Positions 1 to 64,000 of a DNA stretch of 64,000 bases are shown here, piece after piece. Position numbers and translations under genes: made by a program. Under the pieces are notes generated by a model that was not told the DNA's origin, made no database searches, and saw only the letters and a program-made list of their open reading frames with translations. Source of the DNA: Lentisphaerae bacterium GWF2_38_69. GTDB lineage: Bacteria > Verrucomicrobiota > Lentisphaeria > Victivallales > GWF2-38-69. The stretch covers positions 124,001-188,000 of the forward strand of contig MHBE01000059.1 in NCBI GenBank assembly GCA_001803205.1, read 5' to 3'. Numbering within the stretch: the stretch's first letter is position 1; each line of letters opens with the position of its first letter.

Positions 1-1024
1 GTTTCATTATGGGTGGCTGGATGATTGGAACCAGAGCCATATATGAATATGCGGCGACAGCAATTGCGCCAAGAAGTTTAGGCGATAGCTTGCTCGTCAG
101 GAAAATAGCTGTCGGGCCGTCAGCTCCGCCAATGATTCCTATAGAAGCAGCATCGCAAAGGTCAAAGTTTATTCCTACATGGGTGAGCAATAAAGAACCC
201 AGAAGAGAAAAGAATATTCCAAATTGAGCCGCCGCTCCCAGAAGTGCCGTAATAGGATTTGCAATGAGAGGACCAAAATCTGTCATTGCGCCCACCCCAA
301 GAAATATTAAGAGCGGAAAGACTCCTGTTTGAATTCCTACTGTATAAACCATTCCGAGGATTCCTTCAGGGCCTGCTATTCCGGCAAGAGGAATATTAGA
401 CATAATCGCCCCGAAACCTATCGGAAGGAGCAAAAGAGGTTCAAATTCTTTGAAAATTGCAAGATATAGCAAAACTAAGCCGATTATGATCATCAGAAGC
501 CTGCCAACTCCCAGATTCCATGTCTGAGAGAAATTCTCGGAAGACTGCCTGTACAAATCGTATATACCGGTAGTTTTCCAGAACTGTTTAAGCATATTAC
601 CCCATGGAGGGAGCTTAACTGAGTTATCAATTGTGCTCTCAATAAGCGATTCGTGATATATATCTATCTTCTTGCCTTTCAAAATCAATTGTCCTTTTTC
701 GATTGTTTCAGCTGGCACAAGAGGAGCTCCTCTAAGAAGTCCAGTACCAATAACCTCAATAGTACTGCCTGTCTTAATTTCAGCTTTGCTTCTCCCTTCT
801 ATAGCCAGAGTAATGAAGTTCATACCAGGAGTAAGTTTTTCGCCTTCTATGAAATTCATCGAATAAATCACAGCAGGTTTAGAATAGTTGTAAATGAGTT
901 CTTTCGTTCCGTCAGAGCTATCTTTCCAGTAAAAGAGCTCTTCATTATTGTTTATCTCTCCAGCCGAAATATTCTGACAAAAAGAGCCTAAAAAAAATAA
1001 AAATAAATATCCTAGTCTTAGCAT
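1..1024 (-). CDS. oadB: Na+-translocating decarboxylase beta subunit (OadB-like), partial, with N-terminal extension
   Basis: Membrane ion-pump subunit of a biotin-dependent decarboxylase; it couples decarboxylation of carboxybiotin to Na+ export. The gene runs off the left edge of the window, leaving the first 341 residues. The ATG at 1024 lies one base after the oadA stop. The family core begins only near residue 175: [13 protein letters not shown] (193-205), GAMTDFGP (245-252, family Asp at 249) and [14 protein letters not shown] (299-312). Known OadB/GcdB proteins start close to that core. Here about 175 extra residues precede it: a hydrophobic signal-like start, then a soluble stretch with beta-like character. 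Family assignment is firm. The role of the extension is unknown. Substrate (oxaloacetate, methylmalonyl-CoA or other) cannot be decided from this subunit. Confidence 0.9.
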
Positions 1025-1025
1025 T

Positions 1026-2840
1026 CTAAACTCCTTGTTCGATAATTAGTAACAAATCTTCTACAGCTACCGTATATCCCTGTTTTGCGATAATTTGAAT
1101 GACTTTGCCTGAAACAGGAGTTTTGATAGGAGTTTCCATTTTCATAGCTTCCAATATCAGTAAAGTATCTCCCTGATTGACGCTGTACCCTTTTTTGACG
1201 AGCAACTTGCTGATTGTCCCGGGCATTGGAGCTCTTATTTCAAAATTGTTTTGAGAACTTTTCATTGCTGAATTTTCTTCAGTCTGTAAACTTTGAGCAC
1301 TTGTTACTGTAGTAATGCCGGCTTTTACATGAACTATATAAGTCTTATCATCAACTGTTACAGTATAATCCTCTTCATCAGAAACAGCCTGAACAGCTTT
1401 GGCTGACGAAGTTCTTTGAATTTCTTTTTGTGGTTCTTTTTTGTAATGAATTCCGAGAGGTTTATTCCCTTTAAGGAATTCAAGTCCTTTATCACCGCAG
1501 GTGGCTACTATGAAGATATTTTCTTCAGTTACAGGAAGATTGTCTTTTAGAAGTTTGGCTTTTTGAGTATCAAGAGCAAGTTCTTTGTTTCTGTCATTTA
1601 TATCATGAACATCTTCTGTAGTAGGGGCTAAACCAGTTTGTTCTGATGCCGCTTTAATTACATTTTCATCAGGTTTTGCCGGAGTCTTTCCGAAGTATCC
1701 CAGAACCATTTTCCCGTAGCTGTCCGTGATCTTTTTCCATTTCCCCTGAGTTACATTTGAGAAGGCTTGCTGGAAATAAAATTGGGAAACAGGTGTAACG
1801 GATGTTCCGAATCCGCCGAGAGCAACAACATCCTTCATTTCCTTTATTACTTCTCTGAAAAGATGCAGACACTTGTTGTCCCTCATCATTTGCGTGTTCG
1901 TAGTTAAAGCGCCGCCAGGCATAGGAGAAAAAGTGATAATTGGCATGACTTCTCGGGATTCCGGAGGCAGAAAATATTTTTCCATCTGATTTGCGAATAT
2001 CTCTTCAGCTTCAATAATTTTATTATGATCAATATCCAGAGTGTAATCAGTTCCCTTGAGCCTGTGCCACATCGTAAGGATATCGCATTGGGCAGTCCCT
2101 CCGCTGCATGGGCTCATCGATAAATCTATAATGTCTGCGCCAGCCTCTATCGCTGCCATATTACAGGACACAGCCATGCCTGCGGTCTCGTGAGTATGGA
2201 ACTGAATTATTGTTTTTTCAGGGAGAAGCTTTCTTGATCTTTTTATTGTTTCATAAACTGTTTTTGGAGTCGCTGTTCCCGATGCGTCCTTGAAGCATAC
2301 GCTGTCAAAAGGAATTTCAGCTTTTATTATATTTTTTACGCATTCGATATAGAATTCAGGAGAGTGAGCGTATTCTTTGTCAAGGTCAGGAGGAAGCCCC
2401 ATCATGGCTATAACTATTTGATGTTTTAATCCATGTTCATGAATCTTTTTCCCTGAGTAAGACAAATTTCTTACATCATTAAGAGCGTCAAAGTTTCTAA
2501 TGGTGGAAATTCCATGTTTCTTGAAAAGTTTAGCATGCAAATCAATTACATCTCTGCACTGGGATACCAATCCTACTACATTTGCGCCTCTTGCGAGAGT
2601 CTGAAGATTTATATCTGAACCGACAATCTTTCGGCATATGTCCATTGTTTCAAAAGCATCTTCCTGGCAGTAAAAGTAATGGCTTTGGAACAGTGCTCCG
2701 CCGCCAATCTCAAAGTTCCTTGTTCCAGCTGCTACCGCCGCTTCAAGCGCTGGCAAAAAATCCTGAACTTTGACTCTTGCACCGTAACAGGACTGAAACC
2801 CATCTCTGAAAGATGTGTCCATATATGAGATTTTTTTCAT
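1026..2840 (-). CDS. oadA: Biotin-dependent decarboxylase/carboxyltransferase alpha subunit (OadA/PycB-like)
   Basis: Cytoplasmic carboxyltransferase subunit that moves CO2 from a carboxylic acid to biotin. The 604 residues match the usual OadA length. Visible elements are an N-terminal TIM-barrel start [10 protein letters not shown], the metal and active-site segments [11 protein letters not shown] and [11 protein letters not shown], and a C-terminal biotin-carrier domain with [10 protein letters not shown] (biotinyl Lys 567). The biotin domain is preceded by a low-complexity linker near residues 480-530. It lies between oadG (82 bases upstream) and oadB (one base downstream), the usual oadGAB order. 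Where standard OadA proteins have a SLEVWGGA-like segment, this one reads FEIGGGALF, so the substrate may not be oxaloacetate; pyruvate/oxaloacetate is the default inference. Confidence 0.9.
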
Positions 2841-2922
2841 TGCATGATTCCTTATTTTATCAGAATTAATTTAATACAAAGGTAACGCCATGAAGATTAA
2901 AATGCTGACTGTGAGAAGATTA

Positions 2923-3168
2923 TTACTTTATTCTCTTTTCACGAAATTTATGAACGGCTACAGTTATCGCACTTATCAAAGTCCTGTCGGAAGTTGAGTT
3001 TTCAGGAAGTTCCTGATTTTGCGGAAGGATATTTTCTTCCTTTTTTAATATAGATGCGTATGGAGCAAGCAGTTTAGATAGAAGTATTATTATTAGAATC
3101 ATAAGACCAAGAAAAATAAAGACAGTACCCATTCCGGTTATCATCAGCTTTAAACCGTCAATAAACAT
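2923..3168 (-). CDS. oadG: Decarboxylase gamma subunit (OadG-like)
   Basis: Small single-span membrane protein that holds the alpha and beta subunits of the Na+ pump together. The 81 residues have one strongly hydrophobic helix near 8-32 (GMGTVFIFLGLMILIIILL) followed by a polar tail, which is the layout of OadG. It is first in the oadG-A-B cluster. Such subunits vary greatly in sequence, so the call rests on size, topology and position. The gap to oadA is longer (82 bases) than the gap between oadA and oadB. Confidence 0.8.
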   Translation of the reverse strand: MFIDGLKLMITGMGTVFIFLGLMILIIILLSKLLAPYASILKKEENILPQNQELPENSTSDRTLISAITVAVHKFREKRIK

Positions 3169-3264
3169 AACATTTTACCAATAGTCATACATTAATAATT
3201 AAATTTATAAAGCTTAATAGAACTTATATCTTTTTTCTATTTTTTAAATTGATTTATTTATTAT

Positions 3265-3300
3265 TTCGTTATTTGACGAATTATAAAAATATAATATACT
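3265..3300 (+). promoter_or_regulatory. Candidate arsR promoter with overlapping inverted repeat
   Basis: TTGACG (3273-3278), a 16-base spacer and TATACT (3295-3300) form a sigma-70-like promoter 25 bases before arsR. An inverted repeat TTCGT-N6-ACGAA (3265-3269 and 3276-3280) overlaps the -35 box, as expected for an ArsR-type operator. This is inferred from pattern and position only. Confidence 0.5.
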
Positions 3301-3325
3301 AAAAGGAAAAACAGGAGATTTACAG

Positions 3326-3691
3326 ATGAATAAAGTTGTGGAAGTATTAAAAGCCGTTTCCGATCCTACCAGGATGAGAATTCTCATGTCTTTGATGAAT
3401 GGGGAACTATGTGTTTGCCGGATAACGGCTCTTCTGGATCTTGCTCCTTCAACTATTTCAAAACATCTCTCAATATTAAGGCAGGCAAAGTTCCTGAAAA
3501 GCCGGAAAGATGGAAAGTGGATTTATTTTGAATTAAATGATTCCAGTCAAGAAAACCTGGTTACTAAAACATTAGAACTACTTCGAAAGAATCTTGAGAA
3601 CGACAGTATAATTAAAACAGATGCCGTCAAACTTGGAAGAATTCTGCAGAAGAGCAGAGAAGAATTGTGTAAAAACCAAAAGATTAAGTAA
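3326..3691 (+). CDS. arsR: ArsR/SmtB-family arsenic-responsive repressor
   Basis: Cytoplasmic winged-helix repressor that releases DNA when it binds As(III). The 121 residues include the helix-turn-helix APSTISKHLSILRQA and the wing KDGKWIYFEL. The pair C29-V-C31 in ELCVCRI at the start of the recognition region is the classical ArsR metalloid site. An AGGAG lies about 7 bases before the ATG. It is the first gene of a plus-strand arsenic island running to 13281 and probably controls that operon through the inverted repeat over its promoter. The C-terminal 40 residues are rich in Lys and Glu and lack extra Cys pairs. Confidence 0.93.
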   Translation: MNKVVEVLKAVSDPTRMRILMSLMNGELCVCRITALLDLAPSTISKHLSILRQAKFLKSRKDGKWIYFELNDSSQENLVTKTLELLRKNLENDSIIKTDAVKLGRILQKSREELCKNQKIK

Positions 3692-3729
3692 CTGCTATAA
3701 ATAACATAAACAAAAAAGGAGATTAGAGT

Positions 3730-3957
3730 ATGGCTACAATAGTAGAAAAAAAAGAAACTAACGGGACAACCAGCCACTTTGTTCTTGTAGGAGCAGGCAG
3801 AGTTCCGGCAAACTTTGGAGATCATGAAGAGGATTTTCTTGTCGTATGCGATGAGGATGGTTGTGTTCAGGTACTGAACGACTACAACTGCACACTTAGA
3901 GTAGTTAGCATTGATGGAAAAACCCCGGCCGAAATTCTTAAGAGTTTAGATGTCTGA
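3730..3957 (+). CDS. Small Cys-containing protein of the arsenic island, function unknown
   Basis: I do not recognise this 75-residue protein. It has a good ribosome site (AAGGAG, spacing about 7) and lies 38 bases after arsR in the same direction. There is no signal peptide or membrane span. Residues 17-75 look like a compact mixed alpha/beta fold with two single cysteines in the segments VVCDEDGCVQV and YNCTLRV (three Cys in all). Acidic and Gly-rich loops suggest a small binding protein. The position between arsR and a metalloid permease suggests a link to arsenic or thiol chemistry, but this is inference. Confidence 0.7.
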   Translation: MATIVEKKETNGTTSHFVLVGAGRVPANFGDHEEDFLVVCDEDGCVQVLNDYNCTLRVVSIDGKTPAEILKSLDV

Positions 3958-3976
3958 AAATATTCCGAAAGCCTAG

Positions 3977-4016
3977 TATAGGACTCATATGTCCTATAAG
4001 TCTTATAAGTCCTATA
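3977..4016 (+). repeat. Short palindromic/direct repeat cluster before the permease
   Basis: TATAGGAC (3977-3984) and GTCCTATA (3991-3998) form a perfect 8-bp inverted repeat with a 6-base spacer. The half-site then recurs directly as GTCCTATAA (4009-4017), separated by AGTCTTATAA. It lies in the 79-base gap before the ArsP-type gene. It could be an operator, an RNA hairpin or a copy of a dispersed intergenic repeat. Confidence 0.55.
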
Positions 4017-4036
4017 ATATTAAGTAAGCTCGATTC

Positions 4037-5341
4037 ATGAAATTGAACAAAGAAGTAAAAATATTCGTATGGATAGCGGTGATTTTTGCAGTAATTTACT
4101 ATCTGCCAGTCGGCTATGACAGATTTAACAACGCAGTTCTTGAAGCGTTATACCTTTCTAAATGGTATGCCAGGGAACATGTTCTTCTTTGCCTGATTCC
4201 GGCTTTCTTTATCGCAGGCGCTATAACTGTTTTCATCAATCAGAACGCCGTCATGAAATACCTCGGACCGAAGGCAAATAAACTTCTGGCTTATGGCGTG
4301 GCATCTGTTTCAGGTGTAATACTTGCGGTTTGTTCCTGTACAGTTCTGCCTCTTTTTGCCGGAATTTATCGTATGGGAGCCGGATTGGGACCCGCCTGCA
4401 CATTTCTATATTCAGGGCCTGCAATAAATATCCTTGCAATTGCTCTGACTGCCAGAATACTAGGAGTTGAACTTGGGATAGCCAGAGCAATAGGAGCTAT
4501 AGCTTTCAGCATAGTTATCGGACTCCTGATGCACCTGATATTTTATAAAGATGAAAAGCATAGGGGTGAGACTATTCAAATGGCAGAACTCGATGAAGAA
4601 AAAGGGCGGACGCTCCTTCAGAACGGTCTATTCTTTCTGTTATTGGTCGGAATACTGGTCTTCGCAAATTGGGGAAAACCCGATGAAGTGTCGGGTTTAT
4701 GGTTTTTAACTTTCAGCTATAAGTGGATAATTACTGGATTTTTCGCAGCGCTGCTTGGTTTAACTCTTTATCTCTGGTTTGCCGTTAAACTCTGGAAACT
4801 GCTAATTTCTGCCGTTGTAATAATTCTTGCAGTTATACTTTTTCCGGAAACGCCTCTTGTCCCGTTTTTTGTCGGGACTATCTGCCTCTCATTTCTGACT
4901 CTTTCTGATAAAGGCGGGCACGGAGAGGAATGGTTTTCCTCTTCATGGGGATATGCAAAACAAATTTTGCCTCTGCTTTTCTTTGGAGTACTTGTGGCAG
5001 GACTGTTACTTGGAAGAGTTGGACATGAAGGATTAATACCTTCAGAATGGGTCAGCTCGGCTGTGGGCGGAAATTCTTTTTTTGCTAACTTTGTTGCCTC
5101 ATTCGCTGGAGCATTTATGTATTTTGCGACTTTGACTGAAGTTCCGATTCTGCAGGGTCTAATTGCCAGCGGAATGGGAAAGGGTCCAGCATTAGCCCTT
5201 CTTCTTGCCGGACCTGCTTTGAGTCTTCCAAATATGCTTGTAATAAGAAGTATCATGGGCACTAAAAAAACTATTGTATATGTAGTGCTTGTAATATTCA
5301 TGTCCACTTTTACAGGAATGTTTTACGGTTCAATTTTTTAA
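4037..5341 (+). CDS. ArsP/UPF0718-type permease
   Basis: Polytopic inner-membrane protein of the permease family that includes ArsP, an exporter of trivalent organoarsenicals. The 434 residues hold about ten hydrophobic spans. Two family-typical repeats are visible: CSCTVLPLFAGIYRMGAG followed by FLYSGPAINILA in the N-terminal half, and TLTEVPILQGLIASGMG followed by LLLAGPALSLPN in the C-terminal half. The double Cys (CSC) in the first is conserved in ArsP-like proteins and proposed to bind arsenic. It is followed at once by a small CPKC thioredoxin-like gene, a common pairing for this permease family. Substrate specificity is inferred from the arsenic context. Confidence 0.8.
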   Translation: MKLNKEVKIFVWIAVIFAVIYYLPVGYDRFNNAVLEALYLSKWYAREHVLLCLIPAFFIAGAITVFINQNAVMKYLGPKANKLLAYGVASVSGVILAVCSCTVLPLFAGIYRMGAGLGPACTFLYSGPAINILAIALTARILGVELGIARAIGAIAFSIVIGLLMHLIFYKDEKHRGETIQMAELDEEKGRTLLQNGLFFLLLVGILVFANWGKPDEVSGLWFLTFSYKWIITGFFAALLGLTLYLWFAVKLWKLLISAVVIILAVILFPETPLVPFFVGTICLSFLTLSDKGGHGEEWFSSSWGYAKQILPLLFFGVLVAGLLLGRVGHEGLIPSEWVSSAVGGNSFFANFVASFAGAFMYFATLTEVPILQGLIASGMGKGPALALLLAGPALSLPNMLVIRSIMGTKKTIVYVVLVIFMSTFTGMFYGSIF

Positions 5342-5363
5342 TATCAAAACATGAGGAATAAAT

Positions 5364-5597
5364 ATGAAGATTCAAATTCTGGGAACGGGTTGTCCAAAAT
5401 GCAAAAAACTTGCTGAAACAGCTGAAGAAGCGGCTAAAGAGCTGGGTATCACTTACGAACTCGAAAAAGTGACAGATATTACGAAAATTATGCAGTTCGG
5501 CGTAATGATGACTCCTGGTTTGGTTCTTGACGGCAAAGTAAAATGTGTCGGCAAAGTTCCCTCTCTCGATGAAATCAAAAAAATTCTTGTCTCTTAA
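5364..5597 (+). CDS. Small redox-active disulfide (thioredoxin-like) protein
   Basis: The 77-residue protein has a glutaredoxin/thioredoxin mini-fold. The active motif is CPKC at residues 10-13 (GTGCPKCKKL), with the cis-Pro segment MMTPGLVLDG near 49-58. It has no signal peptide, so it is probably cytoplasmic. It starts 22 bases after the permease with a GAGGAA ribosome site. Such proteins commonly follow UPF0718/ArsP permeases and may deliver electrons to them or reduce pentavalent arsenicals for export. In described organoarsenical clusters a small protein of this kind precedes arsF. Confidence 0.85.
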   Translation: MKIQILGTGCPKCKKLAETAEEAAKELGITYELEKVTDITKIMQFGVMMTPGLVLDGKVKCVGKVPSLDEIKKILVS

Positions 5598-5609
5598 GGC
5601 GGTACAGAT

Positions 5610-5999
5610 ATGAAAAAAATAATTATCAGTTTAACAGCGATCCTTCTTGCCTCAGCGATTTGGGCGGCTGAAACAGCCTCAGCTATTCCTAAACTCGTTG
5701 ATCTTGGAGCTACAAAATGTATCCCATGCAAGAAGATGGCTCCGATACTTGAGGAACTTAAAACCCAATACAGCGGAATCTTTGATGTCGAGTTTATAGA
5801 TGTTTGGCAGAAAGAAAACTCCAAGCAGGCTGCCAAATACAATATCCAGTCCATCCCAACGCAGATTTTTCTCGATAAGGACGGGAAGGAACTGGCAAGA
5901 CATGTAGGCTTTATTTCCAAAGAAGATATCCTCGCACAATGGAAGAACCTTGGATATAACTTCGAACCTAAAACCGCTTTAGAAAATCCCAATAAATAG
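5610..5999 (+). CDS. Exported thioredoxin-family protein
   Basis: The 129-residue protein begins with a Sec signal peptide (Lys-Lys, a hydrophobic stretch, then WAAETASA near 18-25), so the thioredoxin domain acts outside the cytoplasm. The active site is CIPC at 37-40 (ATKCIPCKKM), followed by the family pattern IQSIPTQIFLDKDGKEL with its cis-Pro. The CIPC dipeptide differs from CGPC of classical thioredoxins. It lies 12 bases after the small disulfide protein. It may pass electrons received through one of the two CcdA-like membrane proteins encoded downstream. Confidence 0.88.
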   Translation: MKKIIISLTAILLASAIWAAETASAIPKLVDLGATKCIPCKKMAPILEELKTQYSGIFDVEFIDVWQKENSKQAAKYNIQSIPTQIFLDKDGKELARHVGFISKEDILAQWKNLGYNFEPKTALENPNK

Positions 6000-6038
6000 C
6001 ATGTCAATGCTGTTGAAGTTAAGGATTATCGAAACATG

Positions 6039-6098
6039 TGGAGGGGCGAGCTCCGTCTCGTCCGTTTATCTTAGGACGCAAAGAATTGCGTCCCTCCA
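6039..6098. repeat. REP-like double palindrome
   Basis: A 60-base element lies in the gap inside the ars island. Its ends are near-perfect inverted repeats (TGGAGGGGCG at 6039-6048 and CGTCCCTCCA at 6089-6098). The right half contains a perfect hairpin, GGACGCA (6074-6080) and TGCGTCC (6087-6093). It has more G+C than its surroundings. The pattern resembles the dispersed palindromic repeats of many bacteria. A related form occurs at 61032-61059. Confidence 0.6.
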
Positions 6099-6175
6099 TT
6101 TCCTTAATTAATGACATTGAATAATACAACTGTTCATTGAAGGCGACGCTCTGTCGGAACTGAAATAAAAGGTAA

Positions 6176-6661
6176 ATGCGAATTATGGAAAAGTGGAAAA
6201 AAATAATCAAGAACTTTCTCCTTGCCTTTGTTCTTATCTCTATCGGCTTTGCCCTCGGCAAGAATTTTGCGCAAAACGAAAGAAATGAAACTGTCGGCGC
6301 TTTTTCGCATGAGAACAAAAAGAGTGTCAGCGTTTTCTACTTTCATTCCTCTTTCAGGTGTGTCAGCTGCAACAGCATTGAACTAAAGACAAAAGCGTTT
6401 CTTGACTCTTATTACAAAGACTATATGGATGAGGGTATTATCAAATTTACCTCTGAGGATTTCCAGAAAAATGAAACTCTTGCAGGTGAACTCGATGTCT
6501 ATGGAAGCGGGGTGATTATTGCCCTTTATCAAGGCAATAAAATCCTTGAGAGCAGGAAACTGGACGAAGTCTGGACGCTTCTGGATAAGCCGGTTGATTT
6601 TGATTCCTATTTAAAGACAAATATCAATGAATTTTTTAAGCTTAGGGAGGAAAACACATGA
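6176..6661 (+). CDS. arsF: ArsF-family protein (membrane-anchored redox protein)
   Basis: The 161 residues start with a basic segment and one membrane anchor near 10-30, followed by a soluble thioredoxin-like domain. The motif C62-V-S-C65 sits in FHSSFRCVSCNSIE, and a later segment reads EVWTLLDKPVDF. This matches the family known as ArsF, first linked to reduction of nitroaromatic arsenicals with ArsE and ArsG. The ATG at 6176 has AAAAGG three bases upstream; an ATG at 6185 is also possible. The next gene overlaps its stop (ATGA at 6658-6661), typical of translational coupling with arsG. The biochemical role is family knowledge, not shown here. Confidence 0.8.
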   Translation: MRIMEKWKKIIKNFLLAFVLISIGFALGKNFAQNERNETVGAFSHENKKSVSVFYFHSSFRCVSCNSIELKTKAFLDSYYKDYMDEGIIKFTSEDFQKNETLAGELDVYGSGVIIALYQGNKILESRKLDEVWTLLDKPVDFDSYLKTNINEFFKLREENT

Positions 6662-7347
6662 CTCTCATGGCCATAACTTCTGCGCTTTTTTTGGGCATTC
6701 TTACTTCCATAAGCCCATGCCCGCTTGCGACAAATATCGCGGCAATATCTTTCATTGGTCACCGTATAGGCAGGAAAGACCATGTGATAATCTCAGGGGT
6801 GCTATATACTGCTGGCAGAGTTATTGCTTATGTCATTTTAGCCTCACTGATTGTTTCAGGGCTGCTTGGAACCGGAGAAATAGCCAGATTCCTTCAGAAA
6901 TATATGAGCGAGATTATAGGGCCTGTTATGATCCTAATCGGGATGATATTACTGGAGCTGCTCGGTTCAGGTTTCTCTTTCTCGATAGCCGGGGCGGAAA
7001 AACTTCAGGAGCATGCAAAAAAAGGCAGCCTCTGGTGGGCTTTGCCCATTGGAGCGTTCTTTGCCCTCTCCTTTTGCCCTGTTTCCGCCGGACTCTATTT
7101 CGGCGGCCTCATCCCTCTCTCAATTGAAGAGACTTCCTCTTTTTTGCTTCCGTTTGTTTATGCAGTAGGAACCGCTCTGCCGGTAATCATCTTTGCCCTC
7201 ATTATCGCATTAGGGATGAACAAACTAAGTTCAGCTTATAACAAAGTCTCAGCTTTCGGGAAATATGCCAGATATGCCACTGGAATAATCTTTGTCCTAA
7301 TCGGCCTCTATTATTCTCTTATTAATATTTATGGAATTAACATTTAA
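6658..7347 (+). CDS. arsG: ArsG-family membrane protein (CcdA/DsbD-like)
   Basis: The 229-residue polytopic membrane protein has about six spans. It carries the CcdA-type inverted repeat with one Cys per half: SISPCPLATN (C21) and ALSFCPVSAG (C140). CcdA-like proteins carry electrons across the inner membrane. The ArsG branch, encoded next to ArsF, has been reported as an efflux permease for aromatic aminoarsenicals. The coupled overlap with arsF supports the ArsG call. It could instead be a thiol electron carrier feeding the CVSC and CIPC proteins upstream. Confidence 0.8.
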   Translation: MTLMAITSALFLGILTSISPCPLATNIAAISFIGHRIGRKDHVIISGVLYTAGRVIAYVILASLIVSGLLGTGEIARFLQKYMSEIIGPVMILIGMILLELLGSGFSFSIAGAEKLQEHAKKGSLWWALPIGAFFALSFCPVSAGLYFGGLIPLSIEETSSFLLPFVYAVGTALPVIIFALIIALGMNKLSSAYNKVSAFGKYARYATGIIFVLIGLYYSLINIYGINI

Positions 7348-7363
7348 ACAGAAAGGATTAACT

Positions 7364-7726
7364 ATGAAAACATTAAAAATCTATGATCCTCCGATGTGCT
7401 GCTCCACAGGCGTTTGCGGTCCGAGTGTAAACTCTGAACTGGTTTCCTTTGCAGGAACTGTCAATGGTTTGAAAAAAGCAGGAATAAATGTCGAGCGATA
7501 TAACCTATCTCAACAACCTCAGGCCTTTGTGATGAATCCTGAAGTGCAGAGATTTCTTAAAGAGAAAGGACAGCAGGGACTTCCGATAATTTTCTTCAAT
7601 GATGATGTTGCCTTTGAAGGCAGATATCCTTCAAGGCAGGAACTTCTCGATATAGTAAATATCGACTCCTTTCCTTCAGAAAACTGCAAATGTAAAGAAG
7701 GTTCAAAATGTTGTTCCGGGAACTAA
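7364..7726 (+). CDS. arsD: ArsD arsenic metallochaperone
   Basis: ArsD binds As(III) and hands it to the ArsA ATPase. I take the ATG at 7364 as the start because GAAAGGA lies 6 bases upstream and the protein then begins MKTLKIYDPPMCC, as other ArsD proteins do. The three functional cysteines fall exactly at C12, C13 and C18. A second Cys-rich tail, CKCKEGSKCC, is present at the C-terminus (120 residues total), corresponding to the vicinal pair of long ArsD forms. It overlaps the 5' end of arsA by 19 bases, consistent with paired synthesis of chaperone and pump. Confidence 0.93.
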   Translation: MKTLKIYDPPMCCSTGVCGPSVNSELVSFAGTVNGLKKAGINVERYNLSQQPQAFVMNPEVQRFLKEKGQQGLPIIFFNDDVAFEGRYPSRQELLDIVNIDSFPSENCKCKEGSKCCSGN

Positions 7727-9477
7727 TAGACAAGTCGCCTAAATTCCTCTTTTTTACAGGCAAAGGCGGAGTCGGAAAGACTTCAATGGCATGTGCCGTA
7801 TCAGTCGCATTGTCCGATATGGGAAGAAATGTATTGCTTGTAAGCACAGATCCAGCATCAAACCTTGACGAAGTGCTGGAAACTTCCCTGGCCAATATTC
7901 CCAAAGGAGTTAAGCACATCAACAATTTGATGGCAATGAATATCGACCCCAATAAAGCCGCACATGATTATAAAGAAAAAATGATAGGTCCTTTCCGCGG
8001 GGTGCTTCCCGAAGATACAATTGTTTCAATGGAAGAACAGCTTTCCGGCGCATGCACCATGGAAGTTGCGACATTTAACGAGTTTTCAAGGCTTATCGGG
8101 GATGAGAATATTTCAAACGCATATGACCATATAATTCTAGATACAGCTCCTACAGGACACACTCTGAGACTCTTGAGTCTGCCTGCGGCATGGGATAATT
8201 TTATCCTGGAAAATCAAACAGGAAGTACCTGTATCGGGTCCCTCTCACAAATTGAGGGGCAGAAGAAATATTACGAGAATGCCAGGAATATACTCACTGA
8301 CCCGAATTACACTATCCTTGTTCTTGTCACCAGGGCAGATGAAATGTCTTTCAAAGAAGCCGAAAGGGCAGGAATGGAACTCTATGAGCAGGGCATTAAA
8401 TATCAGCACCTCATAATAAACGGGATATTCAAATCTGCATCCAGCGATTCTTTGGCCTTGGATTTTGCCAAAAAAACCGATAAAACAATGAAGAATATGC
8501 CTTATTTCCTGAATAAACTTCCAAAAACTCTGGTAAGTTTTATGCCATTTGGCATCATCGGAGCTGAAGCATTGCGAAATGCAGCTTTAGAAAAGTCTGA
8601 ACAACCTTCAATTTCTATTATTTCAGACGATGAAAAATTAAAAGTGCTGAATGCCTCTTTCTCATGGGATAAACTTCTGAGCGAAATCGAAGCTAGAGGT
8701 TCGGGAGTAGTTATGACGATGGGAAAAGGCGGAGTCGGAAAAACTTCAATAGCGGCGGCAATTGCATGTGAACTTGCTTTCAGAGGGCACTCTGTTCATT
8801 TATCCACTACGGATCCTGCCGAGCATCTTTCTCAAACTCTCAATTCAGAAGTTAAAAATCTGAAAGTAAGCCGTATCAATCCTAAAGAAGAAACTCAAAA
8901 GTATGTAGTATCAGTCATGGAAGTGAACAGCCAGATATTGGATGAAGAAGGTATTGAGCTCCTCAAAGAAGAAATGAAATCTCCATGTATCGAAGAGATT
9001 GCTGTTTTTAACGCTTTTGCCAAGATGGTTTCAAATGGAAAGAGTGAGTTCACTGTACTTGATACAGCTCCCACCGGGCATACGCTGTTACTTCTTGACG
9101 CTACGGAGTCCTATCACAAACAGGTAGCTAAAAATTCAGATGGTGTAAGCGATGAGGTAAAGAATCTGCTTCCACTACTTAAGAACCCTGACTTTACCAA
9201 AATCCTTATTGTAACTCTGCCTGAGGCGACACCGGTTCATGAAGCAGAGCAACTGCAGTCTGACCTGAGAAGGGCTGGCATCGAACCGTATGCATGGGTT
9301 ATAAATCAGAGTTTCGCTGCTACAGATACAAAGGACACTCTTCTGAAGCAAAAATCTTTCAGCGAACTTAAATACATCAAAGAAGTTACTCAAAGGCTAT
9401 CCAAAAAGACAGTTCTTTCTCCCTGGCTCGGAGCAAACCTCAAAGGACATGAAAACCTGAGAAAAATATTTACATAA
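7708..9477 (+). CDS. arsA: ArsA arsenite-stimulated ATPase
   Basis: Cytoplasmic pump ATPase with two homologous halves (589 residues). P-loops GKGGVGKT occur at 18-25 and 339-346, and the signal-transduction motif DTAPTGHT occurs in each half. The three As(III)-binding cysteines are all present: C116 (GACTMEV), C175 (GSTCIGS) and C427 (SPCIEEI), matching C113, C172 and C422 of the plasmid R773 enzyme. The start inside the arsD end is supported by the family N-terminus FLFFTGKGG shortly after it. In this island ArsA would energise the Acr3 carrier encoded at 12232, as no ArsB is present. Confidence 0.95.
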   Translation: MLFRELIDKSPKFLFFTGKGGVGKTSMACAVSVALSDMGRNVLLVSTDPASNLDEVLETSLANIPKGVKHINNLMAMNIDPNKAAHDYKEKMIGPFRGVLPEDTIVSMEEQLSGACTMEVATFNEFSRLIGDENISNAYDHIILDTAPTGHTLRLLSLPAAWDNFILENQTGSTCIGSLSQIEGQKKYYENARNILTDPNYTILVLVTRADEMSFKEAERAGMELYEQGIKYQHLIINGIFKSASSDSLALDFAKKTDKTMKNMPYFLNKLPKTLVSFMPFGIIGAEALRNAALEKSEQPSISIISDDEKLKVLNASFSWDKLLSEIEARGSGVVMTMGKGGVGKTSIAAAIACELAFRGHSVHLSTTDPAEHLSQTLNSEVKNLKVSRINPKEETQKYVVSVMEVNSQILDEEGIELLKEEMKSPCIEEIAVFNAFAKMVSNGKSEFTVLDTAPTGHTLLLLDATESYHKQVAKNSDGVSDEVKNLLPLLKNPDFTKILIVTLPEATPVHEAEQLQSDLRRAGIEPYAWVINQSFAATDTKDTLLKQKSFSELKYIKEVTQRLSKKTVLSPWLGANLKGHENLRKIFT

Positions 9478-9488
9478 AGGAATAAATT

Positions 9489-10634
9489 ATGGAACAAACA
9501 AAAAAGAAAATCCTGTTTTTATGTACAGGGAATTCCTGCAGAAGCCAGATGGCTGAAGGCTGGGCTAGACATCTCAAAGGTTCAGAATTTGAAGTCTATT
9601 CGGCAGGAATAGAAAAACACGGGCTTAACCCGTATGCGGTTAAAGTGATGGCAGAAGCTGGAGTAGATATCTCAAAACATTATTCCAAACTTCTAAGCGA
9701 ACTCAAAGGTATTGAGTTTGATTTCGTTATAACAGTCTGTGGACATGCCAATGAGAACTGTCCTTTCTTCCCAGGAAAAACAAAAGTCATTCATGTCGGC
9801 TTTGAAGACCCGCCAAAGCTTGCCAAAGAGCTTGAAACAGAAGAAGACAAACTCAACTGCTACCGCAAAGTCAGAGACGAGATATTCAAATTTATTTTGC
9901 AATTATCTGATAAGTTAAACGGAAAAAAAGAAGTATCTGTTTGCGGAGAAGGATGCAGTTGTAATACCGCTTCTTCCAAAAGCAAAAAGGTCAAAGTTAT
10001 TGTATCCTTGGTTGTACTATTGGCGATTGTCGGAATTTTCTTTTATAAGGCTTCGTTAAAACAAGAAAATAAATTAGTTGAGACCAATACTTCAGCCTTT
10101 AACCTCCCGAAATCAGAGGAAAGCGTTAAAGCGGAAGTTCAATCTAATAGTGTATCGGAACCCAATAAATCTAAAGAATCTGATGATACTCAAATCCAGT
10201 CGATACAAGAGAATAATGCGATATTGGCTTCTAAGCAAAACGGGGAAAAAATCGGTGATTACATAGAATCGCTTAGCGAATTAAACAAACTTGCTTCAAG
10301 TAAAGATGCTGTTTTGATTTTTATACCAACTCCGAAAAGTGAATTTGCAGATGCTCAAACACAGTCTGCTGTTCTTGCTGCCCAGCAAACTTTGAATTCA
10401 AATGGCATCTCTCTTGGATTATTCACACTGATGCCAGTGTCACAGGATTATCTGATGATTTCCAGGCAAATTCAGGCTCCGGCTGTTTTGGTGGCAAATA
10501 AAGGCAGAGGTATGGCTGCTGTTACGGGGGATGTTACTGAATCAAAACTTTTACAAGCATTTGTTACTTCATCAAGATCCGGAGGATGCGGCACTTCTTC
10601 AGGATGCGGGCCATCCAGCGTGGGTTGTAACTAA
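9489..10634 (+). CDS. arsC: ArsC arsenate reductase fused to a membrane-anchored extra domain
   Basis: Residues 1-145 are a low-molecular-weight-phosphatase-type arsenate reductase. The loop is C12-TGNSC-R18, with the redox pair C84 and C91 in VCGHANENCPF, so it is of the thioredoxin-coupled class. A short Cys segment (VCGEGCSCN, 151-159) follows, then one membrane span near 169-186, a polar linker of about 55 residues, and a second domain near 245-365. That domain has alternating strand/helix character (DAVLIFIPTP, APAVLVANKGRGMAAVTG) and no CXXC. The protein ends in a Cys/Gly/Ser tail with three spaced cysteines. Standard ArsC proteins are about 135 residues. The predicted topology puts ArsC inside and the extra domain outside. 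Confidence 0.88.
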   Translation: MEQTKKKILFLCTGNSCRSQMAEGWARHLKGSEFEVYSAGIEKHGLNPYAVKVMAEAGVDISKHYSKLLSELKGIEFDFVITVCGHANENCPFFPGKTKVIHVGFEDPPKLAKELETEEDKLNCYRKVRDEIFKFILQLSDKLNGKKEVSVCGEGCSCNTASSKSKKVKVIVSLVVLLAIVGIFFYKASLKQENKLVETNTSAFNLPKSEESVKAEVQSNSVSEPNKSKESDDTQIQSIQENNAILASKQNGEKIGDYIESLSELNKLASSKDAVLIFIPTPKSEFADAQTQSAVLAAQQTLNSNGISLGLFTLMPVSQDYLMISRQIQAPAVLVANKGRGMAAVTGDVTESKLLQAFVTSSRSGGCGTSSGCGPSSVGCN

Positions 10635-10652
10635 TAAATTCAGGGAAATCAA

Positions 10653-11348
10653 ATGCTGGAATCTATTACAAACACTTTGCAACAAGTCTCATCACAACCA
10701 ATAGGACTCGTATTTGCATTTATTCTTGGACTGCTTAGCGCATTGACCAGCGCTTGCTGCACCATTCCGGCGCTAGGAATTCTTGTTGGGTATTCCGGCA
10801 GCAAGGCGAATGAAAATTGCAAGGCAGCATTAAAATCTACCTTATTTTTTACATTAGGCATTATTGCCTCTTTGATAATAGTCGGACTTGTTGCAGGGTT
10901 TGTAGGCCAAATTGCTCAAACAAATTTAGGAAAATATTGGTCGCTCTTTGCCGGAATAATCGCAATACTGCTGGGTTTAGCCTCTTTGAAGTTACTCCCA
11001 TTCAAAACATCCTTTGGAAAATTTGAAAAATTAAGAGGTGGTTTGAGTAAATCTGGAGTAGTTCTGACAGGCATTGTTCTTGGAGGGATTGTAGCAGTTA
11101 GCTCATTACCATGCAATCCTGGAATATTCATTGTGATCGGAGCTGCTATTTTACAAGGAAAAGTTTTTTGGTCAGTTCTAATGCTGGCTATGTTTGCTGT
11201 TGGTTTCGGAATACCTCTGGGCGTATTATTGCTAGGTATTTCAATGAGCAAAGTTTGCCTTGCCGCCAAAGGTTTAGAACCAATAATAAGATGGATTTCA
11301 GGTCTGATAATGCTTATTGCCGGATTCTATTTTCTGGTTATGTTTTAG
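10653..11348 (+). CDS. CcdA/DsbD-type transmembrane electron carrier
   Basis: The 231-residue membrane protein has about six spans. Its two halves each carry the family cysteine and proline pattern: SACCTIPALG near 33-42 and SLPCNPGIF near 150-158. CcdA-like proteins move reducing equivalents from cytoplasmic thioredoxin to exported thiol proteins. It follows the arsC fusion by 18 bases. It is a second CcdA-like protein in the island, not closely similar to the one at 6658. Likely partners are the exported CIPC protein (5610) or the outside domain and Cys-rich tail of the arsC fusion. A transport role cannot be excluded. Confidence 0.8.
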   Translation: MLESITNTLQQVSSQPIGLVFAFILGLLSALTSACCTIPALGILVGYSGSKANENCKAALKSTLFFTLGIIASLIIVGLVAGFVGQIAQTNLGKYWSLFAGIIAILLGLASLKLLPFKTSFGKFEKLRGGLSKSGVVLTGIVLGGIVAVSSLPCNPGIFIVIGAAILQGKVFWSVLMLAMFAVGFGIPLGVLLLGISMSKVCLAAKGLEPIIRWISGLIMLIAGFYFLVMF

Positions 11349-11386
11349 TAATTCATTTAATATTTAATATCGATAAGGAGTAAAAT

Positions 11387-12217
11387 ATGGATAAAAAAGA
11401 AGATATACGCAGTTTCGTCAGGGACGCTTACGCTCAGATAGCTACAAGCAAGAACTCTTCCTGCTGCGGAGCAAACACTTCCTGCACTCAGACAGATGCC
11501 CCTGAAAAGCTTGCTGAAGAATTAGGCTACAGCAAAACTGAACTGGAAATATTGCCTGAAGGCACTAATATGGGGCTTTCCTGCGGCAATCCGACAGCAA
11601 TTGCGTCATTGAAATCCGGAGAAGTTGTTTTGGATCTGGGGTCTGGAGGAGGTCTTGATGTTTTTATAGCAGCGGAAAAAGTTGGCGCTTCAGGAACGGC
11701 TATCGGCGTTGATATGACCTATGAAATGCTGATGAAGGCAAGGAAAAACGCAAAAACCTTTTCTGAGAGAACGAAGCTGAACAATGTGGAGTTCAGGCTT
11801 GGAGAGATTGAGTACCTGCCTGTAGCCAACAACAGCGTAGATGCAGTTATTTCCAACTGCGTAATAAATCTTTCTCCTAATAAACCTCAGGTTTGGAAAG
11901 AAATTTACAGAGTTCTTAAGCCAGGCGGCAGAGCTGCCGTATCTGATCTGGCGCTACTCAGACCACTTCCTGAAAATATTGTCGAATCGGTATCTGCTCT
12001 AGTAGGATGTGTCGCCGGAGCTGTTCTGATTGATGAAACAGAAAAAATGATCAAAGATGCCGGATTTTTGAAATACAGATTTGATAAGAAGCCTGGGTAT
12101 ATTGAGAAGATGACCCAGTGGAATGACCCTCTATACTGCAAAATAATCGAACTCTTGCCTAAGGATAAGAAGCTTGGCGATTATATAACAAGTCTTGATG
12201 TTTCAGTAACAAAATAA
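11387..12217 (+). CDS. arsM: ArsM As(III) S-adenosylmethionine methyltransferase
   Basis: Methylates As(III) stepwise to methylated arsenicals. The 276 residues include SAM motif [14 protein letters not shown] near 81-93. The arsenic-site cysteines are present: an N-terminal group (C26, C27, C33), C66 in MGLSCGNP, C158 in SNCVINLSP and C208 in LVGCVAG. This gives the four-cysteine arrangement needed for more than one methylation step. AAGGAG lies 8 bases before the ATG. Together with an ArsP-type permease and the ArsF/ArsG pair, it suggests that the cell both makes and exports organic arsenicals. Confidence 0.95.
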
Positions 12218-12231
12218 ATAGGGGAAACCAT

Positions 12232-13281
12232 ATGTCGCAAATCACAAAAAAACTCTCATTTTTGGACAGGTATTTAACCCTGTGGATATTCCTGGCGATG
12301 TTCATAGGCGTTTTTGTCGGTTATCTCATTCCTTCATTAACTAACTTTTGGGGTAAATTTCAGGTCGGAACTACTAATATGCTCATTGCTGTTGGGTTGA
12401 TTCTGATGATGTACCCGCCTCTTGCAAAGGTCAAATACGAAGAGATGAAGGATGTTTTCAAAGATAAGAAAATCCTTTTCCTATCGCTGATTCAAAACTG
12501 GATAATCGGGCCTGTCATGATGTTCTTTCTGGCAATAATTTTCCTTCGTGATTACCCTGAATACATGGTAGGTTTAATTATGATTGGGCTTGCCAGGTGT
12601 ATTGCGATGGTGATTGTCTGGAATGAATTAGCTAAAGGAGACTCCGAATACTGTGCAGGGCTGGTTGCGTTCAATTCAATATTTCAGATTCTTTTGTTCT
12701 CCGTATATGCATGGTTTTTTATAACCCTGCTTCCTCCTCTTTTTGGGTTGTCTTCTGTCGTAGTGAATGTAAGTATCGGGGAGATTGCCGAGAGCGTTCT
12801 TATCTACCTCGGCATACCGTTTGCAGCCGGTTTACTGACCAGGATCATTCTCATAAAAGCCAAAGATAAAGTCTGGTATCAGTCCAAATTTATTCCAAAG
12901 ATCAGCCCTATAACTCTTATTGCGCTGCTTTTTACTATTCTCGTGATGTTTTCTCTCAAGGGAGAATACATAGTCAGGCTGCCGATGGATGTAGTCAGGA
13001 TTGCCATCCCTCTTCTTATCTATTTTGTAGTGATGTTCATGATTTCCTTCTATATAAGCTATAAGGCAAAAGCAAATTATGAGAAATCAACTACTTTGTC
13101 TTTCACGGCGGCAAGCAATAATTTCGAACTTGCCATAGCTGTGGCAGTAGCTGTTTTTGGGATAAATTCAGGCGCGGCATTTGCAGCAGTTATAGGGCCT
13201 CTTGTAGAAGTTCCGGTTCTTATCGGACTTGTAAATGTCGCTTTCTATTTCAGGAGAAAATTTTTCAAACTAGCTGATTAA
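12232..13281 (+). CDS. acr3: Acr3-type arsenite efflux carrier
   Basis: Ten-span inner-membrane As(OH)3 exporter of the BART superfamily (349 residues). The diagnostic segment [19 protein letters not shown] contains the essential Cys, here C123. Further family segments are [10 protein letters not shown] and [16 protein letters not shown] with its conserved Glu. It begins 14 bases after arsM with a GGGGAAA ribosome site and is the last gene of the island. The N-ATPase operon starts only 46 bases later in the same direction, so read-through is possible. Confidence 0.95.
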
Positions 13282-13309
13282 AAAAAACTTTGTTATAGAA
13301 TTAAAATAA

Positions 13310-14746
<1,437 letters not shown>

Positions 14747-14756
14747 GGTAATAAAA

Positions 14757-15161
14757 ATGCAAAGTGATACCATGAATCTCAAAATCCTGCTCCCTTTCAA
14801 AGTGTTTGCTGAAAAAAAGGGAGTTAAAAGGATTATTGCCGAAACTCCTGAGGGATCTTTCGGCATCCTCCCGCACCGCCTTGACTGTACATCATTGATT
14901 GCACCTGGAATCTTGGTATATGAGACTGACGCTGACGGAGAAACTTATACAGCTGTAGATGAAGGAATACTCGTTAAGGAGGGAACAAATGTAACTGTTT
15001 CAATACGCAACGCGGTTGGCGGGACAGACCTTGACAAACTTAAGGAAGCCGTTGAAAATGAATTTATTGCTCTTACTGAAGAAGAAAAAAATATGCGTAT
15101 GAGCCTGGCAAAAATAGAGAGAGGTTTTGTCAGGCAGTTTATGGAATTAAAAAACAGTTAA
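14757..15161 (+). CDS. atpC: N-ATPase epsilon subunit
   Basis: Central-stalk subunit of F1 (134 residues). The N-terminal beta sandwich is recognisable from LKILLPFKVF and ETPEGSFGILPHRLD, the latter being the conserved GxFGxLPxH motif. The C-terminal part is helical (EEEKNMRMSLAKIE). It lies 10 bases after atpD. A second in-frame ATG at codon 6 could also be used; the first has AAGGT eight bases upstream. Confidence 0.92.
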   Translation: MQSDTMNLKILLPFKVFAEKKGVKRIIAETPEGSFGILPHRLDCTSLIAPGILVYETDADGETYTAVDEGILVKEGTNVTVSIRNAVGGTDLDKLKEAVENEFIALTEEEKNMRMSLAKIERGFVRQFMELKNS

Positions 15162-15210
15162 AAGTATATGCCCAAAAAAGATGATCTATCTGTGAAATAG
15201 CAGGAAAAAT

Positions 15211-15525
15211 ATGGAAAAGAAAACTGAAACACTATTAAGCCGTAAGGTAGGGGAAAAAGCAACGCTGAAACTCAAAAGGCGAGGCAATTCAGGAAATAGC
15301 GTGCTGTATGGTTTCGGGATGTTTGGCCTTGTCGGATGGTCGATAGCTTTTCCTACTGTCGCGGGAGCTCTCATAGGCATGTGGCTAGACAAGCATTATC
15401 CTATAAAACACTCGTGGACTCTGGCTCTTCTGGTCGCAGGTCTCTTTCTGGGATGCGCCTGCGCATGGTATTGGATTTCCAGGGAAGAGAGAAAAATCAG
15501 AAAAGATAAGGAAAAGAATAAGTGA
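15211..15525 (+). CDS. atpQ: N-ATPase accessory membrane protein AtpQ
   Basis: Small two-span membrane protein (104 residues) specific to N-ATPase operons and related to AtpI/AtpZ proteins. A basic N-terminus is followed by a helix near 35-58 with the conserved segment GWSIAFPTVAGALIGMWLD, a short loop, and a second helix near 66-88 (LALLVAGLFLGCACAWYW). The C-terminus is strongly charged. It probably helps assemble the c-ring or supply cations. Its stop overlaps the GTG start of atpR. Confidence 0.88.
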   Translation: MEKKTETLLSRKVGEKATLKLKRRGNSGNSVLYGFGMFGLVGWSIAFPTVAGALIGMWLDKHYPIKHSWTLALLVAGLFLGCACAWYWISREERKIRKDKEKNK

Positions 15526-15842
15526 ATGAGGGCATCGGTATAATCTTTGCCGGCATAGTCGGCCTTTTACTCGGAGGATTTTTTTTCGGCGGCTTGCTCT
15601 GGACTGTCCGTAAGGGAGTCTCATCTTCCAGTCCTGTGCTTCTTTTTGCCGGCAGTTTCGTAATACGGACTGTTATTGTCCTCGCAGGTTTCTATTTTGT
15701 TTCAAACGAGGACTGGAAAAGAATCGTTTCGTGCCTGATTGGGTTTATAATATCAAAGATAATCATAAAGTGGTTTTATAAATCACCTCTGGAAAAACAG
15801 ACTCAACTGAAAAAGGATTCGGATAATGCACATAACTCCTGA
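15522..15842 (+). CDS. atpR: N-ATPase accessory membrane protein AtpR
   Basis: Three-span membrane protein (106 residues) found only in N-ATPase operons. The first helix carries GLLLGGFFFGGLLWTVRKG, matching the family's Gly-rich helix with a conserved Arg; the second helix has a further buried Arg in SFVIRTVIVLAG. The start is a GTG at 15522 inside the atpQ stop (GTGA). The gene overlaps atpB by 17 bases. Buried arginines have been proposed to act in assembly of the c-ring. Confidence 0.88.
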   Translation: MNEGIGIIFAGIVGLLLGGFFFGGLLWTVRKGVSSSSPVLLFAGSFVIRTVIVLAGFYFVSNEDWKRIVSCLIGFIISKIIIKWFYKSPLEKQTQLKKDSDNAHNS

Positions 15843-16518
15843 TCAGATAATTTTCTGGCAATACGGATTTATTAAAATCAATGCCTCAATTGCGATCACA
15901 TGGGGACTTATGTTTATTATAATTATAGGAGCGAAACTCATCACGAGAAACCTCTCTCCTGACAAGCCCATGACCAGATGGCGCAATATGCTGGAAATAG
16001 TTGTAATTAATATCAGGAATCAGATCAGAGAGATAGGATTATGCCGGGCTGAACACTATCTTCCTTTCATCGGTACTCTTTTTCTCTTTATCTTCATTGC
16101 CAACCTTTTTACTGTAGTTCCGTTTTATGAACCACCGACAAGTTCCCTTTCGACTACCGCGGCTCTTGCCATATGTGTATTTGCGGCAGTTCCATATTAC
16201 GGTATATCCGAACAGGGATTCATCAACTACCTGAAATCATATATGAAACCGACTCCGATAATGTTCCCCTTTCATATCATAAGCGAATTCACCAGGACTC
16301 TTGCGCTTGCTGTTCGTCTTTTTGGTAATATGATGAGCGGCGTAGTGATTATAGCCATACTGCTTACTATTACGCCCTTTTTTTTCCCTATTTTGATGTG
16401 TGCGCTAGGCCTGCTTATAGGCTCAGTTCAGGCTTATATTTTCAGCGTCCTTGCAACGGTTTTTATTGCAGCTGCGACAAGAAGTGAAAGTGATGAAAAA
16501 GAACAATATGAAAATTAA
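15826..16518 (+). CDS. atpB: N-ATPase subunit a
   Basis: Stator ion-channel subunit of Fo (230 residues, about five spans). The essential arginine is R164 in LALAVRLFGNMMSG, the most conserved helix of the family, and the preceding segment ISEFTRT is also typical. It overlaps the end of atpR and is followed 15 bases later by the c-subunit gene. Na+ or H+ specificity is set mainly by the c-subunit. Confidence 0.93.
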   Translation: MHITPDQIIFWQYGFIKINASIAITWGLMFIIIIGAKLITRNLSPDKPMTRWRNMLEIVVINIRNQIREIGLCRAEHYLPFIGTLFLFIFIANLFTVVPFYEPPTSSLSTTAALAICVFAAVPYYGISEQGFINYLKSYMKPTPIMFPFHIISEFTRTLALAVRLFGNMMSGVVIIAILLTITPFFFPILMCALGLLIGSVQAYIFSVLATVFIAAATRSESDEKEQYEN

Positions 16519-16533
16519 TCAGGAGGTATTATT

Positions 16534-16818
16534 ATGGACAGTGTAACCATCGTAGCATTAACATCAATTATTGTTTCAGGTCTTACGACGTGTATCGGAT
16601 GCATAGGCCCAGCAATAAGTGAAGGATTGGCCGTTATCACAGCCTTGAAATCCATTGCGCAGCAGCCGGACGCTTCTCCTGCAATTACAAGGACTCTCTT
16701 TGTTGGACTGGCTATGATTGAATCTATTGCTATTTATTGCTTTGTGATTTCAATGATTCTTATTTTTGCCAATCCTTTCTGGAATCATTTCATCGCCAAA
16801 GCAGCAGGCGGAGGATAA
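16534..16818 (+). CDS. atpE: N-ATPase subunit c with two ring carboxylates
   Basis: Rotor-ring subunit (94 residues, two helices). Helix 2 carries the ion-binding set E63-S64 and Y68 (MIESIAIYCFV), the ES...Y pattern of Na+-type c-subunits. Helix 1 has GPAISEG, which puts a second carboxylate, E30, where the Na+-binding Gln32 of the Ilyobacter c-subunit lies. Two carboxylates per subunit is a known feature of N-ATPases; whether such rings carry Na+ or H+ differs among cases. The C-terminus extends past the usual end (FIAKAAGGG). An AGGAGG lies 8 bases upstream, fitting the high copy number needed. Confidence 0.95.
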   Translation: MDSVTIVALTSIIVSGLTTCIGCIGPAISEGLAVITALKSIAQQPDASPAITRTLFVGLAMIESIAIYCFVISMILIFANPFWNHFIAKAAGGG

Positions 16819-16854
16819 TCTTGCTTTTCTACAATGAATATAGAGGTAGAATAA

Positions 16855-17652
16855 ATGTTAATTGACGCCTTTACAGTCGTAGCGCAGATTATCAACTTCA
16901 TGATCCTTTTATGGTTTCTGAGGCGTTATCTCTATATTCCTATCCTTAAGGTAATTGACGAAAGAGAAAAGAGGATTGCTGATCAGCTTAAGTCAGCTCA
17001 TGACGAAAAAGAAAAATCAATTCTGGAAAGAAGAGAACTCGAGCGAAAAAATACAGAACTCGACAAACAGCGCTCAAATCTTATGAAAACAGCTGCCTCG
17101 GATGCCCAATCTCTAAGGCAAAAACTTTTAGAGGATGCCCGCAAAGAGTCTGAATCCCTAAAGATTAAACTTTGGAACTCAATACAAAATGAATATCTTA
17201 CACTCAAGAAAGATATCTATTCCAGAACGCAGCAGGAGGTTTTCTCAATCGCAAGGAAAACTCTTTCAGATCTTGCTGATTCAAGCCTTGAAGAAAGCAT
17301 AACCAGAACCTTTTTAAGAAGACTTTCTTCCATTGACAAAAAACAAAAAGAACTTCTGCTTTCAGCCATAAAAGCATCAGGAAATAATACCATCCTCATC
17401 CGCTCAACATTCGGTATAGCCTCAGAACAGCGTGAGATAATCGAAGCCTCCCTCAGAGAGATAACAGGAGACATTCAGTACAAAATAGTTTTTCAGGATT
17501 CAGATAGCCGTATATTCGGAATCGAATTTGTTACTAGCGACTATAAAATAGAATGGAACATCTCTGATTATATAAGTTCAATGGAAAAGACCATGACAGA
17601 AACGCTGGCTGAAAAGATAAAAGTCAAAACAACAGAGGGAATTATTCAATAA
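16855..17652 (+). CDS. atpF: N-ATPase subunit b (long, delta-less type)
   Basis: Peripheral-stalk subunit (265 residues, against about 160 for ordinary b). One membrane helix near 8-24 is followed by a long charged coiled coil (about 40-160). The C-terminal 100 residues include [19 protein letters not shown] and resemble the delta-type F1-binding domain. N-ATPase operons lack a separate delta gene, so this domain probably attaches the stalk to F1. The stop overlaps the atpA ATG by one base. Confidence 0.9.
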
Positions 17653-19193
17653 TGTCGTCTGACAACCTGAAAGAAACAATTTATAAGGCCTTAGATGATA
17701 TTAAGGAGAAAGAAGAAATATTCTCGCCAGATCTGGCACCCAGAGAAATAGGAAGGATTACAAGCGTATCAAATGGCACAGCTAAAGCCTCCGGACTTCC
17801 AGGTGTCTTCTCTGATGAAATACTAAAACTGTCTAAAGACTTTTATGGCATAGCCTTCAATATAGATAAAGATGAGATAGGCATAGTCCTTCTTGGCAAT
17901 TATCAAAATCTTTCAGTCGGACAAGAAATCGAAAGAACAATGCGCGTTATGGATATGCCGGTAGGCGAACAGCTTCTTGGCAGAGTCATCAACCCTCTTG
18001 GCGTTCCTCTTGATGAAAAAGGCCCTCTTGATTTCAGCGAACGGCTACCTGTAGAACGACCTGCCCGCAGAATTCTGGACAGAGCTCCTGTTACTGCCCC
18101 CCTCCAAACAGGATTGAAAGTCGTTGATTCCATGGTCCCGATAGGGCGCGGACAGCGTGAGCTTATCCTTGGGGACAGACAGACAGGCAAAACTACCATC
18201 GCCATTGATACGATAATAAACCAGCATGATAAAAATGTAATCTGTATTTATTGCGCCATAGGACAGAGAACGGCATCACTTGCTCAGGTGGTTGCAAAAC
18301 TCAGAGAAACAGGTTCTATGAATTACACAGTCGTATTGGCAGCGGAAGGAGGAGATGCGCCGGGACTTCAATATATTGCTCCCTATGCAGCTACCAGCAT
18401 CGGCGAATATTTCATGGAAAAAGGCCGTGATGTCCTGATTATTTACGATGATCTCACTTATCATGCCAGAGCATACAGGGAACTCTCGCTGCTGCTCCGC
18501 CGTCCACCGGGGAGAGAAGCTTTTCCTGGCGATATCTTCTACATTCATTCCAGATTGCTGGAACGCTCCACCCATCTGAAAAAAGAACTCGGCGGCGGTT
18601 CACTCACAGCATTGCCTATTGTTGAGACGGAAGCGCAGAATATTTCAGCTTATATTCCAACAAATCTTATATCAATAACCGATGGCCAAATCTATTTGTC
18701 ACCAACTCTTTTCGACCTTGGGCTTCTTCCGGCAGTAGATGTAAACAAATCAGTATCGCGTGTAGGAGGCAAGGCTCAATTACCTGCATACAGAGCTGTA
18801 GCAGGCTCTCTGAAACTTGCCTATGCCCAATTTGAAGAGCTGGAATCTTTTGCCAGATTTGGAACCAGGCTTAATGCTCATACAAAAAAAGTTATCGAAC
18901 ACGGGCGAAAAATCAGGGAATGTTTAAAACAGCCTGATAATAAGCCAGTTTCAGTTGTAGAACAGATCGTGGTACTGTTGGCTCTGACAAATAATCTTTT
19001 CGACAACATCCCGCTTGAATCAGTCAGAAAGGCTGAAATCATTATCCATGAAAATCAGGATTCCATTCCCGTCGATATCAAAGCCAGAATACATTCAAAT
19101 GAGGCGCTTGGAAATGACGACATCAAGAGGATCATCAGTATCTCGGAGAATGCTCTCAAGGGACTTATACAGATTAAAAATAAACCTGCATGA
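17652..19193 (+). CDS. atpA: N-ATPase alpha subunit
   Basis: Non-catalytic nucleotide-binding F1 subunit (513 residues). Walker A is GDRQTGKT at 174-181. Other conserved segments are [29 protein letters not shown], the arginine-finger region [10 protein letters not shown] and the C-terminal helical bundle. The start is an ATG overlapping the last base of the atpF stop. Length and motifs are complete. Confidence 0.95.
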
Positions 19194-19203
19194 CGCTGCA
19201 AAT

Positions 19204-20088
19204 ATGAGTGATACACTGCAAAATATTAACCGTAAGATAGCCGGAGCCAGGAAGCTCGAATCAGTAGTTCGCACCATGAAAATCCTGGCTGCATCAAATA
19301 TAGGCCAATATGAAGCTGCGATACGCTCTCTTGGAGACTATTATCACTCTGTCAGGCTCGGACTTAATGTATGTCTTAGCCGCGGCAAATCATTACTTCC
19401 CTATTCGATAAAAAATACCGGAGAGGACACACCTGTGCTGGCTGTCGTTTATGGGTCAGATCAGGGCCTTGTAGGTCAGTACAATGATATTCTTGCAGAT
19501 TACAGCGCTAAGTCTCTGAATATTCTTCCGGGCAGGAAATATGTCTGGGCTGTAGGTGAGAGGATACGGGACAGGCTGCTGGATTTTGAAATACCGATCG
19601 CCGGGACATTTGATGTGCCTCCTTCCATCAAGTCAGTCTCTTCTTTGTGCTCAAAAATACTCTTTGAAACCCAAAGCAGTTTAAATAAGACCGATAAATA
19701 TCAATTCTATATTTTCAACAATTCTCCAGGAAACGGCGTTATATATGAGCCTGCACAGGCCAGCTTCCTTCCTCTGGATGAAAAGTGGGCTAAAAATATC
19801 ACAGACATTAAATGGGCAGGAAGAAATTTGCCTGAAATAGTCAAGGATAAAGAAAAAACGATTGAAGGTCTTATCCGCGAATATCTTTTTGTCTCGCTTT
19901 TCAAAGCATCTGCCGAGGCTCTCATGAGCGAGAATGCTGCGCGTTTGGCCGCTATGCAAAGGGCAGAAAAAAACATTCAGGAGGTTCTTGAGGACTTGAC
20001 CATGTCCTATAATAGACTACGTCAGGAATCAATCGATAATGAACTTTTCGATGTTATTTCCGGTTCTGAAGTTCTTATTAATTCATGA
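19204..20088 (+). CDS. atpG: N-ATPase gamma subunit
   Basis: Central rotor shaft of F1 (294 residues from ATG 19204). An open frame extends upstream to 19015 inside atpA, but the family N-terminus INRKIAGARKLESVVRTMK begins shortly after the chosen ATG, so the upstream part is not coding for this protein. The Rossmann-like middle (VVYGSDQGLVGQYND) and the C-terminal helix MQRAEKNIQEVLEDL are in place. The region has diverged more than alpha and beta, as is usual. It ends the ATPase operon. Confidence 0.92.
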   Translation: MSDTLQNINRKIAGARKLESVVRTMKILAASNIGQYEAAIRSLGDYYHSVRLGLNVCLSRGKSLLPYSIKNTGEDTPVLAVVYGSDQGLVGQYNDILADYSAKSLNILPGRKYVWAVGERIRDRLLDFEIPIAGTFDVPPSIKSVSSLCSKILFETQSSLNKTDKYQFYIFNNSPGNGVIYEPAQASFLPLDEKWAKNITDIKWAGRNLPEIVKDKEKTIEGLIREYLFVSLFKASAEALMSENAARLAAMQRAEKNIQEVLEDLTMSYNRLRQESIDNELFDVISGSEVLINS

Positions 20089-20129
20089 CCTCACTGATCA
20101 GAGAAAAATTTTTAAAATAAAGGAATAAA

Positions 20130-21560
20130 ATGGACTTAATTGCCAGCTTTAAAAATACAATCACCCTCTTCAGTGAAGGTAAAATTGATTATCCGGAACT
20201 CAAAAAGACCTCTTCCAAGCTCGGCATATACAAGCAGAAAGACGGCAAATTTATGTCCAGAATCAGGATTCCAGGAGGAGAAATCAGCATTGAAAAGCTA
20301 AAGATAGTAAGTGCGCTTTCAAAAGAATTCGAAGTTGATTACATACATTTTACTACCAGAGCAGACATTCAGCTTCACGGAGTAGAGGCGTCAAAGTTAC
20401 CTGCCCTAATCGATAAATACAGAAAAAACAGCCTTGGATTCTACGGCGGCGGCGGAAATTGTATCAGAGCCGCAATGGCTTCTTCCCATTCCGGAGTTCA
20501 TCAGAATTCGATTTTCGATGTAGTTCCTTACGCGCAGGAAGTAGAAAAAATTTTTGAGAAGTTTGAGACGACTGCTTCTCTGCCAAGAAAGATAAAAATA
20601 GGTTTTTCCTGCTATTCCGATGACTGCGACAATGCCGTCTATCAGGATATGGGATTTGTAGCTAAACTCATTGACGGGAAGAAGTGTTTTGATGTTTATG
20701 TTGGAGGGACTCTAGGCAAAACACCATTCAGAGGGATAAAAATTCTTGATTCAATGCCAGTTGAAAATTATTTGTCGGCTCTATTTGCCGTAATGAATCT
20801 CTTTCATGAGCACGGCAATTACCAGGATAGGAACAAAGCCAGAATTAAGTTTATAGTAGAAGCAAAAGGAGAAAAAGAATTTAATAAACTCTTCATGTCC
20901 TATTATTCTTCTATGAACAAAATCCAGAGCGCTGTTTTGCATGAAAGGTCAGAATTTGCAGCTCAATTTAATGGCAAACTTATTACGATTTATATCCCTT
21001 ATGGAATCTGCAGTTCAGACGAGCTTGACATCATCATAAAACTCCTTGAAGAGTATAAAGTTAACTTTATCAGATTGACCCGAGAAAGGAATATTATCCT
21101 ATCCCTTAAGGAAGAAGCTGTTTATGATTTTTATCTTGCTTTAAAACAGTTAGGCAAAAATTACACTGGTGAGTCTTTCAAGGGGCTTATCACTACCTGT
21201 ATCGGCGGAAAAGTATGCGATGTCGGGATAACAGATTCGCTAAAGTTTGGCGATGCCGCCGCGGAAATTCTGGATGAATATTTCTCTCAGCATCCGGAAC
21301 AGAAAAAGTCACTGTTCAAGAAGATTCTCAAGTCCATTAAAATCTCAGGTTGTCCAAACTCATGCGGTTACAATAAAATAGCAAAGCTGGGACTCTCAGG
21401 CGTAAAATCCAAAAACGAGAAAGGCGAAAGTGTCGAAATGTGCCGCTTTGCGACGCTAAACACCGAGTTTGCTTATTCCGAAGCGCTTAAAAACAAACCT
21501 CTTTCAAAAGATGAACTCTCGCAAATAATAGGCGAATTGGTATCCAACCTCCTGAAATAA
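20130..21560 (+). CDS. Siroheme/[4Fe-4S] sulfite or nitrite reductase-like protein
   Basis: Reductase of the nitrite/sulfite reductase family (476 residues), which performs six-electron reductions at a siroheme coupled to a [4Fe-4S] cluster. The cluster ligands are complete: C357-X5-C363 (TTCIGGKVC) and C408-X3-C412 (GCPNSC), the last being the siroheme thiolate. Two ferredoxin-like half-domains (near 35-105 and 280-345) are recognisable (FTTRADIQLHGVE; FIRLTRERNIIL). It starts 42 bases after atpG with AAGGA. No partner flavoprotein, siroheme-synthesis gene or transporter lies beside it, so substrate (sulfite or nitrite) and electron donor are unknown. Confidence 0.85.
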   Translation: MDLIASFKNTITLFSEGKIDYPELKKTSSKLGIYKQKDGKFMSRIRIPGGEISIEKLKIVSALSKEFEVDYIHFTTRADIQLHGVEASKLPALIDKYRKNSLGFYGGGGNCIRAAMASSHSGVHQNSIFDVVPYAQEVEKIFEKFETTASLPRKIKIGFSCYSDDCDNAVYQDMGFVAKLIDGKKCFDVYVGGTLGKTPFRGIKILDSMPVENYLSALFAVMNLFHEHGNYQDRNKARIKFIVEAKGEKEFNKLFMSYYSSMNKIQSAVLHERSEFAAQFNGKLITIYIPYGICSSDELDIIIKLLEEYKVNFIRLTRERNIILSLKEEAVYDFYLALKQLGKNYTGESFKGLITTCIGGKVCDVGITDSLKFGDAAAEILDEYFSQHPEQKKSLFKKILKSIKISGCPNSCGYNKIAKLGLSGVKSKNEKGESVEMCRFATLNTEFAYSEALKNKPLSKDELSQIIGELVSNLLK

Positions 21561-21688
21561 TGAAGCTTAGACATCTCGCCTTAACAATCATTAAAACAGT
21601 AATGGCGACTACATTATAAAATCCATAAAGATTGAAAAAACTGCCTGAAGGGCAATATTTAAGCAACATCACAGAGGATGAATTCTAT

Positions 21689-22220
21689 ATGTTCACTCAT
21701 TCACTCAAGAAAATTCTTGCAGCAAGTGTTATTTCAACTGCTATGTTCTCAGCAAGTTATGCTGTAGAGTGCCCCATAGCGACTGAAATTCCAAGCATGC
21801 TTATGAACGGGGATTCGAAGCTACACAATGACTAATTCGCTTGAAGTTAAAACAACTAAACTTGACCTCGCAGGCAAGATCATACAGACTGCTTTGACAA
21901 GCGACGCAAACCAGATAGACAGGATTTATTTCGATGTTTCTAATGAACAGAAGTACAACGGAGAAGCAATCCAAAAGGCAGTTAAGAATGCTATATCAGA
22001 TGCTCAGTCTGCGGCAGAAGCCTCAGGTGTAAAATTAGGCAGGATATTAACTATTAATGTTAACAATACCTATATGTCTGGTAACGATTACGGAAGAGGC
22101 AATTTTGCAGCAAAGGCTGCATTGTATGATGCCGGCGAATCCGCGCCTGCCACGGACCTTGCGCCAGGCGATGTGACGCTCAGCGCAAGCGTCTCGCTCA
22201 AAATTCAAATTGATCAGTAA
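21689..22220 (+). pseudogene. Broken SIMPL-domain (DUF541) envelope protein gene
   Basis: Two overlapping frames together resemble one damaged gene. From the ATG at 21689 (AGAGGA 10 bases upstream) the first frame gives a clear signal peptide ending ASYA, then only about 22 residues before stopping at 21835. The second frame gives the C-terminal half of a SIMPL protein: TNSLEVKTTKLDLAG, GVKLGRILTI and PGDVTLSASVSLKI. Read back across 21815-21830, frame 1 (NGDSKL) runs into frame 3 (SYTMTNSLEV), which is the normal SIMPL order. That implies a small frameshift. About 100 residues of the N-terminal half are also missing. A short secreted relic is possible, but loss of function is more likely. 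Confidence 0.7.
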
Positions 22221-22263
22221 TTATGAAAGAACGGTTTCACAGAAACCCAATTAAGGAGTGCTA

Positions 22264-23511
22264 ATGAAAACTCGTATTATCATCGTGGCGGCTATTCTTG
22301 TCATCATAGGGCTGGTTATTTTGTATTTTATCAATTCAGGCAGCACTAATGATTTTTCCTATAAAACTACTCCTGTCAAACTTGGCAATCTTATATCAAA
22401 AATAAGCGCTACAGGCACGGTCGAACCAGAAGACCTGATTGATGTGGGAGCCCAGGTTGCAGGCAGGATTGTCAGTTTCGGCAAGGACAGCGATGGCAAA
22501 TCTATTGATTACGGTTCAAAAGTTGATGAAAATTCCATTCTTGCACGAATAGATGATGTTCTTTATGAGTCGAATGTCCTAGAGGCAAAGGCAAAGCTCG
22601 AAGACGCGAAGGCTTATGTAATGAAAGTCAAAGCTGATTTAATTCAACTCGAAGCTAAAAGGCAACTTGCCGAACTTAACTTTATACGCGCGGAAAAACT
22701 TCAAACTTCCAATGCAAACTCCAAAGCCGATTACGATGCCTCAAAAGCTGAATATGATGTTTCTAAAGCAAATATTGAAGTCGGAAAGGCATTTGTTTCA
22801 CAGGCAGAAGCATCTGTCGGAGTAGCAGAAGCTTCCCTGACAAGAACCAGGCAGAACCTTGATTACTGCACTATCAGATCTCCTGTGAAAGGGATTGTTA
22901 TAGACAGAAGAGTAAATATCGGCCAGACAGTTGTATCAAATCTTAACGCTCCTAGCCTGTTTCTCATTGCAAAAGATTTGACTCATATGGAAGTATGGGT
23001 CAGCGTAAATGAAGCTGATATAGGGCAGATTACCCCCGGACAGAATGTAAATTTTACAGTCGATGCTTTCCCTAATGACATTTTCTATGGAAAGGTAGCT
23101 AAAATCAGGATGAACGCCTCTGTTAACCAGAATGTCGTTACTTATATTGTAGAAGTCGAAACAGATAATTCCAAAGGAAAACTTCTTCCCTACCTTACGG
23201 CTAATGTCAACTTTGAGATAGAAACTCGCAAAAATGTTTTTATGATAGCCAACAGTGCGCTGAGATGGAAGCCGGATTCAATGCAGAATGCAGTAGATAA
23301 GAAAAGTCAGAAATCCCAAATCTGGATTCTTGATGCCAAAGCGGTAAATCCAATTGAAGTTACACCTGGAATTACAGATGGTGCTGTTACTGAAATCAGC
23401 GGAGATGGACTAAAAGATGGGATGGAAGCTGTTTGCGGAATTAAGAGCGCTGATGAAGTTTCTTCTTCGTCAAACAGTCCGTTTGTACCCCAGTTTAAAA
23501 TGAAAAAATAA
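22264..23511 (+). CDS. macA: MacA/HlyD-type periplasmic adaptor
   Basis: Membrane-fusion protein that links an ABC transporter to an outer-membrane channel. I choose the ATG at 22264 because AAGGAG ends 5 bases upstream; a GTG at 22258 is also in frame. The 415 residues have an N-terminal membrane anchor (IIIVAAILVIIGLVILYF), a lipoyl-like half-motif (GTVEPEDLIDVGAQVAGRI), a coiled-coil hairpin near 85-195 rich in Ala, Glu and Lys, the second lipoyl half (IRSPVKGIVIDRRVNIGQTV) and a beta-barrel domain. The ATPase and permease genes follow directly. Confidence 0.92.
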   Translation: MKTRIIIVAAILVIIGLVILYFINSGSTNDFSYKTTPVKLGNLISKISATGTVEPEDLIDVGAQVAGRIVSFGKDSDGKSIDYGSKVDENSILARIDDVLYESNVLEAKAKLEDAKAYVMKVKADLIQLEAKRQLAELNFIRAEKLQTSNANSKADYDASKAEYDVSKANIEVGKAFVSQAEASVGVAEASLTRTRQNLDYCTIRSPVKGIVIDRRVNIGQTVVSNLNAPSLFLIAKDLTHMEVWVSVNEADIGQITPGQNVNFTVDAFPNDIFYGKVAKIRMNASVNQNVVTYIVEVETDNSKGKLLPYLTANVNFEIETRKNVFMIANSALRWKPDSMQNAVDKKSQKSQIWILDAKAVNPIEVTPGITDGAVTEISGDGLKDGMEAVCGIKSADEVSSSSNSPFVPQFKMKK

Positions 23512-23515
23512 TGCA

Positions 23516-23536
23516 ACACTGGCATCTTGCCAGTGT
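23516..23536. repeat. Perfect hairpin between macA and the ATPase gene
   Basis: ACACTGGCA and TGCCAGTGT form a perfect 9-bp inverted repeat around a 3-base loop, in the 36-base gap between two cotranscribed genes. No T-run follows, so it is not a standard terminator. It could stabilise or process the mRNA, or be a copy of a short dispersed palindrome. Confidence 0.6.
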
Positions 23537-23547
23537 CCTATTAACTT

Positions 23548-24255
23548 ATGTCAAATACCCTCATAGACCTGAAAGATATTTACAAGACTTATCACATGGG
23601 GGACATAGATGTCCCTGTACTCAAAGGAATATCTATGAGTATAAAACAAGGTGAATTTGTTGCCCTTATGGGTTCATCAGGTTCTGGCAAGAGCACTCTT
23701 ATGAATATTCTCGGCTGCCTTGACAGGCCCTCTTCCGGCAAATACTACCTTGACGGAGAGGAGATTTCATCTCTTTCAAATGACGGCCGGGCAGAAATAC
23801 GAAATCTCAAACTTGGCTTTGTCTTTCAAAGTTTTAACCTTCTTCCAAGAGTAAGCGCTTTTGAAAATATAATTATGCCGCTTGCCTATGCCAGATGCCA
23901 TGTTTCTACAAAAGAAGCCTTGGCGAAAGGCATACAGCTTCTCAACCAATTTGGTCTTACTGAGAGATCCCGCCATGAACCTTCCAGACTTTCCGGAGGG
24001 CAGCAACAGAGAGTGGCAATTGCACGCTCGCTCGTTTGCGATCCGCAGATTCTTTTTGCCGATGAACCTACCGGCAACCTTGACTCAAAAACCGGCATTG
24101 AGGTGCTTGACCTATTCAAAAGACTCAACAGAGAAAAGGGTATCACGATCCTAATGGTTACTCATGACATCGAAGTAGCCATGCATGCTCAGAGGATTAT
24201 CCATATTAAAGACGGGCTCATTGACGGCACTTACGCGGGAGCTGAGAAGAAATGA
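23548..24255 (+). CDS. macB: MacB/LolD-type ABC transporter ATPase
   Basis: Cytoplasmic ATPase (235 residues) that powers the MacAB-type exporter. Walker A is GSSGSGKST at 42-50, followed by the Q-loop (FVFQSFNLLP), signature LSGGQQQRV, Walker B ILFADEPTGNLD and the H-loop MVTHD. The N-terminus DIYKTYHMGDIDVPVLKGIS is typical of the MacB/LolD group. In E. coli MacB the ATPase and permease are one protein; here they are separate coupled genes with a 4-base overlap. Confidence 0.92.
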   Translation: MSNTLIDLKDIYKTYHMGDIDVPVLKGISMSIKQGEFVALMGSSGSGKSTLMNILGCLDRPSSGKYYLDGEEISSLSNDGRAEIRNLKLGFVFQSFNLLPRVSAFENIIMPLAYARCHVSTKEALAKGIQLLNQFGLTERSRHEPSRLSGGQQQRVAIARSLVCDPQILFADEPTGNLDSKTGIEVLDLFKRLNREKGITILMVTHDIEVAMHAQRIIHIKDGLIDGTYAGAEKK

Positions 24256-25625
24256 AAATCAAAGTGGCCATCGTAACATCTCTTAACTCTCTTAGACGCA
24301 ATCCGATGAGAGCCTTGTTGACAACTCTCGGTATAGTCATCGGAATTGCGTCTGTGATTACTATGATGGAAATAGGACAGGGCTCATCTGAAGCTATAAA
24401 AAAAGTAATATCCGGAATGGGTGCAAACTCAATAATCATATTTCCTGAATCTTCTATGTCGTTCGGCGTCAGATATGGCGCAGGTGGCGTAAAAACTCTT
24501 ACTCCTGACGATTGCAAGGCAATTATAAAAGAGTGCCCTTCTGTCAGGAACGCCGCCCCACTTGTTTATGCAAGGGGACAGGTGGTCTACGGCAGCAAAA
24601 ATTGGTCGCCCTCTTCAATAATGGGTTCGAATCCGGGTTTTCTGGATGTCCGCGACTGGGAAAATATGTCAGAAGGAGAATGCTTCACTGACAGGGATGT
24701 GATGAATGCAAACAGAGTGTGCGTGATAGGCAGAACTGTCGCAAAAGAACTTTTCGAAAATGAGTGTCCGGTAGATAAGGAAATCCGCATATTGAATGTT
24801 CCTTTCAAAGTTGTAGGCGTTCTTTCTCCGAAAGGGGCAAATATGATGGGAATGGATCAGGACGATATCATCATCGCTCCGTGGACAACTGTAAAGTACA
24901 GAGTCTCAGGCTCAGGCCAGAACCTGATAAATCAGGCCGCCACGACTTCTGCCGCAGCTTCAACTGTAAACTCCACAAGTTCAATATATCCTAATACCGC
25001 CGTTAAGTTTTATCCTGATCAATCGACAGTTCAGATAGCCAATTATATGATGTACACAAGATTTGCTAATATTTCACAGATTTTCGCTGCGGCAAAATCC
25101 TCGGAAGAAGTTGATTCTGCAATCAGGGAAATAACTCAGCTCCTCAGACAGAGGCACCACCTGAAAGACGGAGCTCCAAATGACTTCACTATCAGAAACC
25201 TCAATGAAATACTTAATACCCTTACAAAGACCACCAAGCTTGTTACTAATCTTCTTCTGTGTATAGCAATGGTTTCACTGCTAGTAGGAGGAGTAGGTAT
25301 AATGAATATCATGCTCGTATGCGTTTCAGAAAGAACCCGGGAAATCGGAATCAGGATGGCTGTCGGCGCAAGACAAAGAGACATTCTGAGGCAATTTCTC
25401 ACCGAAGCTGTCATTCTCTGCCTGGCAGGAGGAATCATCGGAATCATCATCGGGCATGGAGGCTCCATGATACTTGCCGGAATCCTCGGCTGGCCGATGT
25501 CCGCATCTCCCGAAGCAATAACACTCGCCTTTGCAGTGTCTGCAGGTGTAGGAATCGCTTTCGGTTACTATCCTGCCTGGAAAGCCTCCAAACTCGACCC
25601 GATCGAAGCCCTTAGGTACGAATGA
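24252..25625 (+). CDS. MacB-type ABC transporter permease
   Basis: The 457-residue permease has the MacB layout: one N-terminal span (ALLTTLGIVIGIASVITM), a large periplasmic domain near 45-330, and three C-terminal spans containing GIMNIMLVCVSERTREIGIR and the ending PAWKASKLDPIEALRYE. It works with MacA and the separate ATPase to move a substrate (macrolide, peptide, lipoprotein or siderophore in known systems) out of the periplasm. No outer-membrane channel gene is adjacent, so a TolC homologue elsewhere would be needed. It converges with glnK 38 bases later. Confidence 0.9.
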   Translation: MKIKVAIVTSLNSLRRNPMRALLTTLGIVIGIASVITMMEIGQGSSEAIKKVISGMGANSIIIFPESSMSFGVRYGAGGVKTLTPDDCKAIIKECPSVRNAAPLVYARGQVVYGSKNWSPSSIMGSNPGFLDVRDWENMSEGECFTDRDVMNANRVCVIGRTVAKELFENECPVDKEIRILNVPFKVVGVLSPKGANMMGMDQDDIIIAPWTTVKYRVSGSGQNLINQAATTSAAASTVNSTSSIYPNTAVKFYPDQSTVQIANYMMYTRFANISQIFAAAKSSEEVDSAIREITQLLRQRHHLKDGAPNDFTIRNLNEILNTLTKTTKLVTNLLLCIAMVSLLVGGVGIMNIMLVCVSERTREIGIRMAVGARQRDILRQFLTEAVILCLAGGIIGIIIGHGGSMILAGILGWPMSASPEAITLAFAVSAGVGIAFGYYPAWKASKLDPIEALRYE

Positions 25626-25663
25626 ATATCATTTAAAATAACCAGTCTCGTTTGGATTATCGA

Positions 25664-26005
25664 TTATCCTATGGCGATAGCTCCTGTTTCTCCTGTTCTT
25701 ATCCTGACGCACTCTTTGAGATCCAGAATAAAGATTTTGCCATCTCCTACGGATCCTGTTCGACCGCCTTCAACTATTGCATCAATAGTAGGGTTGACAT
25801 ATTCGTCATTAACTGCTACTTCAATTTTCATTTTTCTTAGAAGGCTTCCGGCTTCTTTGTGGCTTCTGTAAACGGTTGAAACTCCTTTCTGTCGTCCTCT
25901 TCCCATAACTGAAGTCACTGTGACTAGATGGATTTCTTTTTCTTCAAGTCTTTCAAGAACATCATTCATTCTATCAGGCTGAATAATTGCTACGATGTAT
26001 TTCAT
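25664..26005 (-). CDS. glnK: P-II nitrogen regulatory protein with unusual T-loop
   Basis: Signal protein that senses 2-oxoglutarate and ATP/ADP and controls AmtB. I choose the ATG at 26005 (113 residues), because GGAGG lies 8 bases upstream; an in-frame TTG at 26020 overlaps that ribosome site. The family segments GRGRQKG, KIEVAVNDE and TGSVGDGKIFI are present, including the nucleotide-binding loop and C-terminal RIRTGE. The T-loop reads GVSTVYRSHKEAG, without the usual YRGAEY motif and its uridylylated Tyr51, so regulation by uridylylation is unlikely. It is the second gene behind amtB, 23 bases away. Confidence 0.92.
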   Translation of the reverse strand: MKYIVAIIQPDRMNDVLERLEEKEIHLVTVTSVMGRGRQKGVSTVYRSHKEAGSLLRKMKIEVAVNDEYVNPTIDAIVEGGRTGSVGDGKIFILDLKECVRIRTGETGAIAIG

Positions 26006-26028
26006 TTTAGTTTCCTCCAATGATTTCT

Positions 26029-27387
26029 TTATTCTAAAGTTGTATATGCAGCTTCTCTGTGTTCCGTAAGATCAAGGCCGACTCTTTCACTGTGTTCTGT
26101 TACTCTAAGAACAAAAATCTTGTCGACAATCCAAAAGAGTATATAACTAAGGACAAATGAATAGACCATCGTTATTACAATCGCGCTTAGTTGGTCGAAA
26201 AAAAGTTCAATGCCGCCGTACAAAAGCCCTTCTCCTCCTGATTCATTAACAAATTTTGAAGCAAAAAGCCCAACTGCAAGCGTCCCCCATATCCCGCTTA
26301 TTCCATGCACGCCGAAAGCATCAAGAGAATCATCATAACCAAACTTGGCTTTGGCAAAAGTTACCGACATGTAGCATATAACTCCTGCTCCTATCCCAAT
26401 TACAATGGCACCAAGGGGAGTTACAAATCCTGCGGCAGGCGTAATAGCTGCCAGACCTGCTACAGCTCCTGTTATTAACCCCAGAACAGTTGACCTATTG
26501 TTATAAATAATGTCAAGAACACCCCATGTAAGTCCTGCCACAGCCCCCGCAATGTGAGTAACTACGAATGCATTTGCGGCAAGGCCTCCTGATGAGAGAG
26601 CGCTCCCTGCATTAAATCCGAACCATCCAAACCATAACATTCCTGCTCCAAGAACTGCAAAGGGAAGATTGTGAGGAGGTGAAATTTTGTCAGGATATCC
26701 GATTCTCTTGCCAAGGAAAAGCGCTGCTGCCAGAGAAGCCATACCAGCATTGATATGAACAACTATTCCGCCTGCAAAATCAAGCGCACCCATTCCTCCT
26801 GATACGCCAAGTATCCCTTTATCTGCCCATAGCCAATGAACGATTGGATCATAAACAATTGTTGACCAGAGAAGGGTAAATATGCAGAAAGGTACAAATC
26901 TGATTCTTTCGGCAAAGGCTCCTATTATAAGAGCAGGTGTGATTACAGCAAACATCGCCTGATAAATCATAAACAAGCAATGCGGCACTGTCGTTGCATA
27001 AACTGCGCTTGGAGCCATCCCTACTCCCAGAAGCCCAGCAAAAGATAAATCTCCTATTATACCATTAATAGTCGGGCCAAAAGAAAGAGAATATCCAAAA
27101 AGAATCCATTGCACTGTAACAAGACAGAGAATAAACATGCATTGCATTAAAACGGAAAGAACATTTTTCCTTCTTACAAGTCCTCCATAGAAAAATGCCA
27201 GTCCTGGAGTCATAAACATCACAAGAGCTGCGCTTATAAGCATCCAGGCAGTATCTCCGCTGTCAATAGATTTTAAAACTGCAATTTCTTTAGATGCCTG
27301 ACTATGCTCTCCTGCCGCAAGGACTACCAGCCCCGCAACAATCAAAGCTATTACAAACAACCCCCAGCAAAGATTCCTAATTTTCAC
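26029..27387 (-). CDS. amtB: Ammonium transporter AmtB
   Basis: Trimeric ammonium channel of the inner membrane (452 residues, signal-like first helix plus about eleven spans). Recognisable segments are AWMLISAALVMFMTPGLAFFYGGLVRRKN, broken here as AWMLISAALVMFM and GLAFFYGGLVRRKN, then DFAGGIVVHINAG and the twin-His helix FGVHGISGIWGT. I place the start at the GTG at 27387 (AGAGGA nine bases upstream). A longer frame to 27438 would begin inside the sigma-54 promoter and has no ribosome site. The cotranscribed P-II gene is the usual partner that blocks the channel when nitrogen is plentiful. Confidence 0.92.
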   Translation of the reverse strand: MKIRNLCWGLFVIALIVAGLVVLAAGEHSQASKEIAVLKSIDSGDTAWMLISAALVMFMTPGLAFFYGGLVRRKNVLSVLMQCMFILCLVTVQWILFGYSLSFGPTINGIIGDLSFAGLLGVGMAPSAVYATTVPHCLFMIYQAMFAVITPALIIGAFAERIRFVPFCIFTLLWSTIVYDPIVHWLWADKGILGVSGGMGALDFAGGIVVHINAGMASLAAALFLGKRIGYPDKISPPHNLPFAVLGAGMLWFGWFGFNAGSALSSGGLAANAFVVTHIAGAVAGLTWGVLDIIYNNRSTVLGLITGAVAGLAAITPAAGFVTPLGAIVIGIGAGVICYMSVTFAKAKFGYDDSLDAFGVHGISGIWGTLAVGLFASKFVNESGGEGLLYGGIELFFDQLSAIVITMVYSFVLSYILFWIVDKIFVLRVTEHSERVGLDLTEHREAAYTTLE

Positions 27388-27438
27388 AATTGCTCTTCCT
27401 CTAAATATAATTTTTACTGAAATATTTTTTAAAGACAA

Positions 27439-27453
27439 GCAACTCGTGTGCCA
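27439..27453 (-). promoter_or_regulatory. Sigma-54 promoter of amtB-glnK
   Basis: On the minus strand, TGGCAC (27453-27448), a 5-base spacer and TTGC (27442-27439) match the sigma-54 -24/-12 consensus exactly. Transcription would start about 12 bases downstream, leaving roughly 40 bases before the GTG start of amtB. This implies NtrC-type nitrogen control. Upstream activator sites should lie in the gap between here and the tRNA gene, but I could not pick out a clear one. Confidence 0.8.
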
Positions 27454-27669
27454 GTGAAGATGATTTAATTAGTAACTTATAACTATAAATAAGATACAAT
27501 TATTGTACTGTATTGATGTTTCTTATAAAACTAACAAATATGGCTTTTTGCAATGCGCAGCACTTACAATTTTGCAATAAACAGAATTGGCTAAATGAAT
27601 GAATTTTCAGTAAATTTATTTGATAAATTCTGTATGATTGTTAAATTTATTTTCTTTTCCGACTTAATT

Positions 27670-27747
<78 letters not shown>

Positions 27748-27798
27748 TTTTTTTTTAGGCTCTTCGTCAACAAACTTTATCAAACTCTTATATGTAAG

Positions 27799-27826
27799 TT
27801 GATTTTTTAAAGTTATATGCGATAAT
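27799..27826 (+). promoter_or_regulatory. Candidate sigma-70 promoter for the secreted protein gene
   Basis: TTGATT (27799-27804), a 16-base spacer and GATAAT (27821-27826) lie 60 bases before the gene at 27887. Both boxes are one or two bases from consensus. Position and pattern are the only support. Confidence 0.35.
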
Positions 27827-27886
27827 TTTCAATAAGCTGTAAATTCATAACCAACAATATATATAATAAGGAAGAAGTAAAGAATT

Positions 27887-28543
27887 ATGAGAAAACTTAA
27901 GTCCTTAACAATTAAGGTTTCCCTTTGCCTTTCGTTAATGCTTGCATCAAATTTCACTTACGCGGCATTCATGCAAAACTGGCTGAAACCTTTTCAGGGG
28001 CCTGGACAGAATATCAATTTGCTTATTGTGACGGGCAATTATTCAAAATCCAGAATGCTTGCTGAACTTATCCAATCCTATAATGCCCAACCTGTTCTTT
28101 TAGCACCATATGTAGGAGAAAATTCAGGAGACGACCTTTTCTTTGTTCCCCCAAAAAAAGATGGGCAATCTCTCAGAGTACCATATACCGAAATGACAAA
28201 TTTTATCAACTTTGTCAACCCGAAAATGGTTCTTGTACTAGGAGGACCTGAATATGTACCTGATATATACTTTAAAAAAATACAGGAGAATAGAACCATA
28301 ATAAGGCTTACAGGGAAAGATTGGATTAAAACTGCTGAATCTGCAGGAAGACTTCTTAATCTGACTAATTTATCAAGAGACTATCAAAAACTTATTGATG
28401 AGCTAAATAGCGATACTAATTATCAAAGAGCCTCCTCTCTCAAACAGCATCAGACAGAAGTTGCTGGAGATGCGGCTGCTTTTGATGGGACTGCTCCGTT
28501 CGAATTTTCTCAGGATAAAGTCATTGACGCATCTGAGAAGTAA
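27887..28543 (+). CDS. Secreted protein of unknown function
   Basis: I do not recognise a family for this 218-residue protein. It has a clear Sec signal peptide (basic start, hydrophobic core, cleavage near TYAA at 25-28). The middle looks like an alpha/beta nucleotide-binding-like or cell-wall-binding-like fold: INLLIVTGNYSKSRMLAELIQ-type strand and helix near 42-63, then MVLVLGGPEYVPDIYF near 114-129 and a strand-helix pair to about 155. The last 50 residues are polar and probably disordered. AAGGAAG lies 10 bases before the ATG. It is a single-gene unit ending at a strong terminator. Confidence 0.8.
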   Translation: MRKLKSLTIKVSLCLSLMLASNFTYAAFMQNWLKPFQGPGQNINLLIVTGNYSKSRMLAELIQSYNAQPVLLAPYVGENSGDDLFFVPPKKDGQSLRVPYTEMTNFINFVNPKMVLVLGGPEYVPDIYFKKIQENRTIIRLTGKDWIKTAESAGRLLNLTNLSRDYQKLIDELNSDTNYQRASSLKQHQTEVAGDAAAFDGTAPFEFSQDKVIDASEK

Positions 28544-28564
28544 TATCTTTTTGAATTAAATTAA

Positions 28565-28591
28565 GGCCGCCAATTTCGGGCGGTCTTTTTT
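28565..28591 (+). terminator. Rho-independent terminator
   Basis: GGCCGCC (28565-28571) pairs with GGCGGTC (28579-28585, one G-T pair) around a 7-base loop, followed by six Ts. It lies 22 bases after the stop of the secreted protein gene and separates it from ispH. Confidence 0.88.
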
Positions 28592-28613
28592 CTTTCAGTG
28601 CAAATAATAAAAA

Positions 28614-29630
28614 ATGGTGACTTTTTTTACCCAAAAACCTTTACCAAGTGTTATTAATCTTGGCAGGTATAAACTTGTTCTTCCTGAAGTATTCGGTTTT
28701 TGCGGCGGAGTAGTCCGCGCAATAAATCTTATGGAGGAAACCATCTTGCAGAACTGCGGAAAACGAATTTTCCTATTGGGAGAAATTATACACAATCAAA
28801 ATGTCAATGATTATTTCTCCTCTAAAGGAGTAACTATTATAGACTATAATAAACTTGAGAGCATTTTTTCAATTGCATCCAAAAACGATATTATTGTAAT
28901 TCCTGCTTTTGGTATAAAAAAAGAACTCGAAGAAAACATCAGGAGTGAATTCTCAAATGTCATTGACACAACTTGCAATGATGTCAAGAAAGTATGGAAT
29001 TTTATATCATCGGAATCAGCAAAAGGTTCAAACATTCTCATTCACGGATATCCTTTTCATCCTGAAGTCGAGGCAAGTATTTCAAGAGCATCAGATAAAT
29101 CAGCAGTCAGAGTTATTCCTGATATATTTTCTGCAGAGAACTTTGTGAAACATAACCTTACAACCTCAAGTTATGCATTGGCAAATCAGACTACGATGCT
29201 CTATTCTGAAACATGTGAAATTGAGTCATTTCTTAGAAGAGAGCTGGAAAAAAAAGGTGTTAAACTGAACGCCTGCCAGGCTATCTGCAAGGCAACATAT
29301 ATGAGACAAATTGCTGCCGAAAAGTTACTTTCAAACCAGTATATAGATATGGTCTTTGTCGTCGGAGGATATGACAGCAGCAATACAAATAATCTTTATA
29401 AGCTTGCTAAGTCAAAAAAACAAAAGACATTCTATATCAAAGATGACTCTTCAATCAGCTCTAATTTCTCAATAGAATATTATATTCCTTCAGAGAAAAC
29501 TATCGCCAAAACTGACTTAAATTCCTTTATTCCTCAGATAAGAAAGATTGCAATTCTTGCTGGAGCCTCATGCCCTATATCATTAGTAGAGAAAGTTATT
29601 CGAAAACTAAGCCTTGTCGCAGGGAAATGA
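28614..29630 (+). CDS. ispH: 4-hydroxy-3-methylbut-2-enyl diphosphate reductase (IspH/LytB)
   Basis: Last enzyme of the non-mevalonate isoprenoid pathway, an oxygen-sensitive [4Fe-4S] protein making IPP and DMAPP. The three cluster cysteines are C30 (FGFCGGVVRAI), C121 (DTTCNDV) and C225 (CQAICKATYMRQ). The substrate-binding segments GEIIHNQNV and GGYDSSNTNNL are also present. The 338 residues are within the family range. Several motifs are slightly off consensus (IIHN for IVHN, AICKAT for TICYAT), so this is a divergent member. No strong ribosome site is seen. The following damaged gene overlaps its stop (ATGA). Confidence 0.9.
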   Translation: MVTFFTQKPLPSVINLGRYKLVLPEVFGFCGGVVRAINLMEETILQNCGKRIFLLGEIIHNQNVNDYFSSKGVTIIDYNKLESIFSIASKNDIIVIPAFGIKKELEENIRSEFSNVIDTTCNDVKKVWNFISSESAKGSNILIHGYPFHPEVEASISRASDKSAVRVIPDIFSAENFVKHNLTTSSYALANQTTMLYSETCEIESFLRRELEKKGVKLNACQAICKATYMRQIAAEKLLSNQYIDMVFVVGGYDSSNTNNLYKLAKSKKQKTFYIKDDSSISSNFSIEYYIPSEKTIAKTDLNSFIPQIRKIAILAGASCPISLVEKVIRKLSLVAGK

Positions 29631-30699
29631 ACTTCTTGTCTCGAAGATATTTAGCTGCATACGGAGCTGTAATAACATTGTGGTTAGCATCACATCTACT
29701 TTCTATATGATGGGGCTTGCCGAATATGAGAAGCGTTGCTCCTGATTCGATTCCGTCAAATACTTCCTATACTGCCGAAAAGGCTCTGCTCACAGGAGGA
29801 AACAAATACCAGCCACTTCAGTATCTGATCAATTCGATGTTTTTAAGACAGTATAATGAAAGAAGTCAGAGCCTAGAAACCGTGATAAAGTTACGAACTG
29901 AAAAAATAATGACCATGAATTGGGGTACAGCATCAATGCAGCTTATGTCAGCGCTATTTCTGTTCATATATCGCAAGAGCGTAATGAATAAAGCTGAATC
30001 GTTCCAATATGGAAAACTTATAGCGCTTTTGGGGCTACAACCTACTTTTCTATATTGTTTTTCTTTGTTCAGATAATTGAGTTTTCCTCCATAAGATTCT
30101 ATTTGCCGCTTCTGCCCTTTTTCTGCTGTCTGATTGCATGGGGTTATACTCAGTTCAAAACAAAACTTCTATTCAGACTACTCTTTTTCTTTCTGTATGT
30201 TATTCAAATTATTTTCTCAATCCAATTTATTATGGAATTGAGGTTTAACTCAAGCGTAGCCCTCAGAAACTACTACCTTGGCGAGTCATCCATTAAGGAC
30301 AAATTCATAGTCTGCGACGGGACAGACCTAGGCATTCAAATATCTTACAGCACAAGAGGGAATAAACATATCTCTACGCTCAGAAACTGGAGCCAATCCA
30401 AATTCGGCTATCTGTCAAATTGTCGCTCGATAGATGTAAATCCTCTTTCAATTGCCATGCTCTTGCCGGACATTGTAACTTCGGAAACTTTCGATGACTC
30501 AACTTTGCTCTCAATCAATTATAAAATAATCAGAAATATCAAAGGCTATGTTGCAGTTTTTCCTTCTCTTTATCATTTTGACACGCCAAAGTTTCAAACA
30601 TCTGATATAAGCAAGTATGCTATAGGCTCCAACGCTTTTGTATTTCTGTCAGAAAGTTACAAGCAAGGCAAAAGATGGGAAGACCTTTATAAATGCTAA
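29627..30699 (+). pseudogene. Decayed membrane glycosyltransferase (GT39/PMT-like)
   Basis: An ATG at 29627 overlaps the ispH stop and opens with a membrane helix (YLAAYGAVITLWLASHLL), but an in-frame TGA stops it at 29708-29710. The same frame continues to 30076 with VAPDSIPSNTSYTAEKAL and NKYQPLQYLINSMF, which resemble the first lumenal loop of PMT-type glycosyltransferases. Around 30030-30055 the reading moves to another frame, which carries membrane helices (FFVQIIEFSSIRFYLPLLPF) and a soluble tail to 30699. The total, about 355 codons, is shorter than intact relatives (about 450-600), so internal deletion is likely too. One nonsense change, one frameshift and missing length indicate a dead gene. 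Confidence 0.75.
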
Positions 30700-30845
30700 A
30701 AATTTCTTATGGAAAGAAATTTAAAGGACATGTTCAAGGCGGCCGATGCGGACAAGTTCTTCAGCTCATACAATTCAGCCCCGCTCAAAAATTAGCTTAG
30801 ATTAACAAGAGATAATAAGTTTCTGCACACAAATCATGAGAAACA

Positions 30846-31712
30846 CTATTCCAAAGCCCCATGATTCTTTGCAATATCTATCCAATGTTCAGCAAGATTT
30901 TTTGGATTTGTTCCTATTCCGCGAGCAAGATGCAATGCTGCTCCCATTATTAGAACAGAAGCTTCATGTAATTCCTGATTTGTTTGCAAATATCCAAATT
31001 TTCCCTGTACTTTTAATTGAAGTAAATCATTATGTTTTTTGACAAATAAAATTGGATCTTCTAAATCATCAGAAATTTCAGGAAGCATCAAACAATCTAT
31101 CCATTCGTGTCCTATCCTATTTGCCAATACTTCTGGTGGTTCGCTGCCCATTTTTCTCCATAGAAATAATGTTTTCTTGTCTCCAGATTCAGCCAATCCG
31201 GTGTCAAGAAGAAGCATAAATGCTATATCAGCCAGATTTTGCATCATTTCCAAATATTCATCTTGAGCTTTTTCGAAATTATCTGCTTCCTGGTCTTTAA
31301 GATATTCGCCTATAGTCAAATGAGGCAACGCGGAAACTTCCGGGCATCCTTCCAGACATGGAAACTTATTCCCCTGGTACATATAGTGAACTTTTTCGCT
31401 TTGTATCTGGCGACCCAACGGATATAACCGACAACATAGCGGGCGCCCCAAATGCACGCTGCATCCGAAATTAGCGATATATTGACTACAAGCTTTTTGA
31501 TTCTTCCACCCTGCTTCTCCATCGAACCGTAAACGAATCCCTCCAAACTCACAATAAAGATCACGAAATTCCCTTGGAGTAATTTTTTTCTCCCTGGCAA
31601 GGCACGCCAACTCCCATGGGTTAAGCAGCACTAGCTTACCGTAACAGCAAGTTCCTGTTCTTGAACAAGTCAGAGGCAATTTATCTCTAATACTGATTTT
31701 AGTTGTTTCCAT
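30846..31712 (-). CDS. YkgJ-family Cys-cluster protein
   Basis: The 288-residue protein has the CxxxxxCC-type metal-binding region of the YkgJ (Fe-S/zinc cluster) family: C16, C22 and C23 in TCSRTGTCC, then a conserved core with CSQYIANFGCSVHLGRPLC (several Cys and Arg). The C-terminal half (about 130-288) is helical, lacks cysteines and is unassigned. Family members are thought to bind an Fe-S cluster or zinc; no enzymatic role is established. Its ATG overlaps the stop of the upstream P-loop kinase gene by one base, so the two are coupled. Confidence 0.8.
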   Translation of the reverse strand: METTKISIRDKLPLTCSRTGTCCYGKLVLLNPWELACLAREKKITPREFRDLYCEFGGIRLRFDGEAGWKNQKACSQYIANFGCSVHLGRPLCCRLYPLGRQIQSEKVHYMYQGNKFPCLEGCPEVSALPHLTIGEYLKDQEADNFEKAQDEYLEMMQNLADIAFMLLLDTGLAESGDKKTLFLWRKMGSEPPEVLANRIGHEWIDCLMLPEISDDLEDPILFVKKHNDLLQLKVQGKFGYLQTNQELHEASVLIMGAALHLARGIGTNPKNLAEHWIDIAKNHGALE

Positions 31713-32284
31713 TATATCTGTTTGATCCTTGCAGGCAGTAATTTTTCTTCATTCAATATTTCCAATATCTGCTTCATTTTTTCCTCAATTGTCAAGTCAC
31801 CAACTAGTTTTAAGATTTTAGTATTTGCTTTTGCAATCCATTTTTCATGTGCATGTAAAGTTCTATTTGCAATGCCTGAATTGTCGTCGTAGTCACTTGC
31901 CCAATTAATGAAATTCTCAAACTTCTTCAATTTTTTCTGGTCTGAACAAAGTTGGTCGCCATATCTTTCAAATTCCCTTTTCTTGAGCCGCTCAATTCTT
32001 ATCTCCTTTGGCAAATACAAAAAAACGATTAAGTCAAAAGTTGGAAATACATGATCCCCCCAATTAATTACAGAACCTCCCAAAATCCAATCATCATGCT
32101 TTTCCAGATCAGCGATGATTCGCAAATTCCTTTCTTCTGCATTATATCGTTCTGTAAACGGCTGTTCGGTATTTTTCCAAAAATAGTTATCGGAATCAAA
32201 ATAAGGGACATCTAGCCTGTTAGCTATCGCTTGCCCCAATGTCGTAACTCCGCTTCCTGATGCGCCAAAAATATGTAGTTTCAT
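31712..32284 (-). CDS. Small P-loop kinase (adenylate/shikimate kinase-like)
   Basis: The 190-residue cytoplasmic protein has an N-terminal Walker A loop GASGSGVTTLG (8-18), then VPYFDSDNYFW, the substrate-side Asp segment of small-molecule kinases, and WILGGSVINWGDHVF followed by a strand LIVFLYLP (Walker B-like) and a basic lid (RIERLKKREFERYG). This is the pattern of AAA-type nucleoside or adenylate-kinase-like proteins often annotated as topology modulation or ATPase. The Walker A Val in place of the usual Lys (GSGVTT) is odd, because the phosphate-binding Lys appears to be absent. Substrate unknown. Confidence 0.75.
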   Translation of the reverse strand: MKLHIFGASGSGVTTLGQAIANRLDVPYFDSDNYFWKNTEQPFTERYNAEERNLRIIADLEKHDDWILGGSVINWGDHVFPTFDLIVFLYLPKEIRIERLKKREFERYGDQLCSDQKKLKKFENFINWASDYDDNSGIANRTLHAHEKWIAKANTKILKLVGDLTIEEKMKQILEILNEEKLLPARIKQI

Positions 32285-32508
32285 AAAGGGTGTGTTAAAT
32301 TTACTTCCATTAATCCATCTTTATGATTTTCTAGATTATATCATTGCCAGAATAATGGTGGTAACACCTAACTTTGAATATCTTGATAATTTTCTATGCC
32401 TCATAATCTGTCGCCGTTCCCATTCGGGAGGGCTGGAAGAGAATCTCTTATCAGATCCCCCACACGCTCACGCATGTGGCTAAAAACATCAAACAATAAA
32501 ACCTTTAG

Positions 32509-33102
32509 TTAATAAGAACTGATTACTTTTAGCATTTTAGCCGTAGATTTAGCTCTATGACTGATTGAATTTTTTATAGCTTCCTCCAGTTCAGCAAAAG
32601 TTTTATCATATCCTTCAGGCACAAAAACGGGGTCATATCCAAATCCGTTTATTCCCCTTGGCGCATCAATGATTTTTCCATGCACTTCACCTCTGAAAGT
32701 ATCCACAGACCCGTCCGGTCTGGAAATAGCAATTACACTTACAAACCTTGCTCTCCTATTTGTCTTCCCTTTAAGCTCATGCAGGAGTTTATTAATCTTA
32801 TCCATATCTGAAGCTCCCTCTCCAGCATATCTTGCAGAATAAACACCCGGTCTGTAGTCTAGAGCTTCAACTTCCAAACCGGAATCATCAGCAAATACGA
32901 AAGTATGTTTTTGCAAAGCAATAGATCTTGCTTTGAGAACCGCATTTTCTTCAAATGTATTTCCTGTTTCTTCTATGTTATGGAAAAAACCTGCTTCTGC
33001 CATAGTTATGACTTTAAAGCCTGAACCTGATAAAATACTTTTTAATTCCGATATTTTGTGCTTATTATTACTGGCAATAATAAGCATTTTAGTTGTTAGC
33101 AT
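32509..33102 (-). CDS. rdgB: Non-canonical purine NTP pyrophosphatase (RdgB/HAM1)
   Basis: House-cleaning enzyme that hydrolyses dITP and XTP to monophosphates. The 197 residues carry [37 protein letters not shown] and the catalytic and recognition segments [20 protein letters not shown] and SHRAKST. The ATG at 33102 has GGAG eight bases upstream; an ATG at codon 6 is a weaker alternative. It is divergent from moxR across a 145-base gap. Confidence 0.95.
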
Positions 33103-33159
33103 TCTAATGTCTCCATGCTCGAAATTTAACTTTTTTGAAACTATACAATATTTTTCTTA

Positions 33160-33177
33160 ATTTTCCGATTGGAAAAT
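33160..33177. repeat. Inverted repeat in the rdgB-moxR gap
   Basis: ATTTTCC and GGAAAAT form a perfect 7-bp inverted repeat with a 4-base spacer between the divergent rdgB and moxR genes. It could be an operator for one of them or a weak hairpin. Confidence 0.4.
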
Positions 33178-33247
33178 GATTTCAACCATATTATTTTTCA
33201 AAGTCAATATAATCTACTAAAACCAATACATAAGAGGTATTGAATTT

Positions 33248-34270
33248 ATGGATAAAAATGCCATTCAGGAACTCCAGAACAAAATTTCAGAAGTATCAGC
33301 TTTCATTCCTAAGCTCAAAACCGAAATAGGAAGAGTGATAGTCGGTCAGGAAGCATTGGTAAATCGTATGATTTTAGCACTTATCGCAAATGGACATATT
33401 CTTCTTGAGGGTCTGCCTGGGCTGGCTAAAACTCTTGCTGTAAAAACAGTTGCTCAATCTGTAGGCGGGGCATTTTCCAGAATACAGTTTACCCCTGATT
33501 TGCTCCCTTCAGATGTTATAGGCACAAATGTTTATAATCCTAAAGATAATACATTCAGTGTTAAAATTGGACCTGTTTTCGCGAATATTACTCTAGCTGA
33601 TGAAATCAACCGCGCGCCTGCAAAAGTACAGAGCGCACTGCTTGAGTGTATGCAGGAAGGACAAATAACAATAGCAGGACAATCATTCAAGCTACCCTAT
33701 CCATTTCTTGTAATGGCCACACAGAATCCCATTGAACATGAGGGCACATATTCACTTCCGGAGGCTCAGGTTGACAGGTTTATGTTCAAACTCAATATTA
33801 CATATCCAAAGCGCAATGAAGAAAAGCTTATCTTAGACAGAATAGCCCATACAAAACTTGACCTAAGCGCAATGTGCGTAACTACGCTTGATAAAATACT
33901 TGAAGCTCGTGAATGGGTCGATAAAGTTTACATTGATGATAAAGTAATCGAATATATTCTAGATATAACTTTTGCAACGAGGCCAAAAGAGCACTCTGAG
34001 CTTTCTCAAAGACAGGCAAATGCCAAGATAAAGCAGCTTGATTCTTTAATACAGTACGGCGGCTCGCCCAGGGCTTCAATATTTATGGTTCTTGCATCAA
34101 AGGCGGCGGCATTCATGGAAGGCAGAGCATATGTAGTCCCGCAGGATGTTAAAAATGTAGCTCATGATATTTTAAGGCATAGAATAATGATCAGCTATGA
34201 AGCAGAGGCAGAGAATATGTCATCTGATGACATCATAAAAATTATTCTTGACGAGCTTCTTACACCTTAA
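33248..34270 (+). CDS. moxR: MoxR-family AAA+ ATPase
   Basis: Chaperone-like AAA+ ATPase (340 residues) that works with DUF58 and VWA proteins. Walker A is GLPGLAKT at 55-62, Walker B is LADEINRAP, sensor 1 is MATQNP, and the segment YSLPEAQVDRFMFKL is highly typical. It is first in a four-gene unit with a DUF58 protein, a membrane protein and a VWA protein, the arrangement of the Bacteroides aerotolerance (Bat) operon. Its cellular substrate is unknown. Confidence 0.94.
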   Translation: MDKNAIQELQNKISEVSAFIPKLKTEIGRVIVGQEALVNRMILALIANGHILLEGLPGLAKTLAVKTVAQSVGGAFSRIQFTPDLLPSDVIGTNVYNPKDNTFSVKIGPVFANITLADEINRAPAKVQSALLECMQEGQITIAGQSFKLPYPFLVMATQNPIEHEGTYSLPEAQVDRFMFKLNITYPKRNEEKLILDRIAHTKLDLSAMCVTTLDKILEAREWVDKVYIDDKVIEYILDITFATRPKEHSELSQRQANAKIKQLDSLIQYGGSPRASIFMVLASKAAAFMEGRAYVVPQDVKNVAHDILRHRIMISYEAEAENMSSDDIIKIILDELLTP

Positions 34271-34297
34271 TATTAATCCTTTTAGGCAGTTGCGATT

Positions 34298-35185
34298 ATG
34301 ATATCGTCTGAACTTCTTTCCAGGATCAGAAGAATTGAAATACGAACCCGTAAGATGGTCGAAGATCTTACGGCCGGCGCATATCACAGTGTCTTCAAAG
34401 GAAGTGGTATAGAATTCGAAGATGTCAGAGAATACACACCTGATGACGATGTAAGGGATATTGACTGGAATGTGACAGCCAAGATGGGAACCCCTTACAT
34501 AAAAAAATATGTTGAAGAAAGAGAACTGACAGTCATGCTCCTCGTGGACATGTCCTCGTCCTGTTTCTTCGGAAGTTCTGAAAAGACAAAAAATGATACA
34601 ATCATAGAAATAGCTTCACTCCTTGCTTTCAGCGCAATCAGAAATAATGACAAAGTCGGACTTCTGCTATTTACAGATAAAGTAGAATTCTATCTACCTC
34701 CAAAATCAGGGAGAATCCACATCCTGAGGCTTATAAGAGAGATGGTAGTAAGAAAACCCGAATCAAAAGGCACAAATATTTCCATGGCGCTTGAGAAAAT
34801 TATGAAACTTCTGCCTAAAAAAGCTGTTATTTTTCTGATAAGTGATTTGATAGACCGAAACAGCAACTTTGGCAAGGCTTTGACAATTGTAAATAAAAAG
34901 CATGATGTCATAGCAGTAAGAGTTCTTGATAAACTCGAACTTTCCATGCATGCCACCGGATATCTTAATCTAAGCGATTCAGAAACAGGGAAAGACGCCT
35001 TTTTCTGCGCCAAAGGACAGAATCTGAAATTCTTTGAAGAGAAAGCCAGTGCTCTGCATAAGGAAAGCAAGGATATCTGCACTCGTTCCAAAGTTGATTT
35101 AATAGATATTACATGTGGAGAAGACCTGGTCAAACCGTTACTTTCATTCTTCAGAAAGAGAGAAAAGATTTATAATAAAGCATGA
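34298..35185 (+). CDS. DUF58 (VWA-like) protein of the MoxR operon
   Basis: The 295-residue cytoplasmic protein has the DUF58 signature YTPDDDVRDIDWNVTAKMG near 44-62 and a degenerate VWA domain after it, where the metal-site motif reads LLVDMSSSC (DxSxS). DUF58 proteins accompany MoxR ATPases and are thought to be recruited or remodelled by them. It begins 28 bases after moxR and its stop overlaps the next start by 4 bases. Confidence 0.9.
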   Translation: MISSELLSRIRRIEIRTRKMVEDLTAGAYHSVFKGSGIEFEDVREYTPDDDVRDIDWNVTAKMGTPYIKKYVEERELTVMLLVDMSSSCFFGSSEKTKNDTIIEIASLLAFSAIRNNDKVGLLLFTDKVEFYLPPKSGRIHILRLIREMVVRKPESKGTNISMALEKIMKLLPKKAVIFLISDLIDRNSNFGKALTIVNKKHDVIAVRVLDKLELSMHATGYLNLSDSETGKDAFFCAKGQNLKFFEEKASALHKESKDICTRSKVDLIDITCGEDLVKPLLSFFRKREKIYNKA

Positions 35186-36171
35186 TTAGAAAACTTATAA
35201 AAATATCTATAATATCTTTAGCGATAATATTGTTTGCAATATTAATTTTTGCCGCTGCTATATATTTGGAATACAGGTCAATTACAATAGAGAATCCTGC
35301 TCCGGCATTTGTTAAAAGCCAGATATTGCCATCAGATGAAGCACCGCTTGGAGATGTGATGCGTGCTGTCTTTACTTTTAAGTCGCCTTGGAACAAATCA
35401 CCTGTTTCTGCAGAAATAAAAGCTGCTGACGGCAGTCAGGCAATAGGCAAAATAGAATTTGAAAAAATTGAAAATTCATGGGGCAGCTCCACATGGAATG
35501 CAATAGTAAAAGTTCAGCCATTTACTACAGGTTTAATCCCTGAAGGAACAGCAAAGATAATATTTTCTCCTGATAAAGATGGGAAAAGAGACTTTCTTGA
35601 TCTGAAAATTCCTGAAATTACTTCGCTGGAAATCAAAGATGTACCAGGTCAGCCTGTTCTTGCGTCAAAAGAAGAAATTACGGCTATAACACAATCGAAA
35701 GTTTTTTATTATATCATAGGCGCTTTTCTTGTTATTATCATAGCATTATTCTTATGGGTTATTTTCAGGAAGAAGAAAACTCTGCCAAGGATTCTAACCC
35801 CCTGGGAAAAAGCCATACTGACTCTCAACGGTATTAAAATTGAATTTACCAAAGGAGAGCTCCAACCAGTAAAATGCTTTCTCAAGCTCACGGATTCTGT
35901 CAGGTTCTATCTGGAGGAAAGATTCTACCTCCATGCTCCCAAACAAACTACAGAAGAATTTATGACTGATATGGAAAACCCTTTGAGCCCTCTTAATAAT
36001 AGGGATAGAAATTTCCTGAGGGAATTTATGCGCTCAGGTGATATGATTAAATTTGCTAAATATGACGCGGACAAGGTACTGATTGAAAATTCTATAGATA
36101 GAGCATTGCTCCTGATAACAGAAACCATTCCCAAACCGGAAGATAATAAAACGGAAACTCCAAAGACCTGA
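35182..36171 (+). CDS. Membrane protein of the MoxR/Bat operon (DUF4381-like C-terminal domain)
   Basis: The 329-residue protein has an N-terminal membrane anchor (near 7-30), an extracytoplasmic beta-rich domain (about 35-170), a second span VFYYIIGAFLVIIIALFLW (about 174-193) and a cytoplasmic helical domain from about 205 onward (EKAILTLNGIKIEF, VRFYLEERFYLHAP, TTEEFMTDM). That C-terminal part resembles the DUF4381 proteins found between DUF58 and VWA genes in Bat-type operons. It probably helps present VWA partners at the membrane. Function unproven. Confidence 0.78.
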   Translation: MIRKLIKISIISLAIILFAILIFAAAIYLEYRSITIENPAPAFVKSQILPSDEAPLGDVMRAVFTFKSPWNKSPVSAEIKAADGSQAIGKIEFEKIENSWGSSTWNAIVKVQPFTTGLIPEGTAKIIFSPDKDGKRDFLDLKIPEITSLEIKDVPGQPVLASKEEITAITQSKVFYYIIGAFLVIIIALFLWVIFRKKKTLPRILTPWEKAILTLNGIKIEFTKGELQPVKCFLKLTDSVRFYLEERFYLHAPKQTTEEFMTDMENPLSPLNNRDRNFLREFMRSGDMIKFAKYDADKVLIENSIDRALLLITETIPKPEDNKTETPKT

Positions 36172-36173
36172 TT

Positions 36174-37235
36174 ATGAACGAAATTTATCATAATTTTACT
36201 GCAGGATTCAGATTTGAATCTCCATGGTATTTACTTCTTTTAATTCTTCTGTCTTTAATTATTTATCTATCTCTGAAAAGGAGAATGCCTTCTATACGGA
36301 TTCCCTGGCTGAAACCTTTTACAGACACCTTACAATCCAGGAGGAAGTTCACCCCTGTTTATTTTGGCCTTATCTCTTATTCGATAGGCTTTATATTGCT
36401 TGTTATCGCTCTTGCCAGGCCTCAATTTGGGATAGAACAGCTAATTCAGAGAGCCGAAGGAATTGACATGATGCTCTTAATGGATTTATCAGGTAGCATG
36501 CAGGCTTATGATATTTCCCCCGACATGAACTCTTCACAGATTCAAAGCGGCCTTGAGAATGGTTCCATCAAACAAAGAATGGATTATGCGAAAGATCAGA
36601 TTTCAAATTTCATTAAGAAACGACCTAACGATAGGATTGGATTGGTGGTTTTTGCTCCAAAATCTTATTTGGCTGCTCCTCCAACTCTTGACCATACATT
36701 TTTGCTTTCGCATATTGACAATGTAACTTCTGGAATAGTAGGAGATTCCACTAATATAGCTGCCCCCATAGCTACAGCGGTAAACAGCCTCAAAGATGCC
36801 CCATCAAAGAGAAGAGTAATTGTTCTCTTTACAGACGGAAGCAATAACGTTAATGACAGAATAAGCCCCCTGCAGGCTGCAAAACTTGCCAAAACCTTTA
36901 ATATCGTTATATACACGGTCGGGATAGGAAGCAATACGGCATTTGTTTTCCAGAACTCTCCGTTCGGCGCACAATTCCTGCCGGTTTATGGGCAATTCGA
37001 CGAAAAACTACTTACAGAAATAGCTGCAATGACAGGCGGTAAATATTTCAGAGCAAATGATGCTGAAGGACTAAAAACTGTCCTAAATGAAATAAATAAG
37101 CTGGAAAAGACCACTATCACAAGCCCAAGATTTGTAGACTATAGCGAATATGGGCCTAAACTCGTAATACTTGCCCTAATATTCCTTATTCTAGGAGTTA
37201 TTTTAGAATCCGTATTCTTTCCCCGCATTCCTTGA
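36174..37235 (+). CDS. batA: Membrane-anchored VWA-domain protein (BatA-like)
   Basis: The 353-residue protein has N-terminal spans near 17-33 and 64-83, an external or cytoplasmic VWA domain, and a C-terminal span near 326-345. The metal-ion-dependent adhesion site is intact: DLSGSMQAYD (DxSxS), the Thr of GDSTNIAAPIATAV and the Asp of LFTDGSNN. An insert of about 20 residues after the first motif (ISPDMNSSQIQSG) is unusual for the domain. It closes the MoxR operon and converges with recD2 23 bases later. Bat-type systems are linked to stress and envelope maintenance; the exact role is not known. Confidence 0.9.
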   Translation: MNEIYHNFTAGFRFESPWYLLLLILLSLIIYLSLKRRMPSIRIPWLKPFTDTLQSRRKFTPVYFGLISYSIGFILLVIALARPQFGIEQLIQRAEGIDMMLLMDLSGSMQAYDISPDMNSSQIQSGLENGSIKQRMDYAKDQISNFIKKRPNDRIGLVVFAPKSYLAAPPTLDHTFLLSHIDNVTSGIVGDSTNIAAPIATAVNSLKDAPSKRRVIVLFTDGSNNVNDRISPLQAAKLAKTFNIVIYTVGIGSNTAFVFQNSPFGAQFLPVYGQFDEKLLTEIAAMTGGKYFRANDAEGLKTVLNEINKLEKTTITSPRFVDYSEYGPKLVILALIFLILGVILESVFFPRIP

Positions 37236-37258
37236 TAAAAGCGAAAAAGTAAAAAGTG

Positions 37259-39478
37259 TTAAGCTTGTGACATAAGATTATTGTGAAGACTGGTATATCT
37301 TGGAACGCTCTTATAATTAGACACTGCAATAGATACTGCTTTTTTTGATCCAATCAGCACAAGAAGTTTCTTTGCTCTTGTTACTCCGGTATAAATTAAA
37401 TTGCGCTGAAGCATAATATAATGTGACATTATGCAGGGAATTATCACTGCCGGAAACTCGCAGCCCTGAGATTTGTGAATAGTAACTGCATAGGCAAGAT
37501 TTAATTCTGACGACTCTTCAAAATCATACGAGACCATCCTGTCATCGAATTTTACAATGAAAGTCCTTGAATCTGTGTTTATTGATATGATAAAGCCGAT
37601 ATCACCATTAAAAACATTCTTGTCATAATTATTACTGGTCTGCATAACCTTGTCGCCGGCTTTAAAAAATTTGTTTCCGTAATTAAAGCTTACAGTTGAT
37701 TTATGATTTAGGGATTTTTGAAGTTTTTCATTAATAGCAAAAGTCCCATTGAGTCCTTTACTCATGGGAGAAAGTACCTGAATGTCTTTAATAGGATCAA
37801 AACCAAATCGCGCGGGAATTCTTTCGGTAACCATTTTTATAATCAGTTCTGAAACTTTTTCCGGCTCCTCCTGCTCAATCCAGTAGAAATCACTAAGCTT
37901 CCTGGAATCTTCTTTCGCAAAACTGAAAAGTTTCCCTTTATTAATTTGATGAGCGACACTAATTATCTTGCTCGTTGATGCCTGCCTGTATATTTGCCAA
38001 AGTACTGTTACCGGACATATTGAAGTGACAATAATGTCCTTGAGAACATTTCCTGGACCAACAGAAGGCAGTTGATTCACATCTCCCACAAGGACGACTG
38101 TTGTTCCGTTTCTTATCGCTTTAAATAAACTCAAAGCCAAAGGCATATCCAGCATAGAGCACTCATCTATCACCAGAAGATCTGCTTTAAGTTTATTATT
38201 CTGATTGAAAATGAATTCTTTATTTATAGGATCCCATTTCAATAATCTGTGAATAGTCTGAGCTTTAAAGTTTGTAGCTTCAGACATTCTTTTTGAAGCT
38301 CTCCCTGTAGGAGCCGACAGATATACTCTTAATTTCGCTTTCACTGCCCGTCTTATTATCTCGCTTATAACTGTCGTCTTGCCTACGCCAGGACCACCGG
38401 TAATAATGGAAATAGGACTTACTGCAATGTTATTAATTGCTTCATTCTGTTCTGAATTGAAAGTCATTTTCTCATTATCTGAAGGCGCTATATTGTTTAA
38501 AAACATTCCCTTATGACTCTTCAACCTCAGCAGGGTTTTTAAAATCGAGGCTAACTGTAGTTCAGAATTTCTCATCAGAGGGTCAAAAATAAAGAGCCCG
38601 TTTAGAGAGTTGGCGACAATTGAATCTACAATGCAAACGTTTTTCTCTGAAGCCATGGCAATACTGTGTCTGCTTTCATCAGGAGTAATCTGAAGTGTCT
38701 CGGCATTTATTTTAATGAAATCTTCAAGAGGATAACAAGTGTGGCCTGCTTCCGCAAGTTTATTCAAAGTATGTTTAATGCCGGCAAACAATCTCTTCTG
38801 GTCATTATGCTCGATACCAAGATTCTTTGCTATATTGTCAGCTCTGATAAAACCTATACCGCTAACCATATCCGCAAGAGCATAAGGATTGTTTTTTACC
38901 ATTTTTAGAGCGTTGTGCCCAAAGCGTTTATAAATGCGGTTGCAATACGCAATGCTAATTCCAAGGCCTTGGAAATAAATTGTTACTTCTCTTTTATCCG
39001 CCTGCTCCTGCCATGATTTCCGGATTGATTCTATTGTCTTCTTGCCAAAGCCCTGAATTTCAGATAAACGGGATGAATAACTATCAAGGACATCAAGAGT
39101 TTTTTCTCCAAAATGAGAAACAATCATTTTAGCTCGTTTCTGGCCGATTCCGTAAATTAATCCGGACGAAATATATCTTTCTATTCCTTCTTTGGTTTTC
39201 GGAAGAGTAAATGAGAAATTTTCTACTTTCAGGAATTGTCCGTGTTCAGGATGTTTATCCCATTTCCCTGAAGCTTTAATTCCCTGTCCTTCAAAAACTC
39301 CTGATAAAGGTCCTGTAAGAGTAACTATTTTACTGGTTTTATCTTTGATCCTTACAACAGAATAAGTTTCATCTTCATTGGTATAAACAACTTTTTGAAC
39401 TTCACCTTCTAAAATAGGAATAATTTCTTTTTCCGAAGGCTTTGGATATTGTCCATTGAAAGAAAAAAGGTCTTTCAT
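37259..39478 (-). CDS. recD2: RecD2-type DNA helicase
   Basis: 5'-3' superfamily 1B helicase found in organisms without a RecBC complex around it (739 residues). The N-terminal OB-like domain is followed by helix-hairpin-helix segments (IYGIGQKRAKMIV, IQGFGKKTIESI), which are specific to RecD2. Helicase motif I is GGPGVGKTT at 361-369, motif II is VIDECSML, motif III is VGDVNQLPS, and the C-terminal SH3/UvrD-like part has AVTIHKSQGCEFPAV. It shares a 4-base overlap with the upstream glycosyltransferase gene, although the two functions appear unrelated. Confidence 0.93.
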   Translation of the reverse strand: MKDLFSFNGQYPKPSEKEIIPILEGEVQKVVYTNEDETYSVVRIKDKTSKIVTLTGPLSGVFEGQGIKASGKWDKHPEHGQFLKVENFSFTLPKTKEGIERYISSGLIYGIGQKRAKMIVSHFGEKTLDVLDSYSSRLSEIQGFGKKTIESIRKSWQEQADKREVTIYFQGLGISIAYCNRIYKRFGHNALKMVKNNPYALADMVSGIGFIRADNIAKNLGIEHNDQKRLFAGIKHTLNKLAEAGHTCYPLEDFIKINAETLQITPDESRHSIAMASEKNVCIVDSIVANSLNGLFIFDPLMRNSELQLASILKTLLRLKSHKGMFLNNIAPSDNEKMTFNSEQNEAINNIAVSPISIITGGPGVGKTTVISEIIRRAVKAKLRVYLSAPTGRASKRMSEATNFKAQTIHRLLKWDPINKEFIFNQNNKLKADLLVIDECSMLDMPLALSLFKAIRNGTTVVLVGDVNQLPSVGPGNVLKDIIVTSICPVTVLWQIYRQASTSKIISVAHQINKGKLFSFAKEDSRKLSDFYWIEQEEPEKVSELIIKMVTERIPARFGFDPIKDIQVLSPMSKGLNGTFAINEKLQKSLNHKSTVSFNYGNKFFKAGDKVMQTSNNYDKNVFNGDIGFIISINTDSRTFIVKFDDRMVSYDFEESSELNLAYAVTIHKSQGCEFPAVIIPCIMSHYIMLQRNLIYTGVTRAKKLLVLIGSKKAVSIAVSNYKSVPRYTSLHNNLMSQA

Positions 39479-41589
39479 GCAGATTTTTTCTGTTTTAATA
39501 GAATTATTTTTTTAATAATCTGGTTTGCGGTCATTGAAGCCATAACGCAAATTGTAATTAAAGCCGGAAGCTGATATCTGGGCATCGTAATCGGCCCAGG
39601 AGCAAACAGATAATATTCAGCGCAGGCTAAAAAAACAAAAAACAGCATCCATTTCCTGCAGAAGATCCATTTTAAAAGCTGAATGATGAACAATAGGTAG
39701 GTGATAAATACAACAATCAGCAGAGGCAGGCAAAGAAATAAGAGATACAATTGGCCGTTAAAATAATACAAAGTCGCCGCCAAAATTCCTTTTTCACTCA
39801 GAACAGTAAAGGTTCCACGCCCCGTCTGAGTATATCCAAGGACTTCAAAAAAAGTCGGCGCGTCAGGGAGAAGTATCCAAGGCCTGAAACACAGGAGTGC
39901 ATAAGTAACAGGATGCTCTGCAATAATATCAAGTAAAAGTTTATTCTGATAATCTGTTTTTTTCTTAAGTGTATTATACAGTTGAGGATTGGCTTCGTAA
40001 GTTCGCTCTACCATCTCCCTAAGTTTTTCACGATTATAGTCCGGAGAGTAATTATTAACCTTGCTTAGAAGAACAGCTCCATTGTTAAATAATAGGTTTC
40101 CAGATAAATTGCTTAGCCTGAATCCGCCCCCTTCCATATAATTTCTAGCCATCCACGGACATAGGATAAAAAAGGCTAATATGATTGAACATAAAGACAA
40201 TGTTAACTTTTTGGTTAATGGAATTTCTTTGTATATAAAAAGAATAAAAATTGCAGGAAGAATCCAAAACTGGTTAAAATCTCTTATCATTGAACCAAGC
40301 GAAGCAACTAGTATAGCAAGTAAAAAATATAAGGAGCGTTTACTTTTAATAAATTTGAAAAAAAAGAAAACCTGAACGGCTACAAAAAATGTGAACAATG
40401 TATCAGAAAGCAGCAATGGAGAAATAGCGATACTTGTAATATTAAAACAGAATAAAAGAGAGGCTCCTATTCCGGCATAAAATCCTCCAAATAAATTTCC
40501 GCAATAAAAAATAAATAAACATGTAAGCGCGCTTAAAAAGCACGACATTATGGCAGTCCATTTAAAACTTCCTGTGACTTTTAATATCCCTGCAAGAAAT
40601 AATGAATACCCCGGCGTTCTATATACTTCCGGAGAATCTGATTGAGGAGTCTCATTGTATTTTCCCGTTTCTACAAGGGACAAGGCTGAGTTTATATAAC
40701 CTCCTGAATCAGGCCTTGTAAGTTTCTCCAAAGGATTGTCAATAGATGGAAGTGCTACAAAAAGCCTTACTGCGAATGCAATTCCCACAACTAGCCATAC
40801 TAGACTTGTTAGCCTTCTGCATTTTTTTAAATATTCTGATTCAATGGATAAAAGATTCAACTTGTTTCTATCTTTTCTGACAGAGATAAACCGCCAAAGA
40901 AATGTAATCCACAATGCCTGAAAGCCATCGGACGGCTTAATTTTTTTCCCTTGCTCTTTTGTCCTTGGATTATATGTAATTCCAACTTCTTTTATGTTGT
41001 ACCCTAGTTTCAAAAGCTTGCATGTGACTTCCGGTTCCCATTCAAATGAGTTCCCTTTAAAATCCAAATTTCTGATAAGATTTCCGTCAAAAGTTTTATA
41101 ACAAGTAGGTTCATCTGTCAAAATCGCCCCAAAAAGAAAATTAATCCAGTTAGTAACAATATATCCTCCAAGCAAATAGAGAAAATATGAATAATGCCTT
41201 TCACCTGCTGAAAGTTCGCGCGATCCGTAAACTACTTTTTCATTTCCATTAAGAATAGGTTCAATACACTGTTTGTAATCTTCCGGATTGTACTCAAGGT
41301 CTGCGTCCTGAATTATAACCACATCGCCAGTGGATTTTTTTATCCCGTGCCTGACCGCTGATCCTTTGCCTTCATTCTCCTTTTCAAGATAAATAAACTC
41401 AGAATCATTTTGAGAATTAGCTATCCATTCTTTTATCATACAGGAAGATGAATCAGTTGAACCGTCATTTACAATGACTATTTCCTTCCTGACACCAAGT
41501 TCGACCGAAGAAACTTTCTCAAGCAGTTTTATTATAGTTTTTTCTTCGTTATATAACGGGATGATAATAGATAGTTTCTTTCGTCGCAT
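39475..41589 (-). CDS. GT2 glycosyltransferase fused to a PMT-like membrane domain
   Basis: The 704-residue protein has two parts. Residues 1-240 are a dolichyl-phosphate-mannose-synthase-like GT2 domain: LSIIIPLYNEEKTIIKLLE, VIVNDGSTDSS, and IQDADLEYNPEDY with the DxD metal site. From about 265 on there are about ten hydrophobic spans, with a first lumenal loop LTRPDSGGYINSALSL and EVYRTPGYSLFLAGIL, typical of GT39/PMT-type lipid-sugar-dependent transferases. So one protein may both make a polyprenyl-phosphate sugar and use it outside. The role is probably in surface polysaccharide or glycoprotein synthesis. It is transcribed just ahead of recD2. Confidence 0.88.
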   Translation of the reverse strand: MRRKKLSIIIPLYNEEKTIIKLLEKVSSVELGVRKEIVIVNDGSTDSSSCMIKEWIANSQNDSEFIYLEKENEGKGSAVRHGIKKSTGDVVIIQDADLEYNPEDYKQCIEPILNGNEKVVYGSRELSAGERHYSYFLYLLGGYIVTNWINFLFGAILTDEPTCYKTFDGNLIRNLDFKGNSFEWEPEVTCKLLKLGYNIKEVGITYNPRTKEQGKKIKPSDGFQALWITFLWRFISVRKDRNKLNLLSIESEYLKKCRRLTSLVWLVVGIAFAVRLFVALPSIDNPLEKLTRPDSGGYINSALSLVETGKYNETPQSDSPEVYRTPGYSLFLAGILKVTGSFKWTAIMSCFLSALTCLFIFYCGNLFGGFYAGIGASLLFCFNITSIAISPLLLSDTLFTFFVAVQVFFFFKFIKSKRSLYFLLAILVASLGSMIRDFNQFWILPAIFILFIYKEIPLTKKLTLSLCSIILAFFILCPWMARNYMEGGGFRLSNLSGNLLFNNGAVLLSKVNNYSPDYNREKLREMVERTYEANPQLYNTLKKKTDYQNKLLLDIIAEHPVTYALLCFRPWILLPDAPTFFEVLGYTQTGRGTFTVLSEKGILAATLYYFNGQLYLLFLCLPLLIVVFITYLLFIIQLLKWIFCRKWMLFFVFLACAEYYLFAPGPITMPRYQLPALITICVMASMTANQIIKKIILLKQKKSA

Positions 41590-41699
41590 TTTAATGAGTT
41601 CATCTCCAAAACTTAAACTTTGACACTATAGCATATATTACAAATACATTTGATTGAAGCATACGATGATAGCCAAATCTTACTACTATCATATTATTG

Positions 41700-42413
41700 C
41701 TATAACATCTTTTGCGCAATTATATAAAGGTTTTGTCCAATAGGAAATCTTATATATTTTTCTAATTGTATTTGGATCGGCAATATATAATTATCAAAAA
41801 TTTTAACTTGTCCTGGTTTTTGTGATTTTATCTTAAAAATTCTATTATTAATTAGCCATGCCCAAAAACCCACAAAATTTGTATATTCGCATTTTATTAA
41901 CTTAAACCCAATAGATTGTAGTTTTTTAGAAAGTTGAATTTTCGAGTATCTTCTATAATGATTAAGTCGTTTATCCATTGAACCAAACAGGCATTGAAAA
42001 GCAGGAACATAAATGAATAAATATCCGCTTGACTTGAGTAATTCAAAACTTTTAAATAATGCTCCATTATCGTCTTTAATATGCTCCAGCACATTAAAGC
42101 TAAAAATGAGGTCTGCTACGCCTGTCTGGGAAGGGTATGTTTCCGGAAAACTTCCTTTAATAATTTGGATAGGAAATCGTGATTGACTTGTAATAGCCTT
42201 AAATGAATTTATGCATGATTCATCTGGTTCAATGCAGAATAGTTTGGATATTTTAGAAGGCGTTTCAAGCATTTGTCTAGTTATGTTACCAATGCCTGAG
42301 CCAATCTCGATAACTTCGCCGTTTAAATAAGGTTTTATTAGAGAAAAGAGATATCTGTTATAGTTTTCGGCTGAAGCCATAATTTTCTGATCATCAGAAA
42401 TAAAATTGTCCAT
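41700..42413 (-). CDS. SAM-dependent methyltransferase (class I)
   Basis: The 237-residue cytoplasmic enzyme has SAM motif I EIGSGIGNITRQML near 37-50, the acidic loop LFCIEPDES, motif post-I LIFSFNVLEHI and the downstream strand GYLFIYVPAFQCLFG. The sequence resembles methyltransferases that sit in polysaccharide or lipid glycosylation clusters, consistent with the membrane glycosyltransferase 110 bases downstream. The acceptor is unknown. A 217-base gap separates it from the divergent gene at 42631. Confidence 0.88.
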   Translation of the reverse strand: MDNFISDDQKIMASAENYNRYLFSLIKPYLNGEVIEIGSGIGNITRQMLETPSKISKLFCIEPDESCINSFKAITSQSRFPIQIIKGSFPETYPSQTGVADLIFSFNVLEHIKDDNGALFKSFELLKSSGYLFIYVPAFQCLFGSMDKRLNHYRRYSKIQLSKKLQSIGFKLIKCEYTNFVGFWAWLINNRIFKIKSQKPGQVKIFDNYILPIQIQLEKYIRFPIGQNLYIIAQKML

Positions 42414-42630
42414 AAATTGCTCTTTCTATTTTATTCATTCTGCAACACTGTCACATTCATTTATCAGATAGTTCGTCCTTATTCCCTATCTGAACACATA
42501 GTATGCTAATTGTCGAATGGTTTACTTTCTAAAAACATAGCGAACATTTAATAATATTCGCATTGCCAGAATTGATCAATTGCTTAAACTATAGTCTGAA
42601 TCTTCAACAAAATAAAGGATGCCTGACTTT

Positions 42631-43395
42631 ATGAAAATCAGAAACAAGCTTTTAATATTTTTTATATCATCTATTACTTTCATTGCATGTCACGGAATTG
42701 CCCAGGAAGATACAATTGATGAAGACCCACATGATTCGATTTCTTCAGAAGACACCAGCTCGGATGATGAAGATTATTCAGAAGAAACAGTCAATAGAAT
42801 AGAATTCAGATATTCGCCATATGACAGAGATAATACCGATGTAAACGGGGTTAAATTCGGTGTGCCGATGTCCTCCGGGTTGGGAACAGTAGAAGGCGCT
42901 GAAATTTCTCTTGTTAGCAGTGATACTGCCAATATTAAAGGTTTTCAGGGTGCAATTCTTGTGAACATGACCAATTATATTGAAGGATTTCAGATGGGAA
43001 TAGCTAACATGATAAGACAGCATGGCACATCTGGGCAGCTTGGAATAATATGTTTTACTGCCAAACGAGTTGAAGGATTCCAGGCTAGCTTATTCAATTA
43101 CTCACGCGTAACGGAAGGTTTGCAGATCGGAGTAATTAACTATGCAGAAGATATTTCCTCATTCCAGCTTGGGATTCTCTGCTACAATAAAGAAGCCTGG
43201 ATTCCAATGCTTGTAGGAATTAACTTCGACCCTGCCATATTTGAAAGTTCATATGAAGAAGAGGACGAAACAGCTTCAGATCAGGAAGGCCATACAGTTG
43301 AAGAGGCAGAAACAGAAATAACCCCTGATACTACTTCAGATACGGCCAAAATGGAAGCAAAAGCAAAGCCATGGTACAATTTCCTGGGCTGGTAA
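42631..43395 (+). CDS. Exported surface-repeat protein (LA_2272-like)
   Basis: From ATG 42631 the 254-residue protein has a signal peptide or lipoprotein-like start (hydrophobic core, then FIAC, a possible lipobox), an acidic low-complexity stretch (about 27-55), and a repeat region. Short repeats of 20-23 residues follow the pattern GFQ-x-(G/A)-(I/L)-x-N: IKGFQGAILVN, IEGFQMGIAN, VEGFQASLFN, TEGLQIGVIN, ISSFQLGILC. This matches the surface-repeat family first named in Leptospira, predicted to form a beta-solenoid. The C-terminal 60 residues are again acidic and disordered. An ATG at 42619 sits directly against the ribosome site and is less likely. Role: envelope-associated, unknown. Confidence 0.8.
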   Translation: MKIRNKLLIFFISSITFIACHGIAQEDTIDEDPHDSISSEDTSSDDEDYSEETVNRIEFRYSPYDRDNTDVNGVKFGVPMSSGLGTVEGAEISLVSSDTANIKGFQGAILVNMTNYIEGFQMGIANMIRQHGTSGQLGIICFTAKRVEGFQASLFNYSRVTEGLQIGVINYAEDISSFQLGILCYNKEAWIPMLVGINFDPAIFESSYEEEDETASDQEGHTVEEAETEITPDTTSDTAKMEAKAKPWYNFLGW

Positions 43396-43485
43396 TTATC
43401 TAGACTAAATATTAAACATACATCCTTGAATCGGTGGAAAAGAAGTTTAGTTTATGTCGCTTTTTTTAACTTATATACAAGGTAT

Positions 43486-45474
43486 ATGTACTTTTTTCTA
43501 ATAGGAGTATGCTTGATTCTGGCAGGCGGATTTGCCTCAATTTTTGCCAGAGAGGAAAGAAAAGGGCTACTGTTTTTGCTATTTTTCAGCACAGGCTCTT
43601 TCCTTGCTCTTGTTATTTCTCTTGACAGCCTTTTCTTTTCAACATTTTACTGTTTTTCTTTTAATCTCCCTTTCCCTGCAGGACAAGTAAAACTTCTTTT
43701 TGATCCTCTTTCAGCGTTTTTTATTTCTATGATCGCCGTTATGGGATTCCTTGGCGTATTTTATGGCAACTCATATTTAAAGAGTTATCTCAATAAAGAT
43801 TATGGAATTACTTCTCACTATATTTTCCTTGGCGTATTTTTTTCAGCACTGATTTTACTGCCTGTAATCAGAAATGCTTTCTTCTTCCTAATAGCATGGG
43901 AATTCATGTCTCTTTCTTCCTTTTTCCTTGTTCTTTTTGACAGGAAGAAGAAGGAAGTTATCTCAGCAGCAATTAATTATCTTGTTACTATGCACATATC
44001 AGTTATTTTCCTGATTCTTGGTTTTTCTATTTTGTCATTCTTCTCGGGAAGTTACGATTTCAGTTCATTCCATAATATTTTTAATAATAACCGATTTTTA
44101 GCTGATGCTGTTTTTGTTATTCTGTTTATCGGATTCGGATTTAAAGCAGGTCTTGTGCCTTTACATTTCTGGCTTCCAAAAGCACACCCGGCAGCTCCCA
44201 GCCATATATCTGGACTGATGTCAGGACTTATGATAAAAATAGGCATTTACGGCATTCTCAGAATGCTTCTTATAATGGGCAATCTTCATATTGAAATAGC
44301 ATATTTTGTTCTTGCCATAGGAATAATAACAATGCTTTATGGCATACTAAATGCGTCAGTGCAAAATGACATTAAGAAACTTCTTGCCTATAGCAGTATT
44401 GAAAATATTGGAATAATAACATGCGGAATCGGAGTAGGATTACTTGGAATAGTTTATAACAACACACTTGTAGCATTTCTTGGTTTTTTCGGTGGCCTTT
44501 TACATATATTGAACCATTCGATTTTTAAGGAACTTCTTTTTTTCGGGACAGGATCTGTATATACCAAAGCCCATACTCTCAACATAGATGAACTAGGCTC
44601 ACTGACAAAAAGGATGCCTACGACTTCTATTTTGTTTTTTACAGGAGTTCTAGCAATTTCAGGGATGCCTCTTTTAAATGGATTTATAAGCGAATTTTTA
44701 ATATATATGGCTTTATTAAGCGGATTTAAAATTCATGATCTGAATATTGTAATTGTCTTTATGATTTCTCTTGCCTCAATGGCTCTTACCGGAACCATGG
44801 CTCTTATGTGCTTTACAAAACTTTTCGGAATAGCATTTCAGGGAATGCCAAGAAGCGAAAAAGTTAAAGAAGTAACTACTGATGTGGGAATGTGGATGCT
44901 TCTGCCGAAAATTGCGCTTGCTGCTTTTATTATAATCATAGGGCTTCTGCCGAATGTCATGCTTCTCGTATTTGAACCTCTGATTAAATCTTTTGTAAGG
45001 GCAGAAAATTTTTCTCAGGCTTCGTTTTTTACTTTTAACTTATTAAATATAGTTTCCTTAGTATCGATTATTTTTTTATCTTTAATCATTATTATTTTGG
45101 CAATACGCAGCTTTTTGCTTAAAAACAAGAAAATCAGCCTTTACAAAACATGGGACTGTGGCTATCAGGCAGGTAATCAGAAAATGCAGTATACTTCTTA
45201 CTCTTTTGTCGGGCCATTCGTAGAGATGTTCAGTAATCTCTTTACTAAAAAAGAAAACCTAAATTCTCCTAAAACTCTTTTCCCCTCGAAAGGACACTTC
45301 AGAGTCAATATAGATGACCTCCTGGAAGTTTATTTTACCGAACCCATCATAAACGGAATAAAAAAGATCCTTGCAAAATTCATTTGGATTCAAAACGGCA
45401 GTACGCAAATTTATATACTGTACGGATTCATTTTCCTGATTCTTGCAATTATCGGTTTATTTATTTATTCCTAA
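43486..45474 (+). CDS. hyfB: Module A: HyfB-like antiporter-type membrane subunit
   Basis: Large polytopic subunit (about 662 residues, 14-16 spans) related to HyfB/HycC and complex I NuoL. Typical segments are FLIAWEFMSLSSFFLVLF, FGFKAGLVPLHFWLPKAHPAAPSH with its conserved Lys and His, KKLLAYSSIENIGII and NHSIFKELLFFGTGS. These half-channels pump H+ or Na+ in related complexes. I choose the ATG at 43486; the open frame extends back to a TTG at 43426. It opens a run of twelve plus-strand genes (to 58023) with gaps under 12 bases. It is one of two HyfB-like genes here (see 50569). Confidence 0.9.
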   Translation: MYFFLIGVCLILAGGFASIFAREERKGLLFLLFFSTGSFLALVISLDSLFFSTFYCFSFNLPFPAGQVKLLFDPLSAFFISMIAVMGFLGVFYGNSYLKSYLNKDYGITSHYIFLGVFFSALILLPVIRNAFFFLIAWEFMSLSSFFLVLFDRKKKEVISAAINYLVTMHISVIFLILGFSILSFFSGSYDFSSFHNIFNNNRFLADAVFVILFIGFGFKAGLVPLHFWLPKAHPAAPSHISGLMSGLMIKIGIYGILRMLLIMGNLHIEIAYFVLAIGIITMLYGILNASVQNDIKKLLAYSSIENIGIITCGIGVGLLGIVYNNTLVAFLGFFGGLLHILNHSIFKELLFFGTGSVYTKAHTLNIDELGSLTKRMPTTSILFFTGVLAISGMPLLNGFISEFLIYMALLSGFKIHDLNIVIVFMISLASMALTGTMALMCFTKLFGIAFQGMPRSEKVKEVTTDVGMWMLLPKIALAAFIIIIGLLPNVMLLVFEPLIKSFVRAENFSQASFFTFNLLNIVSLVSIIFLSLIIIILAIRSFLLKNKKISLYKTWDCGYQAGNQKMQYTSYSFVGPFVEMFSNLFTKKENLNSPKTLFPSKGHFRVNIDDLLEVYFTEPIINGIKKILAKFIWIQNGSTQIYILYGFIFLILAIIGLFIYS

Positions 45475-45481
45475 GGATATT

Positions 45482-46396
45482 ATGCTTAATGTAATTCTAA
45501 ATATCGTTTTTATTATTTTGCTGCCTCTTGCTTTTATCGGAGTGATAAACAAGACAAAGGCTTTCTGGAGCGGAAGGAAAGGAGCCTCGATAATCCAGCC
45601 TTATTATGATGTTTTAAGATTGCTCAAAAAAGAGTTAGTTATAAGCAGGACTGCCTCTTTTCTATTCCAAATATACCCTTCAATAACTCTAGCAGCTGTT
45701 TTCATGGCAGCATTACTTATCCCGTTTGTGATGCATTCATCTGTGATAACAATAGAAGGAGGATTTATATTTTTTGCTTATATTATGGCTTTCGGAAAAT
45801 TTCTCTCGGTTGTTGGCGCTATGGATGTGGGAAGCAGTTTTGAGGGAATGGGAGCTAGCAGAGAAGCATCGTTTTCCACTCTTGTTGAAGTAGCATTTTT
45901 CATAATTATGGGTTCCATTGCAGCAATCACTTCTGACAATACTTTTGGAGCTATTACTCTTATATTGGAAAAAGCTGGGACTATTGGTTATTTAATTAAA
46001 ATTCTTTCTATTATAACATTCTTAATTCTGATTCTGATTGAAGGCTGCAGAATTCCTGTAGATGACCCCAATACTCATCTGGAATTAACTATGATCCATG
46101 AAGTAATGATTCTTGATAACTCCGGGATAGACCTTGCTATGCTGACTTATGCATCTGCACTTAAAATGCTCATATTTACTTCGCTTATAGCAAATATGAT
46201 AATCCCTGAAAGTTCGCCTTTATTATTGTTTCTCCTTCTCTACTTTTTAATTGTTTTTGCTGTAGCTTTTGGGATAGGAACAATTGAATCTGCCATAGCG
46301 AGGCTGAGAATGAGCAGAGTTTTTGATTTTATATGCTTCACAAGTTCACTTGGAATAATAATGCTTGCACTGATAGTTGTGAGCATGTTTTCTTAA
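45482..46396 (+). CDS. hyfC: Module A: HyfC-like membrane subunit (NuoH family)
   Basis: Membrane arm subunit related to HyfC/HycD and NuoH (304 residues, about eight spans), which joins the ion-pumping arm to the redox arm. The signature loop is CRIPVDDPNTHLELTMIHE, and GRKGASIIQPYYDVLRLLKKE near the N-terminus is also typical. The ATG at 45482 has AAGGA five bases upstream; longer in-frame starts would run back into hyfB. The acidic loop residues thought to couple redox change to pumping are intact. Confidence 0.92.
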   Translation: MLNVILNIVFIILLPLAFIGVINKTKAFWSGRKGASIIQPYYDVLRLLKKELVISRTASFLFQIYPSITLAAVFMAALLIPFVMHSSVITIEGGFIFFAYIMAFGKFLSVVGAMDVGSSFEGMGASREASFSTLVEVAFFIIMGSIAAITSDNTFGAITLILEKAGTIGYLIKILSIITFLILILIEGCRIPVDDPNTHLELTMIHEVMILDNSGIDLAMLTYASALKMLIFTSLIANMIIPESSPLLLFLLLYFLIVFAVAFGIGTIESAIARLRMSRVFDFICFTSSLGIIMLALIVVSMFS

Positions 46397-46409
46397 GGAT
46401 TATATAACC

Positions 46410-47060
46410 ATGGAAAATACACTTTCATTGCTCTTTTCTTTCACGATGCTCTACATGGCATCTTCAGGCAGATTGAGGCCATATATCAATATGCTGGTAA
46501 TTCAGGGAGTACTTCTCTTCCTTATTTTTAATGAGCTTTTTGATCACATCAATATCATTAATTATTGTTTTCTAGCTTTTGAAACTATTGTAATAAAAGC
46601 AATTGTAATACCTTTGTTTATCTGGAAAATAATCAAAAAAAGTGAAACCTATATAGATACTCAACCTAGTATTCCAAGATTTTACTCACTCATTGCATCA
46701 ACTATAATACTTTTTTTCGGGTTTATTTTTGCAATAATATCCAAACATCATTTGCCGGTAGACAATCCTTTGCCGTTTGGTATATCCATGTCTACCATCA
46801 TAATAAGCCTACTCTTTATAACATTGAGGAAGAAAATACTTACAGCGATAATTGGTTATATTATGATGGAAAATGGCATTTTCCTGCTCTCCCTTTCAAT
46901 CGAAAATGAAATGCCGATGATAGTGAATATGGGTGTGCTTCTTGACCTATTCATTGCGGTCTTCATACTAGGATTCCTTGTGAAGAGAATAAATAGATCA
47001 TTCAACGGTGACAGCCTGGATAAGCTAATTGAACTTAAGGACACAGAAAATGATAATTGA
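46410..47060 (+). CDS. hyfE: Module A: HyfE-like membrane subunit
   Basis: The 216-residue membrane protein has about seven spans and resembles HyfE (which combines MrpC/NuoK-like features). The conserved second-half helix reads GYIMMENGIFLLSLSI, with the buried Glu of the NuoK type, followed by GVLLDLFIAVFILGF. It lies 14 bases after hyfC and overlaps the next gene slightly. The sequence is less conserved than its neighbours, as is usual for this subunit. Confidence 0.88.
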   Translation: MENTLSLLFSFTMLYMASSGRLRPYINMLVIQGVLLFLIFNELFDHINIINYCFLAFETIVIKAIVIPLFIWKIIKKSETYIDTQPSIPRFYSLIASTIILFFGFIFAIISKHHLPVDNPLPFGISMSTIIISLLFITLRKKILTAIIGYIMMENGIFLLSLSIENEMPMIVNMGVLLDLFIAVFILGFLVKRINRSFNGDSLDKLIELKDTENDN

Positions 47061-48495
47061 ACTTATATTGTTTTTACCTCTCATAAGCTGTGTGGCTCTT
47101 ATTATTTTTAAGAAAATTACCTTTTCCAGAATTTTGGTATTAGTAAACGCCTTTGCTCTTTTGTTTTATTCACTATCATTATATTTAGCGTTTATAAATA
47201 ATTCCAAAATAACTTCCCTCCTTGGACAATACTTCAAAATTGACGCGCTGAATATTCTTTTCCTTCTTATTCTTTCAATAGTTTTCATGGCAGTTTCGAT
47301 ATATAGCTGCGGTTATGTTAAAAGCATAAACATGCATAATAAAAAAGCCACTTATTATTCAGTAGGACTTCTTTTATTTATATTTACCATGCTAGGAACA
47401 GTTTTGAGTTCAAATATTGCCCTTTCATGGGTTTTCCTTGAAGGTACGACTCTTACTAGCGCCTACTTAATTTATTTCGAAAAGACAAAACAATCCCTGG
47501 AAGCTACCTGGAAATATGTCTTTATATGCTCGATCGGGATATCTCTTGGTTTTGTCGGGATTATCCTGCTGGCACTTTCAACACATAATTCAAGCAGTAT
47601 GTTTTTTATAGATTTATACAGTCATTATAGCAATTTCAATACTTTATGGATGAACTTAGGTTTTGTCTTTTTTATTATTGGAATAGGAACAAAAGCAGGA
47701 CTTGCCCCAGTGCATTCGTGGCTGCCTGATGCTCACTCAGAAGCTCCTTCACCTGTTTCAGCATTACTTTCCGGAATGCTTTTAAATACGGCTCTGCTTC
47801 TTGTGCTCAGATACTATCATATTCTTAATCTTGCAGATTGTGCTTCTTATGGCAGACTTCTCTTTCTGATAATGGGAATTCTCTCAATTTTTGTTACTGC
47901 AGTATATGTTTTCACTATAAAAAATTACAAAAGGATGCTGGCATATTCCTCCGTAGAAAATATGGGAATTATCTCGATAGGCCTAGCTCTTGGAAAAACT
48001 GGAGTCTATGCAGCACTTATTCATCTGATTTTTCATTCTTTCGCAAAATCTTCTTTTTTTATGACTTCAGGAAACATCTATGTAAAATTTAAAACTAAAC
48101 GCATAGATAAAGTTTCCGATATGATTACCTGCGATCCTCCTACTGGCTGGCTTTGGATTCTGACATTTATTGTAATTTCAGGCATCCCCCCTTCTCCTTT
48201 ATTTATCAGTGAGTTTCTAATTATCAAAGAATTGCTGGCAGATAAACATTATATCATTCTAGTTCTCTTCATATTGCTTCTGACAATAATAATGTATGGT
48301 ATAGCCAGATGCGTAATTAATATGACATTTGGCAAAAGACCTAATAGCGATCACTTTGATTATATTGAACAAACTAAACTCCCATGGACGATGTATGCTC
48401 CGCAGTTTGTTTTGCTGGCAATCCTGGCTTTTTCAGGAATTTACCTTTGTCCATTTCTAATCGAAATGATTAAAACTGCAGCACAGCTTATCTGA
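47050..48495 (+). CDS. hyfF: Module A: HyfF-like antiporter-type membrane subunit
   Basis: Second antiporter-like subunit of the module (about 481 residues, about 13 spans), related to HyfF and NuoN/NuoL. Key segments are SWVFLEGTTLTSAYLIYF, GTKAGLAPVHSWLPDAHSEAPSP (Lys/His channel residues) and RMLAYSSVENMGII. ATG 47050 has AAGGA eight bases upstream and is preferred over an in-frame codon at 47029 inside hyfE. It adds a second potential ion channel to the complex. Confidence 0.9.
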   Translation: MIIELILFLPLISCVALIIFKKITFSRILVLVNAFALLFYSLSLYLAFINNSKITSLLGQYFKIDALNILFLLILSIVFMAVSIYSCGYVKSINMHNKKATYYSVGLLLFIFTMLGTVLSSNIALSWVFLEGTTLTSAYLIYFEKTKQSLEATWKYVFICSIGISLGFVGIILLALSTHNSSSMFFIDLYSHYSNFNTLWMNLGFVFFIIGIGTKAGLAPVHSWLPDAHSEAPSPVSALLSGMLLNTALLLVLRYYHILNLADCASYGRLLFLIMGILSIFVTAVYVFTIKNYKRMLAYSSVENMGIISIGLALGKTGVYAALIHLIFHSFAKSSFFMTSGNIYVKFKTKRIDKVSDMITCDPPTGWLWILTFIVISGIPPSPLFISEFLIIKELLADKHYIILVLFILLLTIIMYGIARCVINMTFGKRPNSDHFDYIEQTKLPWTMYAPQFVLLAILAFSGIYLCPFLIEMIKTAAQLI

Positions 48496-48504
48496 GGTAA
48501 ATAT

Positions 48505-50016
48505 ATGGAAGGTTTTACGAAAATCACGAATAACCAAATAGCAAAACTTGTCGAAATTCCTATTCTTTCCTATACCATACTCAGAGATAAAATTATTGCA
48601 GACTTCAAAAAAAGGCAGCTAAGGTGCATTGGCTTTTTTGGTGTTGAAGAGTCTATAGATACCGTAAGACTCTTTGTTCTCCTTTCGGAAGACAGCAAAC
48701 ATCTAATTCATATTTCATCTGCTCATCTTGATAAAAATTCATCATACGAATCAATAACTAAAGAGATTTCATCTTTTCATATGTATGAAAGAGATTTCTA
48801 TGAAGAATTTGGCATAAAGATAGATGGGCATCCCTGGCTCAAAGGAGTTAATTTCAGAACAGGAAGAGCAAATGAAGAATCCTGCATGGAAAATTATCCT
48901 TTCTTCAAAATGGATGGAGAGTCTCTTCATGAAGTTGCCGTAGGACCTATTCATGCTGGTGTAATTGAACCCGGGCACTTCAGATTCCTATGCAATGGCG
49001 AACAGGTTTATCATCTTGAAATTCAGCTTGGATATCAGCACAGAAATATTGAAAATTTATTTTTAGAAAGAAACCTAAAATTCATGCCTCATCTCGCTGA
49101 ATCCATAGCCGGTGACACTGTCATAGGACATAATCTTGCTTGCCTTAATCTCATAGAAGCTTTAACTCAGACAATTATACCTGATAGAGCCATACTTATA
49201 CGCACGATTGCTCTGGAGATGGAAAGAGCAGCCATTCATCTGGCAGATCTAAGCGCTCTTGCAAACGATATAGGATATCTTATGGGCAGTTCAGTCTTCG
49301 GAGTAACAAGAACGATCATAATTAACACTTTACTGCTTATCTGCGGAAATAGATTCGGAAGAGGGCTGATGCGCCCCGGCGGATGCGTTTTCGATATACA
49401 CAAAGCGCTTACTGAAAAAATCAGAACAAACTTATCTAAAGTAAAAGAAGATACTATCAGAATGGCTGAAACGATGTTCAAAAGCCATACTGTCGCATCT
49501 AGATTTGAAAATACAGGGATATTAACAAAAGAAGAAGCTATCAGCATTGGCGCAGTTGGGATGACTGCCAGAGCTTCTTCATATAATGTAGACGCAAGGC
49601 ATTCACATCCTTTTGGTTTTTATAAAAAGCTTCTTCTTGGGGAAAAGACTCACAAAAAAGGAGACGTTCACTCAAGAGCATATCTTAGATATGAAGAAAT
49701 TATTGAATCAATCGAAATTGTATTTACTCTCTTGAATGAACTCGAAGACAAAAAGACTGGAACTCAGATAATGACTAAAATTAAAGATAAATTCCAACCT
49801 TCTTCACTTGTTGTTTCCATTGTAGAAGGCTGGAGAGGCGAAATAATACACTGCGCAATTACAAACAATGAAGGAGATCTGTTAAAATATAAAATAAAAG
49901 ATCCCTCCCTCACTAACTGGTTTGCTCTTGCTTTAGCAGTCCGTAATAATGGCATCTCCGATTTCCCACTCTGTAATAAGAGTTTTAACCTCTCATACTG
50001 TGGAAATGATTTATAA
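48505..50016 (+). CDS. hyfG: Module A: NuoC-NuoD/HyfG-like large subunit lacking NiFe ligands
   Basis: The 503-residue protein fuses a NuoC-like N-terminal domain (about 1-130, FHMYERDFYEEFGI) to a 49-kDa/hydrogenase large-subunit domain starting at VGPIHAGVIEPGHFRF (147-162). In NiFe hydrogenases a CxxC pair follows ER in the first motif; here residues 199-210 read ESIAGDTVIGHN with no Cys. The second CxxC near the C-terminus is also missing; the end reads LCNKSFNLSYCGNDL, two isolated Cys instead of a DPCxxC motif. So no NiFe site can form in the normal way. It matches Ehr-type complexes or a structural paralogue. Confidence 0.9.
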   Translation: MEGFTKITNNQIAKLVEIPILSYTILRDKIIADFKKRQLRCIGFFGVEESIDTVRLFVLLSEDSKHLIHISSAHLDKNSSYESITKEISSFHMYERDFYEEFGIKIDGHPWLKGVNFRTGRANEESCMENYPFFKMDGESLHEVAVGPIHAGVIEPGHFRFLCNGEQVYHLEIQLGYQHRNIENLFLERNLKFMPHLAESIAGDTVIGHNLACLNLIEALTQTIIPDRAILIRTIALEMERAAIHLADLSALANDIGYLMGSSVFGVTRTIIINTLLLICGNRFGRGLMRPGGCVFDIHKALTEKIRTNLSKVKEDTIRMAETMFKSHTVASRFENTGILTKEEAISIGAVGMTARASSYNVDARHSHPFGFYKKLLLGEKTHKKGDVHSRAYLRYEEIIESIEIVFTLLNELEDKKTGTQIMTKIKDKFQPSSLVVSIVEGWRGEIIHCAITNNEGDLLKYKIKDPSLTNWFALALAVRNNGISDFPLCNKSFNLSYCGNDL

Positions 50017-50027
50017 CGGAAATATTT

Positions 50028-50564
50028 ATGTTTAAATTCATATCTAAAATATTATCAACTGAAAAAACAGTTATACAACTTCATGATTTAATTAATGATG
50101 ATGAACTTTCAGAAACGGGTAAAAAAGTAGAACAGAAGATAAAACGGCTCTTTAAATCCTCTCTGGCAATTCGAGCCGTGGATACCGGTTCTACAAATGC
50201 CTGCGAACAGGAACTTACTGCTTTGGGAAACTCTTATTATGATATTGAACGATTTGGTATTCGTTTTGTGGCCTCTCCGAGACACGCGGACATGTTAATG
50301 GTTACTGGACCAGTCTCAAGAAATATGAAAGATGCGCTACTAAAGACATATGAAGCCACACCTGATCCAAAAATTGTCGTTGCAGTCGGTGATGACGCAA
50401 TAGATGGTGGAATTTTTAAAGGTTCCTATGGGGTTCTTGACGGAGTACACAATGTCATACCTGTGGATTTTAATATTCCCGGAGATCCTCCGTCTCCTAA
50501 AACAATACTTTCACATATACTTCAAATATTAGAAATGATAGATTCATCTGGCAAAAATAAATAA
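50028..50564 (+). CDS. hyfI: Module A: degenerate HyfI/NuoB-like small subunit
   Basis: The 178-residue protein is clearly NuoB/HyfI-like (ERFGIRFVASPRHADMLMVTGPVSRNM), but the cysteines for the proximal [4Fe-4S] cluster are mostly lost. The usual GSCNGCE reads GSTNACE (T56, only C59 left). The usual GACAxxGG reads GDDAIDGG (D123). The usual IPGCPP reads IPGDPP (D153). C59 is the only Cys in the protein. The reading frame is intact and flanked by normal spacing, so this looks like selected change, not decay. It has no ferredoxin domain. The module thus appears unable to transfer electrons. Confidence 0.9.
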   Translation: MFKFISKILSTEKTVIQLHDLINDDELSETGKKVEQKIKRLFKSSLAIRAVDTGSTNACEQELTALGNSYYDIERFGIRFVASPRHADMLMVTGPVSRNMKDALLKTYEATPDPKIVVAVGDDAIDGGIFKGSYGVLDGVHNVIPVDFNIPGDPPSPKTILSHILQILEMIDSSGKNK

Positions 50565-50568
50565 TCTT

Positions 50569-52623
50569 ATGAATATCATGTTTAATACCTTTACCTCATC
50601 AAATATTTTCATAGGAGCAATTGTTCTATGGGCAATTGGAGCCGCTGGGTCTTTATTTCTCAGAAAAAATGACAATTTATCAAATACCTTTGGCAATTGT
50701 TTTGCTGTTTTAGGCTCTATTTTAGGGTTAATCTCTTCTTCCCTGGTTTTTATTGGAGGTTTTGAATTTTCATTCAATATCGTTTCTTCTCTTCCGCTTT
50801 TGTCATTATCATTCAAAGTGGATAAATTAGCCGCATTTTTTATCTTCACTATTTCTCTTATAGCTCTGCTGTCTTCTCTTTATGCTTTGGAATATATAAA
50901 GCATTATTACACAAAATATAATATCGGAACTTTGAACTTCTTTTATAATATCTTTATTCTGGGAATGGTTTTGGTCGTCAGCGCAAATAACGCACTCTTC
51001 TTTCTGATTGTCTGGGAGATAATGTCCCTTGCTTCATATTTCTTAGTGATATATGAAAACAAAGAGAAAGATAACCTGAAGGCAGGTTCTCTCTACTTCA
51101 TTATGACCCACATAGGAACTGCGTTTATTACTTTGGCATTTCTACTCTTATATAGTGCGACAGGATCTTTGGATTTTTCCATCATAAAAGAAAATATCGG
51201 AAATGTTACTCCACTTGTCAAAAATATTGTTTTTATTCTTTCCATAGTTGGATTTGGAACAAAAGCAGGAATTATTCCGCTTCATATCTGGCTGCCTGGC
51301 GCCCATCCGGCAGCACCCTCACATGTTTCAGCATTAATGTCCGGAGTAATGATTAAGACTGGTATTTATATGTTTATCAGAATTTTTATGGATATTATAA
51401 CTACCGCGCCAGTCTGGTGGGGAACTGTAATTTTGATTCTCGGTGCAATATCTTCGCTCCTGGGAGTTTTATATGCTCTAACTGAACACGATATTAAAAG
51501 GCTTTTGGCTTACCACAGCATAGAAAATATTGGCATTATAATGATGGGAATCGGCAGTTCCTTGATCTTTTGGTCTTTAGATATGAAACCTTATGCAATA
51601 CTTGGGCTAGTTGCCGCTCTCTTTCACACTATCAACCATGCAATATTCAAAGCATTGCTGTTCCTTGGAGCAGGTTCTGTTATCTCAAAAATGCATACCA
51701 GAAATATGGAAGAATATGGGGGTTTGATAAAGTATATGCCGCAAACAGCTTTTTTCTTTCTCATTGGATCCATGGCTATTTCTGCTTTTCCCCCTTTCAA
51801 TGGCTTTTTTAGTGAATGGATAACTTTTCAAGCTCTTTTTAAAGGCATTATGATTTCTGATACTTCTGTGAGGTGGGCTTTTTTAACAGCCGCAGGTTCA
51901 TTAGCATTTACTGGAGGATTGGCAGCAATGTGTTTTGTTAAAGTATTTGGATCAACTTTTCTTGCCCGCCCCAGAAGCAAAGAAGTATCCCATGCTAAAG
52001 AAGCTGGCATAAAAATTCGATTTAGTATGTTAATTCTCTCAACTCTTACATTGTTACTCGGGCTTGCTTCGGGCACTGTTACTGACATATTATCAGGAAT
52101 TGTAAATAACTTGGGAATTTTTAATAAAGTTAAACCAGTATTGCTTGCAACTGCTGTCAATGTTCGATTAGAAGATAATTTTTCCGCTGTATCAATACCA
52201 CTTATACTCATAATCTTAATAGTTGTAACTGTGCTAATTTTTATTCTTGTATCTGCTTTTACTCTAAATACAAAAATACAAATAGGAGATACCTGGGATT
52301 GCGGTTCTACCCTAACCTCGAGGATGGAGATTACTGCAACAGCATTTGCCAACTCTATTATTTCTATTTTTCATGGAGTTCTCAAGCCGACTAAACAAAT
52401 TACTATTGAATACCGCGATGCAAGTATGCGCTATTTTCCCAAAACCGAAACGGTCAGACTCGGAACCAAAGATATTTACCGGGGTTATTTTTACCTGCCT
52501 GTCCAACTTCTTACCACCAAAGTCTCAGGATATGTGAAAAAGATTCAAAGCGGTAATATAAACACTTACATTCTTTATATATTAATAATACTAATTGCTA
52601 TGCTCTTATTGGCATCTATTTAA
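50569..52623 (+). CDS. hyfB: Module B: HyfB-like antiporter-type membrane subunit
   Basis: Second HyfB-type subunit (684 residues), paralogous to the one at 43486. Conserved segments are FFLIVWEIMSLASYFLVIYE, GFGTKAGIIPLHIWLPGAHPAAPSH, RLLAYHSIENIGIIMMGI and NHAIFKALLFLGAGSV. It begins 4 bases after module A ends, so both modules are probably one transcript. The shared segment pattern suggests an ancient duplication of the whole cluster, since the two copies differ at many positions. Confidence 0.9.
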   Translation: MNIMFNTFTSSNIFIGAIVLWAIGAAGSLFLRKNDNLSNTFGNCFAVLGSILGLISSSLVFIGGFEFSFNIVSSLPLLSLSFKVDKLAAFFIFTISLIALLSSLYALEYIKHYYTKYNIGTLNFFYNIFILGMVLVVSANNALFFLIVWEIMSLASYFLVIYENKEKDNLKAGSLYFIMTHIGTAFITLAFLLLYSATGSLDFSIIKENIGNVTPLVKNIVFILSIVGFGTKAGIIPLHIWLPGAHPAAPSHVSALMSGVMIKTGIYMFIRIFMDIITTAPVWWGTVILILGAISSLLGVLYALTEHDIKRLLAYHSIENIGIIMMGIGSSLIFWSLDMKPYAILGLVAALFHTINHAIFKALLFLGAGSVISKMHTRNMEEYGGLIKYMPQTAFFFLIGSMAISAFPPFNGFFSEWITFQALFKGIMISDTSVRWAFLTAAGSLAFTGGLAAMCFVKVFGSTFLARPRSKEVSHAKEAGIKIRFSMLILSTLTLLLGLASGTVTDILSGIVNNLGIFNKVKPVLLATAVNVRLEDNFSAVSIPLILIILIVVTVLIFILVSAFTLNTKIQIGDTWDCGSTLTSRMEITATAFANSIISIFHGVLKPTKQITIEYRDASMRYFPKTETVRLGTKDIYRGYFYLPVQLLTTKVSGYVKKIQSGNINTYILYILIILIAMLLLASI

Positions 52624-52628
52624 ATATT

Positions 52629-53555
52629 ATGTCTGTTCTTCTTTGGTTAATTCAATTAATTCTTATTCCTCTTCTTTCACCGCTCTGCATTGGAATAGTA
52701 AGAAAGATAAAAGCTAAATTTCAAAATAGAACCGGCGCAAGCGTGCTTCAGCCTTATAGAGATTTATGGAAACTATTTCAAAAAGATGAAGTAATAAGTA
52801 AAGATGCTTCATGGATTTTTAAATTTGCTCCGTATTTCATTTATTCAATCACTGTTATTTTAGGGGCAAGCATCCCCATATTCAGCACAATTTTTTATCC
52901 TAATCTGCTTAGTGACATATTAGTTGTAATTTATCTGATAGCTCTAGGAACATTCTTTCTGGCTTTGGCAGGAATGGATTCAGGTAGCGCATTCGGCGGA
53001 TTTGGTTCAAGTCGAGAAATGACAGTAGCAGCTTTAACAGAAGGCGGATTAATGTTTTCTATTCTAACTTTGGCATTTGCCGCTCATTCAACAAATTTGT
53101 TTGTAATAGCAAAAAATATTTCTTCGTTATCCTTTTTCTCTTTTGCTCCGATAATTCTTGCTTTTGGAGCCTTCATTATCACCATGCTCTCAGAAACTTC
53201 CCGATTCCCGTTTGATAATCCCGCTACACATCTCGAACTTACTATGATTCACGAGGCTATGATCTTGGAATATTCCGGAAAAAGACTGGCATTGATTGAA
53301 TGGGCGGCGGCAAATAAATTTCTTATCTTCTTGAGCTTGGGAGCAAATTTATTCTTCCCATGGGGAATGTCTTTAACAAATTGTTTGTCAGATACTTTGC
53401 TAGCATTATTTTTATTTGCAGTAAAAATATTAATTCTATGTGTTTTCGTTGCTGTTTTGGAATCCAGCATTGCCAAATTCAGATTTTTTAGATTGCCTGA
53501 TTTATTATTCACTTCATTTATTTTAAGTATAATTTCAATTAGCCTGATTATATAA
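52629..53555 (+). CDS. hyfC: Module B: HyfC-like membrane subunit (NuoH family)
   Basis: NuoH-type subunit of 308 residues, about eight spans. The coupling loop is RFPFDNPATHLELTMIHEA, the counterpart of RIPVDDPNTHLELTMIHEV in module A. The N-terminal segment NRTGASVLQPYRDLWKLFQKDE is also characteristic. It starts 5 bases after module B hyfB. Motifs are intact. Confidence 0.92.
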   Translation: MSVLLWLIQLILIPLLSPLCIGIVRKIKAKFQNRTGASVLQPYRDLWKLFQKDEVISKDASWIFKFAPYFIYSITVILGASIPIFSTIFYPNLLSDILVVIYLIALGTFFLALAGMDSGSAFGGFGSSREMTVAALTEGGLMFSILTLAFAAHSTNLFVIAKNISSLSFFSFAPIILAFGAFIITMLSETSRFPFDNPATHLELTMIHEAMILEYSGKRLALIEWAAANKFLIFLSLGANLFFPWGMSLTNCLSDTLLALFLFAVKILILCVFVAVLESSIAKFRFFRLPDLLFTSFILSIISISLII

Positions 53556-53560
53556 AAACT

Positions 53561-54220
53561 ATGAATCATCTATCCTCACATTTTTTATTTTTCCTTGAAA
53601 CAATTCTTTTTACCTCTGTGGTTTTAATGCATCTTACCAAAAAAAACTTCACAGTCATTCTTCTTTATACTGTACAATCATTAGTCGTATCCGGAGTCTT
53701 ATTTTATTCATCCATACAAGAAGCTTCATTCCTGCTATTTATCGTTGCTGCAATGACCTTTATTGTAAAAGTAGGAATAGCTCCATATTTCTTTTTCAAG
53801 CTTATTAAGCTCCATCGCCTGCAGTTTTCAGTCAGCACATATTTAAATAGCCCTATGACATTTATAGTTATCGCACTGCTTACTGCGTTTACCTATTCAC
53901 ATTATTTCAGAAAGCTAACCATACTTTCTCCGTCTAATGGAGATGCTCTGCTGCTCTCCATGTCTATGATTTTTATAGCTATATTTCTGACAGTTAATCG
54001 CAAAGGTGCTTTGTCCCAAATGGTTGGTATTCTTTCTTTTGAGAATGCAATCGTTTCTTTTGCATATATTACCGGACTAGAAACAAATGCAGGAGCTGAA
54101 GTTGGCATATTGTTTATCATTTTTATCTGGATAATAATAGCAACTGTTTTTGCATCAATGATATATACTCATTTTGGCACTCTTAATGTTAGTCAGATGA
54201 AGAATTTAAAAGAAGAATAA
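53561..54220 (+). CDS. hyfE: Module B: HyfE-like membrane subunit
   Basis: The 219-residue protein has about seven spans. It carries the NuoK-type buried Glu in MVGILSFENAIVSFAYI. It occupies the same slot as the module A HyfE-like gene and has similar length, although overall similarity by eye is low, as expected for this fast-changing subunit. A 5-base gap precedes it. Confidence 0.87.
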   Translation: MNHLSSHFLFFLETILFTSVVLMHLTKKNFTVILLYTVQSLVVSGVLFYSSIQEASFLLFIVAAMTFIVKVGIAPYFFFKLIKLHRLQFSVSTYLNSPMTFIVIALLTAFTYSHYFRKLTILSPSNGDALLLSMSMIFIAIFLTVNRKGALSQMVGILSFENAIVSFAYITGLETNAGAEVGILFIIFIWIIIATVFASMIYTHFGTLNVSQMKNLKEE

Positions 54221-54224
54221 TACA

Positions 54225-55673
54225 ATGGCTTTAATACTAATCATTATACTACCTGTTATAGCAGCACTTCTATCATATATTTTTAGAAAAAGCTTATTGT
54301 GGCTAAGTTGGATTGCGGTTATTGTCTCTATCCTTGAGCTCTCGACAGCACTTACGATAGTTATATCTATCCTAAATGGCGGATCGATAATAGTTCATTC
54401 TACTTATTATTTTGCTATAGATCCTTTGGGAATTATTCTATTGATGATATTAACACTCGTAGGAACCATGGCCTCAGTCTATTCTGTTGGCTATATAAAG
54501 CAAGAAGTAGAAAATAAAGTTATAGTTTTATACAAAGCTCACCAGTACTTCATTCTTCTTCATTTGTTCATTTTTGCTATGTTTTTCGCTATTATGACAA
54601 CAAGTCCAATCCTCATGTGGATTGCAATTGAAGCCACGACTTTATCAACAGCATTCCTTGTCAGTTTTTATAATAAACCTTCAGCGATAGAAGCTGCCTG
54701 GAAATATTTGATAATAAATTCCATTGGAGTGCTTCTTGGATTTTTTGGAACTCTATTATTCCTTTATCCAACATTGCATGCAAATCACAGAGGATTTGTA
54801 AATTGGACATTACTTCTAAATAACGCATCTGCTTTTGATCCATTCATAGCTAAAATAGCCTTCGTTATTGTCCTGATTGGCTATGGCACAAAAGTCGGAC
54901 TTGTTCCAATGCATCCCTGGCTTCCTGATGCCCATAGTAAAGCACCTGCTCCCATCAGCAGTTTGCTTTCAGGAGTTTTGCTTAATGTCGCATTTTTTGC
55001 CGTGCTCAAGTTCAAAGCTGTTACAGATATTGCAATCGGTTCGTCCTTTTCACAAATGCTTATGATATTTTTTGGCATTCTGTCAATAACTGTAGCGGCT
55101 TTTATTATTTTTGTTCAAAAAAACTATAAAAGGCTTCTGGCATACAGTAGCGTTGAACATATGGGGATTATTGCGCTAGGCTTTGGATTTGGCGGAATAG
55201 GGTCATTCGCGGCCTTGCTTCACATGATATATCATTCCTTAGCCAAATCTGCTCTTTTTCTTCTGTCGGGTAATGTCTTTATCCGATATAACACTACCAA
55301 AATATCTGAAGTAAAAGGAATGATTAAAGTTCTACCCATTACCAGTGTATTATTTTTCATTGGCTTTTTAGCGATAACAGGAATTCCACCTTTTGGAATT
55401 TTCATAACAGAATTCACAATACTATCAGCAGGAATCAGCTCCCATCCGGTCATTACCTGTATTGCTTTATTCTCATTAGTGCTCGTATTTACCGCTATCA
55501 TTAAACATATCGTTAAAATGATCTTCGGAAAATCTGATGAAAGCACATCAAAATGCGAAATTAGTTTTTTGACTGTTTTCCCGCCGTTAATTTTGATCGC
55601 TATACTGATAGTGTTAAGCTTTTTTATTCCACAAAATTTACAATTTTTATTGCACGCAGCTGCTGCAAAATAA
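54225..55673 (+). CDS. hyfF: Module B: HyfF-like antiporter-type membrane subunit
   Basis: The 482-residue polytopic subunit has the channel segments MWIAIEATTLSTAFLVSFY, GTKVGLVPMHPWLPDAHSKAPAP and RLLAYSSVEHMGIIALGFG. It is paralogous to 47050. Its Lys and His residues of the half-channels are retained. With hyfB it gives module B two potential ion-translocating subunits; with module A the whole cluster has four. Confidence 0.9.
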   Translation: MALILIIILPVIAALLSYIFRKSLLWLSWIAVIVSILELSTALTIVISILNGGSIIVHSTYYFAIDPLGIILLMILTLVGTMASVYSVGYIKQEVENKVIVLYKAHQYFILLHLFIFAMFFAIMTTSPILMWIAIEATTLSTAFLVSFYNKPSAIEAAWKYLIINSIGVLLGFFGTLLFLYPTLHANHRGFVNWTLLLNNASAFDPFIAKIAFVIVLIGYGTKVGLVPMHPWLPDAHSKAPAPISSLLSGVLLNVAFFAVLKFKAVTDIAIGSSFSQMLMIFFGILSITVAAFIIFVQKNYKRLLAYSSVEHMGIIALGFGFGGIGSFAALLHMIYHSLAKSALFLLSGNVFIRYNTTKISEVKGMIKVLPITSVLFFIGFLAITGIPPFGIFITEFTILSAGISSHPVITCIALFSLVLVFTAIIKHIVKMIFGKSDESTSKCEISFLTVFPPLILIAILIVLSFFIPQNLQFLLHAAAAK

Positions 55674-55680
55674 CATCACC

Positions 55681-57252
55681 ATGAAATTAAAAATGATTAA
55701 AAAATACATTTCAGACGAGTATAAAATAAAGAAAGAAGGCAATGTACTATCTTATGCTGTTCCAGTTGCCGATATAGTACAAGTCTGCAACGATTTGTAC
55801 TTTAAACATAAACTTCAGCTTAAACTAATAACGGCTCTTGATGACAGGGAGAACACCGGGCAATTCAAAATTTTTTATGTCTTTGGAATCTCTCCTGAAA
55901 ATATATTTTTACTTCCATATATATCTCTGAAAGATGAAGAGGAATTTCCTTCTATTACTAAACTCATTCATGAAGCTTCATCTTATGAAAGAAAAATTTA
56001 TACTTTTTTCGGTTTACGCCCGAAAGACCATCCTCATATGACTCAAATCTTGCTTCATGAAAACTGGCCGGATAAAGTTTTTCCTCTGCGAAAAGACTTT
56101 AAATACCAGACAAGACCAGATTATGTTGATGGAGTATATGAATCTCAGAAAGTTGAAGGAGAAGGAGTATACGAAATCCCTGTTGGGCCGGTTCATGCGG
56201 GTATCATTGAGCCTGGGCATTTTCGTTTTAGCGTTGCCGGAGAAAAAATATTATTGTTGAAACCCAGGTTAGGATATAAACACAAAGGCATAGAAAAACT
56301 TTTCGAAGTTTTGCCAATAAGTGATAAAGTTCGACTATCCGAAAGAGTCTCTGGTGATACTTCTTTTACTCATTCCATGGCTTTTTGCCAATCTATTGAG
56401 ATGCTTGCTGATATCGATGTTACTGAAAGAGTAAAATATTTAAGGGTTATTTTTTCTGAACTGGAAAGACTTGCAAATCACCTCAATGATATCGGATTTA
56501 TAATGCTTGACACAGGCTATAGTTTCGGCGGCAGCAATTGCGCTCGTTTACGCGAAGTAATTATGCAATGGAATGAACGCCTTACTAATAGCCGTTTTTT
56601 AAGGGGAGTAAATATGATCGGAGGAATTCAAAAAGATATCCCGATTAAGTTGTGCCACGAATTATTGTTGACACTGAAAAAAATAAAACATGACTTTAAC
56701 GAAATTATAGCAGTTTCTCAGAGCAGCAGTTCTGTTATTAACCGTCTTTCCGGCACTGGAAATGTAGCTAAACAAGTTGCAGTAGATCATGGACTTATTG
56801 GCATATCAGGCAGATCTATAGGGATTAAACATGACGCCCGTATCGAATACCCTTATGCTGCGTATAATAAATTAAATTTTGACATGGCTTTAGAAGAGAA
56901 AGGAGATGTACTTGCCCGATGGTCTGTTCGCATCAAAGAAGTTTCTACCTCTATTTCTATTTTAGAGCAGGCTATTCTTGAAATGCCTTCTGATAACAAC
57001 ATCTTGCATAACAAAAACAACTTTGCTCTGCGCTCCAATAGTTACAGCATAGGTATAGCAGAAGGATGGAGAGGAGATATTGTATATTTTGTAGCTACTG
57101 ATTCTAAAGGAGAGATAGCTAGAGTAGATGTACGCGACCCATCTTTTATAAATTGGACTATTTTAGAACATTCTGTTAATGAAGATATAATACCGGATTT
57201 TCCCCTTATAAATAAAAGCTTCAATTTGTCTTACTCAGGCAATGACTTATAG
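55681..57252 (+). CDS. hyfG: Module B: NuoC-NuoD/HyfG-like large subunit lacking NiFe ligands
   Basis: The 523-residue protein has a NuoC-like domain (about 1-150) and a NuoD/HyfG-like domain starting at VGPVHAGIIEPGHFRF (168-183). The first hydrogenase motif reads ERVSGDTSFTH (221-231), with no Cys where CGIC would occur. The C-terminal end, FPLINKSFNLSYSGNDL, also lacks the DPCxxC pair. So it cannot bind NiFe in the normal way. It is the closest relative of the module A large subunit, with the same C-terminal pattern NKSFNLSY-GNDL. In Ehr-type complexes such a subunit is thought to act in an unknown redox or quinone-like reaction. Confidence 0.9.
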   Translation: MKLKMIKKYISDEYKIKKEGNVLSYAVPVADIVQVCNDLYFKHKLQLKLITALDDRENTGQFKIFYVFGISPENIFLLPYISLKDEEEFPSITKLIHEASSYERKIYTFFGLRPKDHPHMTQILLHENWPDKVFPLRKDFKYQTRPDYVDGVYESQKVEGEGVYEIPVGPVHAGIIEPGHFRFSVAGEKILLLKPRLGYKHKGIEKLFEVLPISDKVRLSERVSGDTSFTHSMAFCQSIEMLADIDVTERVKYLRVIFSELERLANHLNDIGFIMLDTGYSFGGSNCARLREVIMQWNERLTNSRFLRGVNMIGGIQKDIPIKLCHELLLTLKKIKHDFNEIIAVSQSSSSVINRLSGTGNVAKQVAVDHGLIGISGRSIGIKHDARIEYPYAAYNKLNFDMALEEKGDVLARWSVRIKEVSTSISILEQAILEMPSDNNILHNKNNFALRSNSYSIGIAEGWRGDIVYFVATDSKGEIARVDVRDPSFINWTILEHSVNEDIIPDFPLINKSFNLSYSGNDL

Positions 57253-57264
57253 GATAATTTGATT

Positions 57265-58023
57265 ATGGCCAATACTCTTAAAATAAAATATTACAACAAG
57301 AAACAATTCATCCCTGATATTAAAAAAGCCTTGCCTGACAAAATGCACAGGGGTTTGCCAATACTGGATACCGAAAAGTGCAGCCAATGCGGCAATTGCA
57401 AAACAATCTGCCCTACAGCAGCAATAGGACAAAACCCTATCAGCATCGACTTGGGCAAATGCATTTTCTGCGGTGACTGTGAAAGAATCTGCAAAACAGG
57501 AGCGATTATCTTCAGTAATTTTAATAAGCTTTCTTCAGCTTCAAGAGAGGGTTTAGTCATAACAGAAAAAACAACATCTGAAGCATTCTTGCCTCCAGCT
57601 TTTAAAGTAAGGCAGGAAATTAAACATATCTTTAAAAATTCATTAAAACTCCGTCAGGTATCAGCCGGAGGATGCAATGGCTGCGAATTTGAACTCAATG
57701 CCTGCTCTAATGCTAACTTTGACATGGGAAGGTTTGGAATTGAATTTGTAGCATCGCCGAGACATGCCGACGGATTGGTTATAACAGGACCAATAACCAG
57801 AAATATGGCACCTGCTCTTGAGGACGCATATCATAGCACACCTAATCCCAAAGTAGTTATTCTTACTGGAGCTTGCGCTATAAGCGGAGGGCTTTTTAAG
57901 GATTCTACAGCCATTGACAGGTCATTTCTTCAAAAATATAAAATAGACCTTTACATTCCAGGCTGCCCTATTCACCCTCTAACCTTTATCAACGCAATCC
58001 TCTGCTTTATAGGCAGATATTGA
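57265..58023 (+). CDS. Module B: fused ferredoxin (HyfH-like) and HyfI/NuoB-like small subunit
   Basis: The 252-residue protein (ATG 57265, AGGAT nine bases upstream) joins two domains. Residues 36-82 carry two [4Fe-4S] ferredoxin motifs, CSQCGNCKTICP and CIFCGDCERICK. From about 130 a NuoB/HyfI domain follows with all four cluster cysteines: C137 and C140 (GGCNGCE), C204 (TGACAISGG) and C234 (IPGCPIHP). So up to three clusters could pass electrons to the large subunit. In E. coli these are separate hyfH and hyfI genes. This is the functional counterpart of the degenerate module A gene at 50028 and ends the cluster. Confidence 0.92.
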   Translation: MANTLKIKYYNKKQFIPDIKKALPDKMHRGLPILDTEKCSQCGNCKTICPTAAIGQNPISIDLGKCIFCGDCERICKTGAIIFSNFNKLSSASREGLVITEKTTSEAFLPPAFKVRQEIKHIFKNSLKLRQVSAGGCNGCEFELNACSNANFDMGRFGIEFVASPRHADGLVITGPITRNMAPALEDAYHSTPNPKVVILTGACAISGGLFKDSTAIDRSFLQKYKIDLYIPGCPIHPLTFINAILCFIGRY

Positions 58024-58049
58024 ATTTACAAGGAAAACTCTTAAGGAAA

Positions 58050-58910
58050 TTATTGTTCTGATATTAAAGCATAAACCAAAATTTCAGCGTTTTTAGCTGA
58101 GGGTTCAAGCAGAGCATTAAACATATCAAAATCACCGTCATCACTGATAGCCTTGATAGTTAGAAAAGGTATTTTCTGGTTATAACAAACCTGAGCCGCG
58201 CCGGCGCATTCCATATCGAAAGCTATGCAGTTTGTTTCTTTAATCATTGCGTTTATTTTTTCAGGATATTCGGTAAATGTTTCAGTCGAAGTAATTATTC
58301 CCTCGACAGGCTTGGCGTTATATTTTTTATTATTGTATTCAAGGATATTAAATTTAGCTGATTTAGACGCTTTGACAGCTTTATCAAGAAGTGTCTTGTC
58401 TGCCTTGTAGAAAAGAGGATCATGTTCGACGCCGGAACCGCTGAATTCGGAACTTGGAGTTGAAGAAGGCATTCTTTTGAAATTACCTTTATCGTCTAAA
58501 CTTCCAAGATCATAAAAAGTAACTTGATTTGCAATTATTATATCTCCAGGATCGGTTTTATTAGTTCCTCCGGCTACTCCGGTCATTATTATAGCTTTTG
58601 GTTTAAACTCATAAATAAGGATTGCCGTGCCCACTGCGGCATTGATTACCCCAATTCCTACCTGTGCTACTATCGCATGATGTCCATTTAGATTTCCGAT
58701 ATAATAATCTCTTCCCATTATATGTTTTATTTCTACATCGGACATCCTGGATTTAAGATATGCTGATTCAACACTAAGAGCACTGATTATTCCTATCGGG
58801 CTGACTTCGCTCTTTTCAGTTTTTTCTATTCCTTTTCCTTCAGCATTAACATCTATTGTTAATAATGTTATAAATATTGTAAACATATAAGTGAGAGTTC
58901 TGATTTTCAT
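58050..58910 (-). CDS. Exported MTA/SAH nucleosidase-like phosphorylase superfamily protein
   Basis: Nucleosidase of the 5'-methylthioadenosine/S-adenosylhomocysteine family (286 residues from ATG 58910, which has AGGAG six bases upstream). Family segments are IGIISALSVESAYL, GVAGGTNKTDPGDIIIA, AFDMECAGAAQVC with the MxxE motif, and KAISDDGD with the catalytic Asp. Unlike cytoplasmic Mtn, it begins with a signal peptide (hydrophobic 6-21, ending near VNAEG). So it is probably periplasmic, perhaps for scavenging nucleosides. It converges with the hydrogenase-like cluster. Confidence 0.85.
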   Translation of the reverse strand: MKIRTLTYMFTIFITLLTIDVNAEGKGIEKTEKSEVSPIGIISALSVESAYLKSRMSDVEIKHIMGRDYYIGNLNGHHAIVAQVGIGVINAAVGTAILIYEFKPKAIIMTGVAGGTNKTDPGDIIIANQVTFYDLGSLDDKGNFKRMPSSTPSSEFSGSGVEHDPLFYKADKTLLDKAVKASKSAKFNILEYNNKKYNAKPVEGIITSTETFTEYPEKINAMIKETNCIAFDMECAGAAQVCYNQKIPFLTIKAISDDGDFDMFNALLEPSAKNAEILVYALISEQ

Positions 58911-58941
58911 GTCCATCTCCTAATAAAATAATTGAGTTTAT

Positions 58942-59454
58942 CTATAAAGGATATAATCCTTCTCTGTGTTCCATGCCCAGTTTTACATATTCATCAGCAT
59001 TTTCAAGAATATGTTTTCTACTGTCTTCATCTAAAGATTTTACTTGTCTGGCAGGAATTCCTACAGCTAGGGTGCTTGCTTCAATAATAGCATTCTCTTT
59101 AACCACAGCGCCAGCTCCTATTATAGATCCCTTTCTTATTACAGCTCCACTTAGGATTATTGCTCCCATGCCAATAAGACATTCATCTTCAATAACACAT
59201 CCATGAATTATACAGCCGTGCCCAACTGTAACATTGTTCCCGATAATAGTTGATTTATTATGATCATTATGAATGACGCTGCAGTCCTGAATATTTGTTC
59301 TTTCTCCAATAACTATCTTTGTATTCGGTATATCGCTTCTTATAACGCAGTTATACCAAACGGTACTGCTTCTGCCGATTGTTACATCTCCCATTATTTT
59401 AGCTCCTTCGGCAATAAAAGTGCTTTTATCTATCTGAGGTATGTTTTTTTGCAT
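58942..59454 (-). CDS. Gamma-class carbonic anhydrase-family protein
   Basis: The 170-residue left-handed beta-helix protein has hexapeptide repeats (TIGRSSTVWYNCVIRSD, then IIGNNVTVGHGCIIHGCVI). Three metal-ligand histidines are visible: one in SVIHNDH and two in VGHGCIIHG. This is the gamma-CA/YrdA type, some of which hydrate CO2 and others of which have no known activity. It lies 32 bases before the nucleosidase gene in the same direction. Metal ligands are complete; activity is not certain. Confidence 0.9.
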   Translation of the reverse strand: MQKNIPQIDKSTFIAEGAKIMGDVTIGRSSTVWYNCVIRSDIPNTKIVIGERTNIQDCSVIHNDHNKSTIIGNNVTVGHGCIIHGCVIEDECLIGMGAIILSGAVIRKGSIIGAGAVVKENAIIEASTLAVGIPARQVKSLDEDSRKHILENADEYVKLGMEHREGLYPL

Positions 59455-59499
59455 TGCATGTCACCATAATTATATAGTTATAACTTGACTTAAACTGGA

Positions 59500-60990
59500 T
59501 CAACAAAATGTAGGCCGCAGGGTTTCGAGATACTTATTGTACTGTGAATATATGGATTTATAAATTTTCATATTTTCCATTACGGGAAAACTTCCCTTAC
59601 TTGAATCAAGTTTAACATGATTTTCGGCAATTGCTTGAATACTAATTTTCTCGCCACCTACAACCTGATAAGACCAGAGAGCCTGAAGAGCCGCTCCGAA
59701 AGCAGCGCCTTCCTGAATTTCAGGAACTACTATAGGAAGTTCAAAAATATCTGAGGCCATCTGCCTCCATATCCTGCTCTTTGAACCTCCTCCTGTCAAT
59801 CTGATTTCTTTTGGCTGAAATCCTAAATCCCTTAAAGTATCAAGACCATATTTCATTCCGAATATTGTCGCTTCCATAGATGAACGCAAAATATTGGCTT
59901 TATTCATATTGTTCATTGTCAAACCCAGAATACACCCTTTTCCTCCCGGGAGATTTGGAGATCTTTCTCCGTTGTAGAAAGGAAGAGTAATAATTCCATC
60001 TGAGCCGGGTTTTGTATCTGCCAGGAGTTTTTCAATTTCAGAAATTTCTGTATTAAGCAAAGCTCTGGTAAGCTCAAGGGAAATTGTGCAGTTCATTGTG
60101 CACAGTAACGGAAGATAACCATTTGTAGATGAACAAAATGCCGCAAGAGATCTGTCGATTATAGGAATATCAGAGTAGCCGTAAAGCGTCCCTGATGTTC
60201 CGAGACTCATTGTAATGACTCCTTTGCTTACAGCTCCTGTCCCAATTGCTCCCATCATATTATCTCCGCCGCCGGAGGAGACGATCGTCTCTTTTGGTAA
60301 TTCCAGCTGCCGAGCAATATCTGCCTTTATTCTGCCGCAAGGAGTCTCAGCAGAAATAAGATTGGGAAGCTTTTTAATCAAATCCTGACTAGGATCAACT
60401 GCTTTTAAGATTTTTTCTGACCATTTTTTTATTCTGATATTAAGGCAGCCTGTTCCGGAAGCATCTCCATATTCCATAACCTTATTTCCTGTAAGGTAAT
60501 AATTTATATAGTCATGGGGCAGAAGAATTGTATCGAGCTTAGCGTATAACTGAGGTTTATGCTTCTTAAGCCATAGTACTTTTGGTATCGTGTACCCTGG
60601 AAGTATAAGATTTCCTACCTCATCAAGGAGAGCTTGCTCTCCTCCTTCAAATGCTTCAGCTATCTCCCTGCATTCCTGAGCTGTAGAAGTATCACACCAG
60701 AGTTTGACATTGTAAAGAACATTTCCATCATTATCCAAAGGGACAAAACCATGCTGCTGGCCTGAAACACCTGCAGCGACAGCAGTTAATTTGATTTTTG
60801 GATCAATTTGAGAAAGGCTTTTTTTAATCGCATCAATATACCAACGAGCCTTTTGTTCTCTTGTGCCGTCATCTGCTGAAATAAGTTCTAGAGGAGCTGA
60901 AGCCTCTGCTATGATTCTTTTATCTTCAAAGTCATAAAATATTGTTTTGACGCTCTGCGTACCTACATCAATTCCAAGAACAGTGTTCAT
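59500..60990 (-). CDS. xylB: Xylulokinase
   Basis: Phosphorylates D-xylulose to xylulose-5-phosphate (496 residues, FGGY kinase family). I choose the ATG at 60990, where the family N-terminus VLGIDVGTQSVKTIF begins and AAGGA lies 10 bases upstream; the frame extends back to 61041. Other landmarks are SGQQHGFVPLD, LLPHDYINYYLTGN, the phosphate-2-like segment SSGGGDNMMGAIGTGAV and LTGGGSKSRIWRQMASD. It is the last gene of the xylose unit (transporter, isomerase, kinase). Confidence 0.93.
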   Translation of the reverse strand: MNTVLGIDVGTQSVKTIFYDFEDKRIIAEASAPLELISADDGTREQKARWYIDAIKKSLSQIDPKIKLTAVAAGVSGQQHGFVPLDNDGNVLYNVKLWCDTSTAQECREIAEAFEGGEQALLDEVGNLILPGYTIPKVLWLKKHKPQLYAKLDTILLPHDYINYYLTGNKVMEYGDASGTGCLNIRIKKWSEKILKAVDPSQDLIKKLPNLISAETPCGRIKADIARQLELPKETIVSSGGGDNMMGAIGTGAVSKGVITMSLGTSGTLYGYSDIPIIDRSLAAFCSSTNGYLPLLCTMNCTISLELTRALLNTEISEIEKLLADTKPGSDGIITLPFYNGERSPNLPGGKGCILGLTMNNMNKANILRSSMEATIFGMKYGLDTLRDLGFQPKEIRLTGGGSKSRIWRQMASDIFELPIVVPEIQEGAAFGAALQALWSYQVVGGEKISIQAIAENHVKLDSSKGSFPVMENMKIYKSIYSQYNKYLETLRPTFC

Positions 60991-61031
60991 TTTTAAATTT
61001 TCCTTTAAGTTGTTTGGCAGAATTTTTTGCA

Positions 61032-61059
61032 GTAGAGACACAAAATATTGTATCTCTAC
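61032..61059. repeat. REP-like hairpin between xylB and xylA
   Basis: GTAGAGA (61032-61038) and TCTCTAC (61053-61059) form a perfect 7-bp stem; a mismatch and a further ACAA/TTGT stem continue inward. Its core GAC(A/G)CAA...TTG resembles the hairpin at 6074-6093, so both may belong to one dispersed repeat family. No T-run follows. Confidence 0.55.
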
Positions 61060-61092
61060 CTAGAGCAACCGTAGGATGAGCTTTTTCCCAGA

Positions 61093-62412
61093 CTATGCAT
61101 TTATTATGTAATCGTTAATTATATTCTCAAGGAATTCCTGCCTTCCGCTTACAAGGGTGGGTTCACCCTTTTCTATGATGAATTTCTCACACTCTTCGAA
61201 GGATGATTTGCCTGACATGATTTTCTTGCCTATACCTTTTGAATAACTGGAATATCTCTGAGCTACGAAGTTATCTAGAACGTTGTCTTCAATTATTTTT
61301 GCAGCTGTTTCCAAACCTCTGGCAAAAGTATCCATTCCTCCGATATGAGCATAAAAGAGGTCGTTAAGATCGCAGGAACCTCTGCGCAGTTTCGCGTCGA
61401 AATTGATTCCTCCAGGAGCAATTCCTCCCTGTTTTAGCACAACCAAACTAGCATAAGTTGCAGTATAGAAGGAAGTCGGGAACTGGTCTGTGTCCCAGCC
61501 TAAATTAGGATCACCGGTATTTGCATCTATGCTTCCAAGATGCCCTGCTTCTGACGCTACAGTAAGTTCATGCTCAAAAGTATGCCCGGCAAGAGTGGCA
61601 TGATTTGCTTCGATATTAAGCTTGAAATATTCCATCAAATTATTTGCTCTCAGGAAATTCAGAACTGTAGCGCTGTCAAAATCATATTGATGTTTAGTAG
61701 GTTCTTTAGGTTTTGGTTCAATCAGGAAAGATCCTTTGAACCCGATCTTCTTCTTATAGTCCACTGCCATGTGGAAGAATCTGGCAAGCTGCTCCTGTTC
61801 ATGCTTGTAATCTGTATTAAGAAGTGTTTCATAACCTTCTCTTCCTCCCCAGAAAACATAATTTTGTCCTCCCAATTCCTGGGTGGCATCTAGTGCATGT
61901 TTTACCTGTGCGGCAGCATATGCAAAAGCGTGCGCATCAGGATTAGTAGCTGCACCGTGTGTAAATCTCGGGTTAGAAAAAGCGTTGGTTGTTCCCCAAA
62001 GAAGTTTGACTCCCGTTTTCTTCTGAAGAGCTTTTGCCTGTTTGACCATAGTCTCAAGGTTTTTGCAGCTTTCAGAAAAATCTTTACCGGCCGGAGCAAT
62101 GTCAATATCATGAAAACACCAGAAAGCCACACCTAGTTTATCAAAAAATTCAAAAGCCGCTTCCATTGCAGCTTTGGCAGCATCCAAAGGTTTTTCGTAT
62201 TTATTCCATGGGCGATTCCAAACTGTGGAACCTCCAAACATATCAGCGCCAGTACCTTTGAGAGTATGCCAGTATGCAATTGCAAACCTGAGATGTTCCT
62301 TCATGGTTTTACCCATGATGACTTTATTTTCATCGTAATACTTAAAAGCCAATGGGTTTTTTGATTTTCTGCCTTCAAACTGAATTGTCTTCTTTACTTC
62401 CGGAAAGTACAT
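61093..62412 (-). CDS. xylA: Xylose isomerase
   Basis: Converts D-xylose to D-xylulose (439 residues, the class II long form). Metal and active-site segments are [42 protein letters not shown] and [19 protein letters not shown]. The sequence is complete, with no missing key residue seen. It lies between the transporter gene (13 bases) and xylB in the same minus-strand unit. Confidence 0.96.
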
Positions 62413-62425
62413 TTTCTTTATCTCC

Positions 62426-63904
62426 TTATTTTGTTAAATCTGAAATGGGTTCTAATTGATTCTGAGAAATGGTGCCCAGTTTCCTAAGAGGTACTCCTGA
62501 CCGCAAATCAGCTTCAAATTCTTCGAGCGTAATACCTTTGGTTTCAGGCACAAGAAATCTTACGAAAACAAGTGAAATCAAACAGAAAAATGCAAACACA
62601 AAAAAGATTGACGCGTTTCCAAAATCTTTCATTACTGTAAGTGAATTGTACATAACTAGCCCGGCAAAATTCCAATTGACCATGGTTGTAATAGTCATAC
62701 CGACTTCTCTGCCTTCGAGAGGAAATATCTCAGAACACATCAGCCATACCACCGGTCCCCATGTAAAAGCAAATCCTATTATGTAAATAACCATCGATAT
62801 CAGGAGAACCGCTTTGGGAAAGGCGCTTATTGATGCTGAATCTGTGCTGTTGCCTATTGAAAGAAATGCCAGTCCAGCTGCAAGCATTGTTATAAGCATC
62901 ATTATTCCCCCTATATATAGAAGCTTTTTCCTGCCCAGTTTTTCGACAAGCCTGATTGCAGGAAAAGTAAAAATAAGAAAAACAGTAGGAACAGCCATAA
63001 CAGCGTAGAATCCTTTCATCCCGGCATATCCGAATATAGTAGGTGAATAGTAAACCATAAGGTTAATACCGACAAGCTGCTGGAACATCTGAAGAAGAAT
63101 TCCCACAACAAGTATCTTTAAAAAATAACCTTTGAAAATAATATTTGAGACAGACTTCGTCTCTTTAAGGGTGTTTTGTATCTCAGTATACGCAAAATTT
63201 ACTTCATTTTCTGAAGTTAAAGTTTTCTGAAGAACTTTTCTGCCTTCTTCTCTTCTCTCCTTCAACAACAGCCACCTCGGACTTTCCGGAAGAATAAAAG
63301 CTCCCAAGAACATCAACAGCGCAAAAATTCCAATTACTAAAAACATAAGAGGCAGAGCCATTGATGGAGAAGTGAATAACTTTGCTATCAAGACATTTGT
63401 AAGTGAAATTAGAAAAATCCCCAGCGTTATCATTAACTGGAATAACGTACCCATCGATCCTCTTATGCCTACAGGAGCAGTCTCCGATAAATAAAGAGGA
63501 ACAATGAATGAAGCTACACCTACAGCGAAACCAAGCATAAAACGGCAGATGGTCAGCATCCCTAATGGCGGAAGAAATGCTGAAATTACCGAACATGCGC
63601 TAAAAAGAAAACCCGCAAAGATAAGGCTCTTTTTGCGTCCAAGAAATCTTGCAAAAATTCCAGATAGAAGGGCGCCCAAAATCCCTCCCCAGGCAAGAGC
63701 GGCCGCATAGTGTTCTGCCCCTTCAACATTTAGACTGTAAACCTTCTGTATTGTATCAAGAGAATTGGCTATAAAACCCTGATCAAGACCGAAAAGCAAT
63801 CCCCCAAGTGCCGCCACTGTGCAAATAAAATAAACAATTGTTTTATATTTGACCGGAGCCTCGTTATTATGAGAGGCGGGGTTTGCCATAGTGAGGTTAG
63901 CCAT
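62426..63904 (-). CDS. xylE: Sugar:H+ symporter of the MFS (XylE-like)
   Basis: Twelve-span transporter of the sugar-porter family (492 residues). Diagnostic motifs are [13 protein letters not shown] (loop 2-3), [22 protein letters not shown] (end of N half), [27 protein letters not shown] (loop 8-9) and [13 protein letters not shown] (C-terminus). The ATG at 63904 has GGAG six bases upstream. Placement ahead of xylA and xylB makes D-xylose the likely substrate, although other pentoses or hexoses are possible. A long inverted repeat lies 43 bases upstream. Confidence 0.92.
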
Positions 63905-63946
63905 TTCAATCTCCTTTAAATTTTTAAAATTTACCCTCCAAATAAA

Positions 63947-63983
63947 ATATCCAATAAGCTACTTTAGGCAACTTATTGGATAT
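63947..63983 (-). promoter_or_regulatory. Candidate operator: 12-bp inverted repeat before the xylose unit
   Basis: ATATCCAATAAG (63947-63958) and CTTATTGGATAT (63972-63983) are perfect inverted repeats with a 13-base spacer. The sequence resembles gapped palindromes used by XylR (ROK family) repressors of other bacteria. No xylR gene is in the window. It could also be an mRNA hairpin in the 5' leader. Confidence 0.6.
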
Positions 63984-64000
63984 AAATTGATTAGTTATTG

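Follow-up and report, generated by a model that had tools for sequence, protein, structure and literature searches.

An operon of six genes from Lentisphaerae bacterium GWF2_38_69, denoted X in the following, encodes a member of the complex I superfamily whose small subunit has exchanged three of the four cysteines that serve as [4Fe-4S] cluster ligands in its relatives. The complex as a whole appears to be devoid of any known redox metal site, with the binding of an unfamiliar cofactor remaining conceivable. The chances are about even that this six-subunit complex works as a gradient-driven ion translocator without electron transfer. This reading is based on the lack of recognizable redox sites, the retained ion path, the stand-alone occurrence of X and the proximity of its genes to those of ATP synthases, the latter being seen in a minority of loci from genomes that are not independent of each other. 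A wider proposition falls somewhat short of an even chance: a whole branch of the superfamily would have given up electron transfer, and a gradient-driven exchanger, accompanied by a proton-type ATP synthase and bearing an Asp/Arg-Lys bridge at the former cluster, would have spread among Patescibacteria and to a few other bacteria.

Organization of the locus

The window, i.e. the whole stretch of 64,000 nucleotides that was analysed, harbors operon X (gene order I'-B-C-E-F-G, with I' denoting the cluster-less small subunit) together with a conventional operon R, which resembles those of energy-converting hydrogenase-related complexes (Ehr, relatives of group 4 [NiFe] hydrogenases without Ni-binding cysteines) and shows the order B-C-E-F-G-I with a ferredoxin fused to I. 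The genes of both operons are interleaved with almost no gaps. Counterparts refer to G001, a genome of the same family.

43426..45474, + strand: HyfB of the host operon R, conventional and Ehr-like (Pfam; G001 counterpart)
45443..46396, + strand: HyfC of R, start uncertain, overlapping hyfB (reading frame; G001 counterpart)
46410..47060, + strand: HyfE of R (reading frame; G001 counterpart)
47029..48495, + strand: HyfF of R (Pfam; G001 counterpart)
48505..50016, + strand: HyfG, large subunit of R, Ehr type, likewise without Ni-binding cysteines (Pfam; alignment)
50028..50564, + strand: I', cluster-less NuoB/HyfI-like small subunit, first gene of the inserted operon X (Pfam Oxidored_q6, 3.6e-26)
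50569..52623, + strand: HyfB/NuoL-like antiporter-type subunit of X, 3' of I' in other X loci too (Proton_antipo_M, 4.9e-60)
52629..53555, + strand: HyfC/NuoH-like membrane anchor of X (NADHdh, 2e-45)
53561..54220, + strand: HyfE-like membrane subunit of X (NCBIfam hydrogenase 4 membrane subunit, 2.6e-14, under the cut-off of the model)
54225..55673, + strand: HyfF/NuoM-like antiporter-type subunit of X (Proton_antipo_M, 7.6e-51)
55681..57252, + strand: HyfG/NuoCD-like large subunit of X, without Ni-binding cysteines or the quinone Tyr/His of complex I (Complex1_49kDa and 30kDa)
57259..58023, + strand: HyfI of R with a fused two-cluster ferredoxin domain, every ligand cysteine kept (Oxidored_q6 and Fer4)

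The Pfam search gave no match for HyfE of X in the window. The motifs of HyfI at 57259-58023 (GGCNGCE, GACAISGG and IPGCPI) confirm the cysteine-bearing small subunit that a first-pass annotation of this DNA had described for the second of two modules. Downstream of the operon, a set of sugar (xylose-like) isomerase, kinase and transporter genes was recognized by reading alone on the minus strand (59500-63904). The genome of the window (G000) holds two further loci with PF01058 proteins, L002 and L003 on contigs C29 and C44. Because large-subunit motifs RICGIC and RLCGIC/DPCLSC occur in their surroundings, this organism apparently encodes active [NiFe] hydrogenases as well.

The same annotation had assigned I' to the upstream module as its small subunit, which is contradicted by the gene order elsewhere and by the separate contigs of G001. 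In all 33 X loci of sufficient length (from the genome scan described below, or G001), HyfB lies 3' of I', and I' is followed by HyfB and downstream genes in seven of seven further loci. As far as each contig reaches, the genes following I' in other genomes encode HyfB, HyfC, HyfE, HyfF and HyfG and resemble 50569-57252 far more than 43426-50016, the exception being HyfE, a poorly conserved subunit, of L114 and L115. In G001, I'BCEFG is located on one contig (C70), and BCEFG with the ferredoxin-fused HyfI on another (C74), where the latter directly follows the R-type hyfG. Ferredoxin-fused HyfI adjoins its HyfG without X genes in between in G001 and in 20 R loci; among the loci examined, X is placed between hyfG and hyfI of R in the window only. 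From the I'BCEFG order in other genomes and the two contigs of G001, I' belongs to the complex encoded by 50028-57252. The HyfI at 57259-58023 is then the true partner of 43426-50016, and the region 43426-58023 represents an R operon with X inserted between hyfG and hyfI-Fd. Since the two operons are interleaved almost without gaps, this insertion into a native Ehr-type operon probably leads to co-expression of a redox-driven complex and a putatively redox-free one.

Loss of the cluster ligands in the small subunit

I' comprises 178 aa in an open frame (50028-50564). Its ligand motifs, read correctly in the first-pass annotation, are GSTNACE (54-60), GDDAIDGG (121-128) and IPGDPP (150-155), with T56, D123 and D153 in place of [4Fe-4S] cysteines and C59 as the sole remaining ligand cysteine. 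Positions 56, 59, 123 and 153 are taken to be the cluster ligands from knowledge of the family; in the alignment, 21 of 22 conventional relatives have cysteine at each of the four. Among 45 aligned X sequences, position 56 is occupied by T (24), D (17) or S (3; one gap), position 59 by C (34), E (4), A (3), P, T or V (one each; one gap), position 122 by D (44) or N (1), position 123 by D (42) or G (3), position 126 by D (39), N (3), T (2) or S (1), and position 153 by D (43) or N (2). Cysteine is absent at 56 in all 44 readable sequences and at 123 and 153 in all 45, and 10 of the 44 readable sequences have no ligand cysteine at all (L070, lacking its start, was left out of this count). C59, retained in 34 of 44 only, is not essential to the family, and a single cysteine cannot hold a cluster.

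A pattern scan of 84,980 species genomes yielded 40 relatives. With 58-82% identity, 36 of them (L035-L070) and the copy of G001 make up the cluster-less group X; the remaining four are more distant. Since one scan pattern overlapped the GDDAIDGG motif, which might have biased the sample, the search was repeated by whole-protein similarity. A match was obtained in 15 out of 379 Patescibacteria genomes that had been drawn evenly. Eleven of these are X-type (10 full, one partial; three previously found by the scan), and all 10 full-length proteins lack cysteine at 56, 123 and 153, as do all three X copies from 296 genomes of the phylum of Cryobacterium. Among 288 genomes of the window's own phylum, matches above 58% identity were restricted to G000 and G001; beside these, there were five further close matches (53-58%) and G480, and the four examined (L128-L131) have the complete set of ligand cysteines. 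These motif-free searches gave the same result for X, which speaks against a bias of the scan pattern as the cause of the uniform cysteine loss.

Some further sequences deviate from the two groups. A ferredoxin-fused small subunit of the R type in a Patescibacteria genome (G271; L113:15659-16411, minus strand) reads GGDNSAE/GTDAISGG/ICGNPP and has retained its ferredoxin cysteines; it represents a second, independent loss of cluster ligands. A very divergent relative on a 3 kb contig of the Gammaproteobacteria assembly JOPF060 (L072:1402-2022) reads GANGALI/GDDAIDGG/VPGCPP and sits on a branch of length 4, its placement being unsure. In one X-bearing Patescibacteria genome (L118, G402), the small-subunit frame contains one TGA, possibly used as a sense codon.

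The first-pass annotation had deduced a loss of redox function and suggested a comparison with close homologues. The T/D/D substitutions turn out to be conserved across many phyla, and redox function at the cluster site of I' is accordingly lost. Between the window and G001, I' shows a dN of 0.147 with saturated dS, so that dN alone is usable and no ratio can be given; the protein is under strong constraint. Judging from these comparisons, the cysteine loss is old and conserved and not a product of chance or decay. A pseudogene was ruled out by the conserved substitutions and this constraint. The probability of a decaying gene or a sequencing error is negligible: nothing other than the cysteine loss itself speaks for it, and it is opposed by identical substitutions in 44 other sequences, by the dN value at saturated dS, by open frames and by complete operons. 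The view that the frame is intact and the fold kept is borne out by a predicted model of I' (pLDDT 77.5), which matches MbhJ (6cfw_J) with Z 15.9 and an rmsd of 1.9 over 127 residues in a structural search, the top match being a complex I subunit (Z 16.2). Among the best 50 structural matches of the small-subunit or large-subunit model, no family outside the complex I relatives was found.

A possible salt bridge at the former cluster site

Position 222 of the large subunit is basic in all 36 X sequences (R in 20, K in 15, H in one) and non-basic in 21 of 22 R sequences. It aligns with Arg84 of Nqo4, presumably the arginine beside N2. An assembled complex without N2 has a precedent, since in Yarrowia mutating that arginine abolishes N2 and leaves the enzyme otherwise intact (PMC8042128). 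Within X, T/S56 pairs with R222 in 19 of 21 sequences and D56 with K222 in 14 of 14, giving 33 of 35 overall. This covariation weakly favors a salt bridge at the Asp site; it is supportive and not proof, because the 56/222 state changes three times on the tree (at least two) and other columns reach equal mutual information.

Redox sites and ion path of the complex

CxxC motifs are absent from every X subunit (45 sequences of I, 43 of B, 41 of C, 39 of E, 37 of F and 36 of G). None of the 36 X large subunits has Ni-binding cysteines: position 224 is occupied by S or A, 227 by T or S (M in one sequence, A in another), 517 by S, and 520 by G (A in one sequence, S in another). The window protein reads RVSGDT and NLSYSGND at the places where group 4 [NiFe] hydrogenases have RxCGxC and DPCxxC. 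The quinone-site residues of complex I, Tyr87 and His38 of Nqo4, align with G225 and I176 in a HMMER alignment, and Gly and Ile occupy these positions in 36 of 36 X sequences. In the window, none of the X genes showed a cofactor domain in the Pfam search, and NuoF, the NADH-oxidising module, is not encoded in the X operon. R large subunits lack Ni ligands too, yet clusters are kept in R. The first-pass annotation had spoken of an ion-pumping module without its own electron donor. The pumping parts are indeed present, but the statement was too weak, as no electron path was found in the whole complex. Moreover, 25 of the 36 carrier genomes encode no PF01058 protein besides the X small subunit, and thus no other member of this family to supply an electron donor.

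Charged residues along the ion path, those of the antiporter-type subunits as well as those of the E-channel, are well preserved in X. Invariant are E150, K232 and K361 of HyfB, E136 and K223 of HyfF (K341 in 36 of 37), E138, E189, E203 and E278 of HyfC (E209 in 40 of 41), and K70 and E161 of HyfE. HycC of formate hydrogenlyase (FHL) aligns a Leu with K232 of HyfB, and a Leu at the pump Lys position is also described for the solved subunit (PMC9474812). In a comparison of HyfC between X and R, E134 is changed to Gly, D208 to Asn and D225 to Glu. Since few Glu/Asp changes in the membrane arm separate X from R, no antiporter-specific feature was identified.

The predicted model of the X large subunit (pLDDT 86.4, with low confidence for segment 163-182) superimposes on HycE (7z0s_E) with Z 44.5 and an rmsd of 2.7 over 490 residues. 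N511, K512, S513, S517, Y518 and D522 make up a polar pocket that shows no variation in X or in R. This is a hint that the pocket may bind a substrate, so that the soluble arm would be more than a simple cap.

Distribution and origin

One branch parts X from R in the small-subunit tree of 74 sequences (98/91; 100% of 200 bootstrap trees), and the split receives 100/100 in the large-subunit tree of 58 sequences. The carriers are mainly tiny host-dependent bacteria (Patescibacteria), with a few other bacteria. According to these trees, X evidently has one origin and spread laterally. In the small-subunit tree, X of the window clusters with G001, one Moranbacteria and one Dadabacteria assembly (98/93), and R of the window with its own order; because of this difference, lateral acquisition of the X operon by the window lineage is indicated. 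Identities between the window and G001 amount to 70-82% for X proteins and 53-64% for R proteins; the higher values of X are as expected from a later acquisition or a stronger constraint.

Among the carriers outside the Patescibacteria, a check for contamination by composition covered L066, the copy of Cryobacterium sp. Y50. Its tetranucleotide profile correlates with other stretches of the same assembly (r 0.93-0.99) and hardly with two Saccharibacteria loci (-0.01 and 0.17), making a Saccharibacteria-like contaminant contig an unlikely source. By composition this copy looks native, and the strain, if available, would be a cultured carrier of X.

Genomic context and ATP synthase

The 25 genomes with I' as the sole PF01058 protein encode NuoF in one case, COX1 in one and the epsilon subunit of ATP synthase in 24; for all 36 carriers the numbers are seven (NuoF, PF01512), six and 34, and the absences are soft because most carrier genomes are incomplete metagenome assemblies. 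Ten of 44 loci (L036, L040, L045, L050, L051, L061, L062, L068, L069 and L114) have genes for catalytic subunits of ATP synthase no more than 8 kb away from X, assigned by Pfam for three proteins and via a similarity cluster for the rest; 33 of the 44 offer at least 3 kb of upstream and 28 at least 3 kb of downstream sequence. The I' frame of L045 starts 4 bases after the end of atpC, X of L050 lies between atpA and atpD, and the ATP synthase genes of L051 are found downstream of X on the opposite strand. The window itself shows no link of ATP synthase genes with X. Besides ATP synthase, no neighbor is conserved in more than four of the 44 loci, among the clusters listed.

In Na+-type ATP synthases, the carboxylate of the c subunit is followed by Ser/Thr. 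Because the c subunits of L045, L050, L062, L068 and L069 lack Ser/Thr at this place, the ATP synthases beside X look H+-type, and a Na+-type enzyme was rejected for these five loci. As a further neighbor, a gene resembling those of ion transporters follows X at a distance of some 0.7 kb in L061 and L062, its similarity cluster spanning three loci; the copy of L062 belongs to the CitMHS/ArsB families and is NhaD-like by reading. A protein with a putative carbonic anhydrase domain (Pro_CA_2) is encoded 73 bases 3' of operon X in L044 (17349-18287, plus strand).

Proposed function and alternative explanations

As a gradient-driven translocator, X would most likely be a cation/H+ exchanger following the logic of Mrp antiporters. 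Where a respiratory chain is missing, the H+-ATPase would build up the proton gradient that X consumes; alternatively, X may exchange this gradient for one of Na+ or K+. Asp123, Asp153 and Thr/Asp56 of the small subunit, together with Arg/Lys222 of the large subunit, may have replaced the cluster, so that the soluble arm would persist as a fixed cap secured by salt bridges.

The main rival is a remade site, which is considered unlikely. Here, Asp 122, 123, 126 and 153, T/D56 and the conserved E60 would bind either a substrate or, without cysteines, a metal (Mg, Mn, Fe or Zn), and ion transport would be coupled to some non-canonical reaction taking place in the former Ni/quinone pocket. Such a site would account for Asp at 122, 123 and 153 in 44, 42 and 43 of 45 sequences and for the polar pocket that does not vary in X and R, and the carbonic anhydrase domain next to X in the single locus L044 might be seen as a hint to a reaction. 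However, neither His nor Cys accompanies these aspartates, three of 45 sequences have Gly at position 123, the basic residue 222 (R, K or H in 36 of 36) would compete with a cation, and a conserved enzyme partner is absent from the neighborhood. The probability is lower still for X as a regulatory or scaffold complex, e.g. of the ATP synthase, that brings about no net transport of ions: the 10 of 44 loci with ATP synthase genes at most 8 kb away, and X between atpA and atpD in L050, would suit this role, but a scaffold needs none of the charged ion-path residues that are invariant in both antiporter-type subunits, HyfC and HyfE.

The interleaved, almost gapless operons of the window might also suggest that I' acts in or beside the R complex, with R giving energy or electrons to X. 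This swap or supercomplex is very improbable, given that R and X are on separate contigs in G001, that a second PF01058 protein is absent in 25 of 36 other carriers, and that the X subunits offer no electron path by which electrons could be taken up.

Relation to known systems

Regarding Ehr complexes, X has the same subunit set, with HyfB/C/E/F-type membrane subunits encoded together and a large subunit lacking Ni-binding cysteines. The Ehr small subunit generally carries an N2-type [4Fe-4S] cluster; its ligand cysteines are absent in all readable X sequences and present in 21 of 22 R sequences. X differs from Ehr by the lost cluster, the absent ferredoxin, the I'-first order and the ATP synthase often nearby. 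For CPR bacteria, the Ehr large subunits were described as monophyletic, apart from other Ehr and devoid of metal-binding cysteines (Jaffe et al., 2020; PMC7304191). X, monophyletic in our trees as that clade is, very probably corresponds to it. The cysteine loss in the CPR Ehr large subunit is already known, and the loss in the small subunit seems to be new as far as searched: titles and abstracts of the open-licence literature contained no report of a cluster-less small subunit. ATP synthase proximity or operon order of CPR Ehr was mentioned neither in such titles and abstracts nor in the accessible part of the text of PMC7304191.

By sequence or fold, the closest solved relatives of four X subunits are HycG, HycE, HycD and HycC of FHL/hydrogenase-4 (E. 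coli Hyc/Hyf; 7z0s). FHL includes a formate dehydrogenase, a [NiFe] site and at least seven Fe-S clusters, and its HycC carries Leu in place of the pump Lys that X retains. Of the Pyrococcus complexes MBH (membrane-bound hydrogenase) and MBS (sulfane-sulfur reductase), the former contains the near relatives MbhJ and MbhL. In both complexes the small subunit has retained its Fe-S clusters, and MBS catalysis depends on one. MBS illustrates that the Ni site can be lost within the family (PMC7684303).

Antiporter-type subunits with conserved Glu/Lys that work without redox chemistry are a likeness between X and the Mrp cation/proton antiporters, MrpA (7qru_A) being among the matches. To our knowledge, Mrp complexes have no NuoH-, NuoCD- or NuoB-like subunits, in contrast to X, which keeps all three. 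Respiratory complex I is distinguished from X by the quinone Tyr/His and by NuoF, which the X operon lacks. How electron transfer is coupled to distant ion pumping in complex I is debated, and X, which may run on ion gradients alone, would be a natural separation of the two halves. Concerning the hosts, CPR bacteria were noted to possess an F-type ATP synthase although it is not obvious where their proton-motive force would come from; operation of this enzyme in reverse, driving antiporters, was one suggestion (PMC8080830). As a conserved antiporter-type complex encoded beside ATP synthase, X is a concrete candidate for such an antiporter.
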